In this document: positions 1-64,000 of the stretch, piece by piece
How the letters are laid out: each line of letters begins with the position of its first letter
How positions within the stretch are numbered: the first letter of the stretch is position 1
Source of the DNA: a virus
Direction: 5' to 3' (one strand)
Virus record (IMG/VR): IMGVR_UViG_3300029258_005166
Coordinates: 62,001-126,000 of that record
DNA: 64,000 bases
Notes under the pieces: generated by a model
Told to the model about the DNA's origin: nothing
The model's database searches: none
What the model saw: the letters and a program-made list of their open reading frames with translations, nothing else
Position numbers and translations under genes: made by a program

Positions 1-2006
1 CCGGGGAATCTATCCCAACCACCACCGCCCATAGGATGGGTACTTTTCACCAGCGAAGGTTGTTGTCTCCATTTTAAAAAGATGTTATCGACATAGGAGT
101 CATTGTTGTTTCCAGATTGATATTTGTAGTAGTAGAGCTTCTGTCGGATTTTTTGTGTGGGTCGTACCCAAGAGTAGTGATAAAACATCTTCTCGGAACC
201 CCTCCAGCAGGGAAAGACTTGTTTTACGGTTTTGCCTTGATCTGTACTCACATGCAAATGATTTGTTCCAGTATATTTGAATCCATCTTTCCACCGAACA
301 ATTCTTTCTTGAGGATAAGTGCCCCATTTGCCTGTGCCAATGACATTCATATAATTCCAGAATAACCAGAACTGTACAATAAGGACATCATATTGCTGCA
401 TAAGCTCGGTGATTCGCCACAACTTATCCGGTTTGTAAACTTCATCACCATCAAGAAGAAACATCCAATTTCCGTGTCGAAGATATTGGGCATAGGAATT
501 TCTCATTTCCACCTTGTCTTTCCAAACCCTTCCAGGTGGTTCTATAACTCGCCCACCATATCTCTCGACCAGCTTTTTAGCAATATCCAGTGTATTGTCT
601 GTTGGATAGCCTTTTTCGTCACACATTCCAGATTTGTAGGCATACTCATTACCCCCAATCACAAAGAACCATTCGTCTACGATGCTGGAAACGCTATCCA
701 CAGAGGCCTCAAGAAACTCTTCTTCATTGCAGGCAATCACACATCCACAAACTTTTCCGTTTGCATGTTTTTTGATAGATGGGCTAGGAGGACAAGATCT
801 TGCAGCTTTGACCATAGGGTCTATTCTGCCACTGTGAATCCACCTCTTCTTAAAAAGTTCTCGGTTGTTTTCATAGAAAGGGTGCTTCCCGGCCTTGGAG
901 TGACCAAGCATGTGATAAATTTGGGATTGTGGTTCATAGAAAATTTTGTAGCCGTTTGTTCTCGCACGAAGGCAAAGATCGGCATCTTCCCAATAACCAA
1001 TGCGATAAGCAACATCAAAACCCTCCAGATCCAAGAAGACATTTCGACGCATGGCAAAACAACATGCTGTGACCATCTCTCTTTCTTCAGGGATATAAAG
1101 GTCGGAAGGAGCGTTATCTACGAAAAACTGATCGTGGTCACGACCTTTGTAGGTATTCCTACCAATGTGAAGGAATGAGTTTGTTTTCCATGACCACTCA
1201 GAACCCGCTGAATCAATCTTTCGATTTCTAACCTGAAGATTGCCAACAATACCAATTTTTTTATCGGATTTAAGTCTATCGATCAATGGCTTGATCCATC
1301 CGGGAGTTACGGTGCAATCGGCATTTAGAAAAATCAAATACTTGCCTGTTGAAAAATGAACTCCAGTATTGCAAGCTGCCCCAAACCCCTGATTGTGTGC
1401 CCTTTTAACGATCTTCCCAATTTGGGTTAGTGGTTCGTTAAGTTCCTGTCTCTTGAACGTCCATCCATCAATGACTTTGATTGAGGAGTGGTCGGGAGAT
1501 GCGTCATCGACATAAATGATTTCCTTAGTCAAGCCATCGTCATTAAGATCCCATGTCCTGATTTGATCTATTATGACTTCCTGGCTTCGAAACATTGGGA
1601 CAATAATGGAAACATCGACATGATTTTTCGACAAAAACCATTCAGGAACCTCTGCTAATTTAACATCTTTTAAATAATCGAAAGGCTTATCGTAAAACTC
1701 TGTGTTGGGTCTCTCTCGTTTTGCGTTTTTAACTATGCGAGTGGGCCTATTTTTTGTGAGACCACCCTTTCTATGATTGAACGTCCTTCGTAGTTTCTTT
1801 TGTTTTTTGGCGAATTTGGACTGTTTTTCAGTTTGAATAGCTTTTTCAAGATCTTGGGTGGTTATCGGGTTTTTTCTTCCCTTAGCGTCTTGGAACTTTT
1901 GCTGCCTAGCTCGAATCAATCGTTCCTGCATAGAAAGCCGACGATAGTTCGCTGAATTGGGTCCTTCCTTTCTTTCAATGGCCTTTTTCTGTATTTTTTT
2001 AACCAT
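1..2006 (-). CDS. Two-domain glycosyltransferase (family 2-like), 3' end outside window
   Basis: The minus-strand frame is open from an ATG at 2006 to the left edge (at least 668 codons), so the C-terminus is missing. Residues 1-125 are basic and rich in Lys/Arg/Gln. From about residue 131 a GT-A domain begins (DVSIIVPMFRSQ, then YVDDASPDHS, then FLNADCTVTP as the metal-binding DxD-type region, and WEDADLCLRAR near its end), typical of family 2. A second GT-A-like domain starts near residue 414 (VCGCVIACNEEEFLEASV) with FLLDGDEVY as its acidic motif. Known: family 2 enzymes transfer a sugar from a nucleotide sugar to an acceptor. Inferred: modification of a surface glycan or virion protein; acceptor unknown. 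The gene follows the small gene at 2034-2426 in the same direction with a 27-base gap. The ATG at 2017 is in another frame and is not the start. Confidence 0.9.
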   Translation of the reverse strand, partial: MVKKIQKKAIERKEGPNSANYRRLSMQERLIRARQQKFQDAKGRKNPITTQDLEKAIQTEKQSKFAKKQKKLRRTFNHRKGGLTKNRPTRIVKNAKRERPNTEFYDKPFDYLKDVKLAEVPEWFLSKNHVDVSIIVPMFRSQEVIIDQIRTWDLNDDGLTKEIIYVDDASPDHSSIKVIDGWTFKRQELNEPLTQIGKIVKRAHNQGFGAACNTGVHFSTGKYLIFLNADCTVTPGWIKPLIDRLKSDKKIGIVGNLQVRNRKIDSAGSEWSWKTNSFLHIGRNTYKGRDHDQFFVDNAPSDLYIPEEREMVTACCFAMRRNVFLDLEGFDVAYRIGYWEDADLCLRARTNGYKIFYEPQSQIYHMLGHSKAGKHPFYENNRELFKKRWIHSGRIDPMVKAARSCPPSPSIKKHANGKVCGCVIACNEEEFLEASVDSVSSIVDEWFFVIGGNEYAYKSGMCDEKGYPTDNTLDIAKKLVERYGGRVIEPPGRVWKDKVEMRNSYAQYLRHGNWMFLLDGDEVYKPDKLWRITELMQQYDVLIVQFWLFWNYMNVIGTGKWGTYPQERIVRWKDGFKYTGTNHLHVSTDQGKTVKQVFPCWRGSEKMFYHYSWVRPTQKIRQKLYYYKYQSGNNNDSYVDNIFLKWRQQPSLVKSTHPMGGGGWDRFP

Positions 2007-2033
2007 CCTACCAACATTGCTTCTTACTTGGTT

Positions 2034-2426
2034 TTAACCTGCTTGCTGTCCAATTCCTGCTCCTGCTGGTTGCTGGGGTACTTTTCCAGTAACCACCTGT
2101 TGGGCTGCCTGTTTCATTTGGGCCCCCGTGACCGGACCTTGGCCCTCGTCCCAAACTGCTTGCAAAATCTCGCGAATAATCGCTAGCTGTTGGTCTTTTG
2201 TCAAATTCAATTGTGCAAATTTGCCAAGAAATCGTTGCAAAAGCGGTTTAAGTTGGCCTTTGATCTCGTCAAGCGTGTTGCCTTGAGATGGAGCTACGGC
2301 GGGTTGTTGTCCCGGTCCTGCTGGCGGCTGTCCCATTGCTTGCATTTCTTGAGGGGCAACGCCCGGTTGTGGCATTTCCTCAGTAGCGGCTTCACGATAG
2401 TTAAAGTAATCTCTAAACTTAATCAT
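2034..2426 (-). CDS. Small Pro/Gln-rich protein with capsid-targeting-like N-terminus
   Basis: 130 aa. The first residues, MIKFRDYFNYREA, fit loosely the aromatic, acidic-ended tag seen on many small proteins here (compare T4 internal proteins). Residues 15-55 are a Pro/Gln/Ala linker, and residues 55-110 form a predicted helical region (LDEIKGQLKPLLQRFLGK and following). The tail is again Gln/Pro/Gly-rich. No enzymatic motif is visible. It sits in a minus-strand run of four small genes (3425 to 2034) with short gaps and precedes the glycosyltransferase. I infer a minor virion or internal head protein; no family recognised. Confidence 0.75.
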   Translation of the reverse strand: MIKFRDYFNYREAATEEMPQPGVAPQEMQAMGQPPAGPGQQPAVAPSQGNTLDEIKGQLKPLLQRFLGKFAQLNLTKDQQLAIIREILQAVWDEGQGPVTGAQMKQAAQQVVTGKVPQQPAGAGIGQQAG

Positions 2427-2433
2427 TTCTCTC

Positions 2434-2832
2434 CTATGAAGGCATGGGCCTTAGATTTGCATTTACGTCGTTTCCGAAAGTGTCTTCCGTGGGCTTTTGT
2501 CCTGTGGGAATTTGCTCTTTTCGTTTGCTCGGCTCCTCAGACTCAGCATCGGTTTTCTCTACCTTCTCAACAAGTTCATTAACTTTCTGAGCCCAACCCG
2601 TTACTTTCTCCTTGGGAACATCCAATAAAGCAGACATCGCATCAGCATTTCCGCAGACTGTGTTAAAGTCATCCCAGAAATTACCACAACCTTCTTTACG
2701 CAGATGCATGCCCGACCTGACGGCTTCCATGGCTTGGCCTTCTTCTCCGCTTCCAAGAAGTGGACCTTCTTCGTCACCTTCCAGGTCGGGATGCTGCTCT
2801 ACTAGCTTCCACATCTCTCTGAAGCTTAACAT
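2434..2832 (-). CDS. Hypothetical acidic protein with tag-like N-terminus
   Basis: 132 aa, acidic and soluble, no membrane segment. The N-terminus MLSFREMWKLVEQ has the aromatic/hydrophobic spacing and the glutamate seen in the putative capsid-targeting tags of this window. The middle holds two cysteines (KEGCGNFWDDFNTVCGN) and a helical stretch ending in VEKVEKTDAESEE. The C-terminal third is polar and probably disordered. A ribosome binding site (aggagc) lies just before the ATG. It is 7 bases upstream of the 2426 gene and 11 bases downstream of the 3176 gene, so probably co-transcribed. Function unknown; virion association is inference. Confidence 0.75.
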   Translation of the reverse strand: MLSFREMWKLVEQHPDLEGDEEGPLLGSGEEGQAMEAVRSGMHLRKEGCGNFWDDFNTVCGNADAMSALLDVPKEKVTGWAQKVNELVEKVEKTDAESEEPSKRKEQIPTGQKPTEDTFGNDVNANLRPMPS

Positions 2833-2843
2833 TTTGCTCCTAA

Positions 2844-3176
2844 TTAGGTTACGATTGACAAAATTGCTCCTAAGCCAAAAGCTCCGGGAGGATTATTGTC
2901 ATTCCAATCACCGGCTACATATGTATTTCTTACATACAAAGCCTGTTCACCGTAAAGGGTAAATTCAGTTCCATTGACTCCCTCTGCTGCCCCCGCAAAT
3001 CCCGACCTAGTATTAACAAAATTAGCCTTTTCGGTCCTACCTCGGTCTGGACTACTCTGATACGTTGTGGGATGCAGAACAAATTGGTCTTTTATGTTTG
3101 TATTGGGACCGAATTTTTCTGTACGAGTTAGTTCTAAGTTAACTCTAAACGTAATTTCTGGGTGTGGATTAGCCAT
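2844..3176 (-). CDS. Small beta-rich protein, probable virion component
   Basis: 110 aa, no signal peptide or membrane segment. Composition is that of a beta-rich phage structural protein: short alternating hydrophobic/polar strands (EITFRVNLELTR, EFTLYGEQALYVRNTYV) and Gly/Asn/Pro loops near the C-terminus. The start is supported by tataggagacc just upstream of the ATG. A CTAAATA box lies further upstream (3206-3216 region, overlapping the end of the preceding gene), which suggests its own late transcript. No family recognised; a decoration or tail-associated protein is possible. Confidence 0.7.
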   Translation of the reverse strand: MANPHPEITFRVNLELTRTEKFGPNTNIKDQFVLHPTTYQSSPDRGRTEKANFVNTRSGFAGAAEGVNGTEFTLYGEQALYVRNTYVAGDWNDNNPPGAFGLGAILSIVT

Positions 3177-3203
3177 ATTGGTCTCCTATATGTTCCTTTA
3201 ATC

Positions 3204-3425
3204 CTATTTAGTTAGATGCCTTGGTTTTCGTTTTCGCGACGGCTTTTTCCCCTTTTTCCCGAAAAGCTCTTCGGGATCAAACGGCTCATTTCTTTGAGGA
3301 ATATTGCCCGCCATATATTTGCTACGCAGACGCTTAAAACCGTCGTCTACCGCCGTATTGGCAAGCATTGCCGTGTGAACGGGGCCTGATTCGTCTTCTA
3401 AAAACTTTCGAAACTCAAGTATCAT
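3204..3425 (-). CDS. Small basic protein with capsid-targeting-like N-terminus
   Basis: 73 aa. The N-terminus MILEFRKFLEDESG matches the putative capsid-targeting pattern (F-x-x-F-L-x-D/E) closely. The C-terminal 20 residues are strongly basic (GKKGKKPSRKRKP), a good match for a small protein that binds packaged DNA. Its stop overlaps an ACTAAATAGG box that may start transcription of the next gene. A terminator (3451-3477) lies directly upstream, so this gene starts its own unit. I infer a DNA-associated internal head protein; not proven. Confidence 0.75.
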   Translation of the reverse strand: MILEFRKFLEDESGPVHTAMLANTAVDDGFKRLRSKYMAGNIPQRNEPFDPEELFGKKGKKPSRKRKPRHLTK

Positions 3426-3450
3426 ACCTTATGTAGTTTTTGAATAGGGA

Positions 3451-3477
3451 AAAACCTCGGCTTTGCCGAGGTTTTTC
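3451..3477. terminator. Bidirectional intrinsic terminator
   Basis: Perfect stem cctcggc/gccgagg with the loop ttt, flanked by A-run and T-run on the two sides. It separates the Dam-like gene ending at 3481 from the small gene starting at 3425, both on the minus strand. Confidence 0.9.
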
Positions 3478-3480
3478 CTT

Positions 3481-4233
3481 CTAGTAATTCATCCAAAGGT
3501 ATGTCATCTTGTGATTGGATATCCTTTTCCTAACGCATCTCCAACCATCGTAGTATCTTTTGTAGAGTTTCGAAAGTCGTCCACTAATAAGAACTTTACC
3601 TCTAAATTGATTCAGAACATTAGCCAAATCAATATGGCTTTCTACAGACATCACAAAGTCATCATCTTCACAATCTTCGTCCATAAGAGGTGGATCACAA
3701 TAGCATAAGAAGTTTTCATCATCAAAACTTCGGATTACCTCCTCGGCTGGGCGATGGAAAATATGAACATCACTTACCCGTTCCGCAATTCTGGGTAATT
3801 CTGCGATGATTCCCTTCCATGTGGTTTCCGTTGTTTCGGAAGGTTTTGCGTAGGTTTGCTTGAGACCACCCCAACTCATTCTACGCAGAACAAATTCAGC
3901 GATTGCATGATCCATGTAGTCCTTAGGATCTGCAACTCGACTAAGTGCCCGATTGAACGTATTTTCCGTATATTTGGTTCGTTTGAGCCTACCTATAAAG
4001 TCCTTGGGCTCATCCCTTAGGGCCCTAAAAATTTGTAGGATTCCGAGATCAGTATCGTTGATTGACTCTTCAAATGATCGCTCTTTATTCAGAAGAACAC
4101 TCGCAGCCCCGGCATAGGGCTCCAAATAGCTCATTTCTTCATAGTTTTTGGGGAAATAGCTGAGTATCCAACTCGCCAGATAATATTTGCCGCCAGGAAT
4201 ATTGAAGGGTGGTCGAAACATTTTATCATTCAT
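3481..4233 (-). CDS. D12-class (Dam-like) DNA adenine methyltransferase, altered catalytic motif
   Basis: 250 aa, near the usual size for phage Dam enzymes. The SAM-binding region is present: PGGKYYLASWI at 13-23 and LEPYAGAASVLLNK at 37-50. The region RRMSWGG (117-123) is shared with the second Dam-like enzyme at 12845-13654. The catalytic motif that is normally DPPY reads CDPPL (179-183), and the next residues are acidic (MDEDCEDDD) rather than the usual loop. Known: the aromatic residue of DPPY stacks against the flipped adenine, so Leu there predicts weak or lost activity, or a different target. It overlaps the zinc-ribbon gene upstream by 8 bases. The likely role is protection of phage DNA from restriction, or a decayed copy. 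Confidence 0.85.
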   Translation of the reverse strand: MNDKMFRPPFNIPGGKYYLASWILSYFPKNYEEMSYLEPYAGAASVLLNKERSFEESINDTDLGILQIFRALRDEPKDFIGRLKRTKYTENTFNRALSRVADPKDYMDHAIAEFVLRRMSWGGLKQTYAKPSETTETTWKGIIAELPRIAERVSDVHIFHRPAEEVIRSFDDENFLCYCDPPLMDEDCEDDDFVMSVESHIDLANVLNQFRGKVLISGRLSKLYKRYYDGWRCVRKRISNHKMTYLWMNY

Positions 4234-4414
4234 CAGGTGTCCTCTTGTGGATTACTTTTCCGCATTCATGGCAATTCAGATCATAATTGCCGTAACCGTT
4301 GCTCGCAGCCCAGAAAGACCCTAGTTTCATTTTTTTGCCACATTCAGCACATAACGCTACCATTCTGGGTTCTTCTTGTTTGTCGTCCCTAAACCAATAA
4401 CTGTCTTCACTCAT
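4226..4414 (-). CDS. Small zinc-ribbon protein
   Basis: 62 aa from the ATG at 4414, chosen because ggagg lies 9 bases upstream; a longer TTG start would place that site inside the gene. Two CxxC pairs (CAECGKK and CHECGKV, 23 residues apart) form a treble-clef or ribbon-type zinc site. The C-terminus is basic. It overlaps the start of the Dam-like gene by 8 bases, so the two are translationally coupled. Role unknown; such small ribbons often bind nucleic acid or other proteins. Confidence 0.8.
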   Translation of the reverse strand: MSEDSYWFRDDKQEEPRMVALCAECGKKMKLGSFWAASNGYGNYDLNCHECGKVIHKRTPDE

Positions 4415-4428
4415 TTTTGTTTCCTCCA

Positions 4429-4436
4429 ACTAAATA
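4429..4436 (+). promoter_or_regulatory. Late-promoter-like box (ACTAAATA)
   Basis: ACTAAATA followed by an aaaaggag ribosome binding site and the ATG of the gene at 4454. It resembles the TATAAATA late box of T4-like phages. The same kind of box recurs before many genes here. Confidence 0.5.
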
Positions 4437-4453
4437 AGTAAAAAGGAGTGTAA

Positions 4454-4738
4454 ATGTCTGCTCGACAATTCCAAAGAAGACGCTGTATTTCGCCGGATAC
4501 AATCTCGAAACCTACTTTTTTAGCCATGTTGGGTGATCCTCCTGGCAAGAGTTTTAATACACAGCAAGAGGTCAGTGACAGCAAAATCAGAGCTTATTTT
4601 GAAAACTTGAATGATGACCAATGGCAGATCCTCACCTTCAATGCTGAAACGAGAGATGTCTGTGTAGAGGTAATCTCTCCCGCAGGTTCCAGAACAATGA
4701 CGGTCACACTGCCGTATCTCAGCAATTCAAAGCCTTAG
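4454..4738 (+). CDS. Hypothetical protein
   Basis: 94 aa with a strong ribosome binding site (aaaaggagtg) and a late-promoter-like box upstream. No signal peptide. The C-terminal half alternates in a beta pattern (WQILTFNAETRDVCVEVISP, then TMTVTLPYL). It is a single plus-strand gene between two minus-strand units; its stop overlaps the 3' end of the thioredoxin-like gene by 4 bases. No family recognised. Confidence 0.7.
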   Translation: MSARQFQRRRCISPDTISKPTFLAMLGDPPGKSFNTQQEVSDSKIRAYFENLNDDQWQILTFNAETRDVCVEVISPAGSRTMTVTLPYLSNSKP

Positions 4739-5238
4739 TTGAGCCACTCTAAGAATTTCTTTGCTGATTGGTATCCTTTTGCCTGCTTTTCGATTTTCTC
4801 AGAGCCGGTCACAACAAAGTAAGCGGGGATGTGTTTGACGTTGTATTTCTCTGCAAGGTCCTGGTTTTCATCTGTGTTCACAAACCATACAACAAAATCT
4901 TCTAGGACTTTCTGTACCTCTGGTTTTGATAGGGTTTCCTGTTTCATTTTTCTACATGCTGAACACCAATCAGCAGAGAAAAATAGAAATATGTTTTGTC
5001 CGGTCTGTTCGGCCTGTTTTAAAGCCTCCTCGTAACTCTTGGGTGGTCCAATTGGTTTTTCTGGTTCTGATTTTGGTTCTCTGAAGATATTTCCATCGAT
5101 TTCCCAATTATTCCATTCTTGTTGTTGCTCTGGTTGACCTTGATTAGATTGATATGTCGTTTTATACCAATACAGTCCAACAAGAATGACAGCGGCTACA
5201 AGCACGGCGGTTATTAGAATTTTTGTGGTTTCAGTCAT
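4735..5238 (-). CDS. Membrane-anchored thioredoxin-like protein
   Basis: 167 aa. Residues 7-26 are a single hydrophobic segment (ILITAVLVAAVILVGLYW), so the protein is anchored in the inner membrane with the rest outside the cytoplasm. A Gln/Pro-rich linker follows to about residue 70. The thioredoxin domain has the active site WCSAC and the cis-proline in HIPAYFVV. Known: such domains reduce or exchange disulfides. Inferred: supporting folding of phage-encoded exported proteins, several of which are in this window. A GCTAAATAC box and ggagg precede the start. Confidence 0.9.
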   Translation of the reverse strand: MTETTKILITAVLVAAVILVGLYWYKTTYQSNQGQPEQQQEWNNWEIDGNIFREPKSEPEKPIGPPKSYEEALKQAEQTGQNIFLFFSADWCSACRKMKQETLSKPEVQKVLEDFVVWFVNTDENQDLAEKYNVKHIPAYFVVTGSEKIEKQAKGYQSAKKFLEWLN

Positions 5239-5340
5239 TTTTCCTCCGGGGCTACTAAAGTATTTAGCGTATGACTATATACTTTAACAATGCTGTTGTG
5301 TGGGTTTCGCATTCAACAAATGAGCATCGGAGTAACAAAA

Positions 5341-6024
5341 ATGAGAACATTCAACGAGTTTTGTACTGACTGGGCCACATACCGAAGATTTGACGAAATG
5401 GCCCAAATTATCGAAGAGAACAACCTAGACCTGATGGCCATTCTAGATGGCACAATAGAAGATCTTATTCGACTAGACCCAGAAAAGGGACAATTCTTAG
5501 TCGAACAAGGCTTTTGGCATAGTGTTGGCAAAGGACTTAGGACAGTAGGTCAACATATCAAAGGCGGATGGGAAGGTTTCAAAGCTGGTCTTAAAGGAGA
5601 TCCGCAAATGACCAGAGCATTACAGGCCTTTCTTCATGCGGCTCAACAAATGAATTTCGATGCAAATCAAGTTGAAGATGCAATCATGGGCAACCTACAA
5701 CAGCAACGGCAACAGGCTGCTCAACGACAACAGGCTGGCCAACCACAAGGCGGGGCACCACAAGGCGGGGCACCACAAGGCGGGGCACCACAAGGCGGGG
5801 CACCACAAGCCGCAGGCGAAGACCTAACAAGGGGAGTATTAACTCCTGAAGAACAAGCCGAAAGGCAGCAAAAATTGCAAGCTCAACAAACCGCTGCGTG
5901 GCATGCTCAACAGAGGCCCGCAAAACCAATGACGCAGGCTCCTCAGTCAGGAGCCGGTCCTGTAAGACCAAGACCGAAAACAAGGGAAGAGGAGGAGGTT
6001 GAAAGGCTTACTCAAGGAGTTTAA
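5341..6024 (+). CDS. Tagged Gln/Gly-rich protein with tandem repeats
   Basis: 227 aa from the ATG at 5341, which has cggagt upstream and gives the N-terminus MRTFNEFCTDWATY, a good match to the capsid-targeting pattern; the longer start at 5290 would bury it. The next 60 residues are helical and acidic (MAQIIEENN, then DLIRLDPEKGQFLVEQGFW). Residues 55-120 form a globular helical region. The remainder is Gln/Ala/Pro-rich, with four exact copies of the pentapeptide QGGAP and then further Gln/Pro sequence to the end. I infer a partly disordered internal head protein. Copy number of the repeat is likely to vary between relatives. Confidence 0.75.
   Translation: MRTFNEFCTDWATYRRFDEMAQIIEENNLDLMAILDGTIEDLIRLDPEKGQFLVEQGFWHSVGKGLRTVGQHIKGGWEGFKAGLKGDPQMTRALQAFLHAAQQMNFDANQVEDAIMGNLQQQRQQAAQRQQAGQPQGGAPQGGAPQGGAPQGGAPQAAGEDLTRGVLTPEEQAERQQKLQAQQTAAWHAQQRPAKPMTQAPQSGAGPVRPRPKTREEEEVERLTQGV
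5746..5805 (+). repeat. Tandem repeat, 4 x 15 bp, within a coding region
   Basis: Four perfect copies of CAAGGCGGGGCACCA in frame, encoding QGGAP each time. Identity at the DNA level, including third positions, points to recent expansion. Confidence 0.95.
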
Positions 6025-6794
6025 ACCACCTTTACAACGTAATCAAGAAACGATTGTCGCATTTGCCATTTAGGATACTTCTTTTTCTCTGACGCACGTT
6101 TTAGACGTTCAGAAATTATGTCTTGTTCAAAGAACTCTTCTGGATCTCTAGCATCCAACAAAGGCTTTACGTTTTCGATACCAGCATTGCGAAACCATTT
6201 TTTATAGGTTGCTTGGGGAAACCAGACTTTTCTTATGGGCTCTAGTTCATAGCCCATTGACTTTAACTCTTCTTCTGTAAACACGGCATGAACAAAAGCC
6301 TTGTTGATCTGTTGATACAGGTGTCCCCCATGCCGACCCACCCATGGATGGCACCGAACATAAATGTGGCCTCCGACAATTGTATGTTTGATTGCTTTTT
6401 TCAAAATTGATGAAGGTTCTTCTTCCACAGAATGGTCAAGAACATCGTATAGAACAACAATATCAAATTCCTCATGTTCAATCTTGGAATAATCCGTTGT
6501 CAACAACCAATTTTTTTGTTTTTTCTCCCAAGAAAGCTTACCGACTGAACGAATATCATAGCCTACGGCCTGCGTGGCCTTTTTTGCTGCCTCAACAGCC
6601 ATGTGTCCTTCCCCGCAGCCAAAATCAAGAACCTTTTTGTTCTTCAAGGGACTGTTTATCATGAAACTGAGAATTTCGTTTGCTCGCAGTTTTTTATCGT
6701 TTTCATTCTCAGTATCACAAATCAATGGATCAGGAACCGCTTTGGGCCACTCGTCGCTTTGTAGTAGTTCTTTTAGTTCTTCGAAGTTATGCAT
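6021..6794 (-). CDS. SAM-dependent methyltransferase (paralogue A)
   Basis: 257 aa, class I fold. Motif I is VLDFGCGEGHMAVEAAKK (54-71), followed by VGYDIRS and by FDIVVLYDVLDH as motif II. A distinctive segment YVRCHPWVGRHGGHLYQQ follows. The same blocks occur in the larger protein at 15107-16243, so the two are paralogues. Such enzymes are often found beside glycosyltransferases and methylate sugars or small molecules. Substrate unknown. It lies 8 bases downstream of the glycosyltransferase at 6803-7624, suggesting a shared glycan pathway. Confidence 0.85.
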   Translation of the reverse strand: MHNFEELKELLQSDEWPKAVPDPLICDTENENDKKLRANEILSFMINSPLKNKKVLDFGCGEGHMAVEAAKKATQAVGYDIRSVGKLSWEKKQKNWLLTTDYSKIEHEEFDIVVLYDVLDHSVEEEPSSILKKAIKHTIVGGHIYVRCHPWVGRHGGHLYQQINKAFVHAVFTEEELKSMGYELEPIRKVWFPQATYKKWFRNAGIENVKPLLDARDPEEFFEQDIISERLKRASEKKKYPKWQMRQSFLDYVVKVV

Positions 6795-6802
6795 TTTTCA
6801 CC

Positions 6803-7624
6803 TCACAGTAATTTGACCACATGGCTGTTCCAATCAATTTCATTCACCGGCTGCACCAGAGACACGTTTTCAATCTGTTCTGCTCTTAAGAGGTTCTCAA
6901 GATACAACGGAAAGAACACGTTATTTACGTTCCAACACTTAAAGTTTCCTACGAAGTGAAGGATCTTGGCTTGTCTCATTCTAGCAGCCATGTCTTTTTC
7001 TGGAATTTTCATTATAGGAGTATTGAACTCCAAAGGTAAAAAATCAATTTTAACGTTGTTCTCCAGAAGAAAGACAACCAGTGTGTTTTCTACAGCCCCG
7101 CCATTTGCATAATATTTCTTGTTTTCCCGGCAACATCTACGAATCAATTTGAGTGTGTTTTTGTTAATCAAGTCGGTATTGAAGCACCATATGCCGCCGT
7201 TAAATGTGGGTTGATTTTTATGATGCTTTTGCCAAAAGCCTCTTCCATAAAACCTGTCCGACATTTTGCGGAACTGCCACCCTTCAATGGCACTGAATGA
7301 ATCGGTTTCCAGTAGTTCGGGGAAAGGTCCTTTAATGAGAAGATCGGAATCTAGGTAGATAATTTTCCTCCACTTTTTCATATCCTGTCCAAACAAATGC
7401 ATCTTAGCCGAAAAAATCCGTTCTCGTCGTAAAGGAACGTCAAGCATTGGCCACACAGGCTTGACCAATATCCCTCGATCCCGAAACCAATTCGCGTCTT
7501 CTGCATCTGGAGTCAGCAGCATGTAATCGCCGTTCCATCCGCAATTCCAGTAAATGTTGGAAAAGAGTTGGACGGCATGAACAAAATGGTTTCTTTTACA
7601 TAATACCGCAATCAAATCTTTCAT
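6803..7624 (-). CDS. Family 8-like glycosyltransferase
   Basis: 273 aa. The GT-A fold of glycogenin-like enzymes is recognisable: RERIFSAKMHLF, then KIIYLDSDLLIKGPF with the DxD metal site, TFNGGIWCFNTDL, LPLEFNTPIM, and the C-terminal metal-binding histidine block ILHFVGNFKCW. Known: retaining transfer from a nucleotide sugar. Acceptor unknown. It is followed at once by methyltransferase paralogue A. Its 5' side is the structured hairpin at 7632-7746 and the TnpB element, so its original promoter may have been displaced. Confidence 0.88.
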   Translation of the reverse strand: MKDLIAVLCKRNHFVHAVQLFSNIYWNCGWNGDYMLLTPDAEDANWFRDRGILVKPVWPMLDVPLRRERIFSAKMHLFGQDMKKWRKIIYLDSDLLIKGPFPELLETDSFSAIEGWQFRKMSDRFYGRGFWQKHHKNQPTFNGGIWCFNTDLINKNTLKLIRRCCRENKKYYANGGAVENTLVVFLLENNVKIDFLPLEFNTPIMKIPEKDMAARMRQAKILHFVGNFKCWNVNNVFFPLYLENLLRAEQIENVSLVQPVNEIDWNSHVVKLL

Positions 7625-7631
7625 AGATTTT

Positions 7632-7746
7632 GGCGGCAGGAAACCTCTACATTCCGCAGGAATGCTTGACCTGTGAACGTTGAACGAGCGAAGCGAGTGA
7701 AAATGCGAACTAGGTCAAGCCCTTGTGGTAGTGGAGGAATGCCGCC
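7632..7746 (+). repeat. Structured hairpin module, copy A
   Basis: A multibranched inverted repeat. The outer stem is GGCGGCA (7632-7638) with TGCCGCC (7740-7746), then CCTCTAC (7644-7650) with GTGGAGG (7731-7737). A side hairpin CATTCCGCAGGAATG follows, then an inner stem GCTTGACCT (7664-7672) with AGGTCAAGC (7712-7720). The loop contains GAACGAGCGAAGCGAGTGAA. Copies B and C near 25.4 kb share the loop and layout but have different stem sequences. It lies 61 bases before the TnpB gene and may be its left end or an independent insertion. Confidence 0.7.
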
Positions 7747-7806
7747 CTCCTTAAAATAATTTTGAAATAGTGAAACATTTTCGTCCATCATACTATATAT
7801 AATAGT

Positions 7807-8931
7807 ATGACGAAAACATTGCGAACCTATAAATTGAAAATAATCTCCAAACACCCAAGGTTCGCTGAGGTTACTGAGTCCTACAAGAAAGCAGCAAATT
7901 GGCTTTCGGAGATTGTTTTTAAGAGAAAACAAGTTGTTAGTCCTAACAATCTTTCCAGAGAGTTTTATGGAAAGATTAGAGAGGATTTTAATTTGCCTTC
8001 GCAATTGACTTGTTCTTTGTTCCGTCATGTTGCTGGAACTTACCGAAGTATGAAATCCAACAAGAAATGGAACTTGGCTATTTATAAAAAACCAAGCATC
8101 CCACTTTGTTGGAAGCGAGACTTCAATATCAGGAAGAAAGGTGTTAGTATTTGGGGAGAACTCATTACTTTCCTCACAAAAAGACTTCCAAAAGGCAAAT
8201 GGTCTGACTCTAAACTTAAAAGAATTAAAGGTCATTGGTATCTTTGTTTGACTATTGAATTGGACATTCCTGATGCCAAGCCCACTGGTGGTATCATTGG
8301 TGTGGATAGAGGACAAAAGAACATTTTGTGTGCAATTGACCCCAAAACAAATAAAACTTTGTATGTCAAAGGAAAAGAATTGAAGCACAAAAGGTTATGT
8401 ATTCGTCAAACAAGAGCAAAAGTGGCCAGCGTTGGTACTCGTTCCGCTAAAAGACTTCTTCAAAGGTTGAGCGGAAGAGAAAAAGCCGTAACGCAAAATA
8501 TTCTGCATATTGCATCTAAACAATTGGTTATTTTTGCTCAAAGTGTTAATGCTAACACTATCACTTTTGAGAACTTGACTGGATTTAAAAACAATCAAAC
8601 TAAAAACAACAAGAAACAACACCACAAGCAACGAGCAAGAAATAATCGTTGGTCTTATGCTTTGTTGGAGTTTTTTACAACTTACAAAGCTGCTGCTTAT
8701 GGCATTGGTGTTTCTCATGTTCCTGCTAAAAATACTAGTCGTGGTTGTCCTAAATGTGGTCATGTTTCTAAATCCAACCGAAACGGATTAGTGTTTCGGT
8801 GCGAGGTCTGTGGTTTTACAGACAACGCAGATCGTATTGGTGCTACTAATGTAGCACTTCGGTCGCTCCTTCAACGGCAAGCTGCTGAAGGACGAGCCAT
8901 GTGTCAATTGGCTTATAGTAGCGATAATTAA
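7807..8931 (+). CDS. tnpB: RNA-guided nuclease TnpB of an IS200/IS605-type element (solo)
   Basis: 374 aa, a full-length TnpB. The RuvC residues are all visible: Asp in GIIGVDRGQKN, Glu in ITFENLTGF, and Asp in DNADRIGATNVA. The four-cysteine zinc site is CPKCGHVSKSN followed by FRCEVCGF. No TnpA transposase accompanies it, so it can move only with help in trans, or survives as a homing-like nuclease. Known: TnpB cuts DNA using a guide RNA made from the element's 3' end. Here the candidate guide region is the 3' end plus the hairpin at 8944-8974. It sits between a glycosyltransferase and a sulfotransferase on the opposite strand and appears to have inserted between them. Confidence 0.93.
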   Translation: MTKTLRTYKLKIISKHPRFAEVTESYKKAANWLSEIVFKRKQVVSPNNLSREFYGKIREDFNLPSQLTCSLFRHVAGTYRSMKSNKKWNLAIYKKPSIPLCWKRDFNIRKKGVSIWGELITFLTKRLPKGKWSDSKLKRIKGHWYLCLTIELDIPDAKPTGGIIGVDRGQKNILCAIDPKTNKTLYVKGKELKHKRLCIRQTRAKVASVGTRSAKRLLQRLSGREKAVTQNILHIASKQLVIFAQSVNANTITFENLTGFKNNQTKNNKKQHHKQRARNNRWSYALLEFFTTYKAAAYGIGVSHVPAKNTSRGCPKCGHVSKSNRNGLVFRCEVCGFTDNADRIGATNVALRSLLQRQAAEGRAMCQLAYSSDN

Positions 8932-8934
8932 ATA

Positions 8935-9738
8935 TCAGCTACAAGCCCCTGCCTTTGTGGCAGGGGTAATTGACCGCCAAATATCCAAAGACAAATTCAG
9001 TTTGTCTTCTAGTTTCTCAATTTCAGGAGCGTAATATCTTTGAAGTTCGATCTCTAAACCGGGCGGAACTGAGAATCTTGGAGCATCATTGAATTTCTGT
9101 TTCAAACAGGTTGGCCAATGGCTCTTGTCAACGCCAAGATATTCGTAAAGCCCTTGCACAGGATTAAGTTGGTTGAGGAATTTCTCCGATATGAGAATTT
9201 TAATGTTTGAAAACCACTTTTCGTAGAGTTCAATGAAATCGACATAATGTCCACGTTCAAGATAGATGAAAGGGCACATGACTCCATCATATTCCACGTC
9301 ACGGATAGTCGTATAATTATTGGGAGGTCCGCCCAGGATGGCTTCCTCGATTCCTCGGCTCTCTTTCTGGCTCCGTACACTTAAGAAATAGTTAGAAATC
9401 GCTCTCTGTACGGGATTTCTCAAAATGAACAGAATTGTGGCTTCTGGGTAGAATGAATGTATCCTTGCTGGAATTTCTAGATGCTTGCCCAGAAGGTCTA
9501 TGTCTGCGTAACAGACACTTTTTTCGCCCAATATCTTTTCTGATCGATTGCAAAAGTAGCAAGATTCATAGAAATCCCTGCCTTGCAAAAATCTATCCCG
9601 ATAGGCAAAAAACTTGGGTTCTGGTTGGGGTCCTCCTATAGGACGAGCAACATAAATCTCGGGATGACTATCCAAAATGTGAGCGAGATATGTCGTTCCT
9701 GAACGCTGCATGCCGACTATGAAGAAATGTTTTGCCAT
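8935..9738 (-). CDS. Sulfotransferase, C-terminus formed by the TnpB element end
   Basis: 267 aa from the ATG at 9738, which overlaps the stop of the upstream HNH gene as TAATG. The PAPS-binding loop is FFIVGMQRSGTTYLAHIL near the N-terminus and the 3'-phosphate site is LRNPVQRAISNYFLS. Known: these enzymes move sulfate from PAPS to a sugar or protein hydroxyl. The last 12 residues (SITPATKAGACS) are encoded by the right-end hairpin of the neighbouring TnpB element, so the natural C-terminus was lost or replaced. Activity is probably kept because the catalytic blocks are upstream. Together with the glycosyltransferases it suggests a sulfated surface glycan. Confidence 0.9.
   Translation of the reverse strand: MAKHFFIVGMQRSGTTYLAHILDSHPEIYVARPIGGPQPEPKFFAYRDRFLQGRDFYESCYFCNRSEKILGEKSVCYADIDLLGKHLEIPARIHSFYPEATILFILRNPVQRAISNYFLSVRSQKESRGIEEAILGGPPNNYTTIRDVEYDGVMCPFIYLERGHYVDFIELYEKWFSNIKILISEKFLNQLNPVQGLYEYLGVDKSHWPTCLKQKFNDAPRFSVPPGLEIELQRYYAPEIEKLEDKLNLSLDIWRSITPATKAGACS
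8944..8974 (+). mobile_element. Right end hairpin of the TnpB element
   Basis: Stem gcccctgcc with ggcaggggt, then TAATTGAC. The degraded element near 25.6 kb ends almost identically (aagcccctac ... gtaggggtagttgac), which marks TTGAC at 8970-8974 as the probable element end. The last dozen codons of the sulfotransferase on the minus strand lie inside it. Confidence 0.65.
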
Positions 9739-10529
9739 TAGTTGGGTCCTTTGGACATGTTTAGTTTCTTTTCTAATGGGCGAAGGTTTGATAAGGCCCA
9801 ACATTCTAAGAACTGGGAATCTGCCATAGAAGTGTATTTGAATGAATAATGAGGAATTATGTGGTCAATATGCCAAGTACGCCGCTTATCATTAGAACGA
9901 CCGCCGTAGTTATCCCAATCCATCCAGGGTTCCCAAAGAGATTCTAAGTGTGCCTTCAATTCTTCTATAGAATAAGGAAGATAGTTTCTAATGGACTTTT
10001 TTCGCTTGTATGAACCATTGTGTTTCAGCATCCCTCTTATCGAACAGCTTACCGCATGTCTTAATTTTCGCACCGGATCTTTTCTTTTCCATCTGGAATA
10101 GGCCGCTGCATTTTTCCAAAGCCCCGGTTGCTCTGAACGAAACCAACCCTGTTTACAACCGCAAGATTTTTGACCGCTTTTTAAACAACTAGTGGAAATA
10201 GATTTTTTGTTTCCACATTCACACTCACAGAGCCAATAAGCGTTTCCATTGCGTGTCTCGGCATATCTCAATACCGTCAGCATTTGGAACTTTTGGCCTG
10301 TTAGATCTTTTATGTTGGCCTCAAATGCTCTTTGTTTTTGATGACATCCGCAGGATTTAGTTCCATTGCTTTTTAAACCACTGTGTCGAATGACAACCTC
10401 TTTGCCGCACTTGCACCTACAAAGCCACGCGGATTGTCTTTGCTTGCCAGTAGGAATGAGGCCTGCATATTTTAATACCTCTAGTTTGCCAAATGTTTGC
10501 CCTGTCAAATCTTCTAGTTTTCTAGGCAT
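9738..10529 (-). CDS. HNH homing endonuclease with two zinc-finger-like repeats
   Basis: 263 aa. Two N-terminal repeats each begin DLTGQxF and carry CxCG and SCGC cysteine pairs (about residues 8-64 and 74-128), a DNA-binding arrangement known in phage homing endonucleases. The C-terminal HNH domain has WHIDHIIPHYSF, then a conserved Asn in CWALSNLRPLEKKLNMSKG. It is a free-standing gene inserted between the SWIM-like gene and the sulfotransferase, and its stop overlaps the latter's start. Such genes spread by cutting copies that lack them. Confidence 0.9.
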   Translation of the reverse strand: MPRKLEDLTGQTFGKLEVLKYAGLIPTGKQRQSAWLCRCKCGKEVVIRHSGLKSNGTKSCGCHQKQRAFEANIKDLTGQKFQMLTVLRYAETRNGNAYWLCECECGNKKSISTSCLKSGQKSCGCKQGWFRSEQPGLWKNAAAYSRWKRKDPVRKLRHAVSCSIRGMLKHNGSYKRKKSIRNYLPYSIEELKAHLESLWEPWMDWDNYGGRSNDKRRTWHIDHIIPHYSFKYTSMADSQFLECWALSNLRPLEKKLNMSKGPN

Positions 10530-10559
10530 GACCTATAATAGTAAAACCTCCATCACCAT

Positions 10560-11072
10560 TCAAGCCACAATGCCACTTTCTTTGAGAATTGCGGCCAATT
10601 TGATAAGATGTTTACACATTCCTGGGAGGTGTTGAGGATTAGCTTCCCAGAGATCAGCCCCTTCGTATTTCTTTCTGTTTCTACCGTATAGTGACTTATC
10701 TAGAAAGTTATAATGCCTAAAGCGAAAATTGAAATCGTTACATGCACACTTAAGAAGTACGTTAGTGTTTTTTATCGAAAACCGATCTAGAATGTAGGCC
10801 TTTCCATCACTAGCCATCAGAGAAACAGTATTGGGCTGTGCCTCTTCATGATAATTAACTTGCTTAAAAACAACAATGGGTGCATACGCTTTATGGTTGC
10901 TTTCCGCAAGGCCTTTAACAAACAATGTCTTCATGCCTAGAAAAGGAATCCATTGAAGTGAAGAGATAGTGATTGGATCTATAGCATGTTGTCGTTTCGT
11001 TGTGTTAGGAAACGCAGCCACAGTATTTTGGTAAAGCTCTTGTAAAGAGGATTCTAGCCATAATTTAGCCAT
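10560..11072 (-). CDS. SWIM-like zinc-binding phage protein
   Basis: 170 aa from the ATG at 11072; the longer reading to 11147 runs through a hairpin (11113-11140) and is unlikely. The C-terminal half has a CxC...CxH arrangement (KCACNDFNFRFRHYN, then GMCKHLIKLAAIL), the pattern of SWIM-type zinc fingers. Similar proteins are widespread in large T4-like phages, with no established role that I know. DNA or protein binding is inferred. Confidence 0.75.
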   Translation of the reverse strand: MAKLWLESSLQELYQNTVAAFPNTTKRQHAIDPITISSLQWIPFLGMKTLFVKGLAESNHKAYAPIVVFKQVNYHEEAQPNTVSLMASDGKAYILDRFSIKNTNVLLKCACNDFNFRFRHYNFLDKSLYGRNRKKYEGADLWEANPQHLPGMCKHLIKLAAILKESGIVA

Positions 11073-11112
11073 AATGTATCTAGAATTATTAAGCAGATGC
11101 CTATATAAAACA

Positions 11113-11140
11113 AGAGCGGCGAAGAAAACTTCGTCGCTCT
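11113..11140. terminator. Stem-loop, possible terminator or 5' leader hairpin
   Basis: agagcggcgaag and cttcgtcgctct pair around an aaaa loop (one mismatch). On the minus strand it is followed by ttgtttt. It lies in the leader of the SWIM-like gene. Confidence 0.55.
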
Positions 11141-11203
11141 CGGGCAATTCGATTTAACTCGAATTAAGGCAACTAGAAAGTCAGTCTAAAGACTGTTGAT
11201 TTT

Positions 11204-11234
11204 AAGCCGCTCGCCCCTGCGGGGCGAGCGGCTT
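11204..11234. terminator. Intrinsic terminator
   Basis: Strong stem aagccgctcgcccc/ggggcgagcggctt with T-runs on both sides, directly after the stop of the minus-strand gene at 11246. Confidence 0.9.
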
Positions 11235-11245
11235 TTTGTATTTAA

Positions 11246-11581
11246 TTAGGCATTGCCTGTCTTAACGACAGCCCACATAACATGGTCGGTTCCCGTACCG
11301 GCGATTGCGAATGATTCGAAATTTCCATCGGAATCATCGGTTTTTGCGGAAACACTGGCCAAATTGGTAGCTTCTGGAGTCAAAATGACGGCATAGTTCG
11401 TTTCACTGCCATCGAGGGCGGTGGGGAACGTAACCGTTGCAGCACCAGCGGCTAGCACAACCGTACCAGCAGCGACAACGTGGGGAGTCAAGAGAGGCAC
11501 AAATTGGTCACGGCCATTACCCGGACCTTTATTCCCATCAGCGGCTCCAGGGCCGACACCTGTGACAGAAGTAGCTCCCAT
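11246..11581 (-). CDS. Probable virion surface protein
   Basis: 111 aa, Gly/Ala/Thr-rich with beta-strand character (AGTVVLAAGAATVTFPTAL, YAVILTPEA, then DHVMWAVVKTG at the end). No signal peptide or membrane segment. This composition is typical of small phage capsid-decoration or fibre-tip proteins. An aaggaga site precedes the ATG, and a terminator follows the stop, so it is probably a single highly expressed late gene. Family not recognised. Confidence 0.7.
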   Translation of the reverse strand: MGATSVTGVGPGAADGNKGPGNGRDQFVPLLTPHVVAAGTVVLAAGAATVTFPTALDGSETNYAVILTPEATNLASVSAKTDDSDGNFESFAIAGTGTDHVMWAVVKTGNA

Positions 11582-11681
11582 TGTATCTCCTTTTAATTGA
11601 TTTTAAGGGTCTTCAGGAATATCTAGATCTATCATTTCCTTTTTAGGAGTATTTTGGAAAAAAATTCCTCCGAAGCTATAT

Positions 11682-12260
11682 ATGGGTATGACGCATATAA
11701 TTAGTCCCAAAGTGAATAACAGACAGAAAGATTTCATTATCGGCACGATTTTGGGTGGATCATCAATTGTAAAGCCATCAAAAGGCAAAAATTGCTATCT
11801 ATCAATGCGAAGCAAGAACATTGAATGGTTGCGATTCAAAGCCACAGAATTGGTCCATTTGGCTTCTAATGCTCCCATTACCAAAGAGAAAACAAATCGA
11901 TGGCATTCGATTTGCTATCCAATTTTCAATGAATTTAGGGAGATGTTTTATGATAACAGAGGCCGTCGAAGGTTACATTTGGACAACTTGAGTTTACTGA
12001 GGGACATGGCTTTGGCCGTTTGGTTTGGCGATTGTGGCACTTTTTCGCGAGGTCATGCAATCATAAATACCCATATCTGGAAGAAAAAAGGCACAGAAAC
12101 TATCCATGAGTATTTCACTTGTCTAAGCTTTGATTCTTCGATCATTAAGCAACGCAACAACTATAGGATCAAGTTAGACCAACACTCCTCAGAGAGCCTT
12201 TGGAGGCTCATTGGTCCTCATATGCCTACGTTTATGCCGTTTGCTAGCCACCAAAGATAA
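11682..12260 (+). CDS. LAGLIDADG-type homing endonuclease, both acidic motifs altered
   Basis: 192 aa, the size of the two-motif LAGLIDADG_2 family. Motif 1 reads FIIGTILGGSSIVKP where GDGS is expected, and motif 2 reads LAVWFGDCGTF where DDG is expected, so the metal-binding acid appears lost in the first and shifted in the second. Other family features are intact (SMRSKNIEWLRFKATEL and the segment FYDNRGRRRLH). I infer a decayed or maturase-like copy. Its 3' end overlaps the CAP-lipoprotein gene by 17 bases on the opposite strand. Confidence 0.8.
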   Translation: MGMTHIISPKVNNRQKDFIIGTILGGSSIVKPSKGKNCYLSMRSKNIEWLRFKATELVHLASNAPITKEKTNRWHSICYPIFNEFREMFYDNRGRRRLHLDNLSLLRDMALAVWFGDCGTFSRGHAIINTHIWKKKGTETIHEYFTCLSFDSSIIKQRNNYRIKLDQHSSESLWRLIGPHMPTFMPFASHQR

Positions 12261-12789
12261 CGCACCAATATCGCACCCCATTGTTATCTTCGGCTATTCC
12301 TGCACCCGCGTGCGAATAATGTGGATTTACAATATTTTTGTGGTGGTCAGCGGATCTCATCCAAGCATCCATGGTTTTCTTGCCGTCGTTATAGCCAAAG
12401 GCAATGTTTTCACCGACGTATTTCCAATTACCACGTACTCTATGCCCTACAGTTGCACCGTTAGCGTCCTTGTGGGTAAGTGTTCTTATTCTTGCCATCC
12501 ATTCCGCTTGTTCTTGGGCGGCTCGGGTGAGTTCTTGACTTGTCCTTAAAGCTCCAAGTCGTTGATTGTAGCGAATGACGTTGTGTTCTCTTATCAAACC
12601 ATCTCTTTCGACATCTCGATAGGAGTATCGTTCATCATACCAATCATAAATGCCATCATCATAATAATGGTGGGGCCGCTCATAGTCATAGTGATGTCTG
12701 GGCGGTTGGTATGGATACGGTTGATACTGCGGATTCTGGCATCCGACAAAAACAATCGCAATCAAAAGTGCTAGTGTAAGATATCTCAT
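12244..12789 (-). CDS. CAP-domain (SCP/PR1-like) lipoprotein
   Basis: 181 aa. The N-terminus is a lipoprotein signal (LTLALLIAIVFVGC, Cys17), followed by a Pro/Tyr/His-rich linker to about residue 55. The CAP domain shows IREHNVIRYNQRLGAL, LTHKDANG, VGENIAFGYND and HHKNIVNPHYSHAGAGIAED, with the His/Glu residues of the CAP cleft. Known: CAP proteins are secreted and often bind lipids or act on envelope components. In a phage it may alter the host envelope or block superinfection (inference). An acctaaatag box and gaggagg site lie upstream. Confidence 0.93.
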   Translation of the reverse strand: MRYLTLALLIAIVFVGCQNPQYQPYPYQPPRHHYDYERPHHYYDDGIYDWYDERYSYRDVERDGLIREHNVIRYNQRLGALRTSQELTRAAQEQAEWMARIRTLTHKDANGATVGHRVRGNWKYVGENIAFGYNDGKKTMDAWMRSADHHKNIVNPHYSHAGAGIAEDNNGVRYWCVIFGG

Positions 12790-12844
12790 TTTGCCTCCTC
12801 TTTTTCTATTTAGGTAGATCGGTGAAAAAACACTCTCTTAATGC

Positions 12845-13654
12845 ATGGCAACTTTACTACGTCCCCCGGTGAAATATCATGGTGGCAAATACTATTTATG
12901 CCGCTGGATTATCGAGCAAATGCCCAAGCATACGATCTATGTCGAGCCGTTCGGAGGAGCAGGTTCGGTCCTATTGAATAAGAGTCCAGCCAAAACAGAA
13001 GTTTACAATGACTCTGAATACAGCATTTACAACCTGTTTCGGACACTAAAAGAAGAAGGAAATGCTCTTCTCGCCCGATTACGAGAAGTAAAATATGAGA
13101 AAGAGCAATATCTTGAGTTCAGGACTATTTATCGCTCGAACGACTTCTACTTGCTCGATCCTCTGGAACAGGCCGCAATCACCTATTCTGTGCGAAGAAT
13201 GTCGCGTGGCGGTCTCTGCGGGACTTTTTGCTGGTCTTCTCGGCTCTATGGCGACGGAGTGCCAGGAGAAGTTCATAGTTGGAACACCATGCTGCCCAAT
13301 TTACCGACCATTTCCGAGAGATTGAAGTTCGTGGACATTTGGAACTTTGATTGGTCTGAAATCATAGCTTGGTACGACAGTCCCAATACCGCCTTCTACA
13401 TCGATCCGCCATATTTGAAGTCTACACGGGTATTCAAAACAGCATACTTGGTCGAAATGACCAAAGAAGATCACGAAAATCTTGCTAATACCTTAAATAT
13501 GGTAAAGGCCAAAGTCATGCTTAGTGGATATCCCTCTGAATTTTATTCTCAATACTATGGTGACTGGCGATGTGTCGAAAAGGAAGTGCCAAATCATTCT
13601 TCGCATGAAAAGAAAAAAAAGATCAAGCGAGAATGTCTGTGGCTGAACTTTTGA
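12845..13654 (+). CDS. D12-class (Dam-like) DNA adenine methyltransferase
   Basis: 269 aa with all core motifs: YHGGKYYLCRWI (11-22), YVEPFGGAGSVLLNK (32-46), RRMSRGG (117-123) and FYIDPPYL (184-191). DPPY is canonical, unlike the paralogue at 3481-4233. Known: such enzymes methylate adenine N6 in a short target; the phage use is usually protection from restriction. No ribosome binding site is obvious before the ATG. The next gene begins one base after its stop. Confidence 0.93.
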   Translation: MATLLRPPVKYHGGKYYLCRWIIEQMPKHTIYVEPFGGAGSVLLNKSPAKTEVYNDSEYSIYNLFRTLKEEGNALLARLREVKYEKEQYLEFRTIYRSNDFYLLDPLEQAAITYSVRRMSRGGLCGTFCWSSRLYGDGVPGEVHSWNTMLPNLPTISERLKFVDIWNFDWSEIIAWYDSPNTAFYIDPPYLKSTRVFKTAYLVEMTKEDHENLANTLNMVKAKVMLSGYPSEFYSQYYGDWRCVEKEVPNHSSHEKKKKIKRECLWLNF

Positions 13655-13655
13655 A

Positions 13656-15110
13656 ATGAGAATCCTGTATTTATTGAGTCATCTTCAACGAAGCGGCGGC
13701 CACGGCATAGTCGATTTCATTATACAGAATTACGACAACATTCATTTCTTCAACGACTGCACTCCAACATCTTTGAAGGGAAAAGGTCCGTGTAAGGGAA
13801 TAAAGAAGGGCCAGCGAGTCCATGCAATTGTGTCGTTTGAAAACATACCTCCTTCCGCAATCAACAATCCTCCGATTCTTCGAAACTTCGATTATGACCT
13901 ATTGTTGAAGATTGTTCTGCTAAGAGATCCTTTTAATTGGTGGGCTTCTAGTCAAGCCGATCCTCAGTGTCGAAAAAAAAGAAAGCCGTTATTGTGGAAG
14001 CAATTTGCAAAAGAATATTTGAATCCTGGTGATTGGATTCCTATCAATTTCAATAGATGGTTCACAGAGGAACAATATCGAAAAGAAGTGGCAGAACGAC
14101 TCCATCTAAAGAATTATAATCTCCCGCCAGAACAGCGACTATGTAAGGCGGGTCCTGGCAGTAGCTTTCAAAAGCACACAAGGCCCCAAGATTTGGATTT
14201 GCTAAATCGTTGGCCAAAATACTTGCAATTGCCTGCTTTCAGAAACTTCTCTGGAGATTCCGAAGTTCAAAAATACGCAAACAGCATCTTCGGAATGAAG
14301 GTCAATCTGCCAGAAATGGATTCGAAAAAGATTCTTGTTGGTCCTTTCGTGGGAGAGTTCGGATGGGAATTGATATGGCAGGCTCAAGTTCGAAACCACA
14401 TTCAAACAACAGAATATGAAAAGATCGTGGTATCGACAAGACCCGACCGCTTTTTCTTTTATAAAGATTTCGCCACACAATTTGAGCCAATCCTTACACC
14501 TGATGGTAAGGCCGATAAAATGCAATGCAATGGTCCAAAAACGACAAAACTTGTTCAAGAAGTATTGAAGAAATACATGAATCATTATGTTCTTTTTCCT
14601 AAAGATAGAAAAAATATGAAATGCAAATATCTTCGTTGGGGTCAATACAACGAGGATTTAAGTTTTGACCTATTGATCCATTGTCGTAATCGAATCCACC
14701 GTAAATCCGACAATTGGTCACTCGATAATTGGGAAAAAGTGATGGAGGCTTTTCCAAACCTATCAATAGCTTCAATTGGAACAAAAAAAGCGGCTCTCAA
14801 GCCCAAAAGATCTATCGATTTGAGAGACATGCCGCTAGAAAAGCTGGTAGATATCATGGCATCGAGCAAATTGCTCGTTGGACCTAGTTCGGGACCGATG
14901 CATCTTGGCTCATTGTGTGGTATAGAACATATTACATGGTCACCAAATTTTCACGTTAAGCCACGATATCTAACTTATTGGAATCCTTTTGGAACTTCCG
15001 TACACTATTTTAGTACAAAAAATCCTTCCACATCGACTGTCATAGGCAAGATCAACGAGGTTTTGAAAGGCCCAACTTTCGAACGACAGAAAAGAATTAA
15101 GTTTCTTTAG
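13656..15110 (+). CDS. Sulfotransferase-like / GT-B glycosyltransferase fusion
   Basis: 484 aa. The N-terminal part begins MRILYLLSHLQRSGGHGIVDFI, a nucleotide-loop like that of sulfotransferases, and later has VLLRDPFNWWASSQ, the usual 3'-phosphate-binding site. From about residue 225 a second domain begins (KKILVGPFVGEFGWELIWQ) and ends with LVGPSSGPMHLGSLCGIEH, the pattern of GT-B enzymes of the heptosyltransferase/family 9 type. One protein may therefore both add a sugar and sulfate it (inference). It directly follows the Dam gene (1-base gap), so the two are probably co-expressed. Confidence 0.75.
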   Translation: MRILYLLSHLQRSGGHGIVDFIIQNYDNIHFFNDCTPTSLKGKGPCKGIKKGQRVHAIVSFENIPPSAINNPPILRNFDYDLLLKIVLLRDPFNWWASSQADPQCRKKRKPLLWKQFAKEYLNPGDWIPINFNRWFTEEQYRKEVAERLHLKNYNLPPEQRLCKAGPGSSFQKHTRPQDLDLLNRWPKYLQLPAFRNFSGDSEVQKYANSIFGMKVNLPEMDSKKILVGPFVGEFGWELIWQAQVRNHIQTTEYEKIVVSTRPDRFFFYKDFATQFEPILTPDGKADKMQCNGPKTTKLVQEVLKKYMNHYVLFPKDRKNMKCKYLRWGQYNEDLSFDLLIHCRNRIHRKSDNWSLDNWEKVMEAFPNLSIASIGTKKAALKPKRSIDLRDMPLEKLVDIMASSKLLVGPSSGPMHLGSLCGIEHITWSPNFHVKPRYLTYWNPFGTSVHYFSTKNPSTSTVIGKINEVLKGPTFERQKRIKFL

Positions 15111-16243
15111 ACATCTCGAAATCCCAATTCGTAATCAATAAATTCTATATCGAGATTGCTCATTTTCTCACTCTTCCACTCCAATGCTTCTGTGTTTTCC
15201 AGAATCCGCTTTCTTGCGATTCCAGATTTAAAGAAGTTTTCAAAGGGAGTTTTGACAGATCGTTCACAAACAACATTTGCCCCAACGTTGTTAAACCACT
15301 CCAGATAAGTCGTATCAGTCAGGACTTTTTGGACATTATCTAAGTCAACACCTTGGGCCGTAAGTTCCTGAGGAGTAAAGATCAGATGGGCATAGGCCAA
15401 ATTGAGTTGTCTATAACAATGCCCTCCATGTCTGCTAATCCAAGGATGACAACGCACTTTGACAATTGTGTTGGCTTTACACACAGATTTTACTTGTTCA
15501 AGCAACTTAAGAGGATCATCGGCATGATCCAATACGTCGAAGAGAAGAATACAATCATAAGGGCCGAGATCCTCTACTTGTTCAAAATTACTTGTTAAAG
15601 TCAGATTGTCTTGAGTATGGAAGGTGATCTTGGGATCATAACCAACAGATAGGGCAGCCTGTTTTGCGGCAACTTGGGCCATATGCCCTTCTCCACATCC
15701 GCAATCTAGGAACGTCATATTCTTAAGATCAATGTCTAGGTAGCTTTCAATGATTTCCGTTGCTCTCGTAGTCTTCTCTACTTCCGAAGCTGCATCGCAA
15801 ATCATTTCAGGAGCTATGGCGTGTGGCCATTCGTCGTTGAGATCATTCAAAATCGCTAATTCTTCATTTGCCGTCAATTGCTTGCGACCTTCAATAAGTT
15901 GAAGGGATTCTGAGGTTCCGTCTAGTAAAGTAATCTCCAAGAGATACAGTGGATCATATGGATCGGCATAAGTCGAAAGAGATTGTCGATCCGCGAAATA
16001 TAAGTCGAATGATTGATCCTCTTGGGAGGGTTTGACCACAATGTCCCAACAATCATGTCTTGCTGGATACTCCCAATAATTACCTTTAGGTTTTGCATCC
16101 TCCTTATCTTTTAGAACGATGCGATGTGGGAAATCCGCAACCCCTTCAAGTTTAACGTGAAGATCGGTAGCTTCTTTCGCTCCGTGATCTCTAAATCGAC
16201 TAGTATACTTGGTCTCACTAGGACCCATCAAATATGCCTTCAT
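15107..16243 (-). CDS. SAM-dependent methyltransferase with extra N-terminal domain (paralogue B)
   Basis: 378 aa. The C-terminal 255 residues are clearly paralogous to the protein at 6021-6794: FLDCGCGEGHMAQVAAKQ, VGYDPK, ILLFDVLDHADD and VRCHPWISRHGGHCYRQ. The N-terminal 120 residues have no counterpart there and are beta-rich. Known: a class I methyltransferase. Substrate unknown; sugar methylation is a reasonable guess given neighbours. Its 3' end overlaps the convergent fusion gene by 4 bases. Confidence 0.85.
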   Translation of the reverse strand: MKAYLMGPSETKYTSRFRDHGAKEATDLHVKLEGVADFPHRIVLKDKEDAKPKGNYWEYPARHDCWDIVVKPSQEDQSFDLYFADRQSLSTYADPYDPLYLLEITLLDGTSESLQLIEGRKQLTANEELAILNDLNDEWPHAIAPEMICDAASEVEKTTRATEIIESYLDIDLKNMTFLDCGCGEGHMAQVAAKQAALSVGYDPKITFHTQDNLTLTSNFEQVEDLGPYDCILLFDVLDHADDPLKLLEQVKSVCKANTIVKVRCHPWISRHGGHCYRQLNLAYAHLIFTPQELTAQGVDLDNVQKVLTDTTYLEWFNNVGANVVCERSVKTPFENFFKSGIARKRILENTEALEWKSEKMSNLDIEFIDYELGFRDV

Positions 16244-16284
16244 GTGGTCTCCAATTTCTGTTTTATATTAGTAATGCTGCTGCA

Positions 16285-16293
16285 TTTATAAAG
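16285..16293 (+). promoter_or_regulatory. Late-promoter-like box (TTTATAAAG) directly before a start codon
   Basis: TTTATAAAG ends one base before the ATG of the SET gene. With T4-type spacing, transcription would begin at or inside the start codon, giving a leaderless transcript; no Shine-Dalgarno site is visible. Confidence 0.4.
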
Positions 16294-16294
16294 T

Positions 16295-16645
16295 ATGCAT
16301 GGTTTTTTAGACTTTTTAAAACGGAAACTAGCCTGCGGTTGTGGAGACCCCTATGAAGCGGGACCCAGCAAGATTCATGGCCATGGCGTCATTATTACTA
16401 GACCCGTCAAAAAGGGTGCGTGTCTTGGAATTACCCATAAACTTTTGGACAATGGGATGTGGGAGATGCTCAAGCCATTGGGCGACTACAACCATTCATC
16501 CACAAAAGAAAATGCCATTGTGCTAAAGGGTCCAACAGTGAGAAAGATTTATGTCTTGAGAGATATGTCGCCGGGAGAAGAAATGTTGGTTGATTTTCGA
16601 AAACAAGCAGATTTGGAGCAGCCGCAAGAAGGGTGGCTAGAATAG
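16295..16645 (+). CDS. Small SET-domain protein (putative lysine methyltransferase)
   Basis: 116 aa. The SET core is compact: GPSKIHGHGVIITRPVKKGA (N-terminal block), GDYNHSSTKENAIVL carrying the NHS motif that binds SAM, and VLRDMSPGEEMLVDF as the C-terminal block with the expected GEE and the final aromatic. Known: SET enzymes methylate lysine side chains. Rare in phages; targets could be phage or host proteins. The N-terminus MHGFLDFLKRK weakly resembles the capsid-targeting tags. It is convergent with the Smr remnant. Confidence 0.8.
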   Translation: MHGFLDFLKRKLACGCGDPYEAGPSKIHGHGVIITRPVKKGACLGITHKLLDNGMWEMLKPLGDYNHSSTKENAIVLKGPTVRKIYVLRDMSPGEEMLVDFRKQADLEQPQEGWLE

Positions 16646-16646
16646 A

Positions 16647-16847
16647 CTAACAAACAACTAAGGCTCCGAGATTCCACTCGCTTTCATAGTTCCAATGAAA
16701 TGAATGCTCTTCTAAGACTTCCAAAACGATAGCTCGCATCACAGGACTATTTCCCGTGATGATTCTCAAAGGCGGCTCGTTTAACAAGACGAAATTCTCT
16801 ACCAATCGACTTGCCCGTTCATGCCTTGTGCCATGTAAATCAAGGGT
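16647..16847 (-). pseudogene. Smr-domain protein lacking its start, cut by a TnpB element
   Basis: In the minus frame ending at TAG 16647-16649 the reading is TLDLHGTRHERASRLVENF, then LRIITGNSPVMRAIVLEVLEEH and a final WNLGALVV. These are the hallmarks of an Smr domain: LDLHG, TG-x-S and the C-terminal strand. A TAA lies directly before the first codon shown (ACC at 16847) and no ATG precedes LDLHG, so the start codon was removed at the edge of the TnpB relic. Known: Smr domains are nucleases or RNA/DNA-binding modules. Only a few codons seem to be missing. Confidence 0.7.
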
Positions 16848-17628
16848 TTAAAACAGTTGCCTTAAAACCTGCGGAAATCTAGGAGAACCTAAGCAAAAAC
16901 TTTCCTTAATTTGAGAAAATGTTGGATAACCCCAATGCCAGACCTGAATATGCTCGTTCAACTGATGCGAAACGAAGATTGCTTCAAGAACCTTCACAAC
17001 ACGAAAACTGCCAAGCAAACGATCCGCAAGGTAATCACTGATTGGTGGAACTTCCGAAAGGCACTGAAGGCGTACAATAAGGACTCAAGCGGTTTCAAGA
17101 GGAAACCTAAACCGCCCAAGTACAAAGAGAAGATGGCACAAGTCATTTTCTACAATGAGACGATCAAAGGCGGTCAGTCTAAGAAGAAGCAACTTGAAAC
17201 CATCACACCTACAAACAAGTGTTTTTCAATTCGTAGCGATCGCAAGTTTAAACAAGTGATTATTACTCCGAAGACATTTGGATTTGTGATCGAGGTTCAA
17301 TATGAACATCCACTGAAAAAAGGACGGAGTAAAGCGAAAGACACAAGCAAAGCCAGTTTCCTTGACCATGACCCAATACCTGCTTATGATGAAAACGCTG
17401 AGTCGCCACAATTTAGTGGTAGCCGAGTGGAACGAGGGCTTTACAAAACATTCAGACCCATTCACGCAGACGTGAATGGCAGTTTGAACATAGGGAGAAA
17501 AGTAATCGGAGATAAGGTTTATGCCTTCTCCGATAGGAGCATTGCCGCAATGCCAGTACGAGTCAATCCATTGAAGGTTTCTGCGTAGAACGGCAGAAAC
17601 AGGTTGATTTCGTCAAACCTAGATTTCC
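16848..17628 (+). mobile_element. Degraded IS605-type TnpB element
   Basis: A TnpB relic (16911-17588) bounded by GGAAATCTAGG at about 16872 and its inverted copy CCTAGATTTCC at about 17618. The left edge coincides with the decapitated Smr gene and the right edge with the stop of the DHFR gene. The exact ends are not determined. Confidence 0.6.
16911..17588 (+). pseudogene. TnpB relic with the catalytic core deleted
   Basis: 225 codons from a TTG. The first part matches the TnpB N-terminal domain (TAKQTIRKVITDWWNFRKAL, then FKRKPKPPKYKEK) and the last part the TnpB C-terminus (YKTFRPIHADVNGSLNIGRKV). The RuvC Asp and Glu segments and the zinc ribbon that should lie between them are missing; instead there is a short linker (KGRSKAKDTSKASFLDHD). 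The N-terminal leader of the family is also absent. The reading frame is nevertheless open, so the deletion may be recent or the truncated protein may have a use as a binding protein. Confidence 0.8.
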
Positions 17629-18153
17629 TTAGATTTCTGGGAACGGTTTCCATGTTCGTATTGTATACTCCACAAGATCAAACTTCTCATGTTTTTCAAG
17701 CGTTCTTCTCTTCCATTTCCACCAATTGATTTTTGGGAAATGAGTATCTCCCTTATGTTTTCCGAAAACCTGACTTACAATAATCCGGTCTACAAGACCC
17801 GATTTCATTGCTGTTTCATATACCATCCCACCACCAATAATGAAAATTTCATTCGAAGAATGCAGACAAGCGATATGGATGGCTTCCTGAAGATCTGCGG
17901 CGAGATATATGGGAGATTTTCTCGTCAGGTGCCCGCCTGGAATTTCTACCAATCCATTAGAGATAACAACGTTGATCCGTCCCGTCAAGGGCTTCTTGGG
18001 CAAACTATCCCAAGTTTTTCTTCCCATGATTACGGGATGTCCCATTGTTCTTTCCCGAAATAGAGAAAGATCCTCGGGAATATACCAGGGTATTTTTCCC
18101 CGATTTCCGATTATTCTTTTACCATCAAAAGCTACAAGAATTGTAATCATCAT
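17629..18153 (-). CDS. folA: Dihydrofolate reductase
   Basis: 174 aa. Family motifs: ITILVAFDGKRIIGNRGKIPW, HPVIMGRKTWDSLP (NADPH site), and EIFIIGGGMVYE. The catalytic acid in the PEDLSLF segment is present. It reduces dihydrofolate to tetrahydrofolate, replacing what thymidylate synthase (18724-19515) consumes; the pair, separated only by a sulfotransferase gene, forms a dTMP-supply module common in T4-like phages. Its stop lies at the edge of the degraded TnpB element. Confidence 0.97.
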   Translation of the reverse strand: MMITILVAFDGKRIIGNRGKIPWYIPEDLSLFRERTMGHPVIMGRKTWDSLPKKPLTGRINVVISNGLVEIPGGHLTRKSPIYLAADLQEAIHIACLHSSNEIFIIGGGMVYETAMKSGLVDRIIVSQVFGKHKGDTHFPKINWWKWKRRTLEKHEKFDLVEYTIRTWKPFPEI

Positions 18154-18158
18154 ATAAA

Positions 18159-18734
18159 CTATGGATTATTTTTATGTTTCTTTTTTCCCTTGTGCTTCTT
18201 TCTCATGCTTTCTTTAGTTTTGCAATTTCTCCAGGGGAACGGCTTGTTAGGAATTGGTTTATCCAAAAATTTGCAAAGCGGAGGCCATCCAACACCATCA
18301 CAGAGATGGTATATTAACACTCGTTCGTGTCTAGTTTCATCACCGAAATATTCCAGGGCTTCGGAATAATGGCGATAATGCGATTCTCTATACTTTTTCT
18401 CAGTGATATGTCTTTTGTTTCTGTTGTGCCATTTAGCACTTCTGACCCAAGAATCTACATCTCTCATTGTAAGAATAAATTGACTGTTTGGGTATTGTAT
18501 ATCTAATTCTCGGTAATATTTATGAAGTAAACTATCCGTAAATGCTTGATATGGTAATCCTTCAACTAATCCCTGACCTAATCGAAGATTTTTCAGTATT
18601 ATTGGATTTTGCTTTCGAGGCCCATCGATAGTTTTAAATCCCAAAATTTTGAGTGCTTTTGATAAACTCGTTGTTCCTGTTTTGAAAAGACCTATCCCGA
18701 AAATCATGCCATATTTAGATTTGTCAAACCGCAA
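18159..18734 (-). CDS. Sulfotransferase-family protein
   Basis: 191 aa. The PAPS loop is [21 protein letters not shown] and the second site is [18 protein letters not shown]. The C-terminus is a Lys/His-rich tail ([12 protein letters not shown]). This is the compact Sulfotransfer_4-like form. Substrate unknown. It overlaps the end of thymidylate synthase by 11 bases, and DHFR follows after 5 bases, so it is embedded in the nucleotide operon although its role is likely surface sulfation. The start could also be the second Met at residue 10. Confidence 0.85.
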
Positions 18735-19515
18735 TTGGGGCCCGAATTGCAGAATGACATCGGTAGTTTTTAATTACAATGTCATCATATTCAAAGTCAT
18801 CAATGTTTTTAATCTCTTGATTCAAAAATAAGGTCGGCAAATCGAACCATGTTCTCCCTAATTGCTCATTGACTTGATTTAGATGATTTTGGTAAATATG
18901 TACATCAATTCCATGCCATACAAATTCTCCAGCCGGGAATCCGGTAACATGAGCCATCATACATGTCAACAAAGAATACGATGAAATATTGAATGGTACT
19001 CCGAGAAAAAGATCACATGATCTTTGAAACATTGAGCAATTTAATTTGCCGTCCATTACGTTAAAAATAAACGCAAAGTGGCATGGAGGCAAGGCCATAT
19101 TTGGCAATTCTCCAACATTCCAAGCAGAAACCAATAATCTTCGGGAATTAGGATTTGCTTGAAGCTGGGTGATTACATTTGTGATTTGATCGATTTCCTG
19201 CCAATTTCTCCACTGTACGCCGTATACAGGCCCGAGATCTCCTCTCTCGTCAGCCCATTCATCCCAAATTGTCACATGATTTCGCTGGAGGTATTCAATA
19301 TTTCCGGTTCCCTTCAAAAACCAGAGCAATTCATAAATCACAGATTTCAAGTGAACTTTCTTGGTTGTCAATATAGGGAACCGATCCGACAGATCAAACC
19401 GGAGCGTTCTGTCAAATACTGCAAGTGTCCCCGTCCCTGTCCTATCTTTTTTCTCTACCCCATTTTCTAACACGTCACGCAAAAGATCCAAGTATTTAGG
19501 ATCGACATCGTTCTT
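18724..19515 (-). CDS. thyA: Thymidylate synthase
   Basis: 263 aa from the ATG at 19515, which has ggaggtgttgct upstream and gives the standard family length. Motifs: [31 protein letters not shown] with the nucleophilic Cys, [14 protein letters not shown] and [10 protein letters not shown]. It methylates dUMP to dTMP using methylene-tetrahydrofolate. It is the first gene of a minus-strand unit with a sulfotransferase and DHFR. Confidence 0.98.
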
Positions 19516-19585
19516 CATAGCAACACCTCCAGGAAATACTATAGACAATCGTCCCAAAAAAATCTAGGCAAACCTCATATAAAGC

Positions 19586-20329
19586 ATGGATAAGATCCAC
19601 GTCTATTCGCCGTGCTACAACGAAGAGAAAATGTTGCCGTACTACCTGCGGCATTACGAAACAATAGCAGACAAGATCTTCATCTATGACAATGAATCCA
19701 CCGACCAGTCAGCCGCAATCATAGAGAAACATCCGAAGGCTGTTTTAAAACATCTACCGTATCAAAAAAATCTTCCTTTAAACCGGATTCTCGACAAAGT
19801 GAGAAACCATAAATGGAAAAAAAGCCGAGAGCAAACTGAGTGGGTAATTGTCTGTGACCTGGATGAGTTTTTGGTTCGTCCCAAATTACATTGCTTCCTA
19901 GATAAGTGTGCAGAGCAAGGGACAACGATTCTTCGTGCCAAAGGATTTAACATGTATTCCGAGGAATTTCCGCAAACTACAGGACAAATTTACCATGTTG
20001 TCAATCAGGGAGTTGCTAGTGTTTGGTATGACAAGAAGGCTATTTTCAATCCCAACAAGGTTACAACTATGCAATTTGGTCTAGGGTGCCACCATGCCCG
20101 CCCAAAAGGGGATGTAAAAATAGGAAGAGATCGATTGTTGAATCTCCTGCATTTTAGATATTTAGGTGTCGAATACACAAAGGAACGAGTGCAAATCGGT
20201 GGTTCCCGAAGAAAACTTGATCGAGCCCAAGGAATGTCTCGACACTTCATTTTGTCAAAAGCTCTCAAGATGGTGAAACCACCAAACAAAACAAAAAGAC
20301 CTCCTTGCTTAGAAATGCGATTGATGTAA
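19586..20329 (+). CDS. Glycosyltransferase family 2-like
   Basis: 247 aa. N-terminal HVYSPCYNEEKMLPYYLRHY, then IFIYDNESTDQS and the metal site VIVCDLDEFLVRP. The C-terminal part contains HHARPKGDVKIGRDRLLNLLHFRYLG. This is the DUF-type GT-A group that often modifies capsular or O-antigen sugars. Acceptor unknown. A CATATAAAG box at 19576-19584 lies directly before the ATG with no ribosome binding site. Convergent/divergent neighbours place it alone. Confidence 0.88.
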   Translation: MDKIHVYSPCYNEEKMLPYYLRHYETIADKIFIYDNESTDQSAAIIEKHPKAVLKHLPYQKNLPLNRILDKVRNHKWKKSREQTEWVIVCDLDEFLVRPKLHCFLDKCAEQGTTILRAKGFNMYSEEFPQTTGQIYHVVNQGVASVWYDKKAIFNPNKVTTMQFGLGCHHARPKGDVKIGRDRLLNLLHFRYLGVEYTKERVQIGGSRRKLDRAQGMSRHFILSKALKMVKPPNKTKRPPCLEMRLM

Positions 20330-20360
20330 CTCTTCTATTGATGAAAGAAAGGAGGGTAAG

Positions 20361-21179
20361 ATGAAGACACTTATCATTTTAATTGCACTGTTGTTCGTTC
20401 CCGCCGTATGTTGGGGTAAAGAAGTTCAAGAACCACCTGTTACAATTCCAAATGCTACCAAGCCCGTAGCAGATCCCGTAGCACAGGCCATTGGATTGGA
20501 ACCCGATAAGGCCGTTCCACACGACGATTCGAAAACCAAGAAAAAGAACGCCGAAAAGAAACTGTTCGCCATCTCATCTGTTACTTATCCCGGCAACAAT
20601 TGGATGGGACATGGTTGGCATCAGGGATACGGAGGATATGGAGATGGTTGGGGTGATTACCATCACGCTAGCACAGCAGGAGAAGGGTATTTGTCCGGTT
20701 ATGGTCGCCTATATCGAGGCTACGGACAATATCTTGTAAGCAGAGGGATGTATCTCAATCTCTATCAAGATGCTCGTCATAGAGCCATCGTTAATCATCG
20801 CGATGCAGTGCATACTTGGTGGCAACTCAAAGACGAATATAAGGAACGATTTAGGAGAGATAATCCAACATACCTAGAACGACAAGAAAGACGTTTTGAT
20901 ACAGCCATCAGAGCCCATGAGATCCAAGAGAAAGAAAAGAAACTAATCGCGGCGGGCATTTTGCCGCCAAGAGAACCTAGTTCTTTCACATACCAAGGCA
21001 TAACGTACCCCAGCTATAAAGCATTCAAAAGTTCGCCCGGCTGGATCAATATGAAAATGGAATCCATGCAAAACATAGCGGACAGAAAAAGACAAGCCCA
21101 AGAACAAGAAGAGCGATATCGCCAAGCCCTTCAGAAGTTTGAAGAATCTCGAAATACTGTCAAAGGCTCGACCTACTAA
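20361..21179 (+). CDS. Secreted Gly/Tyr-rich protein of bacterial style
   Basis: 272 aa. The N-terminus is a signal peptide (TLIILIALLFVPAVCWG). Residues 80-105 are Gly/Tyr/His-rich. Then follows HASTAGEGYLSGYGRLYRGYGQ, a repeat-like helix-forming region that resembles exported proteins I know from Planctomycetes, and after that a charged coiled region (YKERFRRDN, and RQAQEQEERYRQALQKFEE near the end). It has a strong ggagggt site and a terminator. I infer a host-derived gene that is exported; function unknown. Confidence 0.75.
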   Translation: MKTLIILIALLFVPAVCWGKEVQEPPVTIPNATKPVADPVAQAIGLEPDKAVPHDDSKTKKKNAEKKLFAISSVTYPGNNWMGHGWHQGYGGYGDGWGDYHHASTAGEGYLSGYGRLYRGYGQYLVSRGMYLNLYQDARHRAIVNHRDAVHTWWQLKDEYKERFRRDNPTYLERQERRFDTAIRAHEIQEKEKKLIAAGILPPREPSSFTYQGITYPSYKAFKSSPGWINMKMESMQNIADRKRQAQEQEERYRQALQKFEESRNTVKGSTY

Positions 21180-21197
21180 ACTTGGGATCAACCACCT

Positions 21198-21236
21198 AAG
21201 GCACCGCTCCCGCGAAGCGGGAGCGGTGCCTTTTTC
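21198..21236. terminator. Intrinsic terminator between convergent genes
   Basis: aaggcaccgctcccgc/gcgggagcggtgccttttt with a gaa loop; serves the secreted-protein gene and, in reverse, the gene ending at 21235. Confidence 0.92.
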
Positions 21237-21519
21237 ATTTATATCGAAGTTTTACGATATAGAAATCGGCATCTTGACCAATTGACGTAAATTCAACTTT
21301 CGTGAATGTCCATTTCTTCATTGGAACCCAGACAGTGATCCACATTGGTCTTTCAATCCGTTGAAGCACCACACTATCCTCAGGATCGTACTCTCGTTTT
21401 ATTGTAAGCATTGGATTGCATTTTTTTAAAAAGAACAATGTGGTTTCTTTTTTGTCTTCATCAACAATTGCATTCGAACAATGTTGCCCATCAAATTCGT
21501 ATTTACGTCCGTATGACAT
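21235..21519 (-). CDS. Hypothetical protein
   Basis: 94 aa, beta-rich with two cysteines, no membrane segment (TTLFFLKKCNPMLTIKREY, then MWITVWVPMKKWTFTKVEF). A gtggag site lies before the ATG, overlapping the end of the upstream glycosyltransferase, so the two are co-transcribed. No family recognised. Confidence 0.65.
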   Translation of the reverse strand: MSYGRKYEFDGQHCSNAIVDEDKKETTLFFLKKCNPMLTIKREYDPEDSVVLQRIERPMWITVWVPMKKWTFTKVEFTSIGQDADFYIVKLRYK

Positions 21520-21520
21520 T

Positions 21521-22309
21521 CTATTTCTCCACTTTCTCTAGTTTATCTCTTGGTCCCACCCAATGCACTATGTAACTTTCTGGGTGGTCAATTCGTATGG
21601 CTTTCAATCTTTCTTTCGGGTCAGAAATTAAATATTGTTCACGTTCATGAAACTTGCCACGCATCTTAAAGTTCGGGGGAGTGTTGTATTTGATATCCAA
21701 CAGAATCAAGTCCGTTTTCCCCAGAGTGTTCACGGCATAACAGAGCATGTCTTGATCGCAAGTTTTGGTTTTTTCTCGCAGGATTGGGTTGGAAGTCACA
21801 AAGAACGTGGTGGCGGCCCACAAATCTATGATTTCATTTCCCTTATTCCAACCCACCACTCCCGAATTGAGAGGCACGATTCCTGCACTTGGGCAACATA
21901 GCCGACCGAGCAGTTCCAAACTGGCGGCCATATCGGGGCTCGTAAACGGAAAGACAAAGAAGGCTTCCTGTCGGTCCAGGACGTTGAACATCTCGTCCAA
22001 TCCTCTTAACGGAACAGCGTCGGCATCAATCCAAATGGTTTGATCGAAAGGACTTTGCAGACACTTGAATGGCTTTTGGTAGGCCTCGATTGGGATCTTC
22101 CGTGTTGATTTCCCCTGACAGAGAAAGGGGTGCATAGGTATCGGATCGAGCCAAGTCACATCATATGATTCCAAGAGTGCCGCATATTCTTCGCACAGGC
22201 CATCATCGAAAACGGCAAGTTCTATTCCTTGTTCTTGACAGGACAAGGCGAAAAGCTCTAGGGTGGGGATGTATAGATCGGCAGCCCCAGTAATGATTCC
22301 CTTAGACAT
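21521..22309 (-). CDS. Glycosyltransferase (GT8-like fold)
   Basis: 262 aa. Core blocks are YQKPFKCLQSPFDQTIWIDADAVP with the DxD metal site, LNSGVVGWNKG, CDQDMLCYAVN, and a C-terminal IVHWVGPRDK in which His should bind the metal. This is the layout of nucleotide-sugar-dependent family 8 enzymes. Acceptor unknown. It overlaps the GNAT gene upstream by 8 bases, suggesting one minus-strand unit: Nudix, GNAT, glycosyltransferase. Confidence 0.83.
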   Translation of the reverse strand: MSKGIITGAADLYIPTLELFALSCQEQGIELAVFDDGLCEEYAALLESYDVTWLDPIPMHPFLCQGKSTRKIPIEAYQKPFKCLQSPFDQTIWIDADAVPLRGLDEMFNVLDRQEAFFVFPFTSPDMAASLELLGRLCCPSAGIVPLNSGVVGWNKGNEIIDLWAATTFFVTSNPILREKTKTCDQDMLCYAVNTLGKTDLILLDIKYNTPPNFKMRGKFHEREQYLISDPKERLKAIRIDHPESYIVHWVGPRDKLEKVEK

Positions 22310-22724
22310 CTTTTTTTAAAGCCCAACAATCATAGTGTTTTTTTGTGACACGGAAACCACATTTCTCATAGAATTTTTTAGCACGATACACAAAGGCAGT
22401 CTCCACAACAACTTTGGATTTGTTCAACCTTTTTGCCTTTTTTATTGCTTCTTGAATCAACTTAGTGCCAACACCTTTTTTCCGACTCCCTGCTTTCACT
22501 ATCAGGGCGGAAATATAGATGCTGTTTCGTATAGGTGTCAGTACAATTGTTCCAACAATGATTTCGTTATCGATTGCAATTTTAATTTCATGGTTTTTGA
22601 TAGCTGCATCGATAGCTGCGAGTCTCGCATATTCAAGACAGATATCTTTGCCAATTTTGTTTAAGGAGCAAAATAAGCCCAAAAGAGCCTTTCGATCCTG
22701 ATGTCTAGCAGATACGGTTTTCAT
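22302..22724 (-). CDS. GNAT-family N-acetyltransferase
   Basis: 140 aa. The acetyl-CoA loop is VKAGSRKKGVGTKLIQEAIKKA (Q/RxxGxG/A form), followed by VVVETAFVYRAKKFYEKCGFRV, the usual last motif. Known: acetyl transfer to an amine. Substrate unknown; acetylated amino sugars would fit the neighbouring glycosyltransferase. It overlaps the Nudix gene by 4 bases (ATGA-type coupling). Confidence 0.9.
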   Translation of the reverse strand: MKTVSARHQDRKALLGLFCSLNKIGKDICLEYARLAAIDAAIKNHEIKIAIDNEIIVGTIVLTPIRNSIYISALIVKAGSRKKGVGTKLIQEAIKKAKRLNKSKVVVETAFVYRAKKFYEKCGFRVTKKHYDCWALKKDV

Positions 22725-23140
22725 TTATTTCCCTTAAAGGGATTCGCCCCTAAATTCAAGATCATCTGGAAGCTTTTCATACGAGGGGCAGGCAACTCAG
22801 TCCACCGAAACCAATGCCAACATTCGCATTTGTTGGGTTCCATTACTTTTGCTTCGCCTGAAATCCAGTCGGCCACCATGAAGATCGTGACGTAGTGTTT
22901 GTTTTCATCAAAGTATCTGGCATTCGCTATCGTCCAAAATTCGGGATGAGTTACATTTAACTCTGGGCCCGCTTCTTCGTGCATCTCGCGAATGGCTGCA
23001 TTGGCAAATGTTTCCATAAACTCTAGGTGCCCACCTGGAAAAGCCCAGGTGCCATAGCAATGGTTGCATTTCCTCTTGTGCATTAGAACTTTGTCTTCAC
23101 GTCGAATCGCTAGACAGATCCCTACTTTCGGTCTTTCCAT
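22721..23140 (-). CDS. Nudix hydrolase (MutT-like)
   Basis: 139 aa. The Nudix box is complete: GGHLEFMETFANAAIREMHEEAG. The rest follows the MutT/NUDT15 style (WAFPGGHLEF; WHWFRWTELP). It hydrolyses nucleoside diphosphate-linked compounds, for example oxidised dNTPs or nucleotide sugars. It overlaps the C-terminal piece of the interrupted gene at 23097-23490 by 44 bases. Confidence 0.94.
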   Translation of the reverse strand: MERPKVGICLAIRREDKVLMHKRKCNHCYGTWAFPGGHLEFMETFANAAIREMHEEAGPELNVTHPEFWTIANARYFDENKHYVTIFMVADWISGEAKVMEPNKCECWHWFRWTELPAPRMKSFQMILNLGANPFKGNK

Positions 23141-23490
23141 TGGCCAAGCCTTTCTTTAACACCTCAAAGCTATAGTTGTGTTTAAGATAGTGAGCAATAT
23201 CTGTATCAGTATAGCCCAAAGCTAGACCTAATGCAATGTCGAATTTAACCGTGGTTTCATCAAACTTTCTACCTCTATCTTCGTAAGGATACAAATCCCA
23301 AGCCGCCGAGACCGCATCGAAATCTTCTTCGTAACGGTAGACGGCATACTTAGCCATGTTGGGTGGTCGTTTGGCTAATTTAGGGATGCGTTTCATTTTG
23401 ATGTAACCTGTTTCCACGTAACGGTTTGCGGCAAGCCAAGCAAGCTCCTCTTTAACAACAGCAATAGGTTTTTTGCCATCTGTGACGCAC
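23097..23490 (-). pseudogene. C-terminal piece of a phage gene broken by two IS605 elements
   Basis: The readable phage part starts near GKKPIAVVKEELAWLAANRY and runs through YAVYRYEEDFDAVSAAWDLYP and TDIAHYLKHNYSFEVLKK to a stop at 23097. Upstream codons up to 23534 are formed by the right end of the IS element (the hairpin ccacggggcttgccccgtgg). Its N-terminal piece is at 25682-25762 and a middle piece at about 25141-25258, each on the minus strand and in the right order. Whether this piece is translated on its own is unknown. Family not recognised; the helical C-terminus suggests a DNA-binding fold. Confidence 0.65.
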
Positions 23491-23517
23491 CACGGGGCAA
23501 GCCCCGTGGCTTCGTGC

Positions 23518-23967
23518 CTATCTAACCGATGCAAGTTCGGTTAGGGCTAAGCATTGTTTTTTCTTGGCTCTACGACAAGCACTGTCATTATCTGACTGTA
23601 ACCTCTTATCATCCCCAAGCGTAAATTCCCGTGCGTCCCACGGTATATTTTTCATCGCTATATTCTTAATGTTGATAGCGGCATTTAAGTCTCTGTCCAT
23701 CTTCATTCCACATTGTTCACAACAGAATGTTCGGTCTTGAAGCATTTGGTCTGTGTCCTTCCATCCACAACAATGGCAAGTCTTACTGCTTGGCTCAAAT
23801 GTCCCTATTTCAAGAAACACTTTGCCACTCCACTCTGACTTATACTTCAACTTTTGCTTAAAACTATACCAACCAACATCGGCTATACTTTTGGCAAGAT
23901 TGTGGTTTTTCATCATGCCTTCAATGTTCAGTGTTTCCAAAGCAAATCCATCATATTTGGCTATCAT
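23518..23967 (-). pseudogene. tnpB: TnpB C-terminal part (split frame)
   Basis: 149 aa. It holds the second RuvC residue (ALETLNIEGMMKN), the four-cysteine zinc site (CHCCGWKDTD, then FCCEQCG) and the last Asp (MDRDLNAAINIKN). It begins at an ATG that overlaps the stop of the N-terminal part by 4 bases (ATGA). The joined protein would be a normal TnpB of about 390 aa. At the junction a few expected residues are missing, so this looks like a small deletion plus a frame change. Re-initiation could still give both halves, so loss of function is likely but not certain. Confidence 0.85.
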
Positions 23968-24707
23968 ACGACTTGTGATTTGATGTTGGAAATTACTTCT
24001 TGATGAAGTCTCGCAACCTTGATCCGTTGTTTGTTTCTGTTCTGCCCGCCTTTCTTTCTCCGAGAAAGTATACGTTGGGCTTTATTCAACCTTCTTTCAT
24101 GCTTTCTTAATACTCGTTCGTTTCCGATTGTTGTCCCATCGGACAATGTAGCAAATGTTTTCAGACCTACATCTATGCCAACAACATTGTCTGTGTTTGT
24201 ATTTGGTCGTTTGATTTTTAGTTCGCACAAAACTGAACAATACCACTGGTCGCCATCTTGTTTAACAGTGATACTTTTGACTTTACCTTTATATGGTCTG
24301 TGTTTAACCCATTGAACTTCGCCAATCTTTGGAATGAATACAAACCTTTTGTTGAGACGAAACTTCTGTGGAACAGTTAAACCATCTTGATATTTCTTTT
24401 TCTTGTGTTTGGGAAACTCACGGATGCCTGCAATGAAGTCTTTTAATGCTCTATCAAAAAACCTGCCCACTTGTTGAAGTGATTGGCTAAACGTGAGTCC
24501 GAGAAAGTCATGTTCTTTTTTGAGTTTAGGGATGGAAGTAATGAGTTCGTGAGCAAATACGAACTTACCTGTGGTTTCATACTGCCGCTGGTTCATATCA
24601 AGAAACCTATTCCAAAGGAAACGGCAGTTTCCACATTGTTGTTTTAATTGTTGTTCCTGTTTTTTCGTTGGATACAACCTATATCTGTATGCTCTTAATA
24701 TCTTCAC
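23964..24707 (-). pseudogene. tnpB: TnpB N-terminal part (split frame)
   Basis: 247 aa beginning MKILRAYRYRLYPTKKQEQQ, a standard TnpB start. It includes the first RuvC Asp (NVVGIDVGLKTFATLS) and the arginine-rich segment before the expected second motif, then stops at TGA after NIKSQVV. The rest continues in another frame (23518-23967). Its ATG overlaps the tnpA stop by 4 bases, the usual arrangement in IS605 elements with tnpA first. Confidence 0.88.
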
Positions 24708-25135
24708 TCTTCCTCATCAAACTCTTTTTGCTCTTGAATGTATCCTTTAATTGTATCAGCACTGACAAACCCAATCGTGCTAATGAATTTTCCTTCTGAC
24801 CACAATGAACCGCAACGTGAGTAGAAATTTTTGAGTGCATAGAAATTCTTAAACAACTCAATGGCTGATATACTCTTGAAAGTTCGCACAATATCTGATG
24901 GGGCAACCGTTGGTTTTGCACCTATGAAAAGATGCACATGGTCAGGCATGACTTCCATCTCTATAATTTCATACTCATACTTCTCGGCAATTTGTTGGAA
25001 GATTTCTTTCAGTTCTTTTGCTACATCACCTTTCAACACTGAAAATCTAAACTTTGGACACCACACAAGATGATATTGGCAAAGATAGACACAGTGGTTA
25101 AGTGCTTTGTATTTCTTCTTGCGTTTCTTGCTCAT
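24704..25135 (-). CDS. tnpA: IS200-type Y1 transposase TnpA
   Basis: 143 aa, normal length. The HUH metal motif is MPDHVHLFIG, and the catalytic tyrosine is in SADTIKGYIQEQ. Known: it cuts and rejoins single-stranded DNA at the element's subterminal hairpins. Its cognate TnpB downstream is split. It could also mobilise the two other TnpB elements of the window in trans, since their right ends share the same hairpin-plus-GAC or CAC layout (inference). Confidence 0.96.
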   Translation of the reverse strand: MSKKRKKKYKALNHCVYLCQYHLVWCPKFRFSVLKGDVAKELKEIFQQIAEKYEYEIIEMEVMPDHVHLFIGAKPTVAPSDIVRTFKSISAIELFKNFYALKNFYSRCGSLWSEGKFISTIGFVSADTIKGYIQEQKEFDEEE

Positions 25136-25140
25136 GGAGT

Positions 25141-25258
25141 TCGTATTTCTCCTGCACCGCAGTCCTAATTAGGTCTTGGTAGGAGAGGGTCTTTTCTTCT
25201 TCCACAGAGAAAATGCGAGCCAGCCGTTCCAACTGTCTCTTCCAATCCTCTGGACCTA
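25141..25258 (-). pseudogene. Middle piece of the phage gene broken by two IS605 elements
   Basis: Minus-strand codons read IGPEDWKRQLERLARIFSVE and EEKTLSYQDLIRTAVQEKYE before running into tnpA. There is no ATG at its upstream end, where the frame closes at a TAG. It fits between the N-terminal piece at 25682-25762 and the C-terminal piece ending at 23097. Reading limits are approximate. Confidence 0.55.
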
Positions 25259-25393
25259 TTCTATTATAGTAGCATCCCTACTATATCTATACAACAAAAT
25301 GTAATTTTGATGGAATTTTTGGAGATTTCACCAGACCATCAACAGACAACAATATACTAAATAGAATTGAGCGTAGTCAATAATTCATACTAT

Positions 25394-25488
25394 GGCGGCT
25401 TACATCCACGACCCAAGGGCTGGCACTTTCGTTCGTTTCGCTCCGCTCAACTCGCTCTCAGTGCCAGCATTTTTGCGTTGCAAAAATG
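25394..25488 (-). repeat. Structured hairpin module, copy B (inverted orientation)
   Basis: On the minus strand: side hairpin CATTTTTGCAACGCAAAAATG, inner stem GCTGGCACT with AGTGCCAGC (25460-25468 and 25419-25427), a loop with GAGCGAGTTGAGCGGAGCGA, and then CCCTTGGGTCGTGGATG ... GCCGCC. The last segment aligns with the same part of copy A (CCCTTGTGGTAGTGGAGGA ... GCCGCC), while the stems differ. Confidence 0.65.
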
Positions 25489-25491
25489 TCA

Positions 25492-25593
25492 TGGTTTTAC
25501 GCCGCCGATTATAACGCTGCGAAAAATATCGCAGCACGGGCTGCATCAACCAGCCTATTGTCGTCCGCTAAGGAACTGTCAAAAGTTGCTTAG
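25492..25593 (+). pseudogene. TnpB C-terminal remnant
   Basis: In frame to TAG at 25591-25593 the codons read FYAADYNAAKNIAARAAST and LLSSAKELSKVA. D/A-DYNAAKNIAAR is the last RuvC block of TnpB. The zinc-ribbon region before it survives only as frame-shifted scraps around the hairpin module B. Confidence 0.75.
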
Positions 25594-25605
25594 AATTGGA
25601 ATGAC

Positions 25606-25700
25606 AAGCCCCTACAATCCGAAGGATTGTTGGGTCATAAAGCGAACGAGCGTTAGCGAGTGAAACTATGACTCAACCTCTTTAGGGTAGGGGTAGTTGA
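25606..25700 (+). repeat. Structured hairpin module, copy C
   Basis: Outer stem AAGCCCCTAC (25606-25615) with GTAGGGG (25687-25693). Side hairpin CAATCCGAAGGATTG (25615-25629). Inner stem TTGGGTCATA (25630-25639) with TATGACTCAA (25667-25676). The loop has GCGAACGAGCGTTAGCGAGTGAAA. It ends in TAGTTGAC, the presumed element end. Confidence 0.7.
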
Positions 25701-25762
25701 CCTGCAAGATCCTTGATTGGCTCTGGTAAGGGCTGTACCTTTTTCCCCTTTTTTTTAGACAT
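25682..25762 (-). pseudogene. N-terminal piece of the phage gene broken by two IS605 elements
   Basis: A 26-codon reading frame with a strong ggaggt site: MSKKKGKKVQPLPEP, then IKDLAGQ and LPLP from the element end. The first 22 codons look like a phage N-terminus. The frame ends as soon as it enters the right end of the degraded TnpB element. The matching middle and C-terminal pieces lie at 25141-25258 and 23097-23490. Confidence 0.6.
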
Positions 25763-25837
25763 AAATACCTCCGAAATGAGTTTTAAGGTGTGAAAATTAA
25801 GGTGTGATGCTATAGAAGAGTATGAAATTCCAAAAAA

Positions 25838-26617
25838 TTACATTAACCAAGTGGGCTGAAGTAATCTGCGATGAAGTTCGGCATTTTTCTCCATAAAAGG
25901 AATTGTCCATTCAATACCTGTCTTTTTTATTCGACTCATTACAAGTGCCATTTCCGAAAGTCTTGATTGAAAACGTTTTCTTGAAACTGACCTTTGCCAT
26001 ATTCGTTGCATTTGGCCGACAGACGCAATGGTTCGATTCGCTACACTCAGAAGTGCCCTGATTCTGGCCGATTTGATTCTTTTTGCATGATTTCCAAAGG
26101 AAACGTGATGAAGCAAAAGCTTTTGAAACTTAGGTGTATTTTGAATTATGGATTTTCGAACCGCAAAGTTACATGTCCTGAAAGACTTAAACCCATATTT
26201 TGTTCTTGGGTTGTCTGTGAATGCCATATTCCAATGAATTATGGCCGCACTTTGGCTCGAAAGCCGAGAAGCAAGTTTTGGACTGATCCAATCATCATCA
26301 TCTATAGGCACAATGTAGGCATCCTCCTCATTCTTCTTGCATTCCTGTTTAAGAGCTTCGAAGCCTTTAACCACCTTGACTCCTACAAATGTCTCTTCGG
26401 CAAGCTCCTTGACTCTCGCCCGAAATGTGAAATAGTCTATTTGAAAAATTTGATTCCACAAATCAAAAAATATTTTGTTTGCTTTAAACCATTTCAGAAT
26501 AGCCTTCCCTTCGGTCTCTCTCCCTCCAGGGCCGAATCTGGGATTTTGGCTCATAAATTCCTTCATCGTCATATCCGCCCAGTCAATATTATGTCTGACA
26601 AATACGATGGTTTCCAT
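25838..26617 (-). CDS. Putative GT-A glycosyltransferase
   Basis: 259 aa from the ATG at 26617, preferred over the longer start because gagga lies just upstream. The N-terminus ETIVFVRHNIDWADMTMKEFM is unusual. The centre has AYIVPIDDDDWISPKLA, a run of aspartates in the position of the DxD metal site of family 2-type enzymes, and later CNFAVRKSII. The C-terminal third is Arg-rich and helical. Assignment rests on one motif, so I am only moderately sure. Its 5' end is divergent from the small plus-strand gene at 26687. Confidence 0.65.
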   Translation of the reverse strand: METIVFVRHNIDWADMTMKEFMSQNPRFGPGGRETEGKAILKWFKANKIFFDLWNQIFQIDYFTFRARVKELAEETFVGVKVVKGFEALKQECKKNEEDAYIVPIDDDDWISPKLASRLSSQSAAIIHWNMAFTDNPRTKYGFKSFRTCNFAVRKSIIQNTPKFQKLLLHHVSFGNHAKRIKSARIRALLSVANRTIASVGQMQRIWQRSVSRKRFQSRLSEMALVMSRIKKTGIEWTIPFMEKNAELHRRLLQPTWLM

Positions 26618-26686
26618 TAAAGTCCTCAGAGAGTCCCGCCGATATTTATTGTAACTAATTAACATTCTAAAACGGAGAAACCTGAA

Positions 26687-26827
26687 ATGACTATCGCAAC
26701 AAAAGTAAATCCAAATCATGTCTGCCAAAATGACCTCATGGCCTTTATTTACTTCGCCCGAGTGGAGAAAAATGATCGGGGAGAAACCCTAAAGGTATAT
26801 GATCTAGACAACCAGAAGGAAATGTGA
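26687..26827 (+). CDS. Small hypothetical protein (46 aa)
   Basis: ATG at 26687 with an acggag site; the frame ends in TGA at 26825-26827. The sequence begins MTIATKVNPNHVCQNDLMAF and ends with LKVYDLDNQKEM, an ordinary soluble composition. It is divergent from the glycosyltransferase at 26617 and co-oriented with the next gene, 72 bases on. Unknown function. Confidence 0.6.
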   Translation: MTIATKVNPNHVCQNDLMAFIYFARVEKNDRGETLKVYDLDNQKEM

Positions 26828-26899
26828 GTCTCTGGACCACAACTCATCGAAAATTCGTTTTCTGCGGATCGGTATGAAAAAGAAGAAAGGGTCGCAAAA

Positions 26900-27133
26900 A
26901 TGAAGGCCGCTGAAATCCTGGTCAACGCTTATCACCGACCTCTGACCGTCTGCTTCGTCAAGAACGATGGCACAGAAAGAACCTTGAGGGGCCGACTCGT
27001 CAAACCAGAACCACTCCTGGGACGCAGCACTGTTGAAGATCTCGACGTAACCAATGGAAATCGTCTGCGTCTGGTCGATCATCGAACCATCAAATGGATA
27101 GTCGTGGATGGTACTAAGTATACGGTAAAATAA
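26900..27133 (+). CDS. Small WYL_2/Sm-like beta-barrel protein
   Basis: 77 aa. Short, all-beta (LTVCFVKNDGTERTLRGRLV, then NRLRLVDHRTIKWIVVDG), in the style of the small phage proteins with an SH3/Sm-like fold (DUF2693). A second protein of this type is at 48653-48967. Such proteins probably bind nucleic acid, but no role is established. A terminator follows the stop directly. Confidence 0.65.
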   Translation: MKAAEILVNAYHRPLTVCFVKNDGTERTLRGRLVKPEPLLGRSTVEDLDVTNGNRLRLVDHRTIKWIVVDGTKYTVK

Positions 27134-27185
27134 GAGCCTTTGCGGCAAAAGGCTCTTTGCCGCTTTGCGGCAAAAGGCTCTTTGT
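27131..27185 (+). terminator. Terminator made of a duplicated hairpin
   Basis: taagagcctttgcggcaaaaggctctttg followed by a second copy of ttgcggcaaaaggctctttg. Each half can pair aagagcctttgc with gcaaaaggctctt, so two alternative hairpins exist. Confidence 0.8.
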
Positions 27186-27201
27186 CCATCTACATATAGG
27201 C

Positions 27202-27813
27202 ATGAAGCGATTTGTTTTGCTCAACAAGTTGATTAAAGCCAATCAGTATCGGAGTTATCTTGAGATCGGTACGGCCAAACATGAAACTTTCCGAAGAATT
27301 GCGTGCGATATAAAAGTGGGAGTTGATATATCCAACAAATACAGTCCTACTTATCACATGTCATCGGACGTTTTTTTCCAGAAACCGTATCAATTTAAAC
27401 CCAAGAATTTCGATCTTATTTTCATTGATGGATTACATTTACAAGATCAAGTAATGCGGGACATCCTAAACTCACTTGCTGTACTCACGCCAAACGGTAC
27501 TATTGTCTGCCACGACATGAATCCTGCCACCCAAAAAACTCAATTGCCCAAACATCCCAAACGACGAGGAAGCTGGCATGGAGATTGTTGGAAAGCCTGG
27601 GTGAGCTTGCGAAGATCCCGAAAGGACTTGCAAATGTTCGTTGTGGATGCAGATTCAGGTTGTGGGGTTATCAGAAGAGGCTGTCAAACCATTTTGAGCG
27701 ACAATGAAGAGTTAACATGGGAGAATTTTCGAAAGTATCGCAAAGAATGGCTCAATCTAATCACTATTGAAGAGTTTCTTTTACGGCTCAGATATTCGGC
27801 TTCTTTTCTATAG
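27202..27813 (+). CDS. SAM-dependent methyltransferase
   Basis: 203 aa from the ATG at 27202; the upstream reading would run through the terminator. Motif I is YRSYLEIGTAKHETF, followed by FDLIFIDGLHLQDQVMRDI and NGTIVCHDMNPAT, which is the Methyltransf_24 pattern seen in sugar O-methyltransferases. A catatagg box stands right before the ATG and there is no Shine-Dalgarno site. Convergent overlap of 26 bases with the epimerase gene. Probably part of the surface-sugar set. Confidence 0.85.
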   Translation: MKRFVLLNKLIKANQYRSYLEIGTAKHETFRRIACDIKVGVDISNKYSPTYHMSSDVFFQKPYQFKPKNFDLIFIDGLHLQDQVMRDILNSLAVLTPNGTIVCHDMNPATQKTQLPKHPKRRGSWHGDCWKAWVSLRRSRKDLQMFVVDADSGCGVIRRGCQTILSDNEELTWENFRKYRKEWLNLITIEEFLLRLRYSASFL

Positions 27814-28336
27814 GAATGTAGGGAGGAGCATTTTCATCTTTTGCCGATAGAATATACCCTCCTGGTGGCTTTCGAATTTCGGCCTCGGGCCATTCTATTC
27901 CAAATGATTGGTAATGCCAATCCTTCTCTACGCCGGGTTGATAAGTTTGGTCTTTTAGATAAACCATCACCGTGGGCTCCTCGGCAGCAAAGAAGCCATG
28001 TCCACAACCTTTAGGAATAAAAACTTTCATGGCAAGGTGCCCAGATAACCATATGCCCTCCCATTCCAAATAAGTCGGGGAATCGGGACGTAAGTCTACG
28101 ATAACATCAAATAGACTGCCTGTCACACATGAGACAAATTTGTTGTAGGGAGCCCAATGAATGCCCCTGATTACTCCTCGGGTTGATGTGGAACATACTA
28201 TGTGATTCCATTTTGCTTGGATTTTCGAATCCACCCAATCTTCACTATAGATCTCTTGTAGAAACCCTCGATAATCTTCATATTTCTGTGTCTTAACCGT
28301 ATAACAATCTCGTATTTTTGTTGGTGTAATCTTCAT
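27788..28336 (-). CDS. rfbC: dTDP-4-dehydrorhamnose 3,5-epimerase-like protein
   Basis: 182 aa, normal for RmlC. Motifs: YRGFLQEIYSEDW, GVIRGIHWAPYNK with the catalytic His, DVIVDLRPDSPTYLEW, and VFIPKGCGHGFFA. Known: epimerises the keto-sugar intermediate on the way to dTDP-rhamnose. Only this one step of the pathway is visible in the window, so it would work with host enzymes or on a related nucleotide sugar. Confidence 0.92.
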   Translation of the reverse strand: MKITPTKIRDCYTVKTQKYEDYRGFLQEIYSEDWVDSKIQAKWNHIVCSTSTRGVIRGIHWAPYNKFVSCVTGSLFDVIVDLRPDSPTYLEWEGIWLSGHLAMKVFIPKGCGHGFFAAEEPTVMVYLKDQTYQPGVEKDWHYQSFGIEWPEAEIRKPPGGYILSAKDENAPPYIPIEKKPNI

Positions 28337-28338
28337 TG

Positions 28339-28686
28339 TTATCTAGAATGACTTGGATTTCGCCATTCTTCTATACATCGAGGGCATGTATACCCATGTC
28401 TCTCATTAAATTCTTCACAAGCGGACGATCCCCCGTGATGGAAACAAAAGTGTGCGTAAGGCAATTCGGCCTCTTTGACAGCAATGTGTGTGCCTAAACG
28501 ATGCCACCAACCTTTTCCGACGTATTCATAGGTATTCCCCTGATGGCCTCCGCAATGTTCGTTCCTTCCACAGTGACATATAGTTCGCCATCTGTAATGG
28601 TAGTTCCCCAGTGGACATCGGATCAAAAGCCAAGGAAAGTATTTAACACATAGACGATGGAACCAAGTTGACCTTGCACTAGCCAT
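28339..28686 (-). CDS. Cys/His-rich protein
   Basis: 115 aa, basic, with many Cys and His (ICHCGRNEHCGGHQ, HFCFHHGGSSACEEF, YTCPRCIEEW), so one or two zinc sites are likely. No clear ribosome binding site. It ends 3 bases before the epimerase start, so they share a transcript. No family recognised. Confidence 0.65.
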   Translation of the reverse strand: MASARSTWFHRLCVKYFPWLLIRCPLGNYHYRWRTICHCGRNEHCGGHQGNTYEYVGKGWWHRLGTHIAVKEAELPYAHFCFHHGGSSACEEFNERHGYTCPRCIEEWRNPSHSR

Positions 28687-28699
28687 GTCTTAACAGAGT

Positions 28700-28731
28700 A
28701 AGCCCGCTGGCTTTGCCAGCGGGCTTTTTTT
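28700..28731. terminator. Intrinsic terminator
   Basis: aagcccgctggc/gccagcgggctt with a ttt loop and T-run; at the stop of the gene ending at 28730. Confidence 0.92.
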
Positions 28732-29113
28732 AGTTTTTGCCTCTATCTACTACGTTCATTTGAACACGATCCGCTTGCCAAAACTTCCTGCCAAATTCAA
28801 CAATGACATCAGGATCAAATGGCTTACAAGAAAATAGATTAAACAAGACTAATCCAGTTGCCAAAGCATGGATAACAATGTTGCTTGTTTTAATCCATTG
28901 AAATACACTTATTCCTTTAAGATGAGGTTCTGTGGCCTCCATATCCACCCAAAAGATTGGCTCGCCATGAGCCTCCATATCTGAAAGTTTGATGACTTCA
29001 TCGAGAAAAACCCTCAGATTTTCCGTGGTTGCCTTGGCAACGTCACAACCATGAAAGTCAATTACGGCCTCTAATCCGTAATTCCCAGTCGAAAAATGTT
29101 TGTTGTATGTCAT
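28730..29113 (-). CDS. S-adenosylmethionine decarboxylase-like enzyme
   Basis: 127 aa, the length of the bacterial class 1B enzyme. The segment GISVFQWIKTSNIVIHALAT aligns with the processing region, with Ser77 (the future pyruvoyl), His82 and Cys96 (NLFSCKPF) at the expected spacing. The N-terminal YGLEAVIDFHGCD also fits. The usual Glu-Ser-His at the cleavage site is Thr-Ser-Asn here. Known: some phage homologues decarboxylate ornithine or arginine instead of AdoMet. Product would feed polyamines, which help condense DNA. A CTAAATAG box and ggagg precede the gene. Confidence 0.78.
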   Translation of the reverse strand: MTYNKHFSTGNYGLEAVIDFHGCDVAKATTENLRVFLDEVIKLSDMEAHGEPIFWVDMEATEPHLKGISVFQWIKTSNIVIHALATGLVLFNLFSCKPFDPDVIVEFGRKFWQADRVQMNVVDRGKN

Positions 29114-29154
29114 TCATGGGACCTCCAATAGATTAACTATTTAGAAGAGTAATT

Positions 29155-29424
29155 TCAAATTTTAGTAAGATCAAAAGAGGTCCATTTGAATGGATTTTTA
29201 AGTCGGGCTAGGTCCTTTGGATCGGCTATGCCGGGACGAACCATTTTCAAAGGTTTTTGGCTGTATTCAATGTCGTAATATGTTACAAAATCGGCAGCGG
29301 TAGGCGTCACGGCCAGAGGAGGATAATTGCCCAAAGTATCCCCAATGTCGGTGTATAAACCAAGTCTTGCACCGGTTCTAGTATCGTTTTCAGTTAGCCA
29401 CAATCGAAAATTAAGGAATTTCAT
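29155..29424 (-). CDS. Small protein with capsid-targeting-like N-terminus
   Basis: 89 aa. Begins MKFLNFRLWLTEND, which fits the tag pattern shifted by two residues. The rest is short and beta-like (ARLGLYTDIGDTLGNY; ADFVTYYDIEY; WTSFDLTKI). No known domain. Its ATG overlaps the end of the DUF3008-type gene upstream by 4 bases, so the two are coupled. Putative internal head protein. Confidence 0.72.
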   Translation of the reverse strand: MKFLNFRLWLTENDTRTGARLGLYTDIGDTLGNYPPLAVTPTAADFVTYYDIEYSQKPLKMVRPGIADPKDLARLKNPFKWTSFDLTKI

Positions 29425-29957
29425 ATCATTTTTTGGAGATCGTTCAAAGCTCCATGACCTCCACCTCCCGGAGCCGAAGGCCCAGTAATTAAATATCGTT
29501 TCTGTAAATCTGGATCAGTTGTACCTATCGCTGCATCTATATCAACAGGCTGAATGCCTACATTTCTTAAACGATCAGAAATGTCTTGCAAAACACTTGG
29601 GTTCACCGGCCACTGATTGTTTTGGGCTAGTCTTTCAAGATCGAAGATAACCTTTTGAACTATATCGTTTTTGTCTGTTCCCTGAGGAGGTATAGCAGTA
29701 TCATCGGGACCATAAATTGGTCCTGATGATACCTCGTTCCTTCTTTTTAACCATTCTGAAAAAGTAACAAACCATTCGTTTTTTTTGCGTGGGAGGCCTT
29801 TTCTTTTTGTTTTAGCGAAATGCCGAAGTTGTTTTGCCGACATACTGTTATACATTTGTTTTGCTGCACCATATAAACTTCCTGGATCGATTTCTCCACG
29901 TTTGGCTGCTAAAGCCATTGCTGCTGCCTTTTGTTGTTGTTTTGATTCTGCTGGCAT
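29421..29957 (-). CDS. DUF3008-type domain fused to a tagged protein
   Basis: 178 aa. Residues 1-56 match the small phage DUF3008 family (QQQKAAAMALAAKRGE, LYGAAKQMYNSMSAKQLRHF, TKRKGLP). Directly after it comes WFVTFSEWLKRRNEV, which looks like the N-terminal capsid-targeting tag of other genes here but is now internal. The C-terminal 100 residues are helical with a Gly-rich end. This suggests fusion of a DUF3008 gene with a tagged gene. Function of the domain is not known. Confidence 0.75.
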   Translation of the reverse strand: MPAESKQQQKAAAMALAAKRGEIDPGSLYGAAKQMYNSMSAKQLRHFAKTKRKGLPRKKNEWFVTFSEWLKRRNEVSSGPIYGPDDTAIPPQGTDKNDIVQKVIFDLERLAQNNQWPVNPSVLQDISDRLRNVGIQPVDIDAAIGTTDPDLQKRYLITGPSAPGGGGHGALNDLQKMI

Positions 29958-29964
29958 GATGTTC

Positions 29965-30504
29965 CTATTTTCGTTGAAAAAGAGAAATGGTTGTCTTTGT
30001 GCCGTCCTTTGAACTAAAAATTATCTGGTTGATTTTTATGGAGTTATTGTCAAAAGGATCAAGGCCATCATATTTCTTACCCCTTCCTTTCTTGACGTAA
30101 GCAATAGTTACATGAGGTTTGTAGATTGGATGACTGCTGGTATACTTTAAGCTATCTCTTAGTTTCGCATTCAATTTGTGCAAATCAGGACTACGAACAT
30201 CAATTTTAATTACATCATATTCATCATCTGAAAACAAAGATATTTTTCCCAATTTTATGTTTATGGGCTGAATACTCTTTAAGAGTTTTTTGACGGCATC
30301 CGGCTCGGAATCGTGGATTCCGTAAAGAACCGTGGCATGAATTTCATCTTCTCTTCCGAGTTCATGTAATTCATTATCTGGAATGTGAACCTTTCCCCAT
30401 TTGATGATTTTATTTGCAAGAGCATGGGGTAAATTAACTTGTGTCGAGGAAAAGTCGTAGTTTGTGTTCTTCTTTTCTTGTAAAAATTGCTGCCAAGTTT
30501 TCAT
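29965..30504 (-). CDS. 2H phosphoesterase with capsid-targeting-like N-terminus
   Basis: 179 aa. The N-terminus MKTWQQFLQE is nearly the T4 internal-protein tag, and gp21-type cleavage after the Glu would free the domain. The two catalytic motifs of the 2H family are present: EIHATVLYG (His56, Thr58) and KPHVTIAYV (His131, Thr133). Known: 2H enzymes hydrolyse cyclic or 2',5'-linked nucleotides, and T4 uses one (Acb1) to destroy CBASS signals. Inferred: a packaged enzyme injected to blunt cyclic-nucleotide defences on arrival. A TATATAAAT box stands directly before the ATG. Confidence 0.88.
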   Translation of the reverse strand: MKTWQQFLQEKKNTNYDFSSTQVNLPHALANKIIKWGKVHIPDNELHELGREDEIHATVLYGIHDSEPDAVKKLLKSIQPINIKLGKISLFSDDEYDVIKIDVRSPDLHKLNAKLRDSLKYTSSHPIYKPHVTIAYVKKGRGKKYDGLDPFDNNSIKINQIIFSSKDGTKTTISLFQRK

Positions 30505-30506
30505 AC

Positions 30507-30515
30507 ATTTATATA
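30507..30515 (-). promoter_or_regulatory. Late-promoter-like box (TATATAAAT) before the 2H gene
   Basis: TATATAAAT ends 2 bases before the ATG at 30504 on the minus strand, with no ribosome binding site; it sits on the flank of the terminator at 30517-30553. Confidence 0.45.
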
Positions 30516-30516
30516 G

Positions 30517-30553
30517 GCACCTTTTCGCCCTTTGGGCGAAAAGGTGCTTTTTT
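30517..30553. terminator. Intrinsic terminator between divergent genes
   Basis: gcaccttttcgccc/gggcgaaaaggtgc with a ttt loop and a following T-run. It lies between two divergent starts, so it probably ends read-through from either side. Confidence 0.88.
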
Positions 30554-30554
30554 A

Positions 30555-30562
30555 ACTAAATA
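30555..30562 (+). promoter_or_regulatory. Late-promoter-like box (ACTAAATA)
   Basis: ACTAAATA ends 4 bases before the ATG at 30567, with no Shine-Dalgarno site between. Confidence 0.45.
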
Positions 30563-30566
30563 AGAT

Positions 30567-30917
30567 ATGGAATTTTGCAAATGGCTAGAAAATACAGAGT
30601 CCATTCACCCGACATTGGAACGGATTACGCAAGATATGTGCAAAGGAGGAATTTGCACTCCTTGCGAACTCAATAGCGGTTTGTGCGATCAATGGGCAAA
30701 TGAGGTTTTCGAAAGATTAACCGAAATGGGTATTGATGCCGAGATATGGTCCACCGTCTGGGAAAGATCTTATGCGGACCACATGTTTGTTAAAATCGGA
30801 AGTAAGTTTTATGACGCAGAAAATATAGATGGAGTAGATGACTATATGGAGCTTCCCTTTTTTCAGCGTTCTTTTGCTAAACGTGGCGTCCGAGAACCAG
30901 TCCACCGAATTATTTGA
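30567..30917 (+). CDS. Putative cysteine hydrolase with capsid-targeting-like N-terminus
   Basis: 116 aa. Begins MEFCKWLENTE, fitting the tag. The core has GLCDQWANEVFERL (Cys40 at a helix start), then ADHMFVKIGSKFYDAENIDG (His72, Asp83/Glu85) and a final PFFQR. Cys-His-Asp in this order and spacing is the layout of papain-like or transglutaminase-like hydrolases, but the fold is inferred from motifs only. If packaged, it could act on a host protein early after injection. Preceded directly by an ACTAAATA box. Confidence 0.75.
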   Translation: MEFCKWLENTESIHPTLERITQDMCKGGICTPCELNSGLCDQWANEVFERLTEMGIDAEIWSTVWERSYADHMFVKIGSKFYDAENIDGVDDYMELPFFQRSFAKRGVREPVHRII

Positions 30918-30923
30918 TTGCTG

Positions 30924-31121
30924 CTATTTTTCTTCCTTCTTTTTTTTCTCTTCATCCTCTTTTTCTTTCAAAAAAGAAGAGAAAGAGCGACCCCTACCTC
31001 TACCCTTGCCTCTGCCCTTACCTCGACCTCCTCGATCTAGATCATCTTCTCCGCATGGGCCTATTCCTCTTCCAGTACGAGGGCCTTCTCCTTCGGGACC
31101 AGTTTTGTCAAATCCAGGCAT
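30924..31121 (-). CDS. Small DUF5320-like Gly/Arg-rich protein
   Basis: 65 aa. The N-terminus MPGFDKTGPEGEGPRTGRG with a following GPCG matches the small DUF5320 family of bacteria and archaea. A Gly/Arg/Lys run (GRGKGRGKGRGRG) follows, then SFSSFLKEKEDEE, which again resembles the capsid-targeting pattern, and a Lys/Glu tail. A strong aaggag site lies before the ATG. The basic run could bind DNA. Function unknown. Confidence 0.7.
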   Translation of the reverse strand: MPGFDKTGPEGEGPRTGRGIGPCGEDDLDRGGRGKGRGKGRGRGRSFSSFLKEKEDEEKKKKEEK

Positions 31122-31204
31122 GTTATTCTCCTTTTAGTTTATTCACAAATAGTTACCTTAAGTACATATCCCAACCTATTATATTTAATTGTATTTGTTT
31201 TTTC

Positions 31205-31238
31205 TTCTTGAAAAAGCCAAATTCTTGAAAAAGCCAAA
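31205..31238 (+). repeat. 17-bp direct repeat, two perfect copies
   Basis: TTCTTGAAAAAGCCAAA twice in tandem in the otherwise empty 31122-31299 gap. Confidence 0.85.
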
Positions 31239-31299
31239 CACCATCACTACTGTAGAAGTAGGATGAAATGGTAGAATTTGTGGAACACGGGAGATTCAG

Positions 31300-31476
31300 A
31301 TGACATATTTAGACGAGTTCTGTGAATGGTTGAAGAACCATCCAAACCATGAACCATTGCCACAAGCAATCGGAGAAGCCCTTGGTCATGGCTGTGGAAC
31401 CGATGATCCCGATTGGCAAAGGCTTGTAGAGCTTTGGAAGAAACGACACGAAACCCAGTGCAATTGTGACAAATAG
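31300..31476 (+). CDS. Small tagged protein (58 aa)
   Basis: ATG at 31300 with a gggaga site; stop TAG at 31474-31476. Begins MTYLDEFCEWLKN, fitting the capsid-targeting pattern (F-x-x-W-L). The remainder is short and soluble (IGEALGHGCGTDDPDWQRLV, then a His/Cys tail ETQCNCDK). Unknown function. Confidence 0.7.
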   Translation: MTYLDEFCEWLKNHPNHEPLPQAIGEALGHGCGTDDPDWQRLVELWKKRHETQCNCDK

Positions 31477-31512
31477 AGGAATGAAAAGAAACAATTTCTT
31501 TCCTCGCCTAAA

Positions 31513-31806
31513 TTAAGCTGTTCCCTTGATGAAATCGTGAAATCTTTTAATGGTGCCCTTCAATGTGGGTGTTACATTATAAGCTCGGTGTGTGTTAGTT
31601 ACATACCATGTTTTACCATTTATTGTTGATTTCCAAACTGCTGGTGTGAGATTTCCTTCAGAATGATGCCATACTGCTTTGGATCGCATTACTTGTTCTC
31701 GTTCTTCGGGAGTTAATTGTTTGCGGTTTTTCTTGAGTGTTTTGAAATTAGGTTCCTTTCGACCATCATGTTTTTCTTCTATTATCCATTCGTAGAAACT
31801 TCTCAT
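31513..31806 (-). CDS. Small tagged basic protein
   Basis: 97 aa. Begins [12 protein letters not shown], a close match to the tag. The core [20 protein letters not shown], then [20 protein letters not shown] and [14 protein letters not shown], is a conserved phage pattern I recognise from other large phages but cannot name. Basic overall. Upstream is gcatatataaaatc before the ATG. Probably an internal head protein. Confidence 0.75.
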
Positions 31807-31840
31807 GATTTTATATATGCTTTATTTGAGAAAGAAATTT

Positions 31841-32161
31841 TTACCTGAAGTTTTCGTTCATTTCATCGGCTTCGGCTTGACTCTTTAGTAGTTTATAAAC
31901 CACATGTCCTGAGTTCATTGCCCATGCAAGTGCTTCTTTAGTTCTTCCTGATTCCCATAATTCTGCCACTTGTGTGGCTTGACCTTCGATGACTTCTGCT
32001 AGTATGGGATCGTCGAAAGCAATTTCATTCAATGTTGAGGTGAAGAAATTATCATCGACTCCGTGTTCTAATGATACACCAAGGGAAATGACCGTTTCCC
32101 TTTTTAGCTTCGGCAATCTGATTTTGATTATCGGCTTTTTGTTTCTTCTGTTTTTTTTCAT
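31841..32161 (-). CDS. Hypothetical protein
   Basis: 106 aa with a very basic N-terminus (MKKNRRNKKPIIKIRLPKLK) and an acidic helical remainder (EIAFDDPILAEVIEGQATQV; ALAWAMNSGHVVYKLLKSQA). No clear ribosome binding site. The charge split suggests nucleic acid or scaffold contacts. No family recognised. Confidence 0.65.
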   Translation of the reverse strand: MKKNRRNKKPIIKIRLPKLKRETVISLGVSLEHGVDDNFFTSTLNEIAFDDPILAEVIEGQATQVAELWESGRTKEALAWAMNSGHVVYKLLKSQAEADEMNENFR

Positions 32162-32182
32162 GGTATTTCTAATGATCTAAAA

Positions 32183-32392
32183 TTAAGTTTCTATCCACTC
32201 AAACCATCTATCTATCTCCCATCCAAGCCTGGGATTGAAGTTGAAAGCGGCTCTGTTTACGAGCCGCTTTCGTATGTGATAAAAACCTTTCTTTTTGCCT
32301 AGAGTACAGTGTTTAACAACTTCTAAATCCGACTGACCATGAAAATGGTGGCCCGCCGTATTGCCGATGGCTATTTTGTTTTTCTTGTTCAT
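32183..32392 (-). CDS. Hypothetical basic protein
   Basis: 69 aa, His/Lys-rich, ends WEIDRWFEWIET. No motif recognised. Its start faces the homing endonuclease gene at 32434 across a 41-base divergent gap that contains atactatatta, a possible promoter. Confidence 0.6.
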   Translation of the reverse strand: MNKKNKIAIGNTAGHHFHGQSDLEVVKHCTLGKKKGFYHIRKRLVNRAAFNFNPRLGWEIDRWFEWIET

Positions 32393-32433
32393 TTTTATGC
32401 GAGATATACTATATTAGTTATAGTCAATAACAT

Positions 32434-33597
32434 ATGGAGCAAATAATGTATCTACAAGACATAGATGGTATTTTACCAGCCCAGAAAGTAAAAATCAAGT
32501 ATGATTGTAACGGCGGTTACGAGCGGTGCGGCAAGGAGTGGATGCTGAAGCTCGAAAACGCACAAAAGAACTTCGCCAATAACGACGGCAAGCATATTTG
32601 CCGATCCTGCCAAATCAGTAAAAAGAATCCCATGCGGGACAAAAAAGTACAGGAGAAGATCAAGGAAACCACCATGAAGAGGTATGGGGTATCTTGTGCC
32701 CTGAACACTCAGGAAAATATTGAAAAGCGAAAAAAGCTTTTTGAAAATGAAGAAAGAAAGACCGAGTGGAATCGAAAACGTCGAGAGACTTGCAGGAAGA
32801 AATATGGAGCCGACCATGCCGCCCAGTCGGATCAAGTTAAAAAGAAACAACGGCAGACCATGATGGAAAACTATGGTGTCGAGTTTCCATATCAGTCCGA
32901 AGAAATCATGGCAAAGATGAAAAAACACAATATGGAAAAGTATGGTGTTGAAAATGTTGCCCAGCTTCCAGAAGTTCAAATTAAGATGGCAAAGACGACT
33001 CTTGAAAAGTATGGAGTAGAGCGTTACAACGAATTGCCTGAAATGCGTGAATATTTGCGAGAGAATTGCCGTGAATGGCTGGCCGAGAGTTGGGCGAATC
33101 CTTGGGCCAAGGGGATTACGCGACCGGAGGAGTGGAATCAGAAGCAGAGGGAAACTGTTGCGGAGCTTGTGGCAAGAGGAGAATGGCACACGGGCGATAA
33201 AAACTCAATAAAAGGGCGGTATAGTTCCAAGAAATGCACAAAAAAAGATCCTTTGTTCAGATCTAGTTACGAACTTATAGTACATATATGGCTTGATGAA
33301 AACCGAGATGTTTTGGGCTACGAGTATGAGCCATATATGATTGCATATTACGATACTGAAGGAAAGCATAGATATTACTTTCCTGACTTTTTGGTGAAAT
33401 TCAAAAGAAGTCGGTTATTTTTGCTGGAGGTTAAAAATGACTATGCATTGAAGTTCGCGATCAATATCAGCAAGGATAAAGCGGCCAAAGAGTATGCATC
33501 TCAAAATGACTTGGATTACGAATTGTGGTCTAATCAAAAAATTAAAGAGCTTGGTATCGATCACTCTAATTTTCAGGAGCGGTACATTCTCTTCTAA
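32434..33597 (+). CDS. PD-(D/E)XK homing endonuclease with KYGV repeats
   Basis: 387 aa. Between residues 85 and 210 a motif of the form KYGV-x-x-x-x-Q recurs five times, spaced by helical linkers, a DNA-binding repeat array known from phage endonucleases. Residues 275-350 hold a compact nuclease core: FRSSYELIVHIWL, YYFPDFLVKFKRSRLFLLEVK (Asp and ExK). An N-terminal Cys pair (ICRSCQ) may bind zinc. The same nuclease core type is in the gene at 44020-44928. The internal ATG at 32446 has ggag upstream and is an alternative start. It sits between the small genes and the head module. Confidence 0.85.
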   Translation: MEQIMYLQDIDGILPAQKVKIKYDCNGGYERCGKEWMLKLENAQKNFANNDGKHICRSCQISKKNPMRDKKVQEKIKETTMKRYGVSCALNTQENIEKRKKLFENEERKTEWNRKRRETCRKKYGADHAAQSDQVKKKQRQTMMENYGVEFPYQSEEIMAKMKKHNMEKYGVENVAQLPEVQIKMAKTTLEKYGVERYNELPEMREYLRENCREWLAESWANPWAKGITRPEEWNQKQRETVAELVARGEWHTGDKNSIKGRYSSKKCTKKDPLFRSSYELIVHIWLDENRDVLGYEYEPYMIAYYDTEGKHRYYFPDFLVKFKRSRLFLLEVKNDYALKFAINISKDKAAKEYASQNDLDYELWSNQKIKELGIDHSNFQERYILF

Positions 33598-33610
33598 TTC
33601 TAATTCAAAG

Positions 33611-33647
33611 AAAAAGCCCGCTTGCCTTTGGCAAGCGGGCTTTTTTA
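33611..33647. terminator. Intrinsic terminator
   Basis: aaaaagcccgcttgcc/ggcaagcgggcttttt with a ttt loop, between the endonuclease and the convergent capsid gene. Confidence 0.92.
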
Positions 33648-33689
33648 TTTGCTATAAGTCATTATCTGACTTGCACTTACGGTGTAAAA

Positions 33690-35129
33690 TCAGATCACAA
33701 AATTGGCAATGCTCAATCTTGCGTAAAACTTCGCTCCCTCCCTAAGCAACTTTTTGCCGTACCTGGTAAGTATACCCTTTCGAGGACAAAAGCTATCAGG
33801 ATCAAGGACGACCGGAGTCTGTGTCAGCGGAACGTAAGGACAATAAAAATATCCAGAGTCCATATAGCTGTCACCCTTGTAACCCATCAAGATTTGACCT
33901 GTTGGGAACAGAGGATCTTTGTAAAGTCGCCATCTGTTGTTCACAGTACCGACATATTGGATGCCGAGGCTGCTTGTGAAGGTCTCAGACGGAGCGGGTG
34001 CAAAACCGGCAGTTGCGGTCTCGAAGATCGAGGCAACTTCGGGGCTCGTTACGAGCCAGTTGCATCCACCGCGAAGAGTCTTACGGTGAACAATGTTGGT
34101 AACTTCAACGACCTTGACATAGAGGCTTTCATACTTTTCCTTGATTGTGTCACCAAGGGCGGTATTAAAGTCCCAAGAAGCAACCGTACCAGCGTTGTTA
34201 CGAAGGTCGGTCAAAACTTCACGGTCAATTTCCAGGTTGATTTCTTGAGCCAAGACGGCGGTCAGTTCGGCCTCGGCATCAAGGTTATGTTGTGAACGAA
34301 GGTCCTGTTGGGCCTCGTAGCTCCAGACAGCCTTGAGCTTTCTTGTCTTAGCAGCGATTTCTTCACTTTCAACAACCAGATTGATTTCTGGGAGATCTTG
34401 GTTGCATTCCATGTTGTATTCATACGACATGATGCAGTAGTTCTCACCAGGGGCACCGTTCCAGGTCAAGGTCATCTCGCCTGTGGTTAGGTCGAGAGTA
34501 CCGGCAGTAACCTTAGGAGCCGGGGCACCAATGTCCGTGAAAGTAAAGTTGCTATTTTCGTCAACGACGAAGGTTTGAACTGCCACTCCACCATCATAGA
34601 TGGTTCCAGTGATTGTTCCAGCCAAAATTGGAGTGTGTTCCAAGGGGCTGTAAACAGAGAGAACATCAGCACCATCATCTGTAGATGTGGTTTCGTTCTC
34701 AACCAACTGGTGGGAGTAGTAAATCGACAGATTGGCATCACCAGAAGCCAACTGTTGGAGGGAGTTAGCATCATCGCCAGGGAATCCAGCGTTGTTGTCG
34801 GCTCCTCTCACGTCGCCCTTGTTAGTCGAATAACGGAAACGCAGATAGTAGACCAAACCAGTTGGGCCGAGCAACGGTTGAACCGAGACGACCTTATTGG
34901 CGATCAACTGCGGGTAAATTCGTCTAACCAAAGGAATTGAAATTCGCTTAAACTGAGCGATGTCGCCTGTGTCTGTTGAAACTTCGTTCATTAGACGCTG
35001 ATTTTCTAGAAGAACGGCGGTGCAAGAACGAGTGTAACGATCTTCAATGCCGTTCAGCAAACCAGTCTCGCCCCAACGACTTTCCATGACGGCGGCTTCA
35101 TTCAGAAATTTTGCATTTGCTGATTGCAT
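33690..35129 (-). CDS. Major capsid protein (T4 gp23-like)
   Basis: 479 aa, in the standard place after scaffold and prohead protease genes. Recognisable gp23-family segments: ISIPLVRRIYPQLIANKVVS, QPLLGPTGLVYYLRFRY, LKAVWSYEAQQDLRSQHNLD, and VTSPEVASIFE. The N-terminus contains AKFLNEAAV, a plausible prohead-protease cleavage or core-binding site of the same form as the tags on small proteins. It forms the capsid lattice. Known: gp23 is cleaved near its N-terminus during maturation. A strong aggag site precedes the ATG. Confidence 0.93.
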   Translation of the reverse strand: MQSANAKFLNEAAVMESRWGETGLLNGIEDRYTRSCTAVLLENQRLMNEVSTDTGDIAQFKRISIPLVRRIYPQLIANKVVSVQPLLGPTGLVYYLRFRYSTNKGDVRGADNNAGFPGDDANSLQQLASGDANLSIYYSHQLVENETTSTDDGADVLSVYSPLEHTPILAGTITGTIYDGGVAVQTFVVDENSNFTFTDIGAPAPKVTAGTLDLTTGEMTLTWNGAPGENYCIMSYEYNMECNQDLPEINLVVESEEIAAKTRKLKAVWSYEAQQDLRSQHNLDAEAELTAVLAQEINLEIDREVLTDLRNNAGTVASWDFNTALGDTIKEKYESLYVKVVEVTNIVHRKTLRGGCNWLVTSPEVASIFETATAGFAPAPSETFTSSLGIQYVGTVNNRWRLYKDPLFPTGQILMGYKGDSYMDSGYFYCPYVPLTQTPVVLDPDSFCPRKGILTRYGKKLLREGAKFYARLSIANFVI

Positions 35130-35143
35130 TTTTCTCCTTAGTG

Positions 35144-36049
35144 TTATTTATCTTTTTTAGTTCCCGCGAGGACCTGCATTTGAGCAAGCACGGCAGGATC
35201 TAAAGTCTCTACTAACGTTTTATCGGCCTGTGGCTTTTCTTCTGGAAGCTCTTCTTTATGCTCCTGGATGAGTTCACCATCGGCTGTTCGTCCTCTCCCC
35301 GTTGCGTTCTTCGCTTTCTGCTCTCTTTCTTGTCTGTTCTCGGTAGACTCAGTGAGCATTTGCTCTTGTTGACGGCAAACCTCATTGAGCTTTCCATTCT
35401 CTGTGCCAAGTCGAATATTTCTGGCTTCTAGGATCTTTACTTGGCTTCTCAGATCCTCAATAGCTTGTTGTGCTTCCTCAAGTTTTGCGTTGCAAACACT
35501 GTTGTAGTCGTCATCGGAAAGATAAGTAGAAACACTATCGATAACCTTATCCAGAACGACCTTGTGTTCAACTAGACGCGGGTCACTTAGAACATCACGA
35601 CGGACGCTTTCAGCGATTTCGGGTCCTTTATACTCCAAGAACTGGTGAATCTTGTTGATGAAGTATTCACGCATCTCCTGCAACTTGGTATTGAACTCTT
35701 CATACATATCGACATCGAGATTATCATTCTTTGCCTTTTCGGCTTGAAGCATCTCGAAAGCCTCTTGGTAGCCATCATTCATCGCAGATTCAAATTCTTT
35801 CTTCTGCGTTTCAAGACGACCACGAAGGTCCTTAATAATTGCGTAAGCTTCTTGGTATCCCTGCTCGCCGGTTTGTTCAGCTTGCTTAAGCTCTTCTGTA
35901 AACTCTTGATAGGCTTCATGAAGCTTTTCGGTATACTCCTTCTCCATGTCAGTCTTCGCTGTTTCCAGTTCGCTTTGCACGGCCTCGGTAACCTCCGCGA
36001 CTTGCTCTTCAGGAAGTAATTTGCTCAACGCTTCAACGATTTTTTCCAT
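35144..36049 (-). CDS. Prohead core scaffold protein (T4 gp22-like)
   Basis: 301 aa, highly charged and almost wholly alpha-helical, rich in Glu/Lys/Gln with long coiled-coil stretches (SELETAKTDMEKEYTEKL; EQGYQEAYAIIKDLRGRL). It lies between the prohead protease and the major capsid protein, as gp22 does. Known: the scaffold core is built first and then degraded by the protease, leaving space for DNA and the internal proteins. The C-terminus is Glu/Pro/Lys-rich (EEKPQADKTLVE). It would be the likely docking partner for the tagged proteins in this window. Confidence 0.88.
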   Translation of the reverse strand: MEKIVEALSKLLPEEQVAEVTEAVQSELETAKTDMEKEYTEKLHEAYQEFTEELKQAEQTGEQGYQEAYAIIKDLRGRLETQKKEFESAMNDGYQEAFEMLQAEKAKNDNLDVDMYEEFNTKLQEMREYFINKIHQFLEYKGPEIAESVRRDVLSDPRLVEHKVVLDKVIDSVSTYLSDDDYNSVCNAKLEEAQQAIEDLRSQVKILEARNIRLGTENGKLNEVCRQQEQMLTESTENRQEREQKAKNATGRGRTADGELIQEHKEELPEEKPQADKTLVETLDPAVLAQMQVLAGTKKDK

Positions 36050-36762
36050 TACTTTAACCTCGCTTGAATTTCTTTGGCCTTTTTATGAACAATGCCACCA
36101 AGGCAAGCCTTTACCAGTTCTGCATTAACTGTATATAAGCCGCTGGACTCATTTTTAACAACATCGTCGTGTTGTTCGGGTGACACGTTTTCACGTTTGT
36201 TACTAACAATCTGTTTTTGAAAGGCTGCGTTTGTGCTTGGATCGGCCACAGCATCAAACGTAATTAGCTTGTACGACTCACCAATTACGAGGACTCCATT
36301 CTCATTAACCTTTCCATTTCCAACACCGCGACTACTGATACCAACTCTTACTCCATCGTTGAGCAAAGACTTGATAATTTTTCCCGCTGGTGTGTTAAGG
36401 ATTATTCCCTCACCCATCAGAGTCTTGCCATCCCACCAGAGTTTTGTGATCTTGTGGCAGGCCTTCTCAAAATGGATAATAGAGTCCGTTGGGTGATCCA
36501 GTTCACCGACTAAACCGCCGTTTTTAATAACTTCATCGAGTTTTTGAACGTTCTTGTTTAGTACCGCATACGGATACATCCTCTTGTTTTTGTTGACCGC
36601 TTCGGCTTCCTGGAATTTGCCCCTGAATTTAAGGGAACTTCCAACCTCGGTCGATTCGTGAAGTACCATCTCATTCAAGATAGCACCCACTGTTCCTCCT
36701 AGAATTAGTCGATCCTCATAGATCGTTCCGGGAGTCACATCATGCTCGATAAGCAATTCCAT
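36049..36762 (-). CDS. Prohead protease (T4 gp21-like)
   Basis: 237 aa from the ATG at 36762, preferred because gggagg stands 5 bases upstream. The serine-protease fold of the herpes assemblin type is visible: GLVGELDHPTDS with the catalytic His, VGISSRGVG with the catalytic Ser, and FDAVADPSTN. Known: gp21 cleaves after Glu in (L/I)-x-E motifs of scaffold, capsid and internal proteins. It overlaps the scaffold gene by 1 base. If the N-terminal tags in this window are targeting sequences, this enzyme removes them. Confidence 0.92.
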   Translation of the reverse strand: MELLIEHDVTPGTIYEDRLILGGTVGAILNEMVLHESTEVGSSLKFRGKFQEAEAVNKNKRMYPYAVLNKNVQKLDEVIKNGGLVGELDHPTDSIIHFEKACHKITKLWWDGKTLMGEGIILNTPAGKIIKSLLNDGVRVGISSRGVGNGKVNENGVLVIGESYKLITFDAVADPSTNAAFQKQIVSNKRENVSPEQHDDVVKNESSGLYTVNAELVKACLGGIVHKKAKEIQARLK

Positions 36763-36778
36763 AGAACCTCCCATTAGA

Positions 36779-38521
36779 TTACTGGTCAACGACTAAGTCT
36801 GGTTCCTTGCCGTGATTCATCTTGTACGTTTGAGGAGTCACAGCAGCGGGACAATAAGGATTTTGCAATGCTGGCCACGTATCACTACCGCCCCAGTGGG
36901 CTAGTTGATCCGAGTCCGTTTCAATTGCTTTCTCTCCTTTGATCTTGTAATCACCAAAAGGTGTTGGGACATATGGATTGTTCAAAGCTGGAAAGACATC
37001 AGGTCCACCCAGATTGCCATATGCTCGATTTCTCATGAGGTCTGCTTCGCCACCCTTGTAACTGGCTCCATCACTGGCAGGAGCAACATCTCCCCAGTCG
37101 CCACTAGCATCTGCGGCGGGAGAATACTTCTGACGTGCTTTGTCAGCCATTGCGGGATGGTCACCACTGACTGTGATGTGTGGTGTGTTGCTGACGTTCC
37201 AATCCTTCGTTTCCAGATTGGTTTCAACCAATGTCCACAGCCACTCAGCAGCAGATTCCGCAACCTCAAGAGTAGGTTCAACTTCTTGTTGAACGATGGG
37301 CAGAAGCTCGTTCAAGTGCATGGCGGCTTCCGCTCTCAGAGGAGCATTCTTTTGCTCTGTCGCTAATGTGTGAACGTGTCGAAGTGCTTCGTAAAGATCA
37401 ATAAAAACTTGCATTTCGAGGGTTACGTTCTCATCAAGTGATGGATAGAACTGGTCAACGACATTTTTGAAGACCAAGTAAGGATCTTCTGCATTCTCAT
37501 CGACCCTAGCACCAGCGAGTTTCATCACTTTAGCTACACGATCAACAAACGTGTGATGGGCTGTTCGCAGAATGCCTTCGGCCATGAAATCACACATTTG
37601 GTCGTCGTAGTTGCTTGCACCGGCCATTTCCAAAGCCGACTTGATTGATTCGGAAAGTTCGTCTTGAGTTAAGTAAATGACTTGTGGCCACTTGCCAATA
37701 ATGTTCTCAAGGGTTTCTTGCAGGCTGTTGTCGTCCGACAAAGCATTGTGCCGCTTAAGTTCAGCGACCGCCTGGGCGAATTGAGCGTCTTCCGAAAGCG
37801 TCTTTGCATTCATTCTCTTGCAAACACAGTCGGTGTTGAGAGTCTTCCAATCAAAAGAAAGGAGCTTCATTTCGTTTCTCAGTCGTGTAGTAGGTACACG
37901 AACACCAACCGGGTTGCCTCGCTCGTCATATCTGACTCGGGACTCGTTAATAACGGGTCCATGTTCTTTGTAGTCAATGTACTCGAAAACATGCTGGCAT
38001 ATCTGGCCCCAAGATTGAAGTACGTTCTCCTTACAGGAGAAAGGCCCACAGGGCTTCTTCTTCTTTTTCTTCTTGGCAATCTTGCCTAGTACCCCGCCTT
38101 TCGGGATCTCTATAGCACGTTCTTCTTTCCTTTCAATAAAGGTTCTGCGAGTTCTTGGGAGAGCTAGATATTCACTAAACAACTGGTTTGCCTTCTCTTC
38201 TTTGTCTTCCATCAAAGCATCGAGCATTTGAGCAACAATTTCACGTTGCTTTTTGTACTCGGTCTCTTCGTTAAGGACCAGTTCTTCAACATTATCAAAT
38301 TCAATGTGGTTGTTCTTGACCTGATAATTGGCATGGATGTAATTGCCATCGCATGTCTCATAAAGAACGTCATTGGGTCCAAAACAATGAAGCTGGGCAC
38401 AATTCAATTGCAGTGCCTTAGCTAAGATTGGAGCGGCTTCAGCCAGTTCGACTTCGGCGGACGATAGCGAATCCTCTTCGATTCTCTCAAAAACATCGTA
38501 ATTGATGAGTTTTTTCTTCAT
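36779..38521 (-). CDS. Large conserved structural protein of unknown role
   Basis: 580 aa, between the portal and the prohead protease genes. No recognised domain. The N-terminal 180 residues contain a Lys run (KIAKKKKKKKP) followed by CGPFSCKENVLQSWG; the centre (200-420) is helical; the C-terminus has two Gly/Pro-rich repeats of the form GG-x-D-x-(F/W)-PAL-(N/Q)-NPY at about 525 and 560. Position suggests a head or prohead component. ggagtaaagcgacc precedes the ATG. Confidence 0.85.
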   Translation of the reverse strand: MKKKLINYDVFERIEEDSLSSAEVELAEAAPILAKALQLNCAQLHCFGPNDVLYETCDGNYIHANYQVKNNHIEFDNVEELVLNEETEYKKQREIVAQMLDALMEDKEEKANQLFSEYLALPRTRRTFIERKEERAIEIPKGGVLGKIAKKKKKKKPCGPFSCKENVLQSWGQICQHVFEYIDYKEHGPVINESRVRYDERGNPVGVRVPTTRLRNEMKLLSFDWKTLNTDCVCKRMNAKTLSEDAQFAQAVAELKRHNALSDDNSLQETLENIIGKWPQVIYLTQDELSESIKSALEMAGASNYDDQMCDFMAEGILRTAHHTFVDRVAKVMKLAGARVDENAEDPYLVFKNVVDQFYPSLDENVTLEMQVFIDLYEALRHVHTLATEQKNAPLRAEAAMHLNELLPIVQQEVEPTLEVAESAAEWLWTLVETNLETKDWNVSNTPHITVSGDHPAMADKARQKYSPAADASGDWGDVAPASDGASYKGGEADLMRNRAYGNLGGPDVFPALNNPYVPTPFGDYKIKGEKAIETDSDQLAHWGGSDTWPALQNPYCPAAVTPQTYKMNHGKEPDLVVDQ

Positions 38522-38680
38522 GGTCGCTTTACTCCTGTTCGACTAGACTTCATTTTACCCATTCTGTCATGCACAGAGGTTGGATATTCAATGTCATTTC
38601 ACATCGCAAATGCCTAAATAGAGGCGGATGTAACTATATTTATAGTATGCCGCAATCGCCAAAAACCGTGGGATTTAATA

Positions 38681-38980
38681 ATGAAAACATTTACTAGCTA
38701 CATCAAGCTCCTAGAATCAGATGAGCTTGACACCCCAGAAAATCAAGACGATCTACTTGCAAAGCTTGTCCGACTGGCTTGGAGAAGATACGCACAAGAA
38801 ACGAAAGACTTCTTTTCCCAATTAGGAAGCAAAGATCCCGATATTAAAGATCTCCTAACAAAAGCCGAACGACCCACAGACGAAATGCCTCCAGATCGAG
38901 TGCCCGACGATCTGGGTGATGATATGGATGTCGTCGCACCACCCGCCGCAGATAGTAGTGCGGGATTACAAGAAGATTAG
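38681..38980 (+). CDS. Small acidic tagged protein
   Basis: 99 aa. Begins MKTFTSYIKLLESDE, a good tag match. Helical middle (LAKLVRLAWRRYAQETKDFF) and an acidic Pro/Asp-rich C-terminus. A atatttatag box lies about 40 bases upstream. Faces the minus-strand head genes and ends at a terminator. Putative internal protein. Confidence 0.72.
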   Translation: MKTFTSYIKLLESDELDTPENQDDLLAKLVRLAWRRYAQETKDFFSQLGSKDPDIKDLLTKAERPTDEMPPDRVPDDLGDDMDVVAPPAADSSAGLQED

Positions 38981-38984
38981 ATTT

Positions 38985-39021
38985 AAAAAGAGCCGCTCCC
39001 GCTTTGCGGGAGCGGCTCTTA
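38985..39021. terminator. Intrinsic terminator between convergent genes
   Basis: aagagccgctcccgc/gcgggagcggctctt with a ttt loop, between the genes ending at 38980 and 39024. Confidence 0.93.
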
Positions 39022-39023
39022 TT

Positions 39024-39251
39024 TTATCCCTTTCCCTTTGGATTTTTACCTTTCTTAAGGTTTTCCTTGTGGATGTCTCCCTTTTTGAATCTCATCGCTA
39101 GAGCTTTTCTCCTGGGAGTACAGGTTTTCTTTGTCATTGGTGTGCAGTATCCCTCATGTTCGGGATCGACAGCCTTTTGAATCCATTTTTTCTTGGCTTC
39201 GTCAAGAAGTTCAGGATCGATTTCTTCTAAAAAGTCGTTAAAATTTCTCAT
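39024..39251 (-). CDS. Tagged copy of a common small phage protein
   Basis: 75 aa. Begins MRNFNDFLEEIDPE (tag), followed by KKWIQKAVDPEHEGYCTPM, then TKKTCTPRRKALAMRFKKGD, a conserved small Cys-containing phage protein normally found on its own. So the tag has been added in front of a separate module. The basic C-terminus fits DNA contact. Its start overlaps the portal stop by 4 bases, so it is made with the portal. Confidence 0.82.
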   Translation of the reverse strand: MRNFNDFLEEIDPELLDEAKKKWIQKAVDPEHEGYCTPMTKKTCTPRRKALAMRFKKGDIHKENLKKGKNPKGKG

Positions 39252-42200
39252 TCTTCCTCGCTGTAATCTACATCTTCAGCGTCTTGCTGTTGACTGTAGT
39301 TTTGAATTTCAAGATCAAATCGTTTGATGTCTGCCGTTTCTACTTCTGGCAATGGTGAAGCACCACCACCCGCACCGGCTTCTGAACCTGGAGGTGTCCC
39401 TTCTACCCCCGGTTCACCTGGAGGTGCTTCTTCTGCTCCTGGTTCGCCGCCACCCAACATCGGGCTAGGTCCACCAGCTTCCGTTCCCATTTCTTGTTCA
39501 CCGGATGGGGCTCCTGGTACACCGACGCCCATAAGCTGTGGATTCTGTCCGATGATTTGCAGTTTCAGTTCTTGTAGTTTCTGGATGGTATTGCGGGCGA
39601 TGATCTGTTGAACCTCATCTTCCGGCATGTTCATAAAGCGTGTCAGAAGATCATAGTCGGCCATTATCATCGAACCTTTCAAGCTAGTAATGAAGTTCAA
39701 TCGGGCTTGCAAAACTTCACTTCTACTCATTTCCCTCCAATCCGAGGGAGGAGTCATCCTAATCTCAAGATCTTGGTAGGATTCCTCAGGATATCCCCTG
39801 AGTTCCAGATGCCGTTCACAAACTTCGATAATACCATCCACATAATGAGCCTGGATTCTTTCGATCATACGAGCGAATCGCACGTCTTGGGCCGAAAGAG
39901 AAATCCTTGTTTGTTGGGGATCGCTGTTGTTAAAATAATTCTGTGGAAAGTTTAAAGCGGTGAAAAGCTTGTTTCTGAAGTAGAGAGCATCGTCAATTTC
40001 ACCAAGATTTTGGGCACCTTGGAGGGTGTCGATTCTCGTATTAGAATTGGGTCGAATCGGTAGCCAGTAATCTTCATCGGCTGCTGGAGCATGCCATCTT
40101 TCTTCAACGACATTGGCCCCTTGACCACCGCCTCTTGTTCTGGCGACTTTCTTTTTACGGAATTGATCTTTCATCTTTTCGATGAAAGCTTCTGCTTTAA
40201 ATGGCGGAAGTTTTCCAACATCAATGTAGAAAATTCTTCTTTCTGGGGCTCGGGTATTGTGAACCGGAATCCCATTGGCTATGAAGTTGTGTTCTTTATT
40301 GTCTACTGTAATATCGTAGACCTCTTCCCTGCCTGCATGTTCGACACTTTCTAGAGTTTCATATTCACCAAGCGGCTTTTTTGAAATATAGACAGCCCAG
40401 GCTTTTGTTGGAGGCATCGTCCTTCCAGGTTCAATTTCGTGTCCTCCATCTCGCTCGCGATATCGTATGTGCCCGCTCGCCAAACCGGCAGAATGCCAAA
40501 GTTCCTTGATGTCTTCTATAAGTTGCTTATTGGCCATTTCGAACTCGGCAGTCCATAAACCCGAAGGCAAGATCTTAATGGCCGCATCCGCATCTGCAAG
40601 ACCTTCTAGAAAAGCTATTCTGATATGTTTCGGAGCCGAGAATACCCATTCGGGGATTCTTTTTGCATAAGTGCCGGGAATATACCCCATCTTTTTAAGG
40701 ATTCTGGACCCCACAACAGAATGAACACAGAAATTACCGAGTCCCTCTGTTTTGCGTTTTCTGCGTTCTTGATTGAAACCAACTTTGCCAAAGTATCTTT
40801 TAAGTAATTTGGCATATCTAGAGTTAACTTCGTGATCGGAACCGGCAGAAAACGCAATGGCATATTCGTTTTTCCTCACACTCCCGTCGCCTATAAGGAA
40901 TCCGAACAATCTTGCAAAATCGTTGTCTACAAAATCTGGCAATTTGATTTTTTCTGGTTTAATTTCACCCTTATTCTGAACTTTAAGATTTTCAGGGTTT
41001 AGACCGAAAACATCGCAAACTTCAGTGGCTTGGTCATAAGGCAACGCTTTTCCTTCGCTATAAAGAAATTGTTTGGTTCTGCCGGGGGTGCTTTGACACA
41101 GTCTCATCAATTCGCTTTTATTTTGATATTTTTTCTCGCGAAACAGTTTTCTCTGCCCCCGACTGAGTTTAGCCCATTTTTCTCCGACAATTCTTGGAAT
41201 CGCTACTGGCTTATTGCTCTCTCTCGTTACATTGATTAGTTGGTCTCGGCCCGGAATCAAATCTTGCACATCAACGTATTGAATGATTCCGTTTCGGCTC
41301 ACCAATACAGGATGGGTTCCCGTGGCCCGAAGGTCATTGTGTTTAGATTTTATTCGATAGACATCCTTTTCCCCATTGTTGATAACGGCTCTCACGCGAG
41401 ATCTTACTGTTCTGTCTTGCTCTTTGGTGAAGGTTATGTCGCCAATACGGATATCCTTAATGTACTTCCATCCTTCATCGACTCGGATTCTAGCATCACC
41501 AGTCAAACAGAGTCGGTAGACTACCATTGCATCTTCCATCAGCCTTAATTGATGGGCGGGCCCGCGAGCAGGCTCGATCAAAGATTGTCCATATGGATAA
41601 AATGCTTTGCGATCATCTCCAATTCGGAAATGAACGATTTGTTTTGGAGCAAAGCGAATGGCGGTGGATTGTTGTAGATCCGCCTCCGTTGCTTTTGTTA
41701 CTTCGTTTCGTGTAAGGGCTTGATAGTCGGGACCATCTTTACCTTGCTGAAACTCAACCAAGCGACACTTGGTAGTTTCGATTCGGTACATGCTATCCGG
41801 TGGTAGTTCCTGTACACCAAGGATTCCGTCCTTTGGATTCTCTGGGTTGGTCAGAAGTTCATAGAAACCATCACCAAAGATACACAATCTTTTCAGGTAA
41901 TTCCATGATCTTCGGTCAAGATTGAGCATTCTTCTACTGAACAAAAGCCACTCTAGTTCCTTCTTGATTTCCTGGCTTTTGCACTTAAGTTCGAATACAT
42001 GGCCATTGTCCCCAATCTGGCAGTTATGAACGATCCCGGCACTATCGGTACAAAAATTCTCATGATCTTTGACCGAAAGGTCATAAACATTAACTTCGTC
42101 ATGTCGTTCGATATTGACTATTCGTTTGAAATCATGTTTACGACTTAATTCCCGATATTCGGCCATCGTAAAGCCAGCCTCTTCAATCCATTTTTTGAAT

Positions 42201-43030
42201 CGATCCCATTTGATGCCCGTGACTCTTTCGACTTCGGTAGTTGTTGCTCCATCTTCAAGCAATCGGGCAGCCATATTGACACGACTTTGTCGTTTGGTAA
42301 CCTCTCCAGTTCGCCATTCATCTATGAACTGTCTTTCGCCTTTCCATCCGTCTTTGTAGGTGAAAATTCTTGGGAATACGTTTTTGGTTAACTTGTTAAC
42401 GATGCGATTGGCATCCATTTTGTAAAATGCCTTCATCTCATCGTACATCTCGATGCCTCCCATCTCGATCCAGGTTCCATCCATTCGCAGAACTCGGTGG
42501 TCATCGGTAGCTATAAGTTGTGTGCCATCATGAAAGGTCACGCGAATTGTTTTGGCTTTTTTTACGAATCGAGGTTCATAAGCCCAGGCAAGAGTGTAAT
42601 CGTCTTTGTCAAAATCCCAGGCATATACTAGGAATGGTTTTGGATTCTTTTTCCATTCCCTAGCCAGTTTTGCAATTTTTACATAGCCATCCCAAACGGT
42701 TGCCACTTTGGTATTAGCCCCCACACAAGCCTCTTCGGCAATTACGGTCATTGCCATTTCGATTTCAGCCAGATTTCGTAGACGCTCGTATTCTTTGTAT
42801 CGAGCCAATCGGTTGGTGACGGTAGATAGGTCAATAAAATCATTACTATCGTGAAGTCGGATGCTGCCACGGGGGCCACCACCCCAAGCTTCGCCTCGCA
42901 AATCGGGGATCGCCTCAGGCATACCGATACCGGCACCACTTGGTTTACCCTTGGTTATGTTCCTTTGCTTTTCCAGGGGACCTTGTTCAAAGTTGTAGGT
43001 CCAAAGTTTATAAAAATCCCACCACGGCAT
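39248..43030 (-). CDS. Portal protein (T4 gp20-like) interrupted by two inteins
   Basis: 1260 aa precursor. Extein 1 (1-101) has the gp20 start TNRLARYKEYERLRNLAEIE. Intein 1 occupies 102-336 and intein 2 occupies 508-925. The middle extein (337-507) ends with LRLMEDAMVVYRL and the last extein resumes TRAPERRIFYIDVGKLP, which together rebuild the most conserved gp20 segment. After splicing the protein would have 607 residues, with a Gly/Pro/Glu-rich C-terminal tail (1115-1230). It forms the ring at the head vertex through which DNA enters and leaves. A gataaata box and gagagg lie upstream. Confidence 0.95.
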   Translation of the reverse strand: MPWWDFYKLWTYNFEQGPLEKQRNITKGKPSGAGIGMPEAIPDLRGEAWGGGPRGSIRLHDSNDFIDLSTVTNRLARYKEYERLRNLAEIEMAMTVIAEEACVGANTKVATVWDGYVKIAKLAREWKKNPKPFLVYAWDFDKDDYTLAWAYEPRFVKKAKTIRVTFHDGTQLIATDDHRVLRMDGTWIEMGGIEMYDEMKAFYKMDANRIVNKLTKNVFPRIFTYKDGWKGERQFIDEWRTGEVTKRQSRVNMAARLLEDGATTTEVERVTGIKWDRFKKWIEEAGFTMAEYRELSRKHDFKRIVNIERHDEVNVYDLSVKDHENFCTDSAGIVHNCQIGDNGHVFELKCKSQEIKKELEWLLFSRRMLNLDRRSWNYLKRLCIFGDGFYELLTNPENPKDGILGVQELPPDSMYRIETTKCRLVEFQQGKDGPDYQALTRNEVTKATEADLQQSTAIRFAPKQIVHFRIGDDRKAFYPYGQSLIEPARGPAHQLRLMEDAMVVYRLCLTGDARIRVDEGWKYIKDIRIGDITFTKEQDRTVRSRVRAVINNGEKDVYRIKSKHNDLRATGTHPVLVSRNGIIQYVDVQDLIPGRDQLINVTRESNKPVAIPRIVGEKWAKLSRGQRKLFREKKYQNKSELMRLCQSTPGRTKQFLYSEGKALPYDQATEVCDVFGLNPENLKVQNKGEIKPEKIKLPDFVDNDFARLFGFLIGDGSVRKNEYAIAFSAGSDHEVNSRYAKLLKRYFGKVGFNQERRKRKTEGLGNFCVHSVVGSRILKKMGYIPGTYAKRIPEWVFSAPKHIRIAFLEGLADADAAIKILPSGLWTAEFEMANKQLIEDIKELWHSAGLASGHIRYRERDGGHEIEPGRTMPPTKAWAVYISKKPLGEYETLESVEHAGREEVYDITVDNKEHNFIANGIPVHNTRAPERRIFYIDVGKLPPFKAEAFIEKMKDQFRKKKVARTRGGGQGANVVEERWHAPAADEDYWLPIRPNSNTRIDTLQGAQNLGEIDDALYFRNKLFTALNFPQNYFNNSDPQQTRISLSAQDVRFARMIERIQAHYVDGIIEVCERHLELRGYPEESYQDLEIRMTPPSDWREMSRSEVLQARLNFITSLKGSMIMADYDLLTRFMNMPEDEVQQIIARNTIQKLQELKLQIIGQNPQLMGVGVPGAPSGEQEMGTEAGGPSPMLGGGEPGAEEAPPGEPGVEGTPPGSEAGAGGGASPLPEVETADIKRFDLEIQNYSQQQDAEDVDYSEEE
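40256..41509 (-). mobile_element. Intein 2 in the portal, with LAGLIDADG endonuclease
   Basis: 418 aa, residues 508-925 of the precursor. Starts CLTGDARIRVDEGWKYIKDI and ends FIANGIPVHN before Thr926. The N-terminal splicing block B is GTHPVLVS. Two endonuclease motifs are visible: LFGFLIGDGSV and FLEGLADADAA. Splicing should use Cys, terminal His-Asn, and Thr+1. It sits in a highly conserved active part of the portal, the usual intein habit. Confidence 0.93.
42023..42727 (-). mobile_element. Intein 1 in the portal, without LAGLIDADG motifs
   Basis: 235 aa, residues 102-336. Starts CVGANTKVATVWDGYVKIAK and ends FCTDSAGIVHN before Cys337. Block B is IATDDHRVLRMDGTW. The insert between the splicing halves has no LAGLIDADG or HNH motif but a helix-turn-helix-like stretch (NMAARLLEDGATTTEVERVT). 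It therefore looks like a mini-intein with a remnant or unknown linker domain. Confidence 0.9.
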
Positions 43031-43089
43031 GTATTACCTCTCTTTTCTAGTTGCCGTATTTATCTACCGCCTACACTCTTATTTATTAC

Positions 43090-43692
43090 ATGAAGAATGT
43101 TGTTTTTATCATGAGCCACTTCGGGTCGGGATCGTTCGATCTTGTTCGAATGATGAACCGTAATCCCCGAATCACTATCGAAAATTCGGGAGCCAGATAT
43201 TACCATCCCGATGACCTGGAATGGCTTTTTTCGAAGGAGCATAAGCTCAAAAATGCGGCTGCAATCTATGGTGACCATATTCTCCTAAATGCTAATTTTG
43301 CGTGTGATGCATTGCTAAAAGCCTATAAATTCATCTATGTGATCCGTTCGGCCAAAATGGCTCTAAATCGGATCGTAACCCAAAGTAAGTTTTCAGAGAA
43401 AAACACTCTTTCGTATTACGCATTTCGTCTTACTCGCATCTCCGAAATGGCAAAAGCTACTCCCGGAGCCGTCCTTCTAACGTGGGAGGATTTGACAAGT
43501 GCCACGGGTCTGCCGCTTATAGAAGAGTATTTGGGGCTCAAGACACAATTAGAACCCACAATAGACGAATTTGTGCAAGACGAGACCCAAACACAGTGTA
43601 ATCTACCTTCAGAGCTAATTCAGCAGGGACAAGAAGCATATGAGCGATATTTGTACTATTTGAAGCAATTAGATCTCAGGTCTAATCTGTGA
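43090..43692 (+). CDS. Sulfotransferase-like protein
   Basis: 200 aa from the ATG at 43090. The N-terminus MKNVVFIMSHFGSGSFDLVR is a P-loop like that of sulfotransferases, but the usual Lys/Arg-Ser-Gly-Thr core is changed. KFIYVIRSAKMALNRI is in the place of the 3'-phosphate site. The fold is supported, the activity is uncertain. A ttatttattac stretch is right before the ATG, with no ribosome binding site. It is antisense-divergent from the portal gene and convergent with the next. Confidence 0.65.
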   Translation: MKNVVFIMSHFGSGSFDLVRMMNRNPRITIENSGARYYHPDDLEWLFSKEHKLKNAAAIYGDHILLNANFACDALLKAYKFIYVIRSAKMALNRIVTQSKFSEKNTLSYYAFRLTRISEMAKATPGAVLLTWEDLTSATGLPLIEEYLGLKTQLEPTIDEFVQDETQTQCNLPSELIQQGQEAYERYLYYLKQLDLRSNL

Positions 43693-44023
43693 GGATGTCC
43701 ATATCCGGTTCTTGGTCCTTGTTCTGGATTTCTCGGATTTTTTGTTCTTGCTCTCCAATCATCTTGTCGATATTGGCGATAACGTTGTCTCTCTGTTGTG
43801 GGTTAAGTGGTGGAGCCATCATCTGACTGCTTTGTAGATCGAACTCCCACTTTTGACGAGGGGTCATTTGTGATCCCCTCTTACATCTTCGGTTTTCAAC
43901 CTTGTCAATTTCGTTAATAGCCCGAAACATATGGTAACGAGCATCTCTTAACGCAAAATCTTCAGGTAGAAGCCGGATCGCCTCTTCGATTAGTTTCTTA
44001 GTTCTTTCAGTATTGTTTTTCAT
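43682..44023 (-). CDS. Small helical protein between terminase and portal
   Basis: 113 aa from the ATG at 44023; the longer form would include codons of the endonuclease end. Helical, charged (TKKLIEEAIRLLPEDFALRD, QRDNVIANIDKMIGEQEQKI). It lies where T4-like phages carry small tail or head-completion genes, but I cannot assign it. The homing endonuclease upstream was inserted between it and the terminase. Confidence 0.7.
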   Translation of the reverse strand: MKNNTERTKKLIEEAIRLLPEDFALRDARYHMFRAINEIDKVENRRCKRGSQMTPRQKWEFDLQSSQMMAPPLNPQQRDNVIANIDKMIGEQEQKIREIQNKDQEPDMDILTD

Positions 44024-44928
44024 ATTTCCCTTGAAACGTGTTTCCACGATCTTCCTTTAATGATATTGCCCGCATTGCCAACGGTGGTTCCCTTAATTTT
44101 GGCAATATTGCTTAAAAGCATCCCTTCTGTCCTTAATCTAATTATATCTCGTACATCTTCTTCTGTTAGCTTTGTCGCGTTGTTTTGACTGCCGCATTGA
44201 TTGCCATGGTATTTTCTTTTTGCTTGTTGGAAGCACATTTTGTCGGACGATTTGTTATTCGCGATCCATTGGTTTTTACACTTGTTGTTGCAAAACCTTT
44301 GTCGCTTTTCTTTTCTCACAAACATTTCATGGCATTGCTCGCACTGATGTTTCGGGGCCGGTAATCCTGGATAATCTTTGTTTAAGTCTATACCAAGTGC
44401 TTTAAGCTCTTTTCTTTGCAAAACAACTAGCGTTCCGGGATAATGTTCTTTGAATAGAGAGATTTTTCGTTGGCTTTCTTCGGTAAGCCAGCCTTTGATT
44501 TCGACATAGTGATTTTTTTCTATCCAAAAATCAGGCGTGTATGCTGATCCATTTGGCAATACAAATGTTTCGGGCTCATATTCCCATGTTATGCCTTGAT
44601 CGGTTAAAAAGTAAGCAAAGGCAACTTCCCAGCGGCTTCTCATAGAGACCGTAGTTCCATCAGGGCATTTGACCCAATATCTTTTCTTGCTTCTGGATTT
44701 CTTACCAAAATTGGGATGATTTGAACCCCGTTTAGATTCGCTAATTTTACGCCTATGGTCGGACGAGAATTTGTGTCCTTTTTTAAATCCCGGTTTACGA
44801 GTTCGGATTTTGTATTTGTTAATGTATTTGTTGATGGTGCTATAAGCACAATCTTTAATTTGGGCAATTTCTTGCATTGTTAATTTTTGTTTGGCATACA
44901 ATTCAATCAATTCTTGTTTCCCAATCAT
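44020..44928 (-). CDS. PD-(D/E)XK homing endonuclease inserted after the terminase gene
   Basis: 302 aa. The N-terminus is a helix-turn-helix (LTMQEIAQIKDCAYSTINKY). A NUMOD3-like block (FSSDHRRKISESKRGSNHPN) follows. The nuclease core at about 96-165 has RWEVAFAYFL, YTPDFWIEKNHYVEIKGW (Asp and ExK). A zinc cluster CEQCHEMF / FCNNKCKNQW and a final helix-turn-helix complete it. The core is related to that of the gene at 32434. It overlaps neither the terminase stop (44930) nor the next start by more than a few bases, so it is a precise insertion between head genes. Confidence 0.9.
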   Translation of the reverse strand: MIGKQELIELYAKQKLTMQEIAQIKDCAYSTINKYINKYKIRTRKPGFKKGHKFSSDHRRKISESKRGSNHPNFGKKSRSKKRYWVKCPDGTTVSMRSRWEVAFAYFLTDQGITWEYEPETFVLPNGSAYTPDFWIEKNHYVEIKGWLTEESQRKISLFKEHYPGTLVVLQRKELKALGIDLNKDYPGLPAPKHQCEQCHEMFVRKEKRQRFCNNKCKNQWIANNKSSDKMCFQQAKRKYHGNQCGSQNNATKLTEEDVRDIIRLRTEGMLLSNIAKIKGTTVGNAGNIIKGRSWKHVSREI

Positions 44929-44929
44929 A

Positions 44930-46822
44930 TCAACAATAATAGAGTAGACTACCAGCCAAAAACAACCAGTTTATCATCCAGCCGAACTCACGGAGTAATT
45001 TATCGTGTTTTCTCTTAATATTAAAAGTAACTGGAGCCAAAAGTTCATCTGAATCCGGGGCCAAAATAGGATCTTCAGATTCTATGGCAAGCCAATCCTT
45101 TTGACTGCCTTCTATGATCTCCTGCTGAATTTCCTTATACATTTCCGATTTAAAGATTTTAGTCATCTCTTCAGGGACATCGGCCCCAACCGGAATACCC
45201 TGCATTTGTTCATCTCGCACACGTAATGCAAAACAGGAAGCCATAATGGCATCGTCATGCTTGCCCTTTGTTGCCTCGGCCTTTTTCTTTTGAGGATTGT
45301 AGACAAAAGTTTTTAATTCATGAACGAATCTTTGGCTGTTGATTCTGGCCGTGTTGTTGTGTAGTCGTTGTTGTAGAGCCTCCAAATACAGAGAGCGATT
45401 CGTTACTTGAATCTTGATTCCAGGGGTATTGACAACAACTTTTTTGGTTTCATAGTGAAGGTTTTCGTAGGCCAAATCGTTTTGAAGCATGCTTACTATC
45501 GCTCCACCGTAAGAATTGTTTTCTACAACGACTAAAGCAGTATTATAGAATTGCCCAAGCTGATGAATAATTTGAGCGTAGATGTATGGTGGCACAAGAT
45601 TACTGTAAAATTCAGCAACTTGCTCCAAGGTAGATATATCGAATACCTCAAAACATTGGTTGTCGTCGCCTTTGCCCTCCGAAGAATCCACTCCTATTAT
45701 GTATTCCTGGCCGTCTTGAGGCTCTTTCCAAATCCAAAGGGCTCCATCTGGCCATTTTTGCTTTTTGGCATCTCTGTTTGTCCATTTTTCAAAAGCGGTT
45801 CTAATTGGAGGGCTGGCTTTAGTATATCTGTTTAGTTGACCAATGATGTGGGGTGATATAAAAGTCTCTCCAGATCCGAGGAAGTCGCGAAGAATCTCTT
45901 GCTGCCACTTTTTCTCGCCAAGGTTTGCTTTTGTAATATCAGCCCATTCTGGATTGGCATAGACCGGATGTTCCCAATAATCAATGTCGATTACATTGAA
46001 AAAGTTTTCGTTCGCTTGGGCACCATGATACATTTCCTCATACCAGTTACCTAAGCCATTGACTGTGGAAACAACATTGATTTTTCCCCCCGTAGCGACA
46101 ACTGGATACATAGCCTTCCAGTGATCGTTCATGCCCGGAATGAAGGCGGCCTCATCAATGATAATTAAACTAGCTGATTTACCACGGGCAGCTTCCGGTG
46201 TGTAAAAGCAAATTTTAGAGCCGAGATCATGGAATTGTTTTTCGTGTTTGCTAATGTCAGCCTTTTCACGGTCATACATCCAAGTTGGGAAATTATCCAT
46301 CGCTTTCTTTGCGATATCCCCGGCTGCCAGAGCTTCGCGGTCTGTTTTTGACAGAACGTAGATTTGTTGATCTTTCCTAAACATCGCTTGCCATAGCCCA
46401 TAGAGTACCGCAACGGTAGTCAAACCCCCCTGTCGGAACTTGGAGACCATATTGTATTTGTGATTTCGATAGCAATCGATCACTCGCCGCTGATATTTGT
46501 AAAGCACGAATGGAATTGTTCCGTGTACCGGATGCAGAATTTTGACGTACCGGTGACAGAAGTAGTAGAAGCTTTGCATTATTTTCATCACTTCTTCGAC
46601 TTGTTTCTCGGGCGAGAAGTAATTTTGGTCGTCTGTTGTTTCGCCTATTGGTATTTCCAATTCATATTGGTCTAATTCGTAGTAGTTCGAATAGACCTTT
46701 TTCCACTCCCGATGTTTGACTAGTTCTTTTACGGAATCAAACTGGACATAGAAGTCCTCGAAATTCTGGGTTGGGTAAATCAGATCAACAGGCCTTTTGG
46801 GCAAAGACTGAAATTCATCCAT
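44930..46822 (-). CDS. Terminase large subunit (T4 gp17-like)
   Basis: 630 aa. ATPase motifs: Walker A region MVSKFRQGGLTTVAVLYGL and Walker B SLIIIDEAAFIPG, then VVSTVNGLGNWYEE as the coupling motif. Nuclease domain: IIGVDSSEGKGDDNQ, VVVENNSYGGAIV and KGKHDDAIMASCFAL with its acidic residues. It translocates DNA into the prohead through the portal and cuts headfuls. The C-terminal end (WMINWLFLAGSLLYYC) is hydrophobic and unusual, perhaps altered by the endonuclease insertion next to it. A tatataaatg box and aggag precede the gene. Confidence 0.95.
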   Translation of the reverse strand: MDEFQSLPKRPVDLIYPTQNFEDFYVQFDSVKELVKHREWKKVYSNYYELDQYELEIPIGETTDDQNYFSPEKQVEEVMKIMQSFYYFCHRYVKILHPVHGTIPFVLYKYQRRVIDCYRNHKYNMVSKFRQGGLTTVAVLYGLWQAMFRKDQQIYVLSKTDREALAAGDIAKKAMDNFPTWMYDREKADISKHEKQFHDLGSKICFYTPEAARGKSASLIIIDEAAFIPGMNDHWKAMYPVVATGGKINVVSTVNGLGNWYEEMYHGAQANENFFNVIDIDYWEHPVYANPEWADITKANLGEKKWQQEILRDFLGSGETFISPHIIGQLNRYTKASPPIRTAFEKWTNRDAKKQKWPDGALWIWKEPQDGQEYIIGVDSSEGKGDDNQCFEVFDISTLEQVAEFYSNLVPPYIYAQIIHQLGQFYNTALVVVENNSYGGAIVSMLQNDLAYENLHYETKKVVVNTPGIKIQVTNRSLYLEALQQRLHNNTARINSQRFVHELKTFVYNPQKKKAEATKGKHDDAIMASCFALRVRDEQMQGIPVGADVPEEMTKIFKSEMYKEIQQEIIEGSQKDWLAIESEDPILAPDSDELLAPVTFNIKRKHDKLLREFGWMINWLFLAGSLLYYC

Positions 46823-46872
46823 ATTTTCTCCTTCTAGTTGCTCATTTATATAGGAATCAAAAAGAGGGAATT

Positions 46873-47127
46873 ATGCCGAAGAACTCTGAAAACCCATCTA
46901 AAACCAAAAAATTCTTCATTGGTCCCATCGTTGGTACTACTGGTTTTTTAGCTCTTACCTTGCAAGCCATTTGGTATGCATTGGTTTCTTTTTTCACTGG
47001 CCAATGGATCAAGAGACAACAGCGGGGGCAAAAGAAAGAACAGCCACAAGAGCAAAAAAAAGAAGAAAAAGAAGAAATGGATAATGGTTGGGTTGATCCG
47101 TTGAAATCAAGAAAGAGAAAATCATGA
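46873..47127 (+). CDS. Small single-pass membrane protein
   Basis: 84 aa from the ATG at 46873, supported by agaggg upstream. One membrane segment (IVGTTGFLALTLQAIWYALV), then a Gln/Lys/Glu-rich tail (EQPQEQKKEEKEEM). Its stop overlaps the start of the peptidase gene by 4 bases, so the two are coupled. It may be a partner or holin-like membrane protein, but no family is recognised. Confidence 0.72.
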   Translation: MPKNSENPSKTKKFFIGPIVGTTGFLALTLQAIWYALVSFFTGQWIKRQQRGQKKEQPQEQKKEEKEEMDNGWVDPLKSRKRKS

Positions 47128-48272
47128 AAAACAATCAAACAACGACGATCTTGATCGTCCTGACAGCTTTATTGGCAGTCACCTTTGTGGTGCTTCATAC
47201 GAAGGTTTCAAACCGAGTAGAATCAACACCTCCACCAAACGAGGGAATGCCCTATACAACACCTCCACCGATTGAACCAAATTACACATTAGAGGATGCT
47301 GTCAATTCAATCACACAAGATGAATGTAAAGAACATCTCTACAAACTAGCCGACAACGCATGGGAAGGCAGGATGTCGGGGAAGAGAGGAAATGTCCTGG
47401 CGGCTGCCTATATTAAGGAACAATTTGAAAAGGCTGGACTTAAAACCGAATATCAGAAATTCGGAATTTCTAGGATGAATCCAGGCCCCAAGAATGAAAC
47501 TGGTGATGACTTTACCCAAAACATTTATGGCTGGATTGAAGGAAGCGATCCTGAACTTAAAAATGAAATTGTGGTTATCGGAGCCCATATGGATCATATC
47601 GGCTATGGACCCAAAATGTCTCGCACCCCTCAACGTAGGGAGATCCACCCCGGTGCAGATGACAATGCATCGGGCACCGTTGCTTTGATAGAAATGGCAA
47701 AAGCTTTTGCTATGTTAAAACCAAAACGAACTGTCGTTCTTCAAGCATACAGTGCTGAAGAAATGGGCCTGATTGGAAGCCGATTCTATTGCGACAATCC
47801 AACCTTTCCTAAACATGATCCCGATATAAAGAAACACATCTTTATGCTCAACATGGATATGATCGGACACCTGGGTAGCAGGACAGTCTTTGCCGTTTCG
47901 TTTCGTGATGGCGAAAGCTCTGTCGATGTTCAACGTTATATCGCAGAACTCAATGAAAAATATGCCTTCGGCAGAAGAATCACCAGTACGCGAGGAAGTG
48001 GCTCAGATCACGTTAGTTTCTACAACAAGAGGATTCCCGTTGCCTTTCTGCATACAGGATTAACAAACACATATCACACTCCAAGCGATACCGCCGACAC
48101 AATTGATTGCTATGGAATGCATAAGGTCGCCCAATACGGCTTTGAATTGGCATGGAAAATCGCAAACAAGGATAAGGCTCCAGCCTTTAATCACGCAAAA
48201 TTCAAAGAACTAGAATATACTCATGACCATGGACACATGCTCTTCCATGGTTATCATAAGGAGGCCAAATGA
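47124..48272 (+). CDS. M28-family zinc aminopeptidase, membrane-anchored and exported
   Basis: 382 aa. Residues 6-25 are a signal anchor (TTILIVLTALLAVTFVVLHT) followed by a Pro-rich linker. The peptidase domain has the two-zinc ligands: GAHMDHIGYGP, GADDNASGTVA, YSAEEMGLIGS, LNMDMIGHL and YHTPSDTADTID. Known: M28 enzymes release N-terminal residues from peptides. Inferred: acts in the periplasm or on cell-surface peptides during infection. Rare in phages. Confidence 0.93.
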   Translation: MKNNQTTTILIVLTALLAVTFVVLHTKVSNRVESTPPPNEGMPYTTPPPIEPNYTLEDAVNSITQDECKEHLYKLADNAWEGRMSGKRGNVLAAAYIKEQFEKAGLKTEYQKFGISRMNPGPKNETGDDFTQNIYGWIEGSDPELKNEIVVIGAHMDHIGYGPKMSRTPQRREIHPGADDNASGTVALIEMAKAFAMLKPKRTVVLQAYSAEEMGLIGSRFYCDNPTFPKHDPDIKKHIFMLNMDMIGHLGSRTVFAVSFRDGESSVDVQRYIAELNEKYAFGRRITSTRGSGSDHVSFYNKRIPVAFLHTGLTNTYHTPSDTADTIDCYGMHKVAQYGFELAWKIANKDKAPAFNHAKFKELEYTHDHGHMLFHGYHKEAK

Positions 48273-48577
48273 CATTGAGTGAACTTATCAAAACAGATGA
48301 TTTGCACTGGTGCGAAGAAGACGGCAAATTTGTCCCTCTAAGCAGAAAGGAAATCAAACGACTTGTTTTAATTTGTGCTGTATGTGGAATCGAAGATGTT
48401 TCCTCTGTAACCCAAGTAATTAGATGGGCCGAAAAAACCAGAACTGCCGAGTTGATTTTCAAGGGTATTATGGAAAATCGGATCGGCTTTCGATTACTCG
48501 AAGACGATCCCGAACCTAGATTTTTCGCTTTGCCGCTTGAAACCATGGATGAAATTGACGAAATCGAAAAAATCTAG
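48269..48577 (+). CDS. Hypothetical protein coupled to the peptidase
   Basis: 102 aa, soluble, with three cysteines (DLHWCEEDGKF; LICAVCGIEDV). Overlaps the peptidase stop by 4 bases and has aaggagg upstream. Acidic C-terminus (DEIDEIEKI). No family recognised. Confidence 0.7.
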   Translation: MTLSELIKTDDLHWCEEDGKFVPLSRKEIKRLVLICAVCGIEDVSSVTQVIRWAEKTRTAELIFKGIMENRIGFRLLEDDPEPRFFALPLETMDEIDEIEKI

Positions 48578-48652
48578 CGAAATTAGTCTTGCAAATACCT
48601 AGACAGTCTGCTAAATTAGCCCTATCTGAAAAATCCCTATAAGGAGTTTGTG

Positions 48653-48967
48653 ATGAACAAGTATACTTTGGTTCGAAACCTACCAGTAGCTAGATTCTAC
48701 TACCAGGGCCATCACACCCACCCAGTTCGCAGGGTTGTTGCAATCACCAACGAAACCAGAACTACGTTTACCGGCTACGAATTGAGAGAGGGTAGTGAGT
48801 TAAGGACGGGAGATTTGCCTGTCAAGACGTTCCGCAAAGACCGTGTTGCCGAAATCGGCCAAATTGACAAGCGTAGAGTTCTTAGAAGGAAGACCCCCAA
48901 AAGGAACCAGACCCAAACCACGCTGTCTAGGTCGAATCTACAAAGTCTGGTGATTGACGGCATTTGA
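48653..48967 (+). CDS. Small WYL_2-like protein
   Basis: 104 aa from the ATG at 48653, with aaggag 8 bases upstream. Beta-rich N-terminal half (VRRVVAITNETRTTFTGYEL), then a basic C-terminus (RRVLRRKTPKRNQTQ). Similar in style to the gene at 26900-27133. Nucleic-acid binding is a guess. Confidence 0.62.
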   Translation: MNKYTLVRNLPVARFYYQGHHTHPVRRVVAITNETRTTFTGYELREGSELRTGDLPVKTFRKDRVAEIGQIDKRRVLRRKTPKRNQTQTTLSRSNLQSLVIDGI

Positions 48968-48985
48968 TCCGCCCAATGGGGCGGA
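48968..48985 (+). terminator. Short GC hairpin after the WYL_2-like gene
   Basis: TCCGCCC pairs with GGGCGGA around an AATG loop; no T-run, so it may be only a stabilising hairpin before the stronger terminator at 49037. Confidence 0.5.
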
Positions 48986-49036
48986 AATGGCACCGTAGAG
49001 TGAGATCTGTGTAAAGCAACTGGTGCCTGTTGGAAG

Positions 49037-49074
49037 GCCCCACTCCCGGCGAAGCCGGGAGTGGGGCTGTTTTT
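49037..49074. terminator. Intrinsic terminator
   Basis: ggccccactcccggc/gccgggagtggggct with a gaa loop and ttttt. Confidence 0.92.
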
Positions 49075-49114
49075 ATGGATTCATTACTACATAATAAAAG
49101 TAGGAGAAAACGCT

Positions 49115-50062
49115 ATGACATATTTCTTGAACCCATTTCATGAAGATTTTTATGGGGTCTGGGTAATAGATGATAGAGCCCATCACCCCACCTTTCCATG
49201 CCGCAGAAATGCGGGCCGTGGGCATAACATTGTAGCCGCTTGGCATGAGCCCATTGGAGCGGTTCCCAAGACCTACGATCTTTCAGGTAACGACGCAGAT
49301 GGGAACCCGGTAAAGGATTTGACTCTTCAATTTGCGATAGGCAATGATTTTTTGGATTGGATGATACTGACCATCGATTTGACCGACGATTCAAATGTCA
49401 GTTTCACCGCCGTTCCCGCAGCAATGCAACCATGGCAGATCGTTGACATCTTGAATGCCCACGACACATTCCCCTCTTACTTTGAAGCTTCTATCGGACG
49501 CTTTGAAGACGAACAGCAGCCGAGGGACAGAATTTTGATTACACAAAAGCTCGGTGTTGAAAGAATGAAATTCTTCGTTGTCAAAGGTACGGCAGACGAG
49601 GTTCTGGGATTCAATGCTAGAGTCGGTATAGCGGAATTGCCGACATATTTTGCTCGACATACTGTTTTCAATCGAGATGCAACAACAGGTTTGGTTGCTT
49701 TTGAAGATGGTTGTAACGTATTGATTGAACTCGATCCTGCTGCCGCTGGCGGGGCTTCTGTTGTAGATGATAATCTCATCGATAATGCGGTGGATGCAAA
49801 AGGTCATAATTTGGGATACGATTCTAGTGTTGTCCGAGATGACTGGGAATTGGTCCAAGGCCAAAGTTCGACTTTCCTATTTTCCAAGGTTAGTGGGGCT
49901 GCTTCGGCTTCTACAACTACGACAATTGAATACCCTGCGGGTGCGAAAGTGGGCGATTTGGCTAAAAAAATCGTTGAAGAATTTGATGGTGGAGGGGCCT
50001 TATTACGGAAATTTATTATGCCTCATACGCTTACGAGCGGAGATTTGATAACTCCTCCGTAA
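49115..50062 (+). CDS. Probable virion structural protein
   Basis: 315 aa from the ATG at 49115 with a taggaga site. No signal peptide. Beta-rich, with many Gly/Thr/Asp (FLDWMILTIDLTDDSNVSFT, then a C-terminal GGGALLRKFIMPH). The sequence STTTTIEYPAG and the overall style suggest a phage tail-fibre, neck or surface protein. Starts its own unit after a strong terminator. No family recognised. Confidence 0.72.
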   Translation: MTYFLNPFHEDFYGVWVIDDRAHHPTFPCRRNAGRGHNIVAAWHEPIGAVPKTYDLSGNDADGNPVKDLTLQFAIGNDFLDWMILTIDLTDDSNVSFTAVPAAMQPWQIVDILNAHDTFPSYFEASIGRFEDEQQPRDRILITQKLGVERMKFFVVKGTADEVLGFNARVGIAELPTYFARHTVFNRDATTGLVAFEDGCNVLIELDPAAAGGASVVDDNLIDNAVDAKGHNLGYDSSVVRDDWELVQGQSSTFLFSKVSGAASASTTTTIEYPAGAKVGDLAKKIVEEFDGGGALLRKFIMPHTLTSGDLITPP

Positions 50063-50147
50063 TTTAGAAAATCCGACACTCTAATAAATTTGGATATCTA
50101 ATCACATAGATATTGAAGATGCATCAACTCTACAAGGAGTAATAACT

Positions 50148-50696
50148 ATGGCTGATGAAGTTAAACATGATGAACTTGTGGAACCGATAACTCTAGAGGA
50201 TGGCCGTAGAGCAGAAAGAAAGACTGTCAAAACGTTCGATCCAAAGACACGGGAAGGCATAGAGGTTGTCGAGACAAGCGTAGAACCGAAAGTAAATTTA
50301 AGATTGGCTCGGAGAGAAATAACCAAGACTCGTCCTGTTGTACACAGACGAGAAACGGAACTTGTTGATGAAGAAAGCGGAGAGGTCCTTCAGAGAGAAG
50401 TTGAAAGTATTGATCCTGAAGTCAAAATGGAAGTAAGAGAGCGAGTAGTTTCGGCTGCTTCACTCCCTGAAAAACCTGAGGTTCCTTTTGTCACTCGCGA
50501 GGAATTGCGGGAAGATATCACGCATGCCATGTGTGTTTTTGATCGAAAGGTAAACGGCGATTACGCTGTTTCTGCTCAAAGCATGGTGGAAGAACGACTG
50601 GGCGGCAAATCAGGTACTTCTTGGTTTAATGTTGCTCTTGTTGCTACCATGGGAGCCTTGATCGCTGGCATTATTTGGGTACTAGTCGCAGCCTAG
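50148..50696 (+). CDS. Charged protein with C-terminal membrane anchor
   Basis: 182 aa. Residues 1-125 are very rich in Glu/Arg/Val with a repeat-like alternating pattern (KVNLRLARREITKTRPVVHR). The last 24 residues form one membrane segment (FNVALVATMGALIAGIIWVL), so the protein is tail-anchored. An aaggag site precedes the ATG. No family recognised. Confidence 0.68.
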   Translation: MADEVKHDELVEPITLEDGRRAERKTVKTFDPKTREGIEVVETSVEPKVNLRLARREITKTRPVVHRRETELVDEESGEVLQREVESIDPEVKMEVRERVVSAASLPEKPEVPFVTREELREDITHAMCVFDRKVNGDYAVSAQSMVEERLGGKSGTSWFNVALVATMGALIAGIIWVLVAA

Positions 50697-50798
50697 CTTG
50701 TGAAAGTTGGATATTACACAACTTTCCGATTGGGATATTAGTAGACTTTGCTCATCAGCCAAAAACGATCTATCGTGTTAGAAACATTCATCAAATGC

Positions 50799-50825
50799 AA
50801 AAGCCTGCCAATACGGCGGGCTTTT
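50799..50825. terminator. Intrinsic terminator
   Basis: aaaagcctgcc pairs with ggcgggctttt (one wobble pair); serves the tail-anchored protein and, in reverse, the small membrane peptide. Confidence 0.8.
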
Positions 50826-50833
50826 CTTTTTCT

Positions 50834-50938
50834 CTAACGAACGATCAGTATCCAAAAGCACCACAGAACGAACAGCGTTGGGCCTATAATCAGAAACAAG
50901 AACACTAGTATGCCCAATATCTTCTCAATAATTTCCAT
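50834..50938 (-). CDS. Possible 34-aa membrane peptide
   Basis: Minus-strand ATG at 50938 to TAG at 50834-50836. MEIIEKILGILVFLFLIIGP, then TLFVLWCFWILIVR: almost wholly hydrophobic, one or two membrane passes. No good ribosome binding site. Ends just before a terminator in the same direction, which supports it. Could be a small phage membrane protein or a chance frame. Confidence 0.4.
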   Translation of the reverse strand: MEIIEKILGILVFLFLIIGPTLFVLWCFWILIVR

Positions 50939-50975
50939 TCAGGCATTTTAGCAAACTAGATCGGCAAAAACAAGA

Positions 50976-51632
50976 TCAAATCCCCCACCGATCTCTCAGA
51001 CTTTGAAGCCAGGATTTCTTTTCTTCCTCAATTTCCTGAGCTTCTTCTTGAGCAAATTGCCCTCGTTTTTTCAACTCAAGCGGTTTAGCCACTTTGAATA
51101 ATCTTTCAATCCATTCCTCCCATTCGGAAATTGGTACGTAGACCACAAGATTTCCTCTAATTTCTTTGTATACCTCGTAACCCTTGTAGTGGACAGAGAA
51201 GATGCTGGTATCATCCATATAGCTGATTTCCAAATGCATCCCTCGACTTAAGCCGTCAAAATGGTAGCCAATAGCTGTGGGATTGTAGGACCGTTCTTCT
51301 GGACTATCTCGCCACTCCCAGGAATCTTCTGGGGCATCTTCGCCGGTCGGAGAAGGATCGGACCCATCTGGATTTCTAACTCGATGCATAGGGATTCTGT
51401 CTCTTAATTCTTCTGGAGAGTTAGAATCCTCGATGGTTTCTAGGCCATCATATGGGTCATCTAGATAGTAACTATCTACAAGACCGCCGCTCGCACTATC
51501 CAGCATGATCGGTTGTCCTAAATTTCTCATGACGATAGCGATTTTGCCATCTTGGCCAAGATAACTTTTTTGTTCTGCTTGCTCTAGTCGCTGTTCTTGT
51601 ATTTGTTTTTCGTATTCTTGAGGACTAATCAT
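50976..51632 (-). CDS. Hypothetical acidic protein
   Basis: 218 aa, rich in Glu/Gln/Asp/Ser, with a coiled N-terminus (YEKQIQEQRLEQAEQK) and a beta-rich middle (HLEISYMDDTSIFSVHYKGY). No motif recognised. Its start overlaps the MscL stop by 8 bases, so it is co-translated with the channel and may act with it. Confidence 0.72.
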   Translation of the reverse strand: MISPQEYEKQIQEQRLEQAEQKSYLGQDGKIAIVMRNLGQPIMLDSASGGLVDSYYLDDPYDGLETIEDSNSPEELRDRIPMHRVRNPDGSDPSPTGEDAPEDSWEWRDSPEERSYNPTAIGYHFDGLSRGMHLEISYMDDTSIFSVHYKGYEVYKEIRGNLVVYVPISEWEEWIERLFKVAKPLELKKRGQFAQEEAQEIEEEKKSWLQSLRDRWGI

Positions 51633-52125
51633 TTAAGCAACTTGTGCATTGAGGACACACAGTACATTGCCAATTGATAACACTCATACAGTATGGGCAT
51701 TTTTTGGTTTCAATGCACTTGATAGTCGGTTCTTTTTCTTTTTCTACGATCTTTTTCAGGAAATTATGCCAGATAACGAAGAAAATCACAGCAATCAAAA
51801 TAAAATCTACGAAAGCCCCGGCGAATTTGCCCAACTCAATATTCATGCCTTCAAGAGGAGTCCATACAAATTCTCGCCAATTGGAACCCGTAAAAGACAA
51901 ACCATAGTTGATGATAGGCATGATGAGGTTTTCAGAGATGGATTTGACGACGCTGTTAAAAGCCGCCCCCAACATGAAGGCCACGGCCATTTGAACCATT
52001 TGTCCCTTAAAGGCGAACTTCTTAAACTCTTCCAGTCTTTTCTTGCCAACAAGCCCGCCAATTTCCTCTGAAAGTTCATCCTTGGCTCTTTTTATCTCTT
52101 CGCCAATGAATTTCTTGTCTTGCAT
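51625..52125 (-). CDS. mscL: Large-conductance mechanosensitive channel MscL with zinc-ribbon tail
   Basis: 166 aa. The MscL core is clear: EFKKFAFKGQMVQMAVAFML then GAAFNSVVKSISENLIMPII for the pore helix, a periplasmic loop, and FVDFILIAVIFFVIWHNFLK for the second helix. The C-terminus adds a zinc ribbon (CPYCMSVINWQCTVCPQC) that some bacterial MscL proteins also carry. Known: the channel opens under membrane tension and releases solutes. A phage copy could relieve pressure after injection or help lysis (inference). Start supported by the spacing to tatag-gag. Confidence 0.92.
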   Translation of the reverse strand: MQDKKFIGEEIKRAKDELSEEIGGLVGKKRLEEFKKFAFKGQMVQMAVAFMLGAAFNSVVKSISENLIMPIINYGLSFTGSNWREFVWTPLEGMNIELGKFAGAFVDFILIAVIFFVIWHNFLKKIVEKEKEPTIKCIETKKCPYCMSVINWQCTVCPQCTSCLND

Positions 52126-52140
52126 ATTCTATTATAGGAG

Positions 52141-52539
52141 ATGAATTACTGCAATTGGAAAGATATCGTAAGAAAAATCATCCGCAAATTTTCCCCTGAT
52201 TTGGGAAGTCTACCTGAGGGATGTGAGTTCGTCTTGGGAGAGCCCAAAGGCGAACATTCGCTGTCGGGATGGTTTTCTATAGGCCTGGAAGTAAAACAGC
52301 CACAAGAAGCGTGGATGGTTTTGTCGGGCGTTGCCCCTTCGAAGAGCTACGCTCCTTTCTGGGACGTATATGGCGATGAAAGGTTGCTAAAAGAAGAACT
52401 AGAGAAAGCCTGTGATTGGTTGGGAGGGGTATATTCGACCAAGGACCTTAAAACCCGGCAACTAGAATATGAAATGGGTCGGTTTGGTCCTACCGACTAC
52501 ATAGACTTTGAGAACTCAAAACGGAGTAAGCATGTTTAA
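52141..52539 (+). CDS. Hypothetical protein
   Basis: 132 aa, soluble, with a mixed composition (LGSLPEGCEFVLGEPKGEHS, then CDWLGGVYSTKDLKTRQLEY). An ataggag site precedes the ATG. Its 3' end overlaps the metalloprotease start by 8 bases, so the pair is coupled. No family recognised. Confidence 0.72.
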   Translation: MNYCNWKDIVRKIIRKFSPDLGSLPEGCEFVLGEPKGEHSLSGWFSIGLEVKQPQEAWMVLSGVAPSKSYAPFWDVYGDERLLKEELEKACDWLGGVYSTKDLKTRQLEYEMGRFGPTDYIDFENSKRSKHV

Positions 52540-53923
52540 AGAACTGGTAAAAGCTCTATCAATAAACAGAATTGACTATTTGTTTAACGATCCTAGTACG
52601 CCGCAACTCAAGGCGTCCGTAGCCATACCAAGTGAAAAGACACTGAAATTCGGTGTTAAAGGATGGAACGGCAAAGGAACAACGAAAACTAGTTTGCGGG
52701 CCGGTCGTTGTTTCGTCACCGTCGCTGATGGCATAGGTTATTTACAGGACATTCGTAAGAAGCAAAAAACAAAATTGGTACAACGCTGGCCTGCGACCGC
52801 GAAATTAAGCGTAGATCCTGAAAAAAATGCCACAACCCTTAACGCATACTACAACCGAAAAGCTCTTTGTTTCTTTTCAAAGAATATCCCAGGATTCGGA
52901 TTTGTCAGTACAGCCGATTCAGTTGATATTGTGGCACACGAACTGGGCCATGCCCTTTTGGATGCACAACGACCTGATTTTTGGCATGTTCAAGCACTAG
53001 AAATTTGGTCTTTTCACGAAGCTTATGCCGACATCACGGCAGTAGCCACTGTTTTACAGCATAAACAAGTCCGTGAATATGTCATAGCTGAAACAGCGGG
53101 AGATATTCGAAAAGCGAATGTTGCTTCGCGATTGGCAGAGCAGATGGGTGCGGCAATTTACAGCAGAAGAAGTTCAAGGGGCGGTTACTATCCCGACTGT
53201 TTAAGAGATGCTACAATCAAGTTTGCTTATAAACGACCCAGCCAGTTGCCAAGAAACGCACCCCACAATAAGCTGTGTGCTGAGTGCCATAGTTTTGGTC
53301 GCATTTTCCTTGGAGCGTGGTATGAAATAATGGTTGGATTTTACGAATTGAATTGCAAGAACGGCCTCAAGGCCCAGATTGCCTTGAGGGATGCCTGCGA
53401 TACCGCATTTTCTTACTTAGTGAAAGCCCTTTGTCGGGCTCCTAGAGTCGGTCGTTTTTATCAGGCTATATCCGGTCATTTTCTCTCTCTTTGTTCTGCC
53501 AACGAGGAACATTACCAGATTGTGAAAAGAGTTCTTGCTGAATACGATCTTATAAAACCAAAAATCATGATGTTGCAAAATAAAGTCTCGGGCTCATTGG
53601 CTAATGAGCCGGGGGAAATCCGATATGTTCATGTGGCAAGACAAAAAACAATAAGACTATCGGACTACTTAGCGGACGACGTGGTTCAAGCTTTTGCGGT
53701 CGATACCTTAGCGAATGTGGAATTGGAGGTTCCAAATGATAGCTATTACGAGTTTGATGAAAATGGCACCTTAATAGAAGAAATTGGAATCACAGAAACC
53801 GAAATTGTTGAAGAAGCCCGATTGTGTGCCGCAATTATTCAATCGACCCAGCAGGTGGGTCCGCAAGAGGATAAAATGTGGGAAATTAGGGACAATAAGC
53901 TCGAAAGAAGCTTTATCGAATAA
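52532..53923 (+). CDS. Zinc metalloprotease (gluzincin-like)
   Basis: 463 aa from the ATG at 52532 (acggagt upstream). The zinc site is DIVAHELGHALLDA, and the downstream glutamate is in WSFHEAYADITAV, the layout of thermolysin/M36-like families. No signal peptide, so it acts inside the cell or within the virion. A Cys-containing segment (LCAECHSFGRIFLGAW) follows. The C-terminal 100 residues are acidic and probably regulatory or structural. Substrate unknown. Confidence 0.85.
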   Translation: MFKELVKALSINRIDYLFNDPSTPQLKASVAIPSEKTLKFGVKGWNGKGTTKTSLRAGRCFVTVADGIGYLQDIRKKQKTKLVQRWPATAKLSVDPEKNATTLNAYYNRKALCFFSKNIPGFGFVSTADSVDIVAHELGHALLDAQRPDFWHVQALEIWSFHEAYADITAVATVLQHKQVREYVIAETAGDIRKANVASRLAEQMGAAIYSRRSSRGGYYPDCLRDATIKFAYKRPSQLPRNAPHNKLCAECHSFGRIFLGAWYEIMVGFYELNCKNGLKAQIALRDACDTAFSYLVKALCRAPRVGRFYQAISGHFLSLCSANEEHYQIVKRVLAEYDLIKPKIMMLQNKVSGSLANEPGEIRYVHVARQKTIRLSDYLADDVVQAFAVDTLANVELEVPNDSYYEFDENGTLIEEIGITETEIVEEARLCAAIIQSTQQVGPQEDKMWEIRDNKLERSFIE

Positions 53924-53999
53924 TACTTATTAACCAGTTTTCTCCTAGAATTTGGTCCTTGGTGACTACTATATGACTGATTTTTTAGGAGGACCCTAA

Positions 54000-54188
54000 A
54001 TGAACGATGATGGGTGGTATTACGATGACGACGACGAATGGTTGGACGACATCAACGATCCCGACGATGATTTAGAAGAATTGGACGATAAGCTGGATGA
54101 TCTAGAAGAAGAAGAAGAAGAAGAAGAAGAAGAAGATTGTTCAGATTTGGATGAACCGGAAGACGACTGGGTGGACCTAGATGATTAG
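54000..54188 (+). CDS. Extremely acidic small protein (candidate DNA mimic)
   Basis: 62 aa with a very strong site (aggagga). About 39 of 62 residues are Asp or Glu and only one is Lys, giving an extreme negative charge, including ten Glu in a row. Aromatic residues are spaced among them (WYY, W, W). Known: T7 Ocr and similar phage proteins imitate DNA charge to block restriction enzymes or other DNA-binding proteins. That role is inferred from composition only; it could also be a chaperone-like acidic tail. Confidence 0.7.
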   Translation: MNDDGWYYDDDDEWLDDINDPDDDLEELDDKLDDLEEEEEEEEEEDCSDLDEPEDDWVDLDD

Positions 54189-54373
54189 ATTCGCCTCTTT
54201 TTTCGTTTTCTAGTGGGCGGCAATTTGCCTTCTGGATTTTCAGGATCACTTTCTGATTTACCGTGAAAATCTGCAAAACCCAATGAACCCACCTTGGTTG
54301 GGTCTTGTTTGGGCGGTGGTTGACCGCCCGTAGATCCCCAAGTTTCCAACCATTTCTTGAAAGACAATTTCAT
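54185..54373 (-). CDS. Small tagged basic protein
   Basis: 62 aa. Begins MKLSFKKWLETWGSTGG, a tag match shifted by one. The rest is Pro/Lys/Gly-rich and disordered with a basic end (PTRKRKKRRI), which suits packaging with DNA. Overlaps the acidic gene's stop by 4 bases in convergent orientation. Putative internal head protein. Confidence 0.72.
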   Translation of the reverse strand: MKLSFKKWLETWGSTGGQPPPKQDPTKVGSLGFADFHGKSESDPENPEGKLPPTRKRKKRRI

Positions 54374-54377
54374 GACA

Positions 54378-54896
54378 TTATCTAGTCAAAACTGTCTTAT
54401 TTAAAGCCTCAATTCCCTTAATTTCAACCCAATGAAGAATATGAATATAGGGGCCATTCTTGAATTTTGCCTTTCGTTGTTGTTCGAATCTCAGGTATTG
54501 CGAGCCATGGTCACCAATATCTCTTAAATTGCCAGGATGCGGTGGCTTCTTGTTTTCTTCATACCAAGCCTTCTGTTGATCCTTAGACATTTCAGCCCAT
54601 TCTTCAAGACTCGGTGCGGGTTTTTCTTCCTCTTTTAGTTGAGGAAGTCTAATAGCGTAGCCTTTGGTAGTTTTTTTAATTGATTTGCTATTCTTTTTGT
54701 CATTGATGAGTTGGTATTCACAAAAAACTTCTGAAGCTGGCTCGGTGCTTTTCCCACTTTTATGTAATACCCAAACAGGAACAGACACTCCCATTGTAAT
54801 AATTGACTCTCCTTCAATGAGATCGTAGCGTTCTTTTCTGGTTAAAAAAATATTGTGAAGAACCGTTAGTACAATTTTATTGTCTGGAGCAATCAT
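54378..54896 (-). CDS. Hypothetical protein
   Basis: 172 aa. Mixed alpha/beta, polar, with a central Lys/Ser-rich linker and a segment SLEEWAEMSKDQQKAWYEEN. No motif recognised. It lies 4 bases upstream of the tagged gene at 54373, so they are one unit. ggaggt precedes the ATG. Confidence 0.68.
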   Translation of the reverse strand: MIAPDNKIVLTVLHNIFLTRKERYDLIEGESIITMGVSVPVWVLHKSGKSTEPASEVFCEYQLINDKKNSKSIKKTTKGYAIRLPQLKEEEKPAPSLEEWAEMSKDQQKAWYEENKKPPHPGNLRDIGDHGSQYLRFEQQRKAKFKNGPYIHILHWVEIKGIEALNKTVLTR

Positions 54897-54928
54897 ATAT
54901 ACCTCCGGTAATAAAGGAAGGGGTGTCC

Positions 54929-55888
54929 ATGAAAAAACGATTGGATTTCGTCAAAGTGTTCTTCGTGTCGTTCGGCATTACTATTCTAGCTCTATTGCTA
55001 ATTTTTGGCAATTCGAAAAACGATGAGATCATTGGAAGATGGAAGCCTCCAACTGAAGACGTTATCGAAATGCCTATTTTGCGTGATAGCAAACCCTCCA
55101 AAGCTATCCGACAAATAGCTCCTGAAGAAAATCGAAGTGCAGAGGTCAGGGAATATCTAGCACCTTCGCTCAAAATACGGGTAAGCAACGCAAGTGGATC
55201 TGGCACTATCACTGGATATGACCCCCGTACAGGAGAAGCATATGTTTCTTCTTGTGGTCATTTATGGGGCGGAAGTAGATCTGCCGAGGAACTTAGAAAT
55301 AATCCGGTTTTCTGTGAATTTGTTACTTGGTATCACAATAACGTCAAACTTTCTGAACCAAAAAGATACAAAGCTCAAGTTCTCTTTTGGAGTAATGATC
55401 GAGGATATGATTGTAGTCTTCTTAAATTCACTCCTGACTGGGTTCCCACATTTTTTCCTATAGCTCCGCGAGACTACCAACTTACCCCTGGCATAATGCT
55501 GCATTCTTGTGGATGTGATGGCGGAAGAGAAGTCGCACATTATGATGTTGAATTTGTCGAATATCGTGGTGTTGACTTGATAACCCGCCGTAATAGCCCC
55601 CGACCAGGACGTTCAGGAGGAGGATTGATGTCTTCAGACGGTTATTACATTGGCACTTGCTGGGGGACTTCCGATACGAGTTCCGGTGGCGGGGTTGGTT
55701 ATTTTACTCCCTTGAAGGCAATTCATCATATGTATGCGAAAAATGGCTATGATTTTCTGTTAAATATGTCTACCCTTGGACGAGCTAGAACTATTCCAAT
55801 TCGTGACTGGATGAATCCGAAGCAAGAGTGGGAACCAGAATATATTCCTATTCCGGGGCGACCTAGAATCCCATTGCCAATTCGTTAG
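54929..55888 (+). CDS. Trypsin-like serine protease, membrane-anchored
   Basis: 319 aa from the ATG at 54929 (ggaaggg upstream). Residues 10-27 are a signal anchor (FFVSFGITILALLLIFG). The catalytic triad of the chymotrypsin fold is visible: SSCGHLWGG (His), DRGYDCSLLKF (Asp), and RPGRSGGGLMSSDGYYI (Ser in GxSGGG). So the enzyme is exported and active in the periplasm. Substrate unknown. With the M28 and gluzincin genes it makes three proteases within 9 kb. Confidence 0.92.
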   Translation: MKKRLDFVKVFFVSFGITILALLLIFGNSKNDEIIGRWKPPTEDVIEMPILRDSKPSKAIRQIAPEENRSAEVREYLAPSLKIRVSNASGSGTITGYDPRTGEAYVSSCGHLWGGSRSAEELRNNPVFCEFVTWYHNNVKLSEPKRYKAQVLFWSNDRGYDCSLLKFTPDWVPTFFPIAPRDYQLTPGIMLHSCGCDGGREVAHYDVEFVEYRGVDLITRRNSPRPGRSGGGLMSSDGYYIGTCWGTSDTSSGGGVGYFTPLKAIHHMYAKNGYDFLLNMSTLGRARTIPIRDWMNPKQEWEPEYIPIPGRPRIPLPIR

Positions 55889-56133
55889 TTATCAGGTCGA
55901 GCAAGTTGTTCTTCCCACCAATCAAGTTCGTCTTTTATGTTGGGAACATTGTTCATTTTTAGGATTTCTTTAACGGCAATCAGAACTTCTTCTCGGGGCA
56001 ATTTGTCGAATTGCTCCCAATCATCGGCGGTAGCTTGATTGTGCATGACCTTGTAGATCGACATTGCCAAAGGAATTGGCACATCGCCAGGATGAGCAAA
56101 CATCTCGTTCATGAATTGTGAAAAGCTTTTCAT
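55885..56133 (-). CDS. Small protein with the clearest capsid-targeting N-terminus
   Basis: 82 aa from the ATG at 56133, which has agaggt upstream. Begins MKSFSQFMNEMFAHPGD, almost the T4 internal-protein tag in pattern and with Glu at the expected cleavage point. The remainder is helical (IPLAMSIYKVMHNQATADDW, then VLIAVKEILKMNNV). It overlaps the stop of the exported protease by 4 bases. Very likely an internal head protein if the tag hypothesis holds. Confidence 0.78.
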   Translation of the reverse strand: MKSFSQFMNEMFAHPGDVPIPLAMSIYKVMHNQATADDWEQFDKLPREEVLIAVKEILKMNNVPNIKDELDWWEEQLARPDN

Positions 56134-56134
56134 G

Positions 56135-57328
56135 TTACCTCTTAAATAGTTGTTTGTATTGATCTGCAATTTCAGATGGAACTGGTTTTCCCGCATCAAT
56201 TGCTGCTCCGATTTGTCGCCAATACTCTTGGTTATTCGCAGTTACGTCTGTTTTTCCTTGATTACGTCGTAGTTCCTGATATTGGCCGCGAGTCATTTTC
56301 CATACCGGCTTTTCTTCCTCAATCCCCGCCTTTCTTCGAACCCATTTGATGGCACTATCTAAGATACCGGGAGTCAACCTACCATATGGTGACGACTCTA
56401 TTTTGATTTCATGTATTTTACCCTGAAATCTACTTCTACTAACCAAGAGAAATACTTTGGGCTGTAGTTTGATAACCTCGCCTTCAACTGTTCTCGGGCC
56501 TTGATTTTCGGGCAAGCCGTAGTAGACGTTTCGACCACTGTAGAGTCGTTGAAGTCCGTTTTGAGATAAGTAGACTTCAACAGCAGATCTTTTCATCCCC
56601 ACACCTTTTTGTTGTTTGCGTTTAGGTGGAGCTTTGAAACTGATTGAACGATAGCCAAATTCGCCTCCGATGCCGAACATCCTTCGTGTTGCAATATTGC
56701 CCTCACTCAATGGATAGAAATAGGTAATCCAGCCTTCTTTCCAGTTTTCTTTTACAATTGCAGCGACAATATTAGTCGGATAAGTAGCATTATCCATCTT
56801 CATGGTTTTTTTGATGAGATCTATGACCCCTTCAAAATTATCTTTGCCATATTTTCTCATACTACGAGTCATTTCGGCACTCCCTATAGAAGCATCCGAA
56901 AACCTAAGCAAAGTAAATGGAAGTCTCTCGGTTTTCTGTCTTAGAACAAATTGAAAATAGCCAAGATCTACAATTTGCTGGGCGAATGTTTCTATATCGC
57001 TTTCCGAATAGCTTTGAGCCCCCATTCGGGCTCCGGGAGTTGGGGAAATGGGGGGACTCACATGAGACACCTCCCCGGCTCTTGGTAGTTGTTGTCCTAT
57101 GAATTGGACCAATCTTTCATAGGCATTTGCTATTTTCTTAAATTTAGATACCGCCTCAGGTTCGCCCGGATTAAGATCAGGATGCCATTTTTTAGCAAGG
57201 GCCCGATAAGCTATATCGAGAGTATCCTTATCTAAATTTTTACCAGCGAGATTTTCGAGACCCATGTGTTGCATGGCCTCGTAGGGGTCCATCTGAATTG
57301 CTGCTTCAAACCATTTTCTGAAATCCAT
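56135..57328 (-). CDS. J-domain protein with capsid-targeting-like N-terminus
   Basis: 397 aa. Begins MDFRKWFEAAIQ (tag). Residues 26-73 are a J domain: LDKDTLDIAYRALAKKWHPD, with HPD at 49-51, then FKKIANAYERL. The long C-terminal part (120-397) is beta-rich with a basic stretch KAPPKRKQQKG. Known: J domains turn on Hsp70 ATPase. Inferred: a packaged or virion J protein that hijacks host DnaK at the start of infection or helps assembly. A CTAAATA box (57334-57340) lies right before the ATG. Confidence 0.85.
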   Translation of the reverse strand: MDFRKWFEAAIQMDPYEAMQHMGLENLAGKNLDKDTLDIAYRALAKKWHPDLNPGEPEAVSKFKKIANAYERLVQFIGQQLPRAGEVSHVSPPISPTPGARMGAQSYSESDIETFAQQIVDLGYFQFVLRQKTERLPFTLLRFSDASIGSAEMTRSMRKYGKDNFEGVIDLIKKTMKMDNATYPTNIVAAIVKENWKEGWITYFYPLSEGNIATRRMFGIGGEFGYRSISFKAPPKRKQQKGVGMKRSAVEVYLSQNGLQRLYSGRNVYYGLPENQGPRTVEGEVIKLQPKVFLLVSRSRFQGKIHEIKIESSPYGRLTPGILDSAIKWVRRKAGIEEEKPVWKMTRGQYQELRRNQGKTDVTANNQEYWRQIGAAIDAGKPVPSEIADQYKQLFKR

Positions 57329-57333
57329 ATAGG

Positions 57334-57340
57334 TATTTAG
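57334..57340 (-). promoter_or_regulatory. Late-promoter-like box (CTAAATA) before the J-domain gene
   Basis: CTAAATA ends 5 bases before the ATG at 57328 with no Shine-Dalgarno site; the transcript would begin at or near the start codon. Confidence 0.45.
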
Positions 57341-58155
57341 CCGCAGCCGAAACTTTTGCCCTTCATCAAATTGGGGGGTAACTTAGGTTTATTGATGAAT
57401 GGGCAAATCGATCTATACTCACAGCGGTCACAGTGCCTTCCTATTCGCCCCCAGACCTTATCAGGGTCGTGAGCCTCTATTTGCTTATACCCCTCGCGTA
57501 ACTCGTTCTCAGCGGCTTCTAGGGCCTTCTGAGAGTATGTGGCACCGATTAGGTTTCCGCCTTCCACATAATACAGGGCTGCCTTGATCTTATCGGCAGG
57601 AACATCGAAGAGTTTCTGCACTACCCGCGAGTAGCAGCGTAATTGAAGGTCCTTTTTAATAGTTTCTTTGGTTTTTCGCCATCTCCCCCGCTTAGTGGTT
57701 TTGTAGTCGATGATGAAAAACTCGTCGCTTTTTTTAATTAGTCTGTCGATGAGGCCCACCACATGCCTCTCATTGGGGGGATCTAGGTCATATTCAAACG
57801 GATATTCTAGGTCGCCGTCAAAACCGATTTGCTCGGTAAGTGTGTGGAGTGACCTAAGATGACCCTTGAGCCGCTTCTGATAATCGGGCGGCAAAGAAGG
57901 GGCTTTTTTCTCAGTCCCACCATAGACCTCGATGGGTATTTTGCCTTGTAGTACCGCTCCACAGACTTCTTTTAGCTCCTTTTCGCCCTTGGCTCTAATG
58001 TATTCTTCTGCTATTTTGTGGAAGATGTTTCCATACACAAAATAAAAGGGTTCGGGTTCAGGAGATTCTATTTCTAGATGGTAGCGATATTTGTACTTGC
58101 AGGGGCATGTTTGGTAGATATCCCATCTACTTACAGAAATGTGGTCGATCTTCAT
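57337..58155 (-). CDS. PD-(D/E)XK nuclease (RecB/Cas4-like)
   Basis: 272 aa from the ATG at 58155 with ggagg upstream; the longer reading to 58341 runs over the divergent promoter. Core motifs: CPCKYKYRYHL at the start, FHKIAEEY, VGLIDRLIKK, FFIIDYKTTKRG, QLRCYSRVV, and the C-terminal Cys cluster CDRCEYRSICPF that can hold an iron-sulfur cluster with the N-terminal Cys. Known: 5'-3' exonucleases or nickases in DNA repair and replication. It sits divergently beside the primase gene. Confidence 0.88.
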   Translation of the reverse strand: MKIDHISVSRWDIYQTCPCKYKYRYHLEIESPEPEPFYFVYGNIFHKIAEEYIRAKGEKELKEVCGAVLQGKIPIEVYGGTEKKAPSLPPDYQKRLKGHLRSLHTLTEQIGFDGDLEYPFEYDLDPPNERHVVGLIDRLIKKSDEFFIIDYKTTKRGRWRKTKETIKKDLQLRCYSRVVQKLFDVPADKIKAALYYVEGGNLIGATYSQKALEAAENELREGYKQIEAHDPDKVWGRIGRHCDRCEYRSICPFINKPKLPPNLMKGKSFGCG

Positions 58156-58171
58156 GTTGCCTCCATCAATG

Positions 58172-58200
58172 TTGACATTTAGATGAAGGCAGTTTATCAT
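58172..58200 (+). promoter_or_regulatory. Sigma70-type promoter of the primase gene
   Basis: TTGACA (58172-58177), a 17-base spacer, and TATCAT (58195-58200). This is a host-type promoter, unlike the TATAAATA-like boxes before the head genes, consistent with early transcription of replication genes. Confidence 0.65.
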
Positions 58201-58231
58201 ATCTAGTGGATAAAATCTAGGGGAAAATGGA

Positions 58232-59287
58232 ATGGCAATAGAATTTGAAAGATTTCTTGATTGGGCGGAACGTCGCTTTGGCGATATAGTTGTCAAGGGC
58301 GATGAAGTTAAAATCAATTCTATTTTCACTGAAGACCACAAACATCATATGTGGTGTAATCCCTATGGCGGAAAGCATGGAAGACCCAACGGAGTTTTTC
58401 ATTGTTGGAAAACTGATACCAAAGGTTCATTGGTTTCCTTAGTAATGCAGGTAGACAATTGCACTTATGAGGAAGCTCTAGATATTCTTGGGGGAGCCGA
58501 CACTAGGTTGTCGGAGCTAGAAAAAAAGGTCAACGAAATCTTTAGCAAGAAACCAGACCCCTCCCCTGTTGTTGAAACCAAACCATCCAAAATAGAACTT
58601 CCGCCCTTCACTTATCCTTTTGATGAACTGCCCTCCAACAGTTACTATCGAGTTAAGGGAGAGGTCTATTTATTTCAGCGTAAACTAAACACAAACGGAT
58701 TGATGATTTGCACGGCGGGAGAATTTAAGGACAGAATTGTTATCCCGTACTATGATCGTGAAGACAAACTTGTTTACTTCAACAGCAGATACATTGGCAA
58801 TTCCAACAAAGTGCTGAGATACCGAGGCCCAGATAAAGAGATAGGCATTGGCAAGGGTGATGTTCTCTTCATGCCGAAATGGCCCAAGGAAAGGCAACGT
58901 GTTTTTCTCGCGGAAGGCGAATTTGATGCTCTCTCCATTCAGCAGTCGGGCCACATGGCAGCCGCTTTTGGTGGTAAGGCTTTGACCGACGAACAAATCG
59001 TCATTCTACGGAATAATCTAATTACGCCAATTATTTGTTTGGATTCCGACAAAGCCGGAAAGGTTGGATTGAGGAGAATGGCCGAGATTCTTTTGAAGGC
59101 CGGATTTTCCGAATTTGGGTTTATCAGATCTCCCAAGGAACACAAAGATTGGAACATCCTCTTGCAGAAATTTGGGCCCAAAGTCTTATTCCATTACATT
59201 CAAAAAAACGTCAAATTTTACGAAGGCAGTCACCACCGAACGGATGGGGAATGGACCAACATGGCTTTGGAATATCGGGATCTGTAA
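58232..59287 (+). CDS. DNA primase (zinc-binding CHC2-like + TOPRIM)
   Basis: 351 aa. The N-terminal zinc-binding region shows HHMWCNPYGGKHGRPNGVFH, then CWKTDTKGSLVSLVM. The TOPRIM part shows VFLAEGEFDALSIQQSG and IICLDSDKAGKVGLRRMAE with its Glu and two Asp. Known: synthesises RNA primers for lagging-strand replication. The N-terminal MAIEFERFLDWAER recalls the capsid tags but is part of the primase fold. A sigma70-like promoter precedes it. Confidence 0.93.
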   Translation: MAIEFERFLDWAERRFGDIVVKGDEVKINSIFTEDHKHHMWCNPYGGKHGRPNGVFHCWKTDTKGSLVSLVMQVDNCTYEEALDILGGADTRLSELEKKVNEIFSKKPDPSPVVETKPSKIELPPFTYPFDELPSNSYYRVKGEVYLFQRKLNTNGLMICTAGEFKDRIVIPYYDREDKLVYFNSRYIGNSNKVLRYRGPDKEIGIGKGDVLFMPKWPKERQRVFLAEGEFDALSIQQSGHMAAAFGGKALTDEQIVILRNNLITPIICLDSDKAGKVGLRRMAEILLKAGFSEFGFIRSPKEHKDWNILLQKFGPKVLFHYIQKNVKFYEGSHHRTDGEWTNMALEYRDL

Positions 59288-59299
59288 CTCTTCTAAGAT

Positions 59300-59767
59300 A
59301 TGGAAGAAAAAGCCATACTACCACCAACGAAGAACTTGCTTAGACCATTCATAGGGAAGGTTTGCACAATCTTTACCGTCCCAATAAATCGCAATTTCAA
59401 AGAAGAGAATCCGGGCACCTTTACCGAACAAGTATTCAACTACTTTACTGGCAGAGTATTAGAAACAGATGCAGAAGGAGTTTTGCTTGAGCAGCTTACA
59501 CCCGAACGCTTGAGAAGCTATTTTTGCAAGCAACATATTATCGCAATCTGTCAAGAAGAAGAGCTAAATCCCAACAATCCTGAACATGCCAAGAAGATAG
59601 CTGAGTTAAAAAAGGAAAGCGTAGCAAAAACAGAACTTAAAAAACAGGCTCAAGCAAAGTTGGCAAAAGAGGCAGAAATCCCACCATCCGGTCAGTTCAT
59701 GGATATAAATGCCATGAATGCTTTTTCAGAACAAATGCAGAATCAATCTCGCAATAGCAATAAGTAA
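59300..59767 (+). CDS. Hypothetical Sm-like protein
   Basis: 155 aa. Residues 13-80 have the strand pattern of a small barrel (LRPFIGKVCTIFTVPINRNF, NYFTGRVLETDAEGVLLEQL) then a Glu/Lys-rich helix (IAELKKESVAKTELKKQAQA). It follows the primase closely (12-base gap) and starts with ctaagatATG, no ribosome binding site. Nucleic-acid binding inferred. Its 3' end overlaps the next gene by 25 bases in convergent orientation. Confidence 0.7.
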   Translation: MEEKAILPPTKNLLRPFIGKVCTIFTVPINRNFKEENPGTFTEQVFNYFTGRVLETDAEGVLLEQLTPERLRSYFCKQHIIAICQEEELNPNNPEHAKKIAELKKESVAKTELKKQAQAKLAKEAEIPPSGQFMDINAMNAFSEQMQNQSRNSNK

Positions 59768-62124
59768 TAGGTCTTGTGGAATCTTGAAGGCAAATATTGC
59801 AATATATCGTGTGATTCAGCTTGTTTAAACAAAGCGGGCCTTCCCGTTTTCCTACCCCTTTCTTTTTCTGCTAAGGTCAGTATCTCGTCTAGGTAATGAT
59901 CGAGATCGGCCAAACTTGCCTCGCCTTTCTCGATTTGGGGCCTAATTTGATCGACTAAACTCGACACCATACCCTTTAGGTCGTCTTTTCGCGGCGACGG
60001 TTTTAATTCATCAATTTCGTCCTTGACCTTTTCGAGTTTTTCCTCGGTTTCGGGAGGTATTTCAATTTCCTCTTTAGCTTTTTCAGATTTTGGTTTTCGC
60101 TTGGGTTTGGCTTTGGGCTTAGGTTTTTCTGGCAGTTTCAAAACATGTTGTTTATAGAGACCTTCAAGCTGTTTCTCCGCATTTGTCTCAGGAGACCATG
60201 TGGGTCCTGTTCCTTTTTCAATAGCTCTCAACAAGCCATCTACCACCGTAGCTAGCATCTTATCGCCTGCTGTTCCGCCCGCCGCCGCCACTTTTTTGAT
60301 TTCTTCAGCCATTTTCTCTGGTGTGGGACGTTCGCTCGGTGCTTCGGCTTTGCGTTCCGGCTTTGGTTCTGGCTTTGGTTCTGGCTTGTCCTTGGGTTTT
60401 TCTCTGGCTTCTGCTTGCAGTTTCTTAATTTCTTTGCGAAATTCTTCGATGCGATTTGTGTAATGTTGAACTTTCGCATCTTTCAAAAGAGGAATATATC
60501 CTGGCTCAAATTCTGCCATCCCCTGGAGCGTTTTTCGGTAATGTTCCAATCTACCGACTAATCGATCTTGCTTTTCGCTTACAGGCAACTTATCGGCCTG
60601 CTTCATAAGTTTTTCGATTTCCTTTCCAAACAATTCCTCAAGTCGCCTTCCCTTCTTTCTCAATTCCTCTTGTTCCTCTGGCGATGTTTCGGGCTTGGGA
60701 GCAGGAGACGGGGGTTTTGGTTTCGCCTCTCCAGTTGGAGCGGGCTTGCTTGGTATTGGTTTTTCAACAAAGAAGTTCCTAAGATTAAGAAGATCATCGC
60801 CTCCTGGCACCCAACCCAATTTTTGAAGGTTGTTTTTAACGTAATTAAAAGCTTTTTTGTCGGCCAAGTTTGTAATGCCGAGACGATCCAAAAGATGACC
60901 CAACACATTACCCGAAATATGTACCGCTATGCTCTTTGGATGCTTCTCTCGTTCAGCAGAAAGATTGGTCACTTCCTCAAGAGCCTCTCGCACCGCCTGC
61001 TTGTCAAGAATATTCACGCCCTTGTGGATCAGCCAACGTAAGACATCGACGTGTCGTTCAGTACCGCTCTTTTTTGACAACCAGCCGCCCAAAGATGGAT
61101 CTTTTTCGACCCTTTGGGGTTTCGTTTTGGTTGCCCAACGATTAAACCAAGTTAATTCCGGTGTTGGTGGTGTTGTGGTTAAATCAGGATTTTCGAATTT
61201 TTCTTTGATGGTCAATTTGCTAGGCTTGACTTTGGGTTCGGCTTCCGCTGCTGCCGCCTCTTCTTCTTCTCGTTTTTTTATATCCGCAGCAATCTCCGCA
61301 TCTGTTTTTTCTTCAGGCTCGGTTTCTGCTTGCCCAGAAACATCAATCTCTCCCGGAGTGGGGACATCGGTAATGTCACCGATTCCAGTGGGTTTCGGTG
61401 TCCCAGGAGGAGCTTCGGGAGGGAAAGAAACGCTTGAAGGAACTACACCTCTGATTCTTTCAATAGCTCGTCGGGCTTTGCGGATCAAACCTTTAAGAGC
61501 ATTTCTAAATCTGTTGAGTATACTTCTAAGTCTACGAGCAATTCGTGCCTCAGAATAAACATGCTCCGACAATAGATCGTCTATAATCTCATCCGCTAGT
61601 AGATCCATCTGTTTTTCAAACTCAATGTATTCCCTTAGAGTTAAGCGAGGAATCGGGCCTTCCGTTTTAGGTTGTCCATAAATACCCCATCTCAAAGGCC
61701 CTTTTAGTTCTTCGGAAGGTTTTGGTGTAGGAGCAGGTTCTCTTGGAGGTCTTCCTTCTCTAGCACTAATCGGAGTCGGAGTAGAAGGTCTTTCTCTAGT
61801 ACCAAGAGGAGGACGAGATGGCTCTTCCTCTGAACCACTCCAAAGCCACTTCAATAAACCTTTGATTCCTTTCCAACGAGGTTTCTTTTTGGGGGCTTCT
61901 CTCGCAGCCCTTTCGGCATCCTGCCAACTCATGCCGGTTACTTGGGGATACCTAACACCTCCGGGTCTTGGTTGTGTGGGTTCGACCTCCACTTCTGGTC
62001 GCCCTGCCCTTTCCCGGAAGTATTCCCCTAATTCATCCCGTAGTTTATTGACGAGATCATCAACCTCAGTTTCTAGATCCTGTAGGACTTTTACAGCCTG
62101 TAGTTGTTCTGCTGATAATGCCAT
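59743..62124 (-). CDS. Large low-complexity Pro/Lys/Glu-rich protein
   Basis: 793 aa, mostly disordered: Pro/Lys/Glu-rich linkers (PEPKPEPKPERKAE, KPKPKAKPKRKPKSEKA) between helical islands (LREYIEFEKQMDLLADEIID, ARRLRSILNRFRNALKGLI) and one small globular region about 330-430 (WLSKKSGTERHVDVLRWLIH and following). No catalytic motif. No obvious tag. Size and composition suggest a virion or injected multi-domain protein. A tctatataag box lies upstream. Confidence 0.7.
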   Translation of the reverse strand: MALSAEQLQAVKVLQDLETEVDDLVNKLRDELGEYFRERAGRPEVEVEPTQPRPGGVRYPQVTGMSWQDAERAAREAPKKKPRWKGIKGLLKWLWSGSEEEPSRPPLGTRERPSTPTPISAREGRPPREPAPTPKPSEELKGPLRWGIYGQPKTEGPIPRLTLREYIEFEKQMDLLADEIIDDLLSEHVYSEARIARRLRSILNRFRNALKGLIRKARRAIERIRGVVPSSVSFPPEAPPGTPKPTGIGDITDVPTPGEIDVSGQAETEPEEKTDAEIAADIKKREEEEAAAAEAEPKVKPSKLTIKEKFENPDLTTTPPTPELTWFNRWATKTKPQRVEKDPSLGGWLSKKSGTERHVDVLRWLIHKGVNILDKQAVREALEEVTNLSAEREKHPKSIAVHISGNVLGHLLDRLGITNLADKKAFNYVKNNLQKLGWVPGGDDLLNLRNFFVEKPIPSKPAPTGEAKPKPPSPAPKPETSPEEQEELRKKGRRLEELFGKEIEKLMKQADKLPVSEKQDRLVGRLEHYRKTLQGMAEFEPGYIPLLKDAKVQHYTNRIEEFRKEIKKLQAEAREKPKDKPEPKPEPKPERKAEAPSERPTPEKMAEEIKKVAAAGGTAGDKMLATVVDGLLRAIEKGTGPTWSPETNAEKQLEGLYKQHVLKLPEKPKPKAKPKRKPKSEKAKEEIEIPPETEEKLEKVKDEIDELKPSPRKDDLKGMVSSLVDQIRPQIEKGEASLADLDHYLDEILTLAEKERGRKTGRPALFKQAESHDILQYLPSRFHKTYYLLLLRD

Positions 62125-62166
62125 ACCATATCCCCTTTTAGCTTATATAGAAGCCCCAAGAAGATA

Positions 62167-62409
62167 TTAGATGTTCCTGTGATCTTGAATTTTTTTGAGA
62201 GACATGATGCAAGCATCAAAACGATGGAACTCACTTCGCAAATATTCCAATTGAAGAGTTTCAAACTCCTCCACCTCGTTTCCTGAGATTTCAAATAGGA
62301 TATCCTTGCCGTGCCTTCCCACAACCTTGTAGCCATGCATTAAGAGGTAAGCTCCCGCTCCTAAATCACTTACGGATCGGGTGATGGTATCGGTATCTGT
62401 ATCTGTCAT
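62167..62409 (-). CDS. DUF5659-like small protein
   Basis: 80 aa from the second ATG (62409), chosen because aaggaa stands before it. The core SDLGAGAYLLMHGYKVVGRH followed by ILFEI matches the DUF5659 family of short phage/bacterial proteins. Role unknown. A strong terminator lies upstream at 62431. Confidence 0.68.
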   Translation of the reverse strand: MTDTDTDTITRSVSDLGAGAYLLMHGYKVVGRHGKDILFEISGNEVEEFETLQLEYLRSEFHRFDACIMSLKKIQDHRNI

Positions 62410-62430
62410 GTTCTTTTCCTTCATTCTGAG

Positions 62431-62463
62431 GGCACTCTTCGCCGCTTTGCGGCGAAGAGTGCC
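62431..62463. terminator. Intrinsic terminator-like hairpin
   Basis: ggcactcttcgccgc/gcggcgaagagtgcc with a ttt loop between two minus-strand genes. Confidence 0.9.
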
Positions 62464-62484
62464 ATTGTGTATGAAACTAAACTA

Positions 62485-62922
62485 TTAGTCTAAGACCGCT
62501 AGTTTCCTTAAATAAATAAGTTGTCCTTCAAGAATTTTTGCATCATTTAAGATATTTGATGCCTGTTTTCGCATATTCGCTATTCGTTCTTCGATCATGT
62601 CAAATGTCGTTTTTTGCTGGATTTTGGCGACTCCTGCTAAAGCTAGCACTTCCTTATAGGTTTTGCGGGAAACCTCCTTTTCCTCCAAACTCACAATATC
62701 AGGGGCCATTACACGGACATATTCCAAACCCGAATCATATAATTCTTTCTTTTCACCAATTGTTTGATGAAGCACACGAACATTTGCCATAGGGACATCA
62801 ACATAATCTTCGGGATTGACGGAGTCGTGGAAGGGTCCATGACATTTAAGATCATCCTCGATTTTGTTTCTTACCCCTTTTTCGTATTCTTTAAAACAAT
62901 CTCTTTCTAGTTGCTTACTCAT
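62485..62922 (-). CDS. Hypothetical helical protein
   Basis: 145 aa from the ATG at 62922 (aaggaga upstream). Helical throughout, with long coiled segments (TTFDMIEERIANMRKQASNI, then LEGQLIYLRKLAVLD). The N-terminus is acidic/basic mixed (KQLERDCFKEYEKGVRNKIE). It lies 12 bases downstream of the actin-like gene and is probably its partner, as small helical proteins often accompany phage actin-like filaments; that is inference. Confidence 0.72.
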   Translation of the reverse strand: MSKQLERDCFKEYEKGVRNKIEDDLKCHGPFHDSVNPEDYVDVPMANVRVLHQTIGEKKELYDSGLEYVRVMAPDIVSLEEKEVSRKTYKEVLALAGVAKIQQKTTFDMIEERIANMRKQASNILNDAKILEGQLIYLRKLAVLD

Positions 62923-62933
62923 TTTTCTCCTTA

Positions 62934-64000
62934 TTAGGCATGTTCTGCGGCTATCAGGCAACCTCTCGCCACAGAATAGAGAGGTTCCTTCGGCCTGATG
63001 ACACTGCCAATTTTGATTGGCAGTTTGGCCCCCTCTAGTTCCTTTTTGAACAGTTGAGGGAAGCCCTTGGGAGAACTCGTTCCCCCAGCGACCACAATAT
63101 CAACAGGGTCATCCAAAGGCCTCTGCTGACACTGTTCAAAGCCTTTTTTGATACCCTGAACAGTTTTGTGGATCATGATTTCGTATTGGCCCTTAATGGC
63201 TCTGTGGACGTATTCAGAACTGTCACCCGACAAGTCAATCTTTTCCTTCTCTCGATTGACGTAGCTAGTGGTTTCTTCGCCAATGGCTCTGGATGCTTGC
63301 TTATCGATCCAGTCGCCACTGTTGACAAGAGAGAACTTAAAGAGCGGGGCACCGAACATCGACATGCAAACGTTGACCATGCCAGCACCGCAATTGTGAA
63401 TAGTTAATTGTGGACCTGAAAACGAATGGTCTTCTTCAACAACTAAATCATAGACGATTCCTGAATATTCATTCGTTTCTAATTTTGTTATTCGCGAGCA
63501 ACAGAAACCATTTTCTATGAATATTTTCTCCATAAATGTACTATTATCGCAAGTAATAGTTCTAACTGCTTCTAAAAGTGAAAGAAAGCACTTTTTCCCA
63601 CTAGCGATAACTGACCACTCTTTTTTCTTGCCATTTATTGTTCTACCATCTATTGTTCCTCCTTGACGCGGAGGTCTGGAACTTAGACTTGCAGCGAATC
63701 CAATTCTAGAAAGACATTGTTTCGCCAATAAAATCAGCGACGTATTGGTGTTAGCAAAACAGAGAGTTCCATCTTCTATCCACCCATCAGAACGAACCAA
63801 ACCGGCCAGCAAATTAAAACAATCGCCATTGCTAATTCTTTCTAAAGACCAAGGATACCTTTTCCTTTTAAATTCATCATAGCAATGATTTTTAAACCAA
63901 TTCATGAGTCCTTTGCTATAACACTTTAGTCGAGTTGTGTTTTCATCTTTTCTCGTTCGGTTACTGGCTTTCCCGAAATTTTTCTCCAGGATACGTTCAA
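62934..64000 (-). CDS. Actin-like ATPase gene interrupted by an intein, 5' end outside window
   Basis: The frame is open to the right edge. Residues after the intein (152 aa) read CGAGMVNVCMSMFGAPLFKF, WIDKQASRAIGEETTSYV, VDIVVAGGTSSPKGFPQLFK and YSVARGCLIAAEHA, which are the phosphate-2 and adenosine motifs of actin/MreB/ParM-type ATPases. The intein ends FSGPQLTIHN and splicing leaves Cys+1. Known: phage actin-like proteins make filaments that move DNA or capsids. The intein is in the nucleotide-binding site. The N-extein is beyond 64000. Confidence 0.88.
   Translation of the reverse strand, partial: ERILEKNFGKASNRTRKDENTTRLKCYSKGLMNWFKNHCYDEFKRKRYPWSLERISNGDCFNLLAGLVRSDGWIEDGTLCFANTNTSLILLAKQCLSRIGFAASLSSRPPRQGGTIDGRTINGKKKEWSVIASGKKCFLSLLEAVRTITCDNSTFMEKIFIENGFCCSRITKLETNEYSGIVYDLVVEEDHSFSGPQLTIHNCGAGMVNVCMSMFGAPLFKFSLVNSGDWIDKQASRAIGEETTSYVNREKEKIDLSGDSSEYVHRAIKGQYEIMIHKTVQGIKKGFEQCQQRPLDDPVDIVVAGGTSSPKGFPQLFKKELEGAKLPIKIGSVIRPKEPLYSVARGCLIAAEHA
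63393..64000 (-). mobile_element. C-terminal part of an intein in the actin-like gene
   Basis: Upstream of residue Cys+1, the reading VYDLVVEEDHSFSGPQLTIHN has splicing blocks F and G. Further upstream, CFNLLAGLVRSDGWI is a LAGLIDADG motif, so this is a full intein with a homing endonuclease. Its N-terminal half lies outside the window. Confidence 0.88.

Follow-up and report, generated by a model that had tools for sequence, protein, structure and literature searches.

Short N-terminal tags resembling the T4 capsid targeting sequence on unrelated proteins of a phage clade

The window analysed here is a 64-kb stretch, positions 62001-126000 of the 135,444-base IMG/VR record IMGVR_UViG_3300029258_005166, and it holds T4-type head genes together with small genes whose products begin alike (Table 1). 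Genes (184 on the whole record) were called with a simple codon-usage caller made for this analysis, not a published one, and the assigned starts rest on it. A sequence-only reading of this DNA had named gp21, gp22 and gp23 homologues; family matches identify gp21 and gp23, and gp22 is placed by position only, with no family hit. Most relatives have a tagged gene between the portal gene and the gp21-22-23 block.

Table 1. Tagged genes, head genes and promoter-like elements in the window (window positions; scores in bits on the clade matrix)
Feature	Position	Strand	Evidence
Tagged protein MIKFRDYFNYRE, 130 aa	2034..2426	-	score 14.1
Weak tag MLSFREMWKL	start 2832	-	score 5.1
Tagged small protein MILEFRKFLEDE, 73 aa	3204..3425	-	score 16.1
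Tagged protein MRTFNEFCTDW, 227 aa	5341..6024	+	score 13.5
Tagged protein MKFLNFRLWLTEN, 89 aa	29155..29424	-	score 16.8; tag kept in G002 and LR756511 orthologues
Tagged 2H phosphoesterase MKTWQQFLQE, LigT/CPDase/Acb1-like	29965..30504	-	Pfam, HxT motifs, model, fold search
Late-promoter-like TATATA	30510..30515	-	5 nt before ATG of 30504-
Terminator-like hairpin, 16 pairs	30515..30549	+	between divergent tagged genes 30504- and 30567+, as are both boxes
Late-promoter-like TAAATA	30557..30562	+	4 nt before ATG of 30567+
Tagged protein MEFCKWLENTE, 116 aa, cysteine-hydrolase candidate by eye	30567..30917	+	score 16.9; no Pfam family
Doubtful tag MTYLDEFCEWLKN, 58 aa, start MTYLDEFCEWL	31300..31476	+	score only 6.5
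Tagged small basic protein, 97 aa	31513..31806	-	score 17.0; TATATA box 31812-31817
Major capsid protein, gp23-type	33690..35129	-	phrog_138 1e-80; N-terminus FLNE-A kept in relatives
Scaffold candidate at gp22 position	35144..36049	-	position only; no family hit
Prohead protease, gp21-type	36049..36789	-	phrog_207 6e-50; T4 homologue matched 1.4e-18
580-aa protein upstream of protease, possible core protein	36779..38521	-	synteny (position conserved); no family found
Tagged protein MKTFTSYIKLLE within head module, opposite strand	38681..38980	+	score 12.0; syntenic tagged gene in most relatives
Tagged basic protein MRNFNDFLEE, 75 aa, directly after portal gene	39024..39251	-	score 17.9
Portal protein, gp20-type, 1260 aa	39248..43030	-	phrog_213 1.7e-62
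Tagged small protein MKLSFKKWLE, 62 aa	54185..54373	-	score 17.3; TAGATA box 54379-54384
Tagged protein MKSFSQFMNE, 82 aa	55885..56133	-	score 14.7
Tagged J-domain protein MDFRKWFEA, 397 aa	56135..57328	-	score 14.3; DnaJ 7.5e-12; TAAATA box 57334-57339

We defined the tag as Met, zero to four residues, F/W, two residues, F/W/Y, one of L/I/M/V/F/C, and an Asp or Glu at most six residues further on (short form M..F..[FWY][LIMVFC]..[DE]). Of the 87 genes called in the window, 14 fit this pattern; shuffling residues 2-22 gives an expectation of 0.5, with no more than 3 in any of 1000 shuffles. Of the 184 called across the whole record, 23 do so, against 1.0 expected from shuffled N-termini (maximum 5 in 500 shuffles), and about ten more tagged genes lie on the record beyond the window. 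Internal methionines fit the pattern in only 2 of 612 cases on the whole record. As a leave-one-genome-out control, a scoring matrix trained on six other genomes only was then applied to this record; 21 genes score at least 10 (0.14 expected), so the enrichment is not a product of fitting the motif to the same data. Together, the shuffles, internal methionines and leave-one-genome-out matrix rule out chance or wrong starts as the source of the tag. Chance probably accounts for a few matches (primase, aminotransferase, perhaps helicase), in line with the shuffles; within the window, 11994-12107- (37 aa) and the primase at 58232+ probably fit the regular expression in this way.

The 14 tagged starts listed by the sequence-only reading are all genuine ATG starts of open frames, and 12 of these tags score at least 12 bits on the clade matrix, with 31300+ and 2832- being weak. 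Its pattern M-[KR]-x-[FW] described a tag that is indeed enriched, in a form too narrow to be taken literally, as the first aromatic may fall at residue 3 to 6 (MEFCKWL, MILEFRKFL, MKFLNFRLWL). At identical tag residues, codon sharing is 0.50, compared with 0.44 predicted from codon usage, and the conserved tag Leu is encoded by six codons. Because tag codons are nearly as diverse as codon usage predicts, the similarity lies at the protein level, and a recent DNA duplication of the 5′ end is ruled out.

Six related records (111-595 kb) carry 14-55 tagged genes each: 20 of 847 called genes (533 kb), 29 of 441 (343 kb), 18 of 175, 14 of 134, 31 of 295, and 55 of 1007 (LR756511, 595 kb). Shuffled means for these relatives range from 0.9 to 6.6, with every relative well above its own. 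By contrast, tag counts are at chance in the controls T4, KVP40, S-PM2, phiKZ, Flavobacterium phage immuto and 200 kb of LR756508, and 40-kb samples of two 635-642 kb phages contain no tags. The comparison with shuffled and unrelated phage proteomes that had been proposed as a check thus bears out the enrichment, and the arsenal belongs to this clade, being neither a general T4-like nor a general jumbo-phage trait. In IMG/VR, relatives of the major capsid protein number in the hundreds. One record, G012, is the same virus as this one (100% over 48 kb) and is therefore uninformative on cargo turnover; single-protein scans for the sigma factor and the cysteine-hydrolase candidate returned no relatives beyond the same virus. 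The literature searched, whose coverage left out most subscription papers and preprints, contained no account of the tag in huge phages.

The clade logo, drawn from 294 non-redundant candidates, reads M-K-[TSN]-F-[KR]-[EQD]-[WFY]-[LV]-E-L-[KR]-E, and its information falls from 0.6 to 0.1 bit right behind the Glu at W+5. An alignment of 136 tagged proteins from relatives gives the consensus MxxFxxWL and almost nothing else in common; the bodies had been called unrelated, and no alignable sequence was found behind the tag in these proteins. Conservation is highest at the two aromatics: 116 of 207 tags have them at residues 4 and 7, another 46 at 3 and 6, and 24 at 5 and 8. The tag sits strictly at the N-terminus, with at most a few residues before the motif. 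In an AlphaFold2 model of the tagged 2H protein, the tag forms a short, low-confidence helix (pLDDT ~50) separate from the folded domain behind it (mostly 95-98).

This anatomy is shared with the capsid targeting sequence (CTS) of the T4 internal proteins IPI, IPII and IPIII (PMC9026906, PMC3012670), which is also N-terminal and about 10 residues long, with aromatics at 4 and 7, a hydrophobic residue at 8 and an acidic end, and which likewise occurs on unrelated proteins where the genome encodes gp20, gp21 and gp23. Mutations in the T4 CTS map capsid targeting to residues 4 and 7 and processing to residues 8 and 10; the gp21 cleavage motif is L/I-x-E, and Asp at residue 10 stops processing and not targeting, such that the two are separable (PMC9026906). 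The T4 internal proteins begin MKTYQEFIAE, as seen in the T4 genome, and score only 5.3 on the clade matrix because of their Tyr and shorter acidic end, so clade and T4 tags are alike and not identical; the best T4 protein on this matrix is gp61.1 (MKTFKEFIKED). Several differences are apparent. The clade has dozens of carriers, T4 a handful; the clade tag has Phe at 4 and mostly Trp at 7, where T4 has Tyr and Phe; its main Glu comes two residues later (W+5 instead of +3); a canonical gp21 site is found in only a third of tags; and a predicted leaderless late promoter stands right before the ATG. From these comparisons we judge the clade tag to be a greatly expanded variant of the T4 CTS, with a matching targeting half and a partly supported processing half.

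For cleavage sites, we defined the tag only by positions before its acidic end and used untagged N-termini as the control. L/I-x-E follows 35% of tags compared with 8% of controls (p=1e-24), and hydrophobic-x-E-[AGS] follows 15% compared with 2.4% (p=1e-13). In this record, L/I-x-E is found after 7 of 21 tags, and the full hydrophobic-x-E-[AGS] site, present after 1 of 21, is not a general rule. Behind an LxE at W+5 the next residue is A/G/S in 25 of 54 cases (23% expected), whereas no such enrichment follows a Glu at +3, arguing against T4-type cleavage there; Glu is also enriched at W+2. Part of the tags thus favour a gp21-type site, which lies two residues beyond its T4 position; most tags have no canonical site. 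The acidic residue behind the aromatics described by the sequence-only reading is present, with its main position two residues further on than in T4. Removal of the tag by a gp21-like protease just after the Glu is only partly supported, since only about a third of tags are followed by L/I-x-E. The N-terminus of the major capsid protein, conserved in relatives as M[NQ]ANA[KR]FLNE-A, looks like a putative site for the same prohead protease.

Tagged genes also differ from others in their upstream sequence. In 38% of tagged genes (70 of 183), a T4-late-like TANATA ends precisely 4-5 nt ahead of the ATG; the share among other genes is 2.3% (59 of 2604). Tagged genes less often have a Shine-Dalgarno motif, a deficit that is significant in the two largest genomes. 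In T4, KVP40 and S-PM2, TATAAATA boxes lie mostly at least 23 nt upstream, and no TANATA occurs 4-5 nt before an ATG. T4 late transcription starts about six nt below the box; if the same holds here, the position of TANATA implies that mRNAs of genes with the box would be leaderless.

Pfam domains behind tags in the clade are 2H phosphoesterase, J domain, sigma-70 (the tagged factor of this virus lies at record position 48900-49556), C39 peptidase, ART-PolyVal, CCA-adding enzyme, the RNA-repair phosphatase HAD_SAK, GNAT and NADAR; an HTH protein is also among the tagged proteins. ART-PolyVal is a polyvalent-type ADP-ribosyltransferase, the class that includes the T4 injected protein Alt. The product of 30567+, earlier proposed as a putative cysteine hydrolase, remains a candidate by eye, with no Pfam family matched. 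Most of the matches that PADLOC gave for tagged proteins were helicase or primase cross-hits, and this line was dropped. NADAR homologues 55% identical to each other are tagged in LR756511 and untagged in a second relative (G001), and HAD proteins behave likewise. In a tree of 52 2H proteins, nine are tagged, with five changes of tag state, and the tag may have a single origin among them. The suggested comparison of relatives for tag swapping therefore turns up the same fold with and without a tag.

The tagged 2H protein at 29965-30504 has a 2H fold with two HxT motifs and matches Pfam 2_5_RNA_ligase2 at 35.2 bits and Acb1 at 29.8 bits (cut-off 27). Acb1 ranks first in a profile search of PDB sequences, whereas Foldseek puts CPDase, Usb1 and LigT slightly above it; the modelled protein matches the LigT, CPDase and Acb1 folds about equally. 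It thus shares with the anti-CBASS nuclease Acb1 the fold, both HxT motifs and a Pfam match above cut-off, and differs from it in being about as near to LigT and CPDase, in its higher score with 2_5_RNA_ligase2, and in bearing a tag.

In our view the tag is probably a T4-type capsid targeting sequence that works on a much larger scale, loading cargo for injection, and it may be cleaved from part of that cargo. The modular, CTS-like tag proposed from the letters alone is supported by the coincidence of residues 4 and 7, the unrelated bodies, the tagged and untagged homologues, the late-like boxes, and the gp20, gp21 and gp23 homologues. Expression of cargo genes would be late, and many of them would have a TANATA promoter of their own, giving mRNA predicted to be leaderless. 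A ~12-residue amphipathic N-terminal helix (M-K-[TSN]-F-x-x-[WF]-L-E-L-K-E) would then dock on the prohead core via its two aromatics, the shell would close around the docked cargo, and a gp21-type protease would cut the tag off at L/I-x-E in part of it. The cargo would remain in the head and be injected with the DNA, where it could meet early host defences and redirect the cell. Core binding, packaging and injection are steps that we infer; for cleavage of the tag, the sites give weak support. Counting against a CTS reading are the sigma factor and the CCA-adding enzyme, neither of them a classical injected protein, the low score of the T4 internal proteins on the clade matrix, and the rarity of full cleavage sites in this record.

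Capsid targeting might also proceed without removal, the tag docking cargo and staying mostly uncleaved, with its acidic end belonging to a binding helix rather than a protease site. The 65% of tags without L/I-x-E, the 20 of 21 in this record without the full A/G/S site, the Glu enrichment at W+2, where cleavage is unexpected, and the separability of targeting and processing in T4 (Asp at residue 10; PMC9026906) are all consistent with this. Given the strong enrichment of both cleavage motifs after tags and the sharp stop in conservation behind the Glu, however, we regard it as a serious possibility that falls somewhat short of an even chance.

Tags could instead address another phage structure, such as a phage nucleus, replication centre, sliding clamp or chaperone. 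Among the tagged proteins are some that work on RNA or transcription (sigma-70, CCA-adding enzyme, HTH), and clamp- or chaperone-binding motifs can also be short and hydrophobic; the match to the T4 CTS at its targeting residues, the late-type promoters, the tagged gene inside the head module, the presence of T4-type head genes and the strictly N-terminal placement make such a destination unlikely. That the shared start has no targeting role, being a by-product of translation initiation or a copied 5′ gene segment, is hardly credible. In its favour, a 5′ element is common to many tagged genes, and Shine-Dalgarno motifs are scarcer in front of them. Against it stand the residue-shuffling, internal-Met and leave-one-genome-out controls, the conservation of the tag's amino acids despite codon variation close to that expected from codon usage, the lack of the tag motif in many untagged genes bearing this 5′ element, and the occurrence of one fold both tagged and untagged.

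Returning to capsid targeting, head-packaged protein sets are known or predicted in other phages. The inner-body and ejection proteins of phiKZ and SPN3US (PMC5694885) are likewise a large head set injected with the DNA, and a related prohead protease cuts them after Glu; they differ in having mostly long propeptides (~80-127 residues) with A/S-x-E sites, and phiKZ has no such short tag. Polyvalent and MuF-fused effectors (PMC9503650) include ADP-ribosyltransferase, NADAR and 2H domains for which packaging and injection are predicted, but as domains fused together or to head proteins, whereas the clade cargo consists of separate proteins with a short common tag. The novelty is in the scale, the identifiable cargo and the promoter architecture.

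Opinion could go either way on whether this clade of huge phages possesses a general cargo-loading platform: a transferable cassette of late promoter, leaderless ATG and 12-residue head address in front of any protein, equipping each phage with ~20-55 effectors that act before phage gene expression. If so, a loaded sigma factor could redirect host RNA polymerase at once, and tRNA-repair enzymes and counter-defences of the ADP-ribose and cyclic-nucleotide kind would also be delivered ready-made. The cargo injected by huge phages is mostly unknown because most are uncultured; should the tag indeed direct proteins to the head, sequence alone would suffice to list what each clade member injects (~2-12% of called genes), and many uncharacterised small proteins would gain priority as candidates for early counter-defence. 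The T4 CTS, recorded to date on only a handful of internal proteins, would then mark one extreme of a far more extensive system. That these late genes are leaderless is a second prediction, and one open to testing; among the untagged genes with the box, several resemble, by eye, tail or baseplate proteins or near-tags.

Several tagged genes encode candidate cargo with functions in RNA metabolism. Four genomes (G001, G002, G010 and LR756511) all retain a CCA-adding enzyme (tRNA nucleotidyltransferase) that bears the tag. Taken together with HAD_SAK and 2H proteins that also bear it, this enzyme suggests that RNA repair is delivered at injection. The tag also forms the N-terminus of a sigma-70 family factor (MMDFRDWLNDDP), for which a single-protein scan returned no relative. 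If packaged, this protein would be an injected sigma factor.

Clade-wide, a late-promoter-like TANATA box lies exactly 4-5 nt 5′ of ATG, a spacing that distinguishes the clade from T4, KVP40 and S-PM2, none of which shows it. This placement implies that late mRNAs would be leaderless.

When T4 was scored with the clade matrix, the top protein was gp61.1 (MKTFKEFIKED, 54 aa), which may be an overlooked capsid-targeted protein. M+FKxLL begins three tandem genes of LR756508 (180.9-183.6 kb), and MENFDLKKFLVEN starts two genes of the Flavobacterium phage immuto (1803-2318 and 118632-118931); these are perhaps other short common N-terminal tags, in other T4-like lineages.

Coordinates of the features discussed (L004 and L189, DNA stretches examined)
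Feature	Position	Remark
Tagged sigma-70 family factor	record 48900-49556 (= L004:8900-9556), outside window	regions 2 and 4
Tagged CCA-adding enzyme, example	L189:680-2206	
TANATA box examples	window 30510-30515 and 30557-30562	
T4 gp61.1	AF158101 18966-19130	clade matrix match
Portal gene	window 39248-43030	1260 aa
Homing-endonuclease-like gene	window 32434-33597	adjoins capsid gene; judged by eye
IS200-like short ORF	window 24704-25135	judged by eye

The portal is 830-880 aa in most relatives, versus 1260 aa in the window. Because the middle of this gene matches helicase, terminase and ribonucleotide-reductase families, the comparison suggests an intein within it. Separately, several relatives show starts similar to that of the homing-endonuclease-like gene beside the capsid gene.
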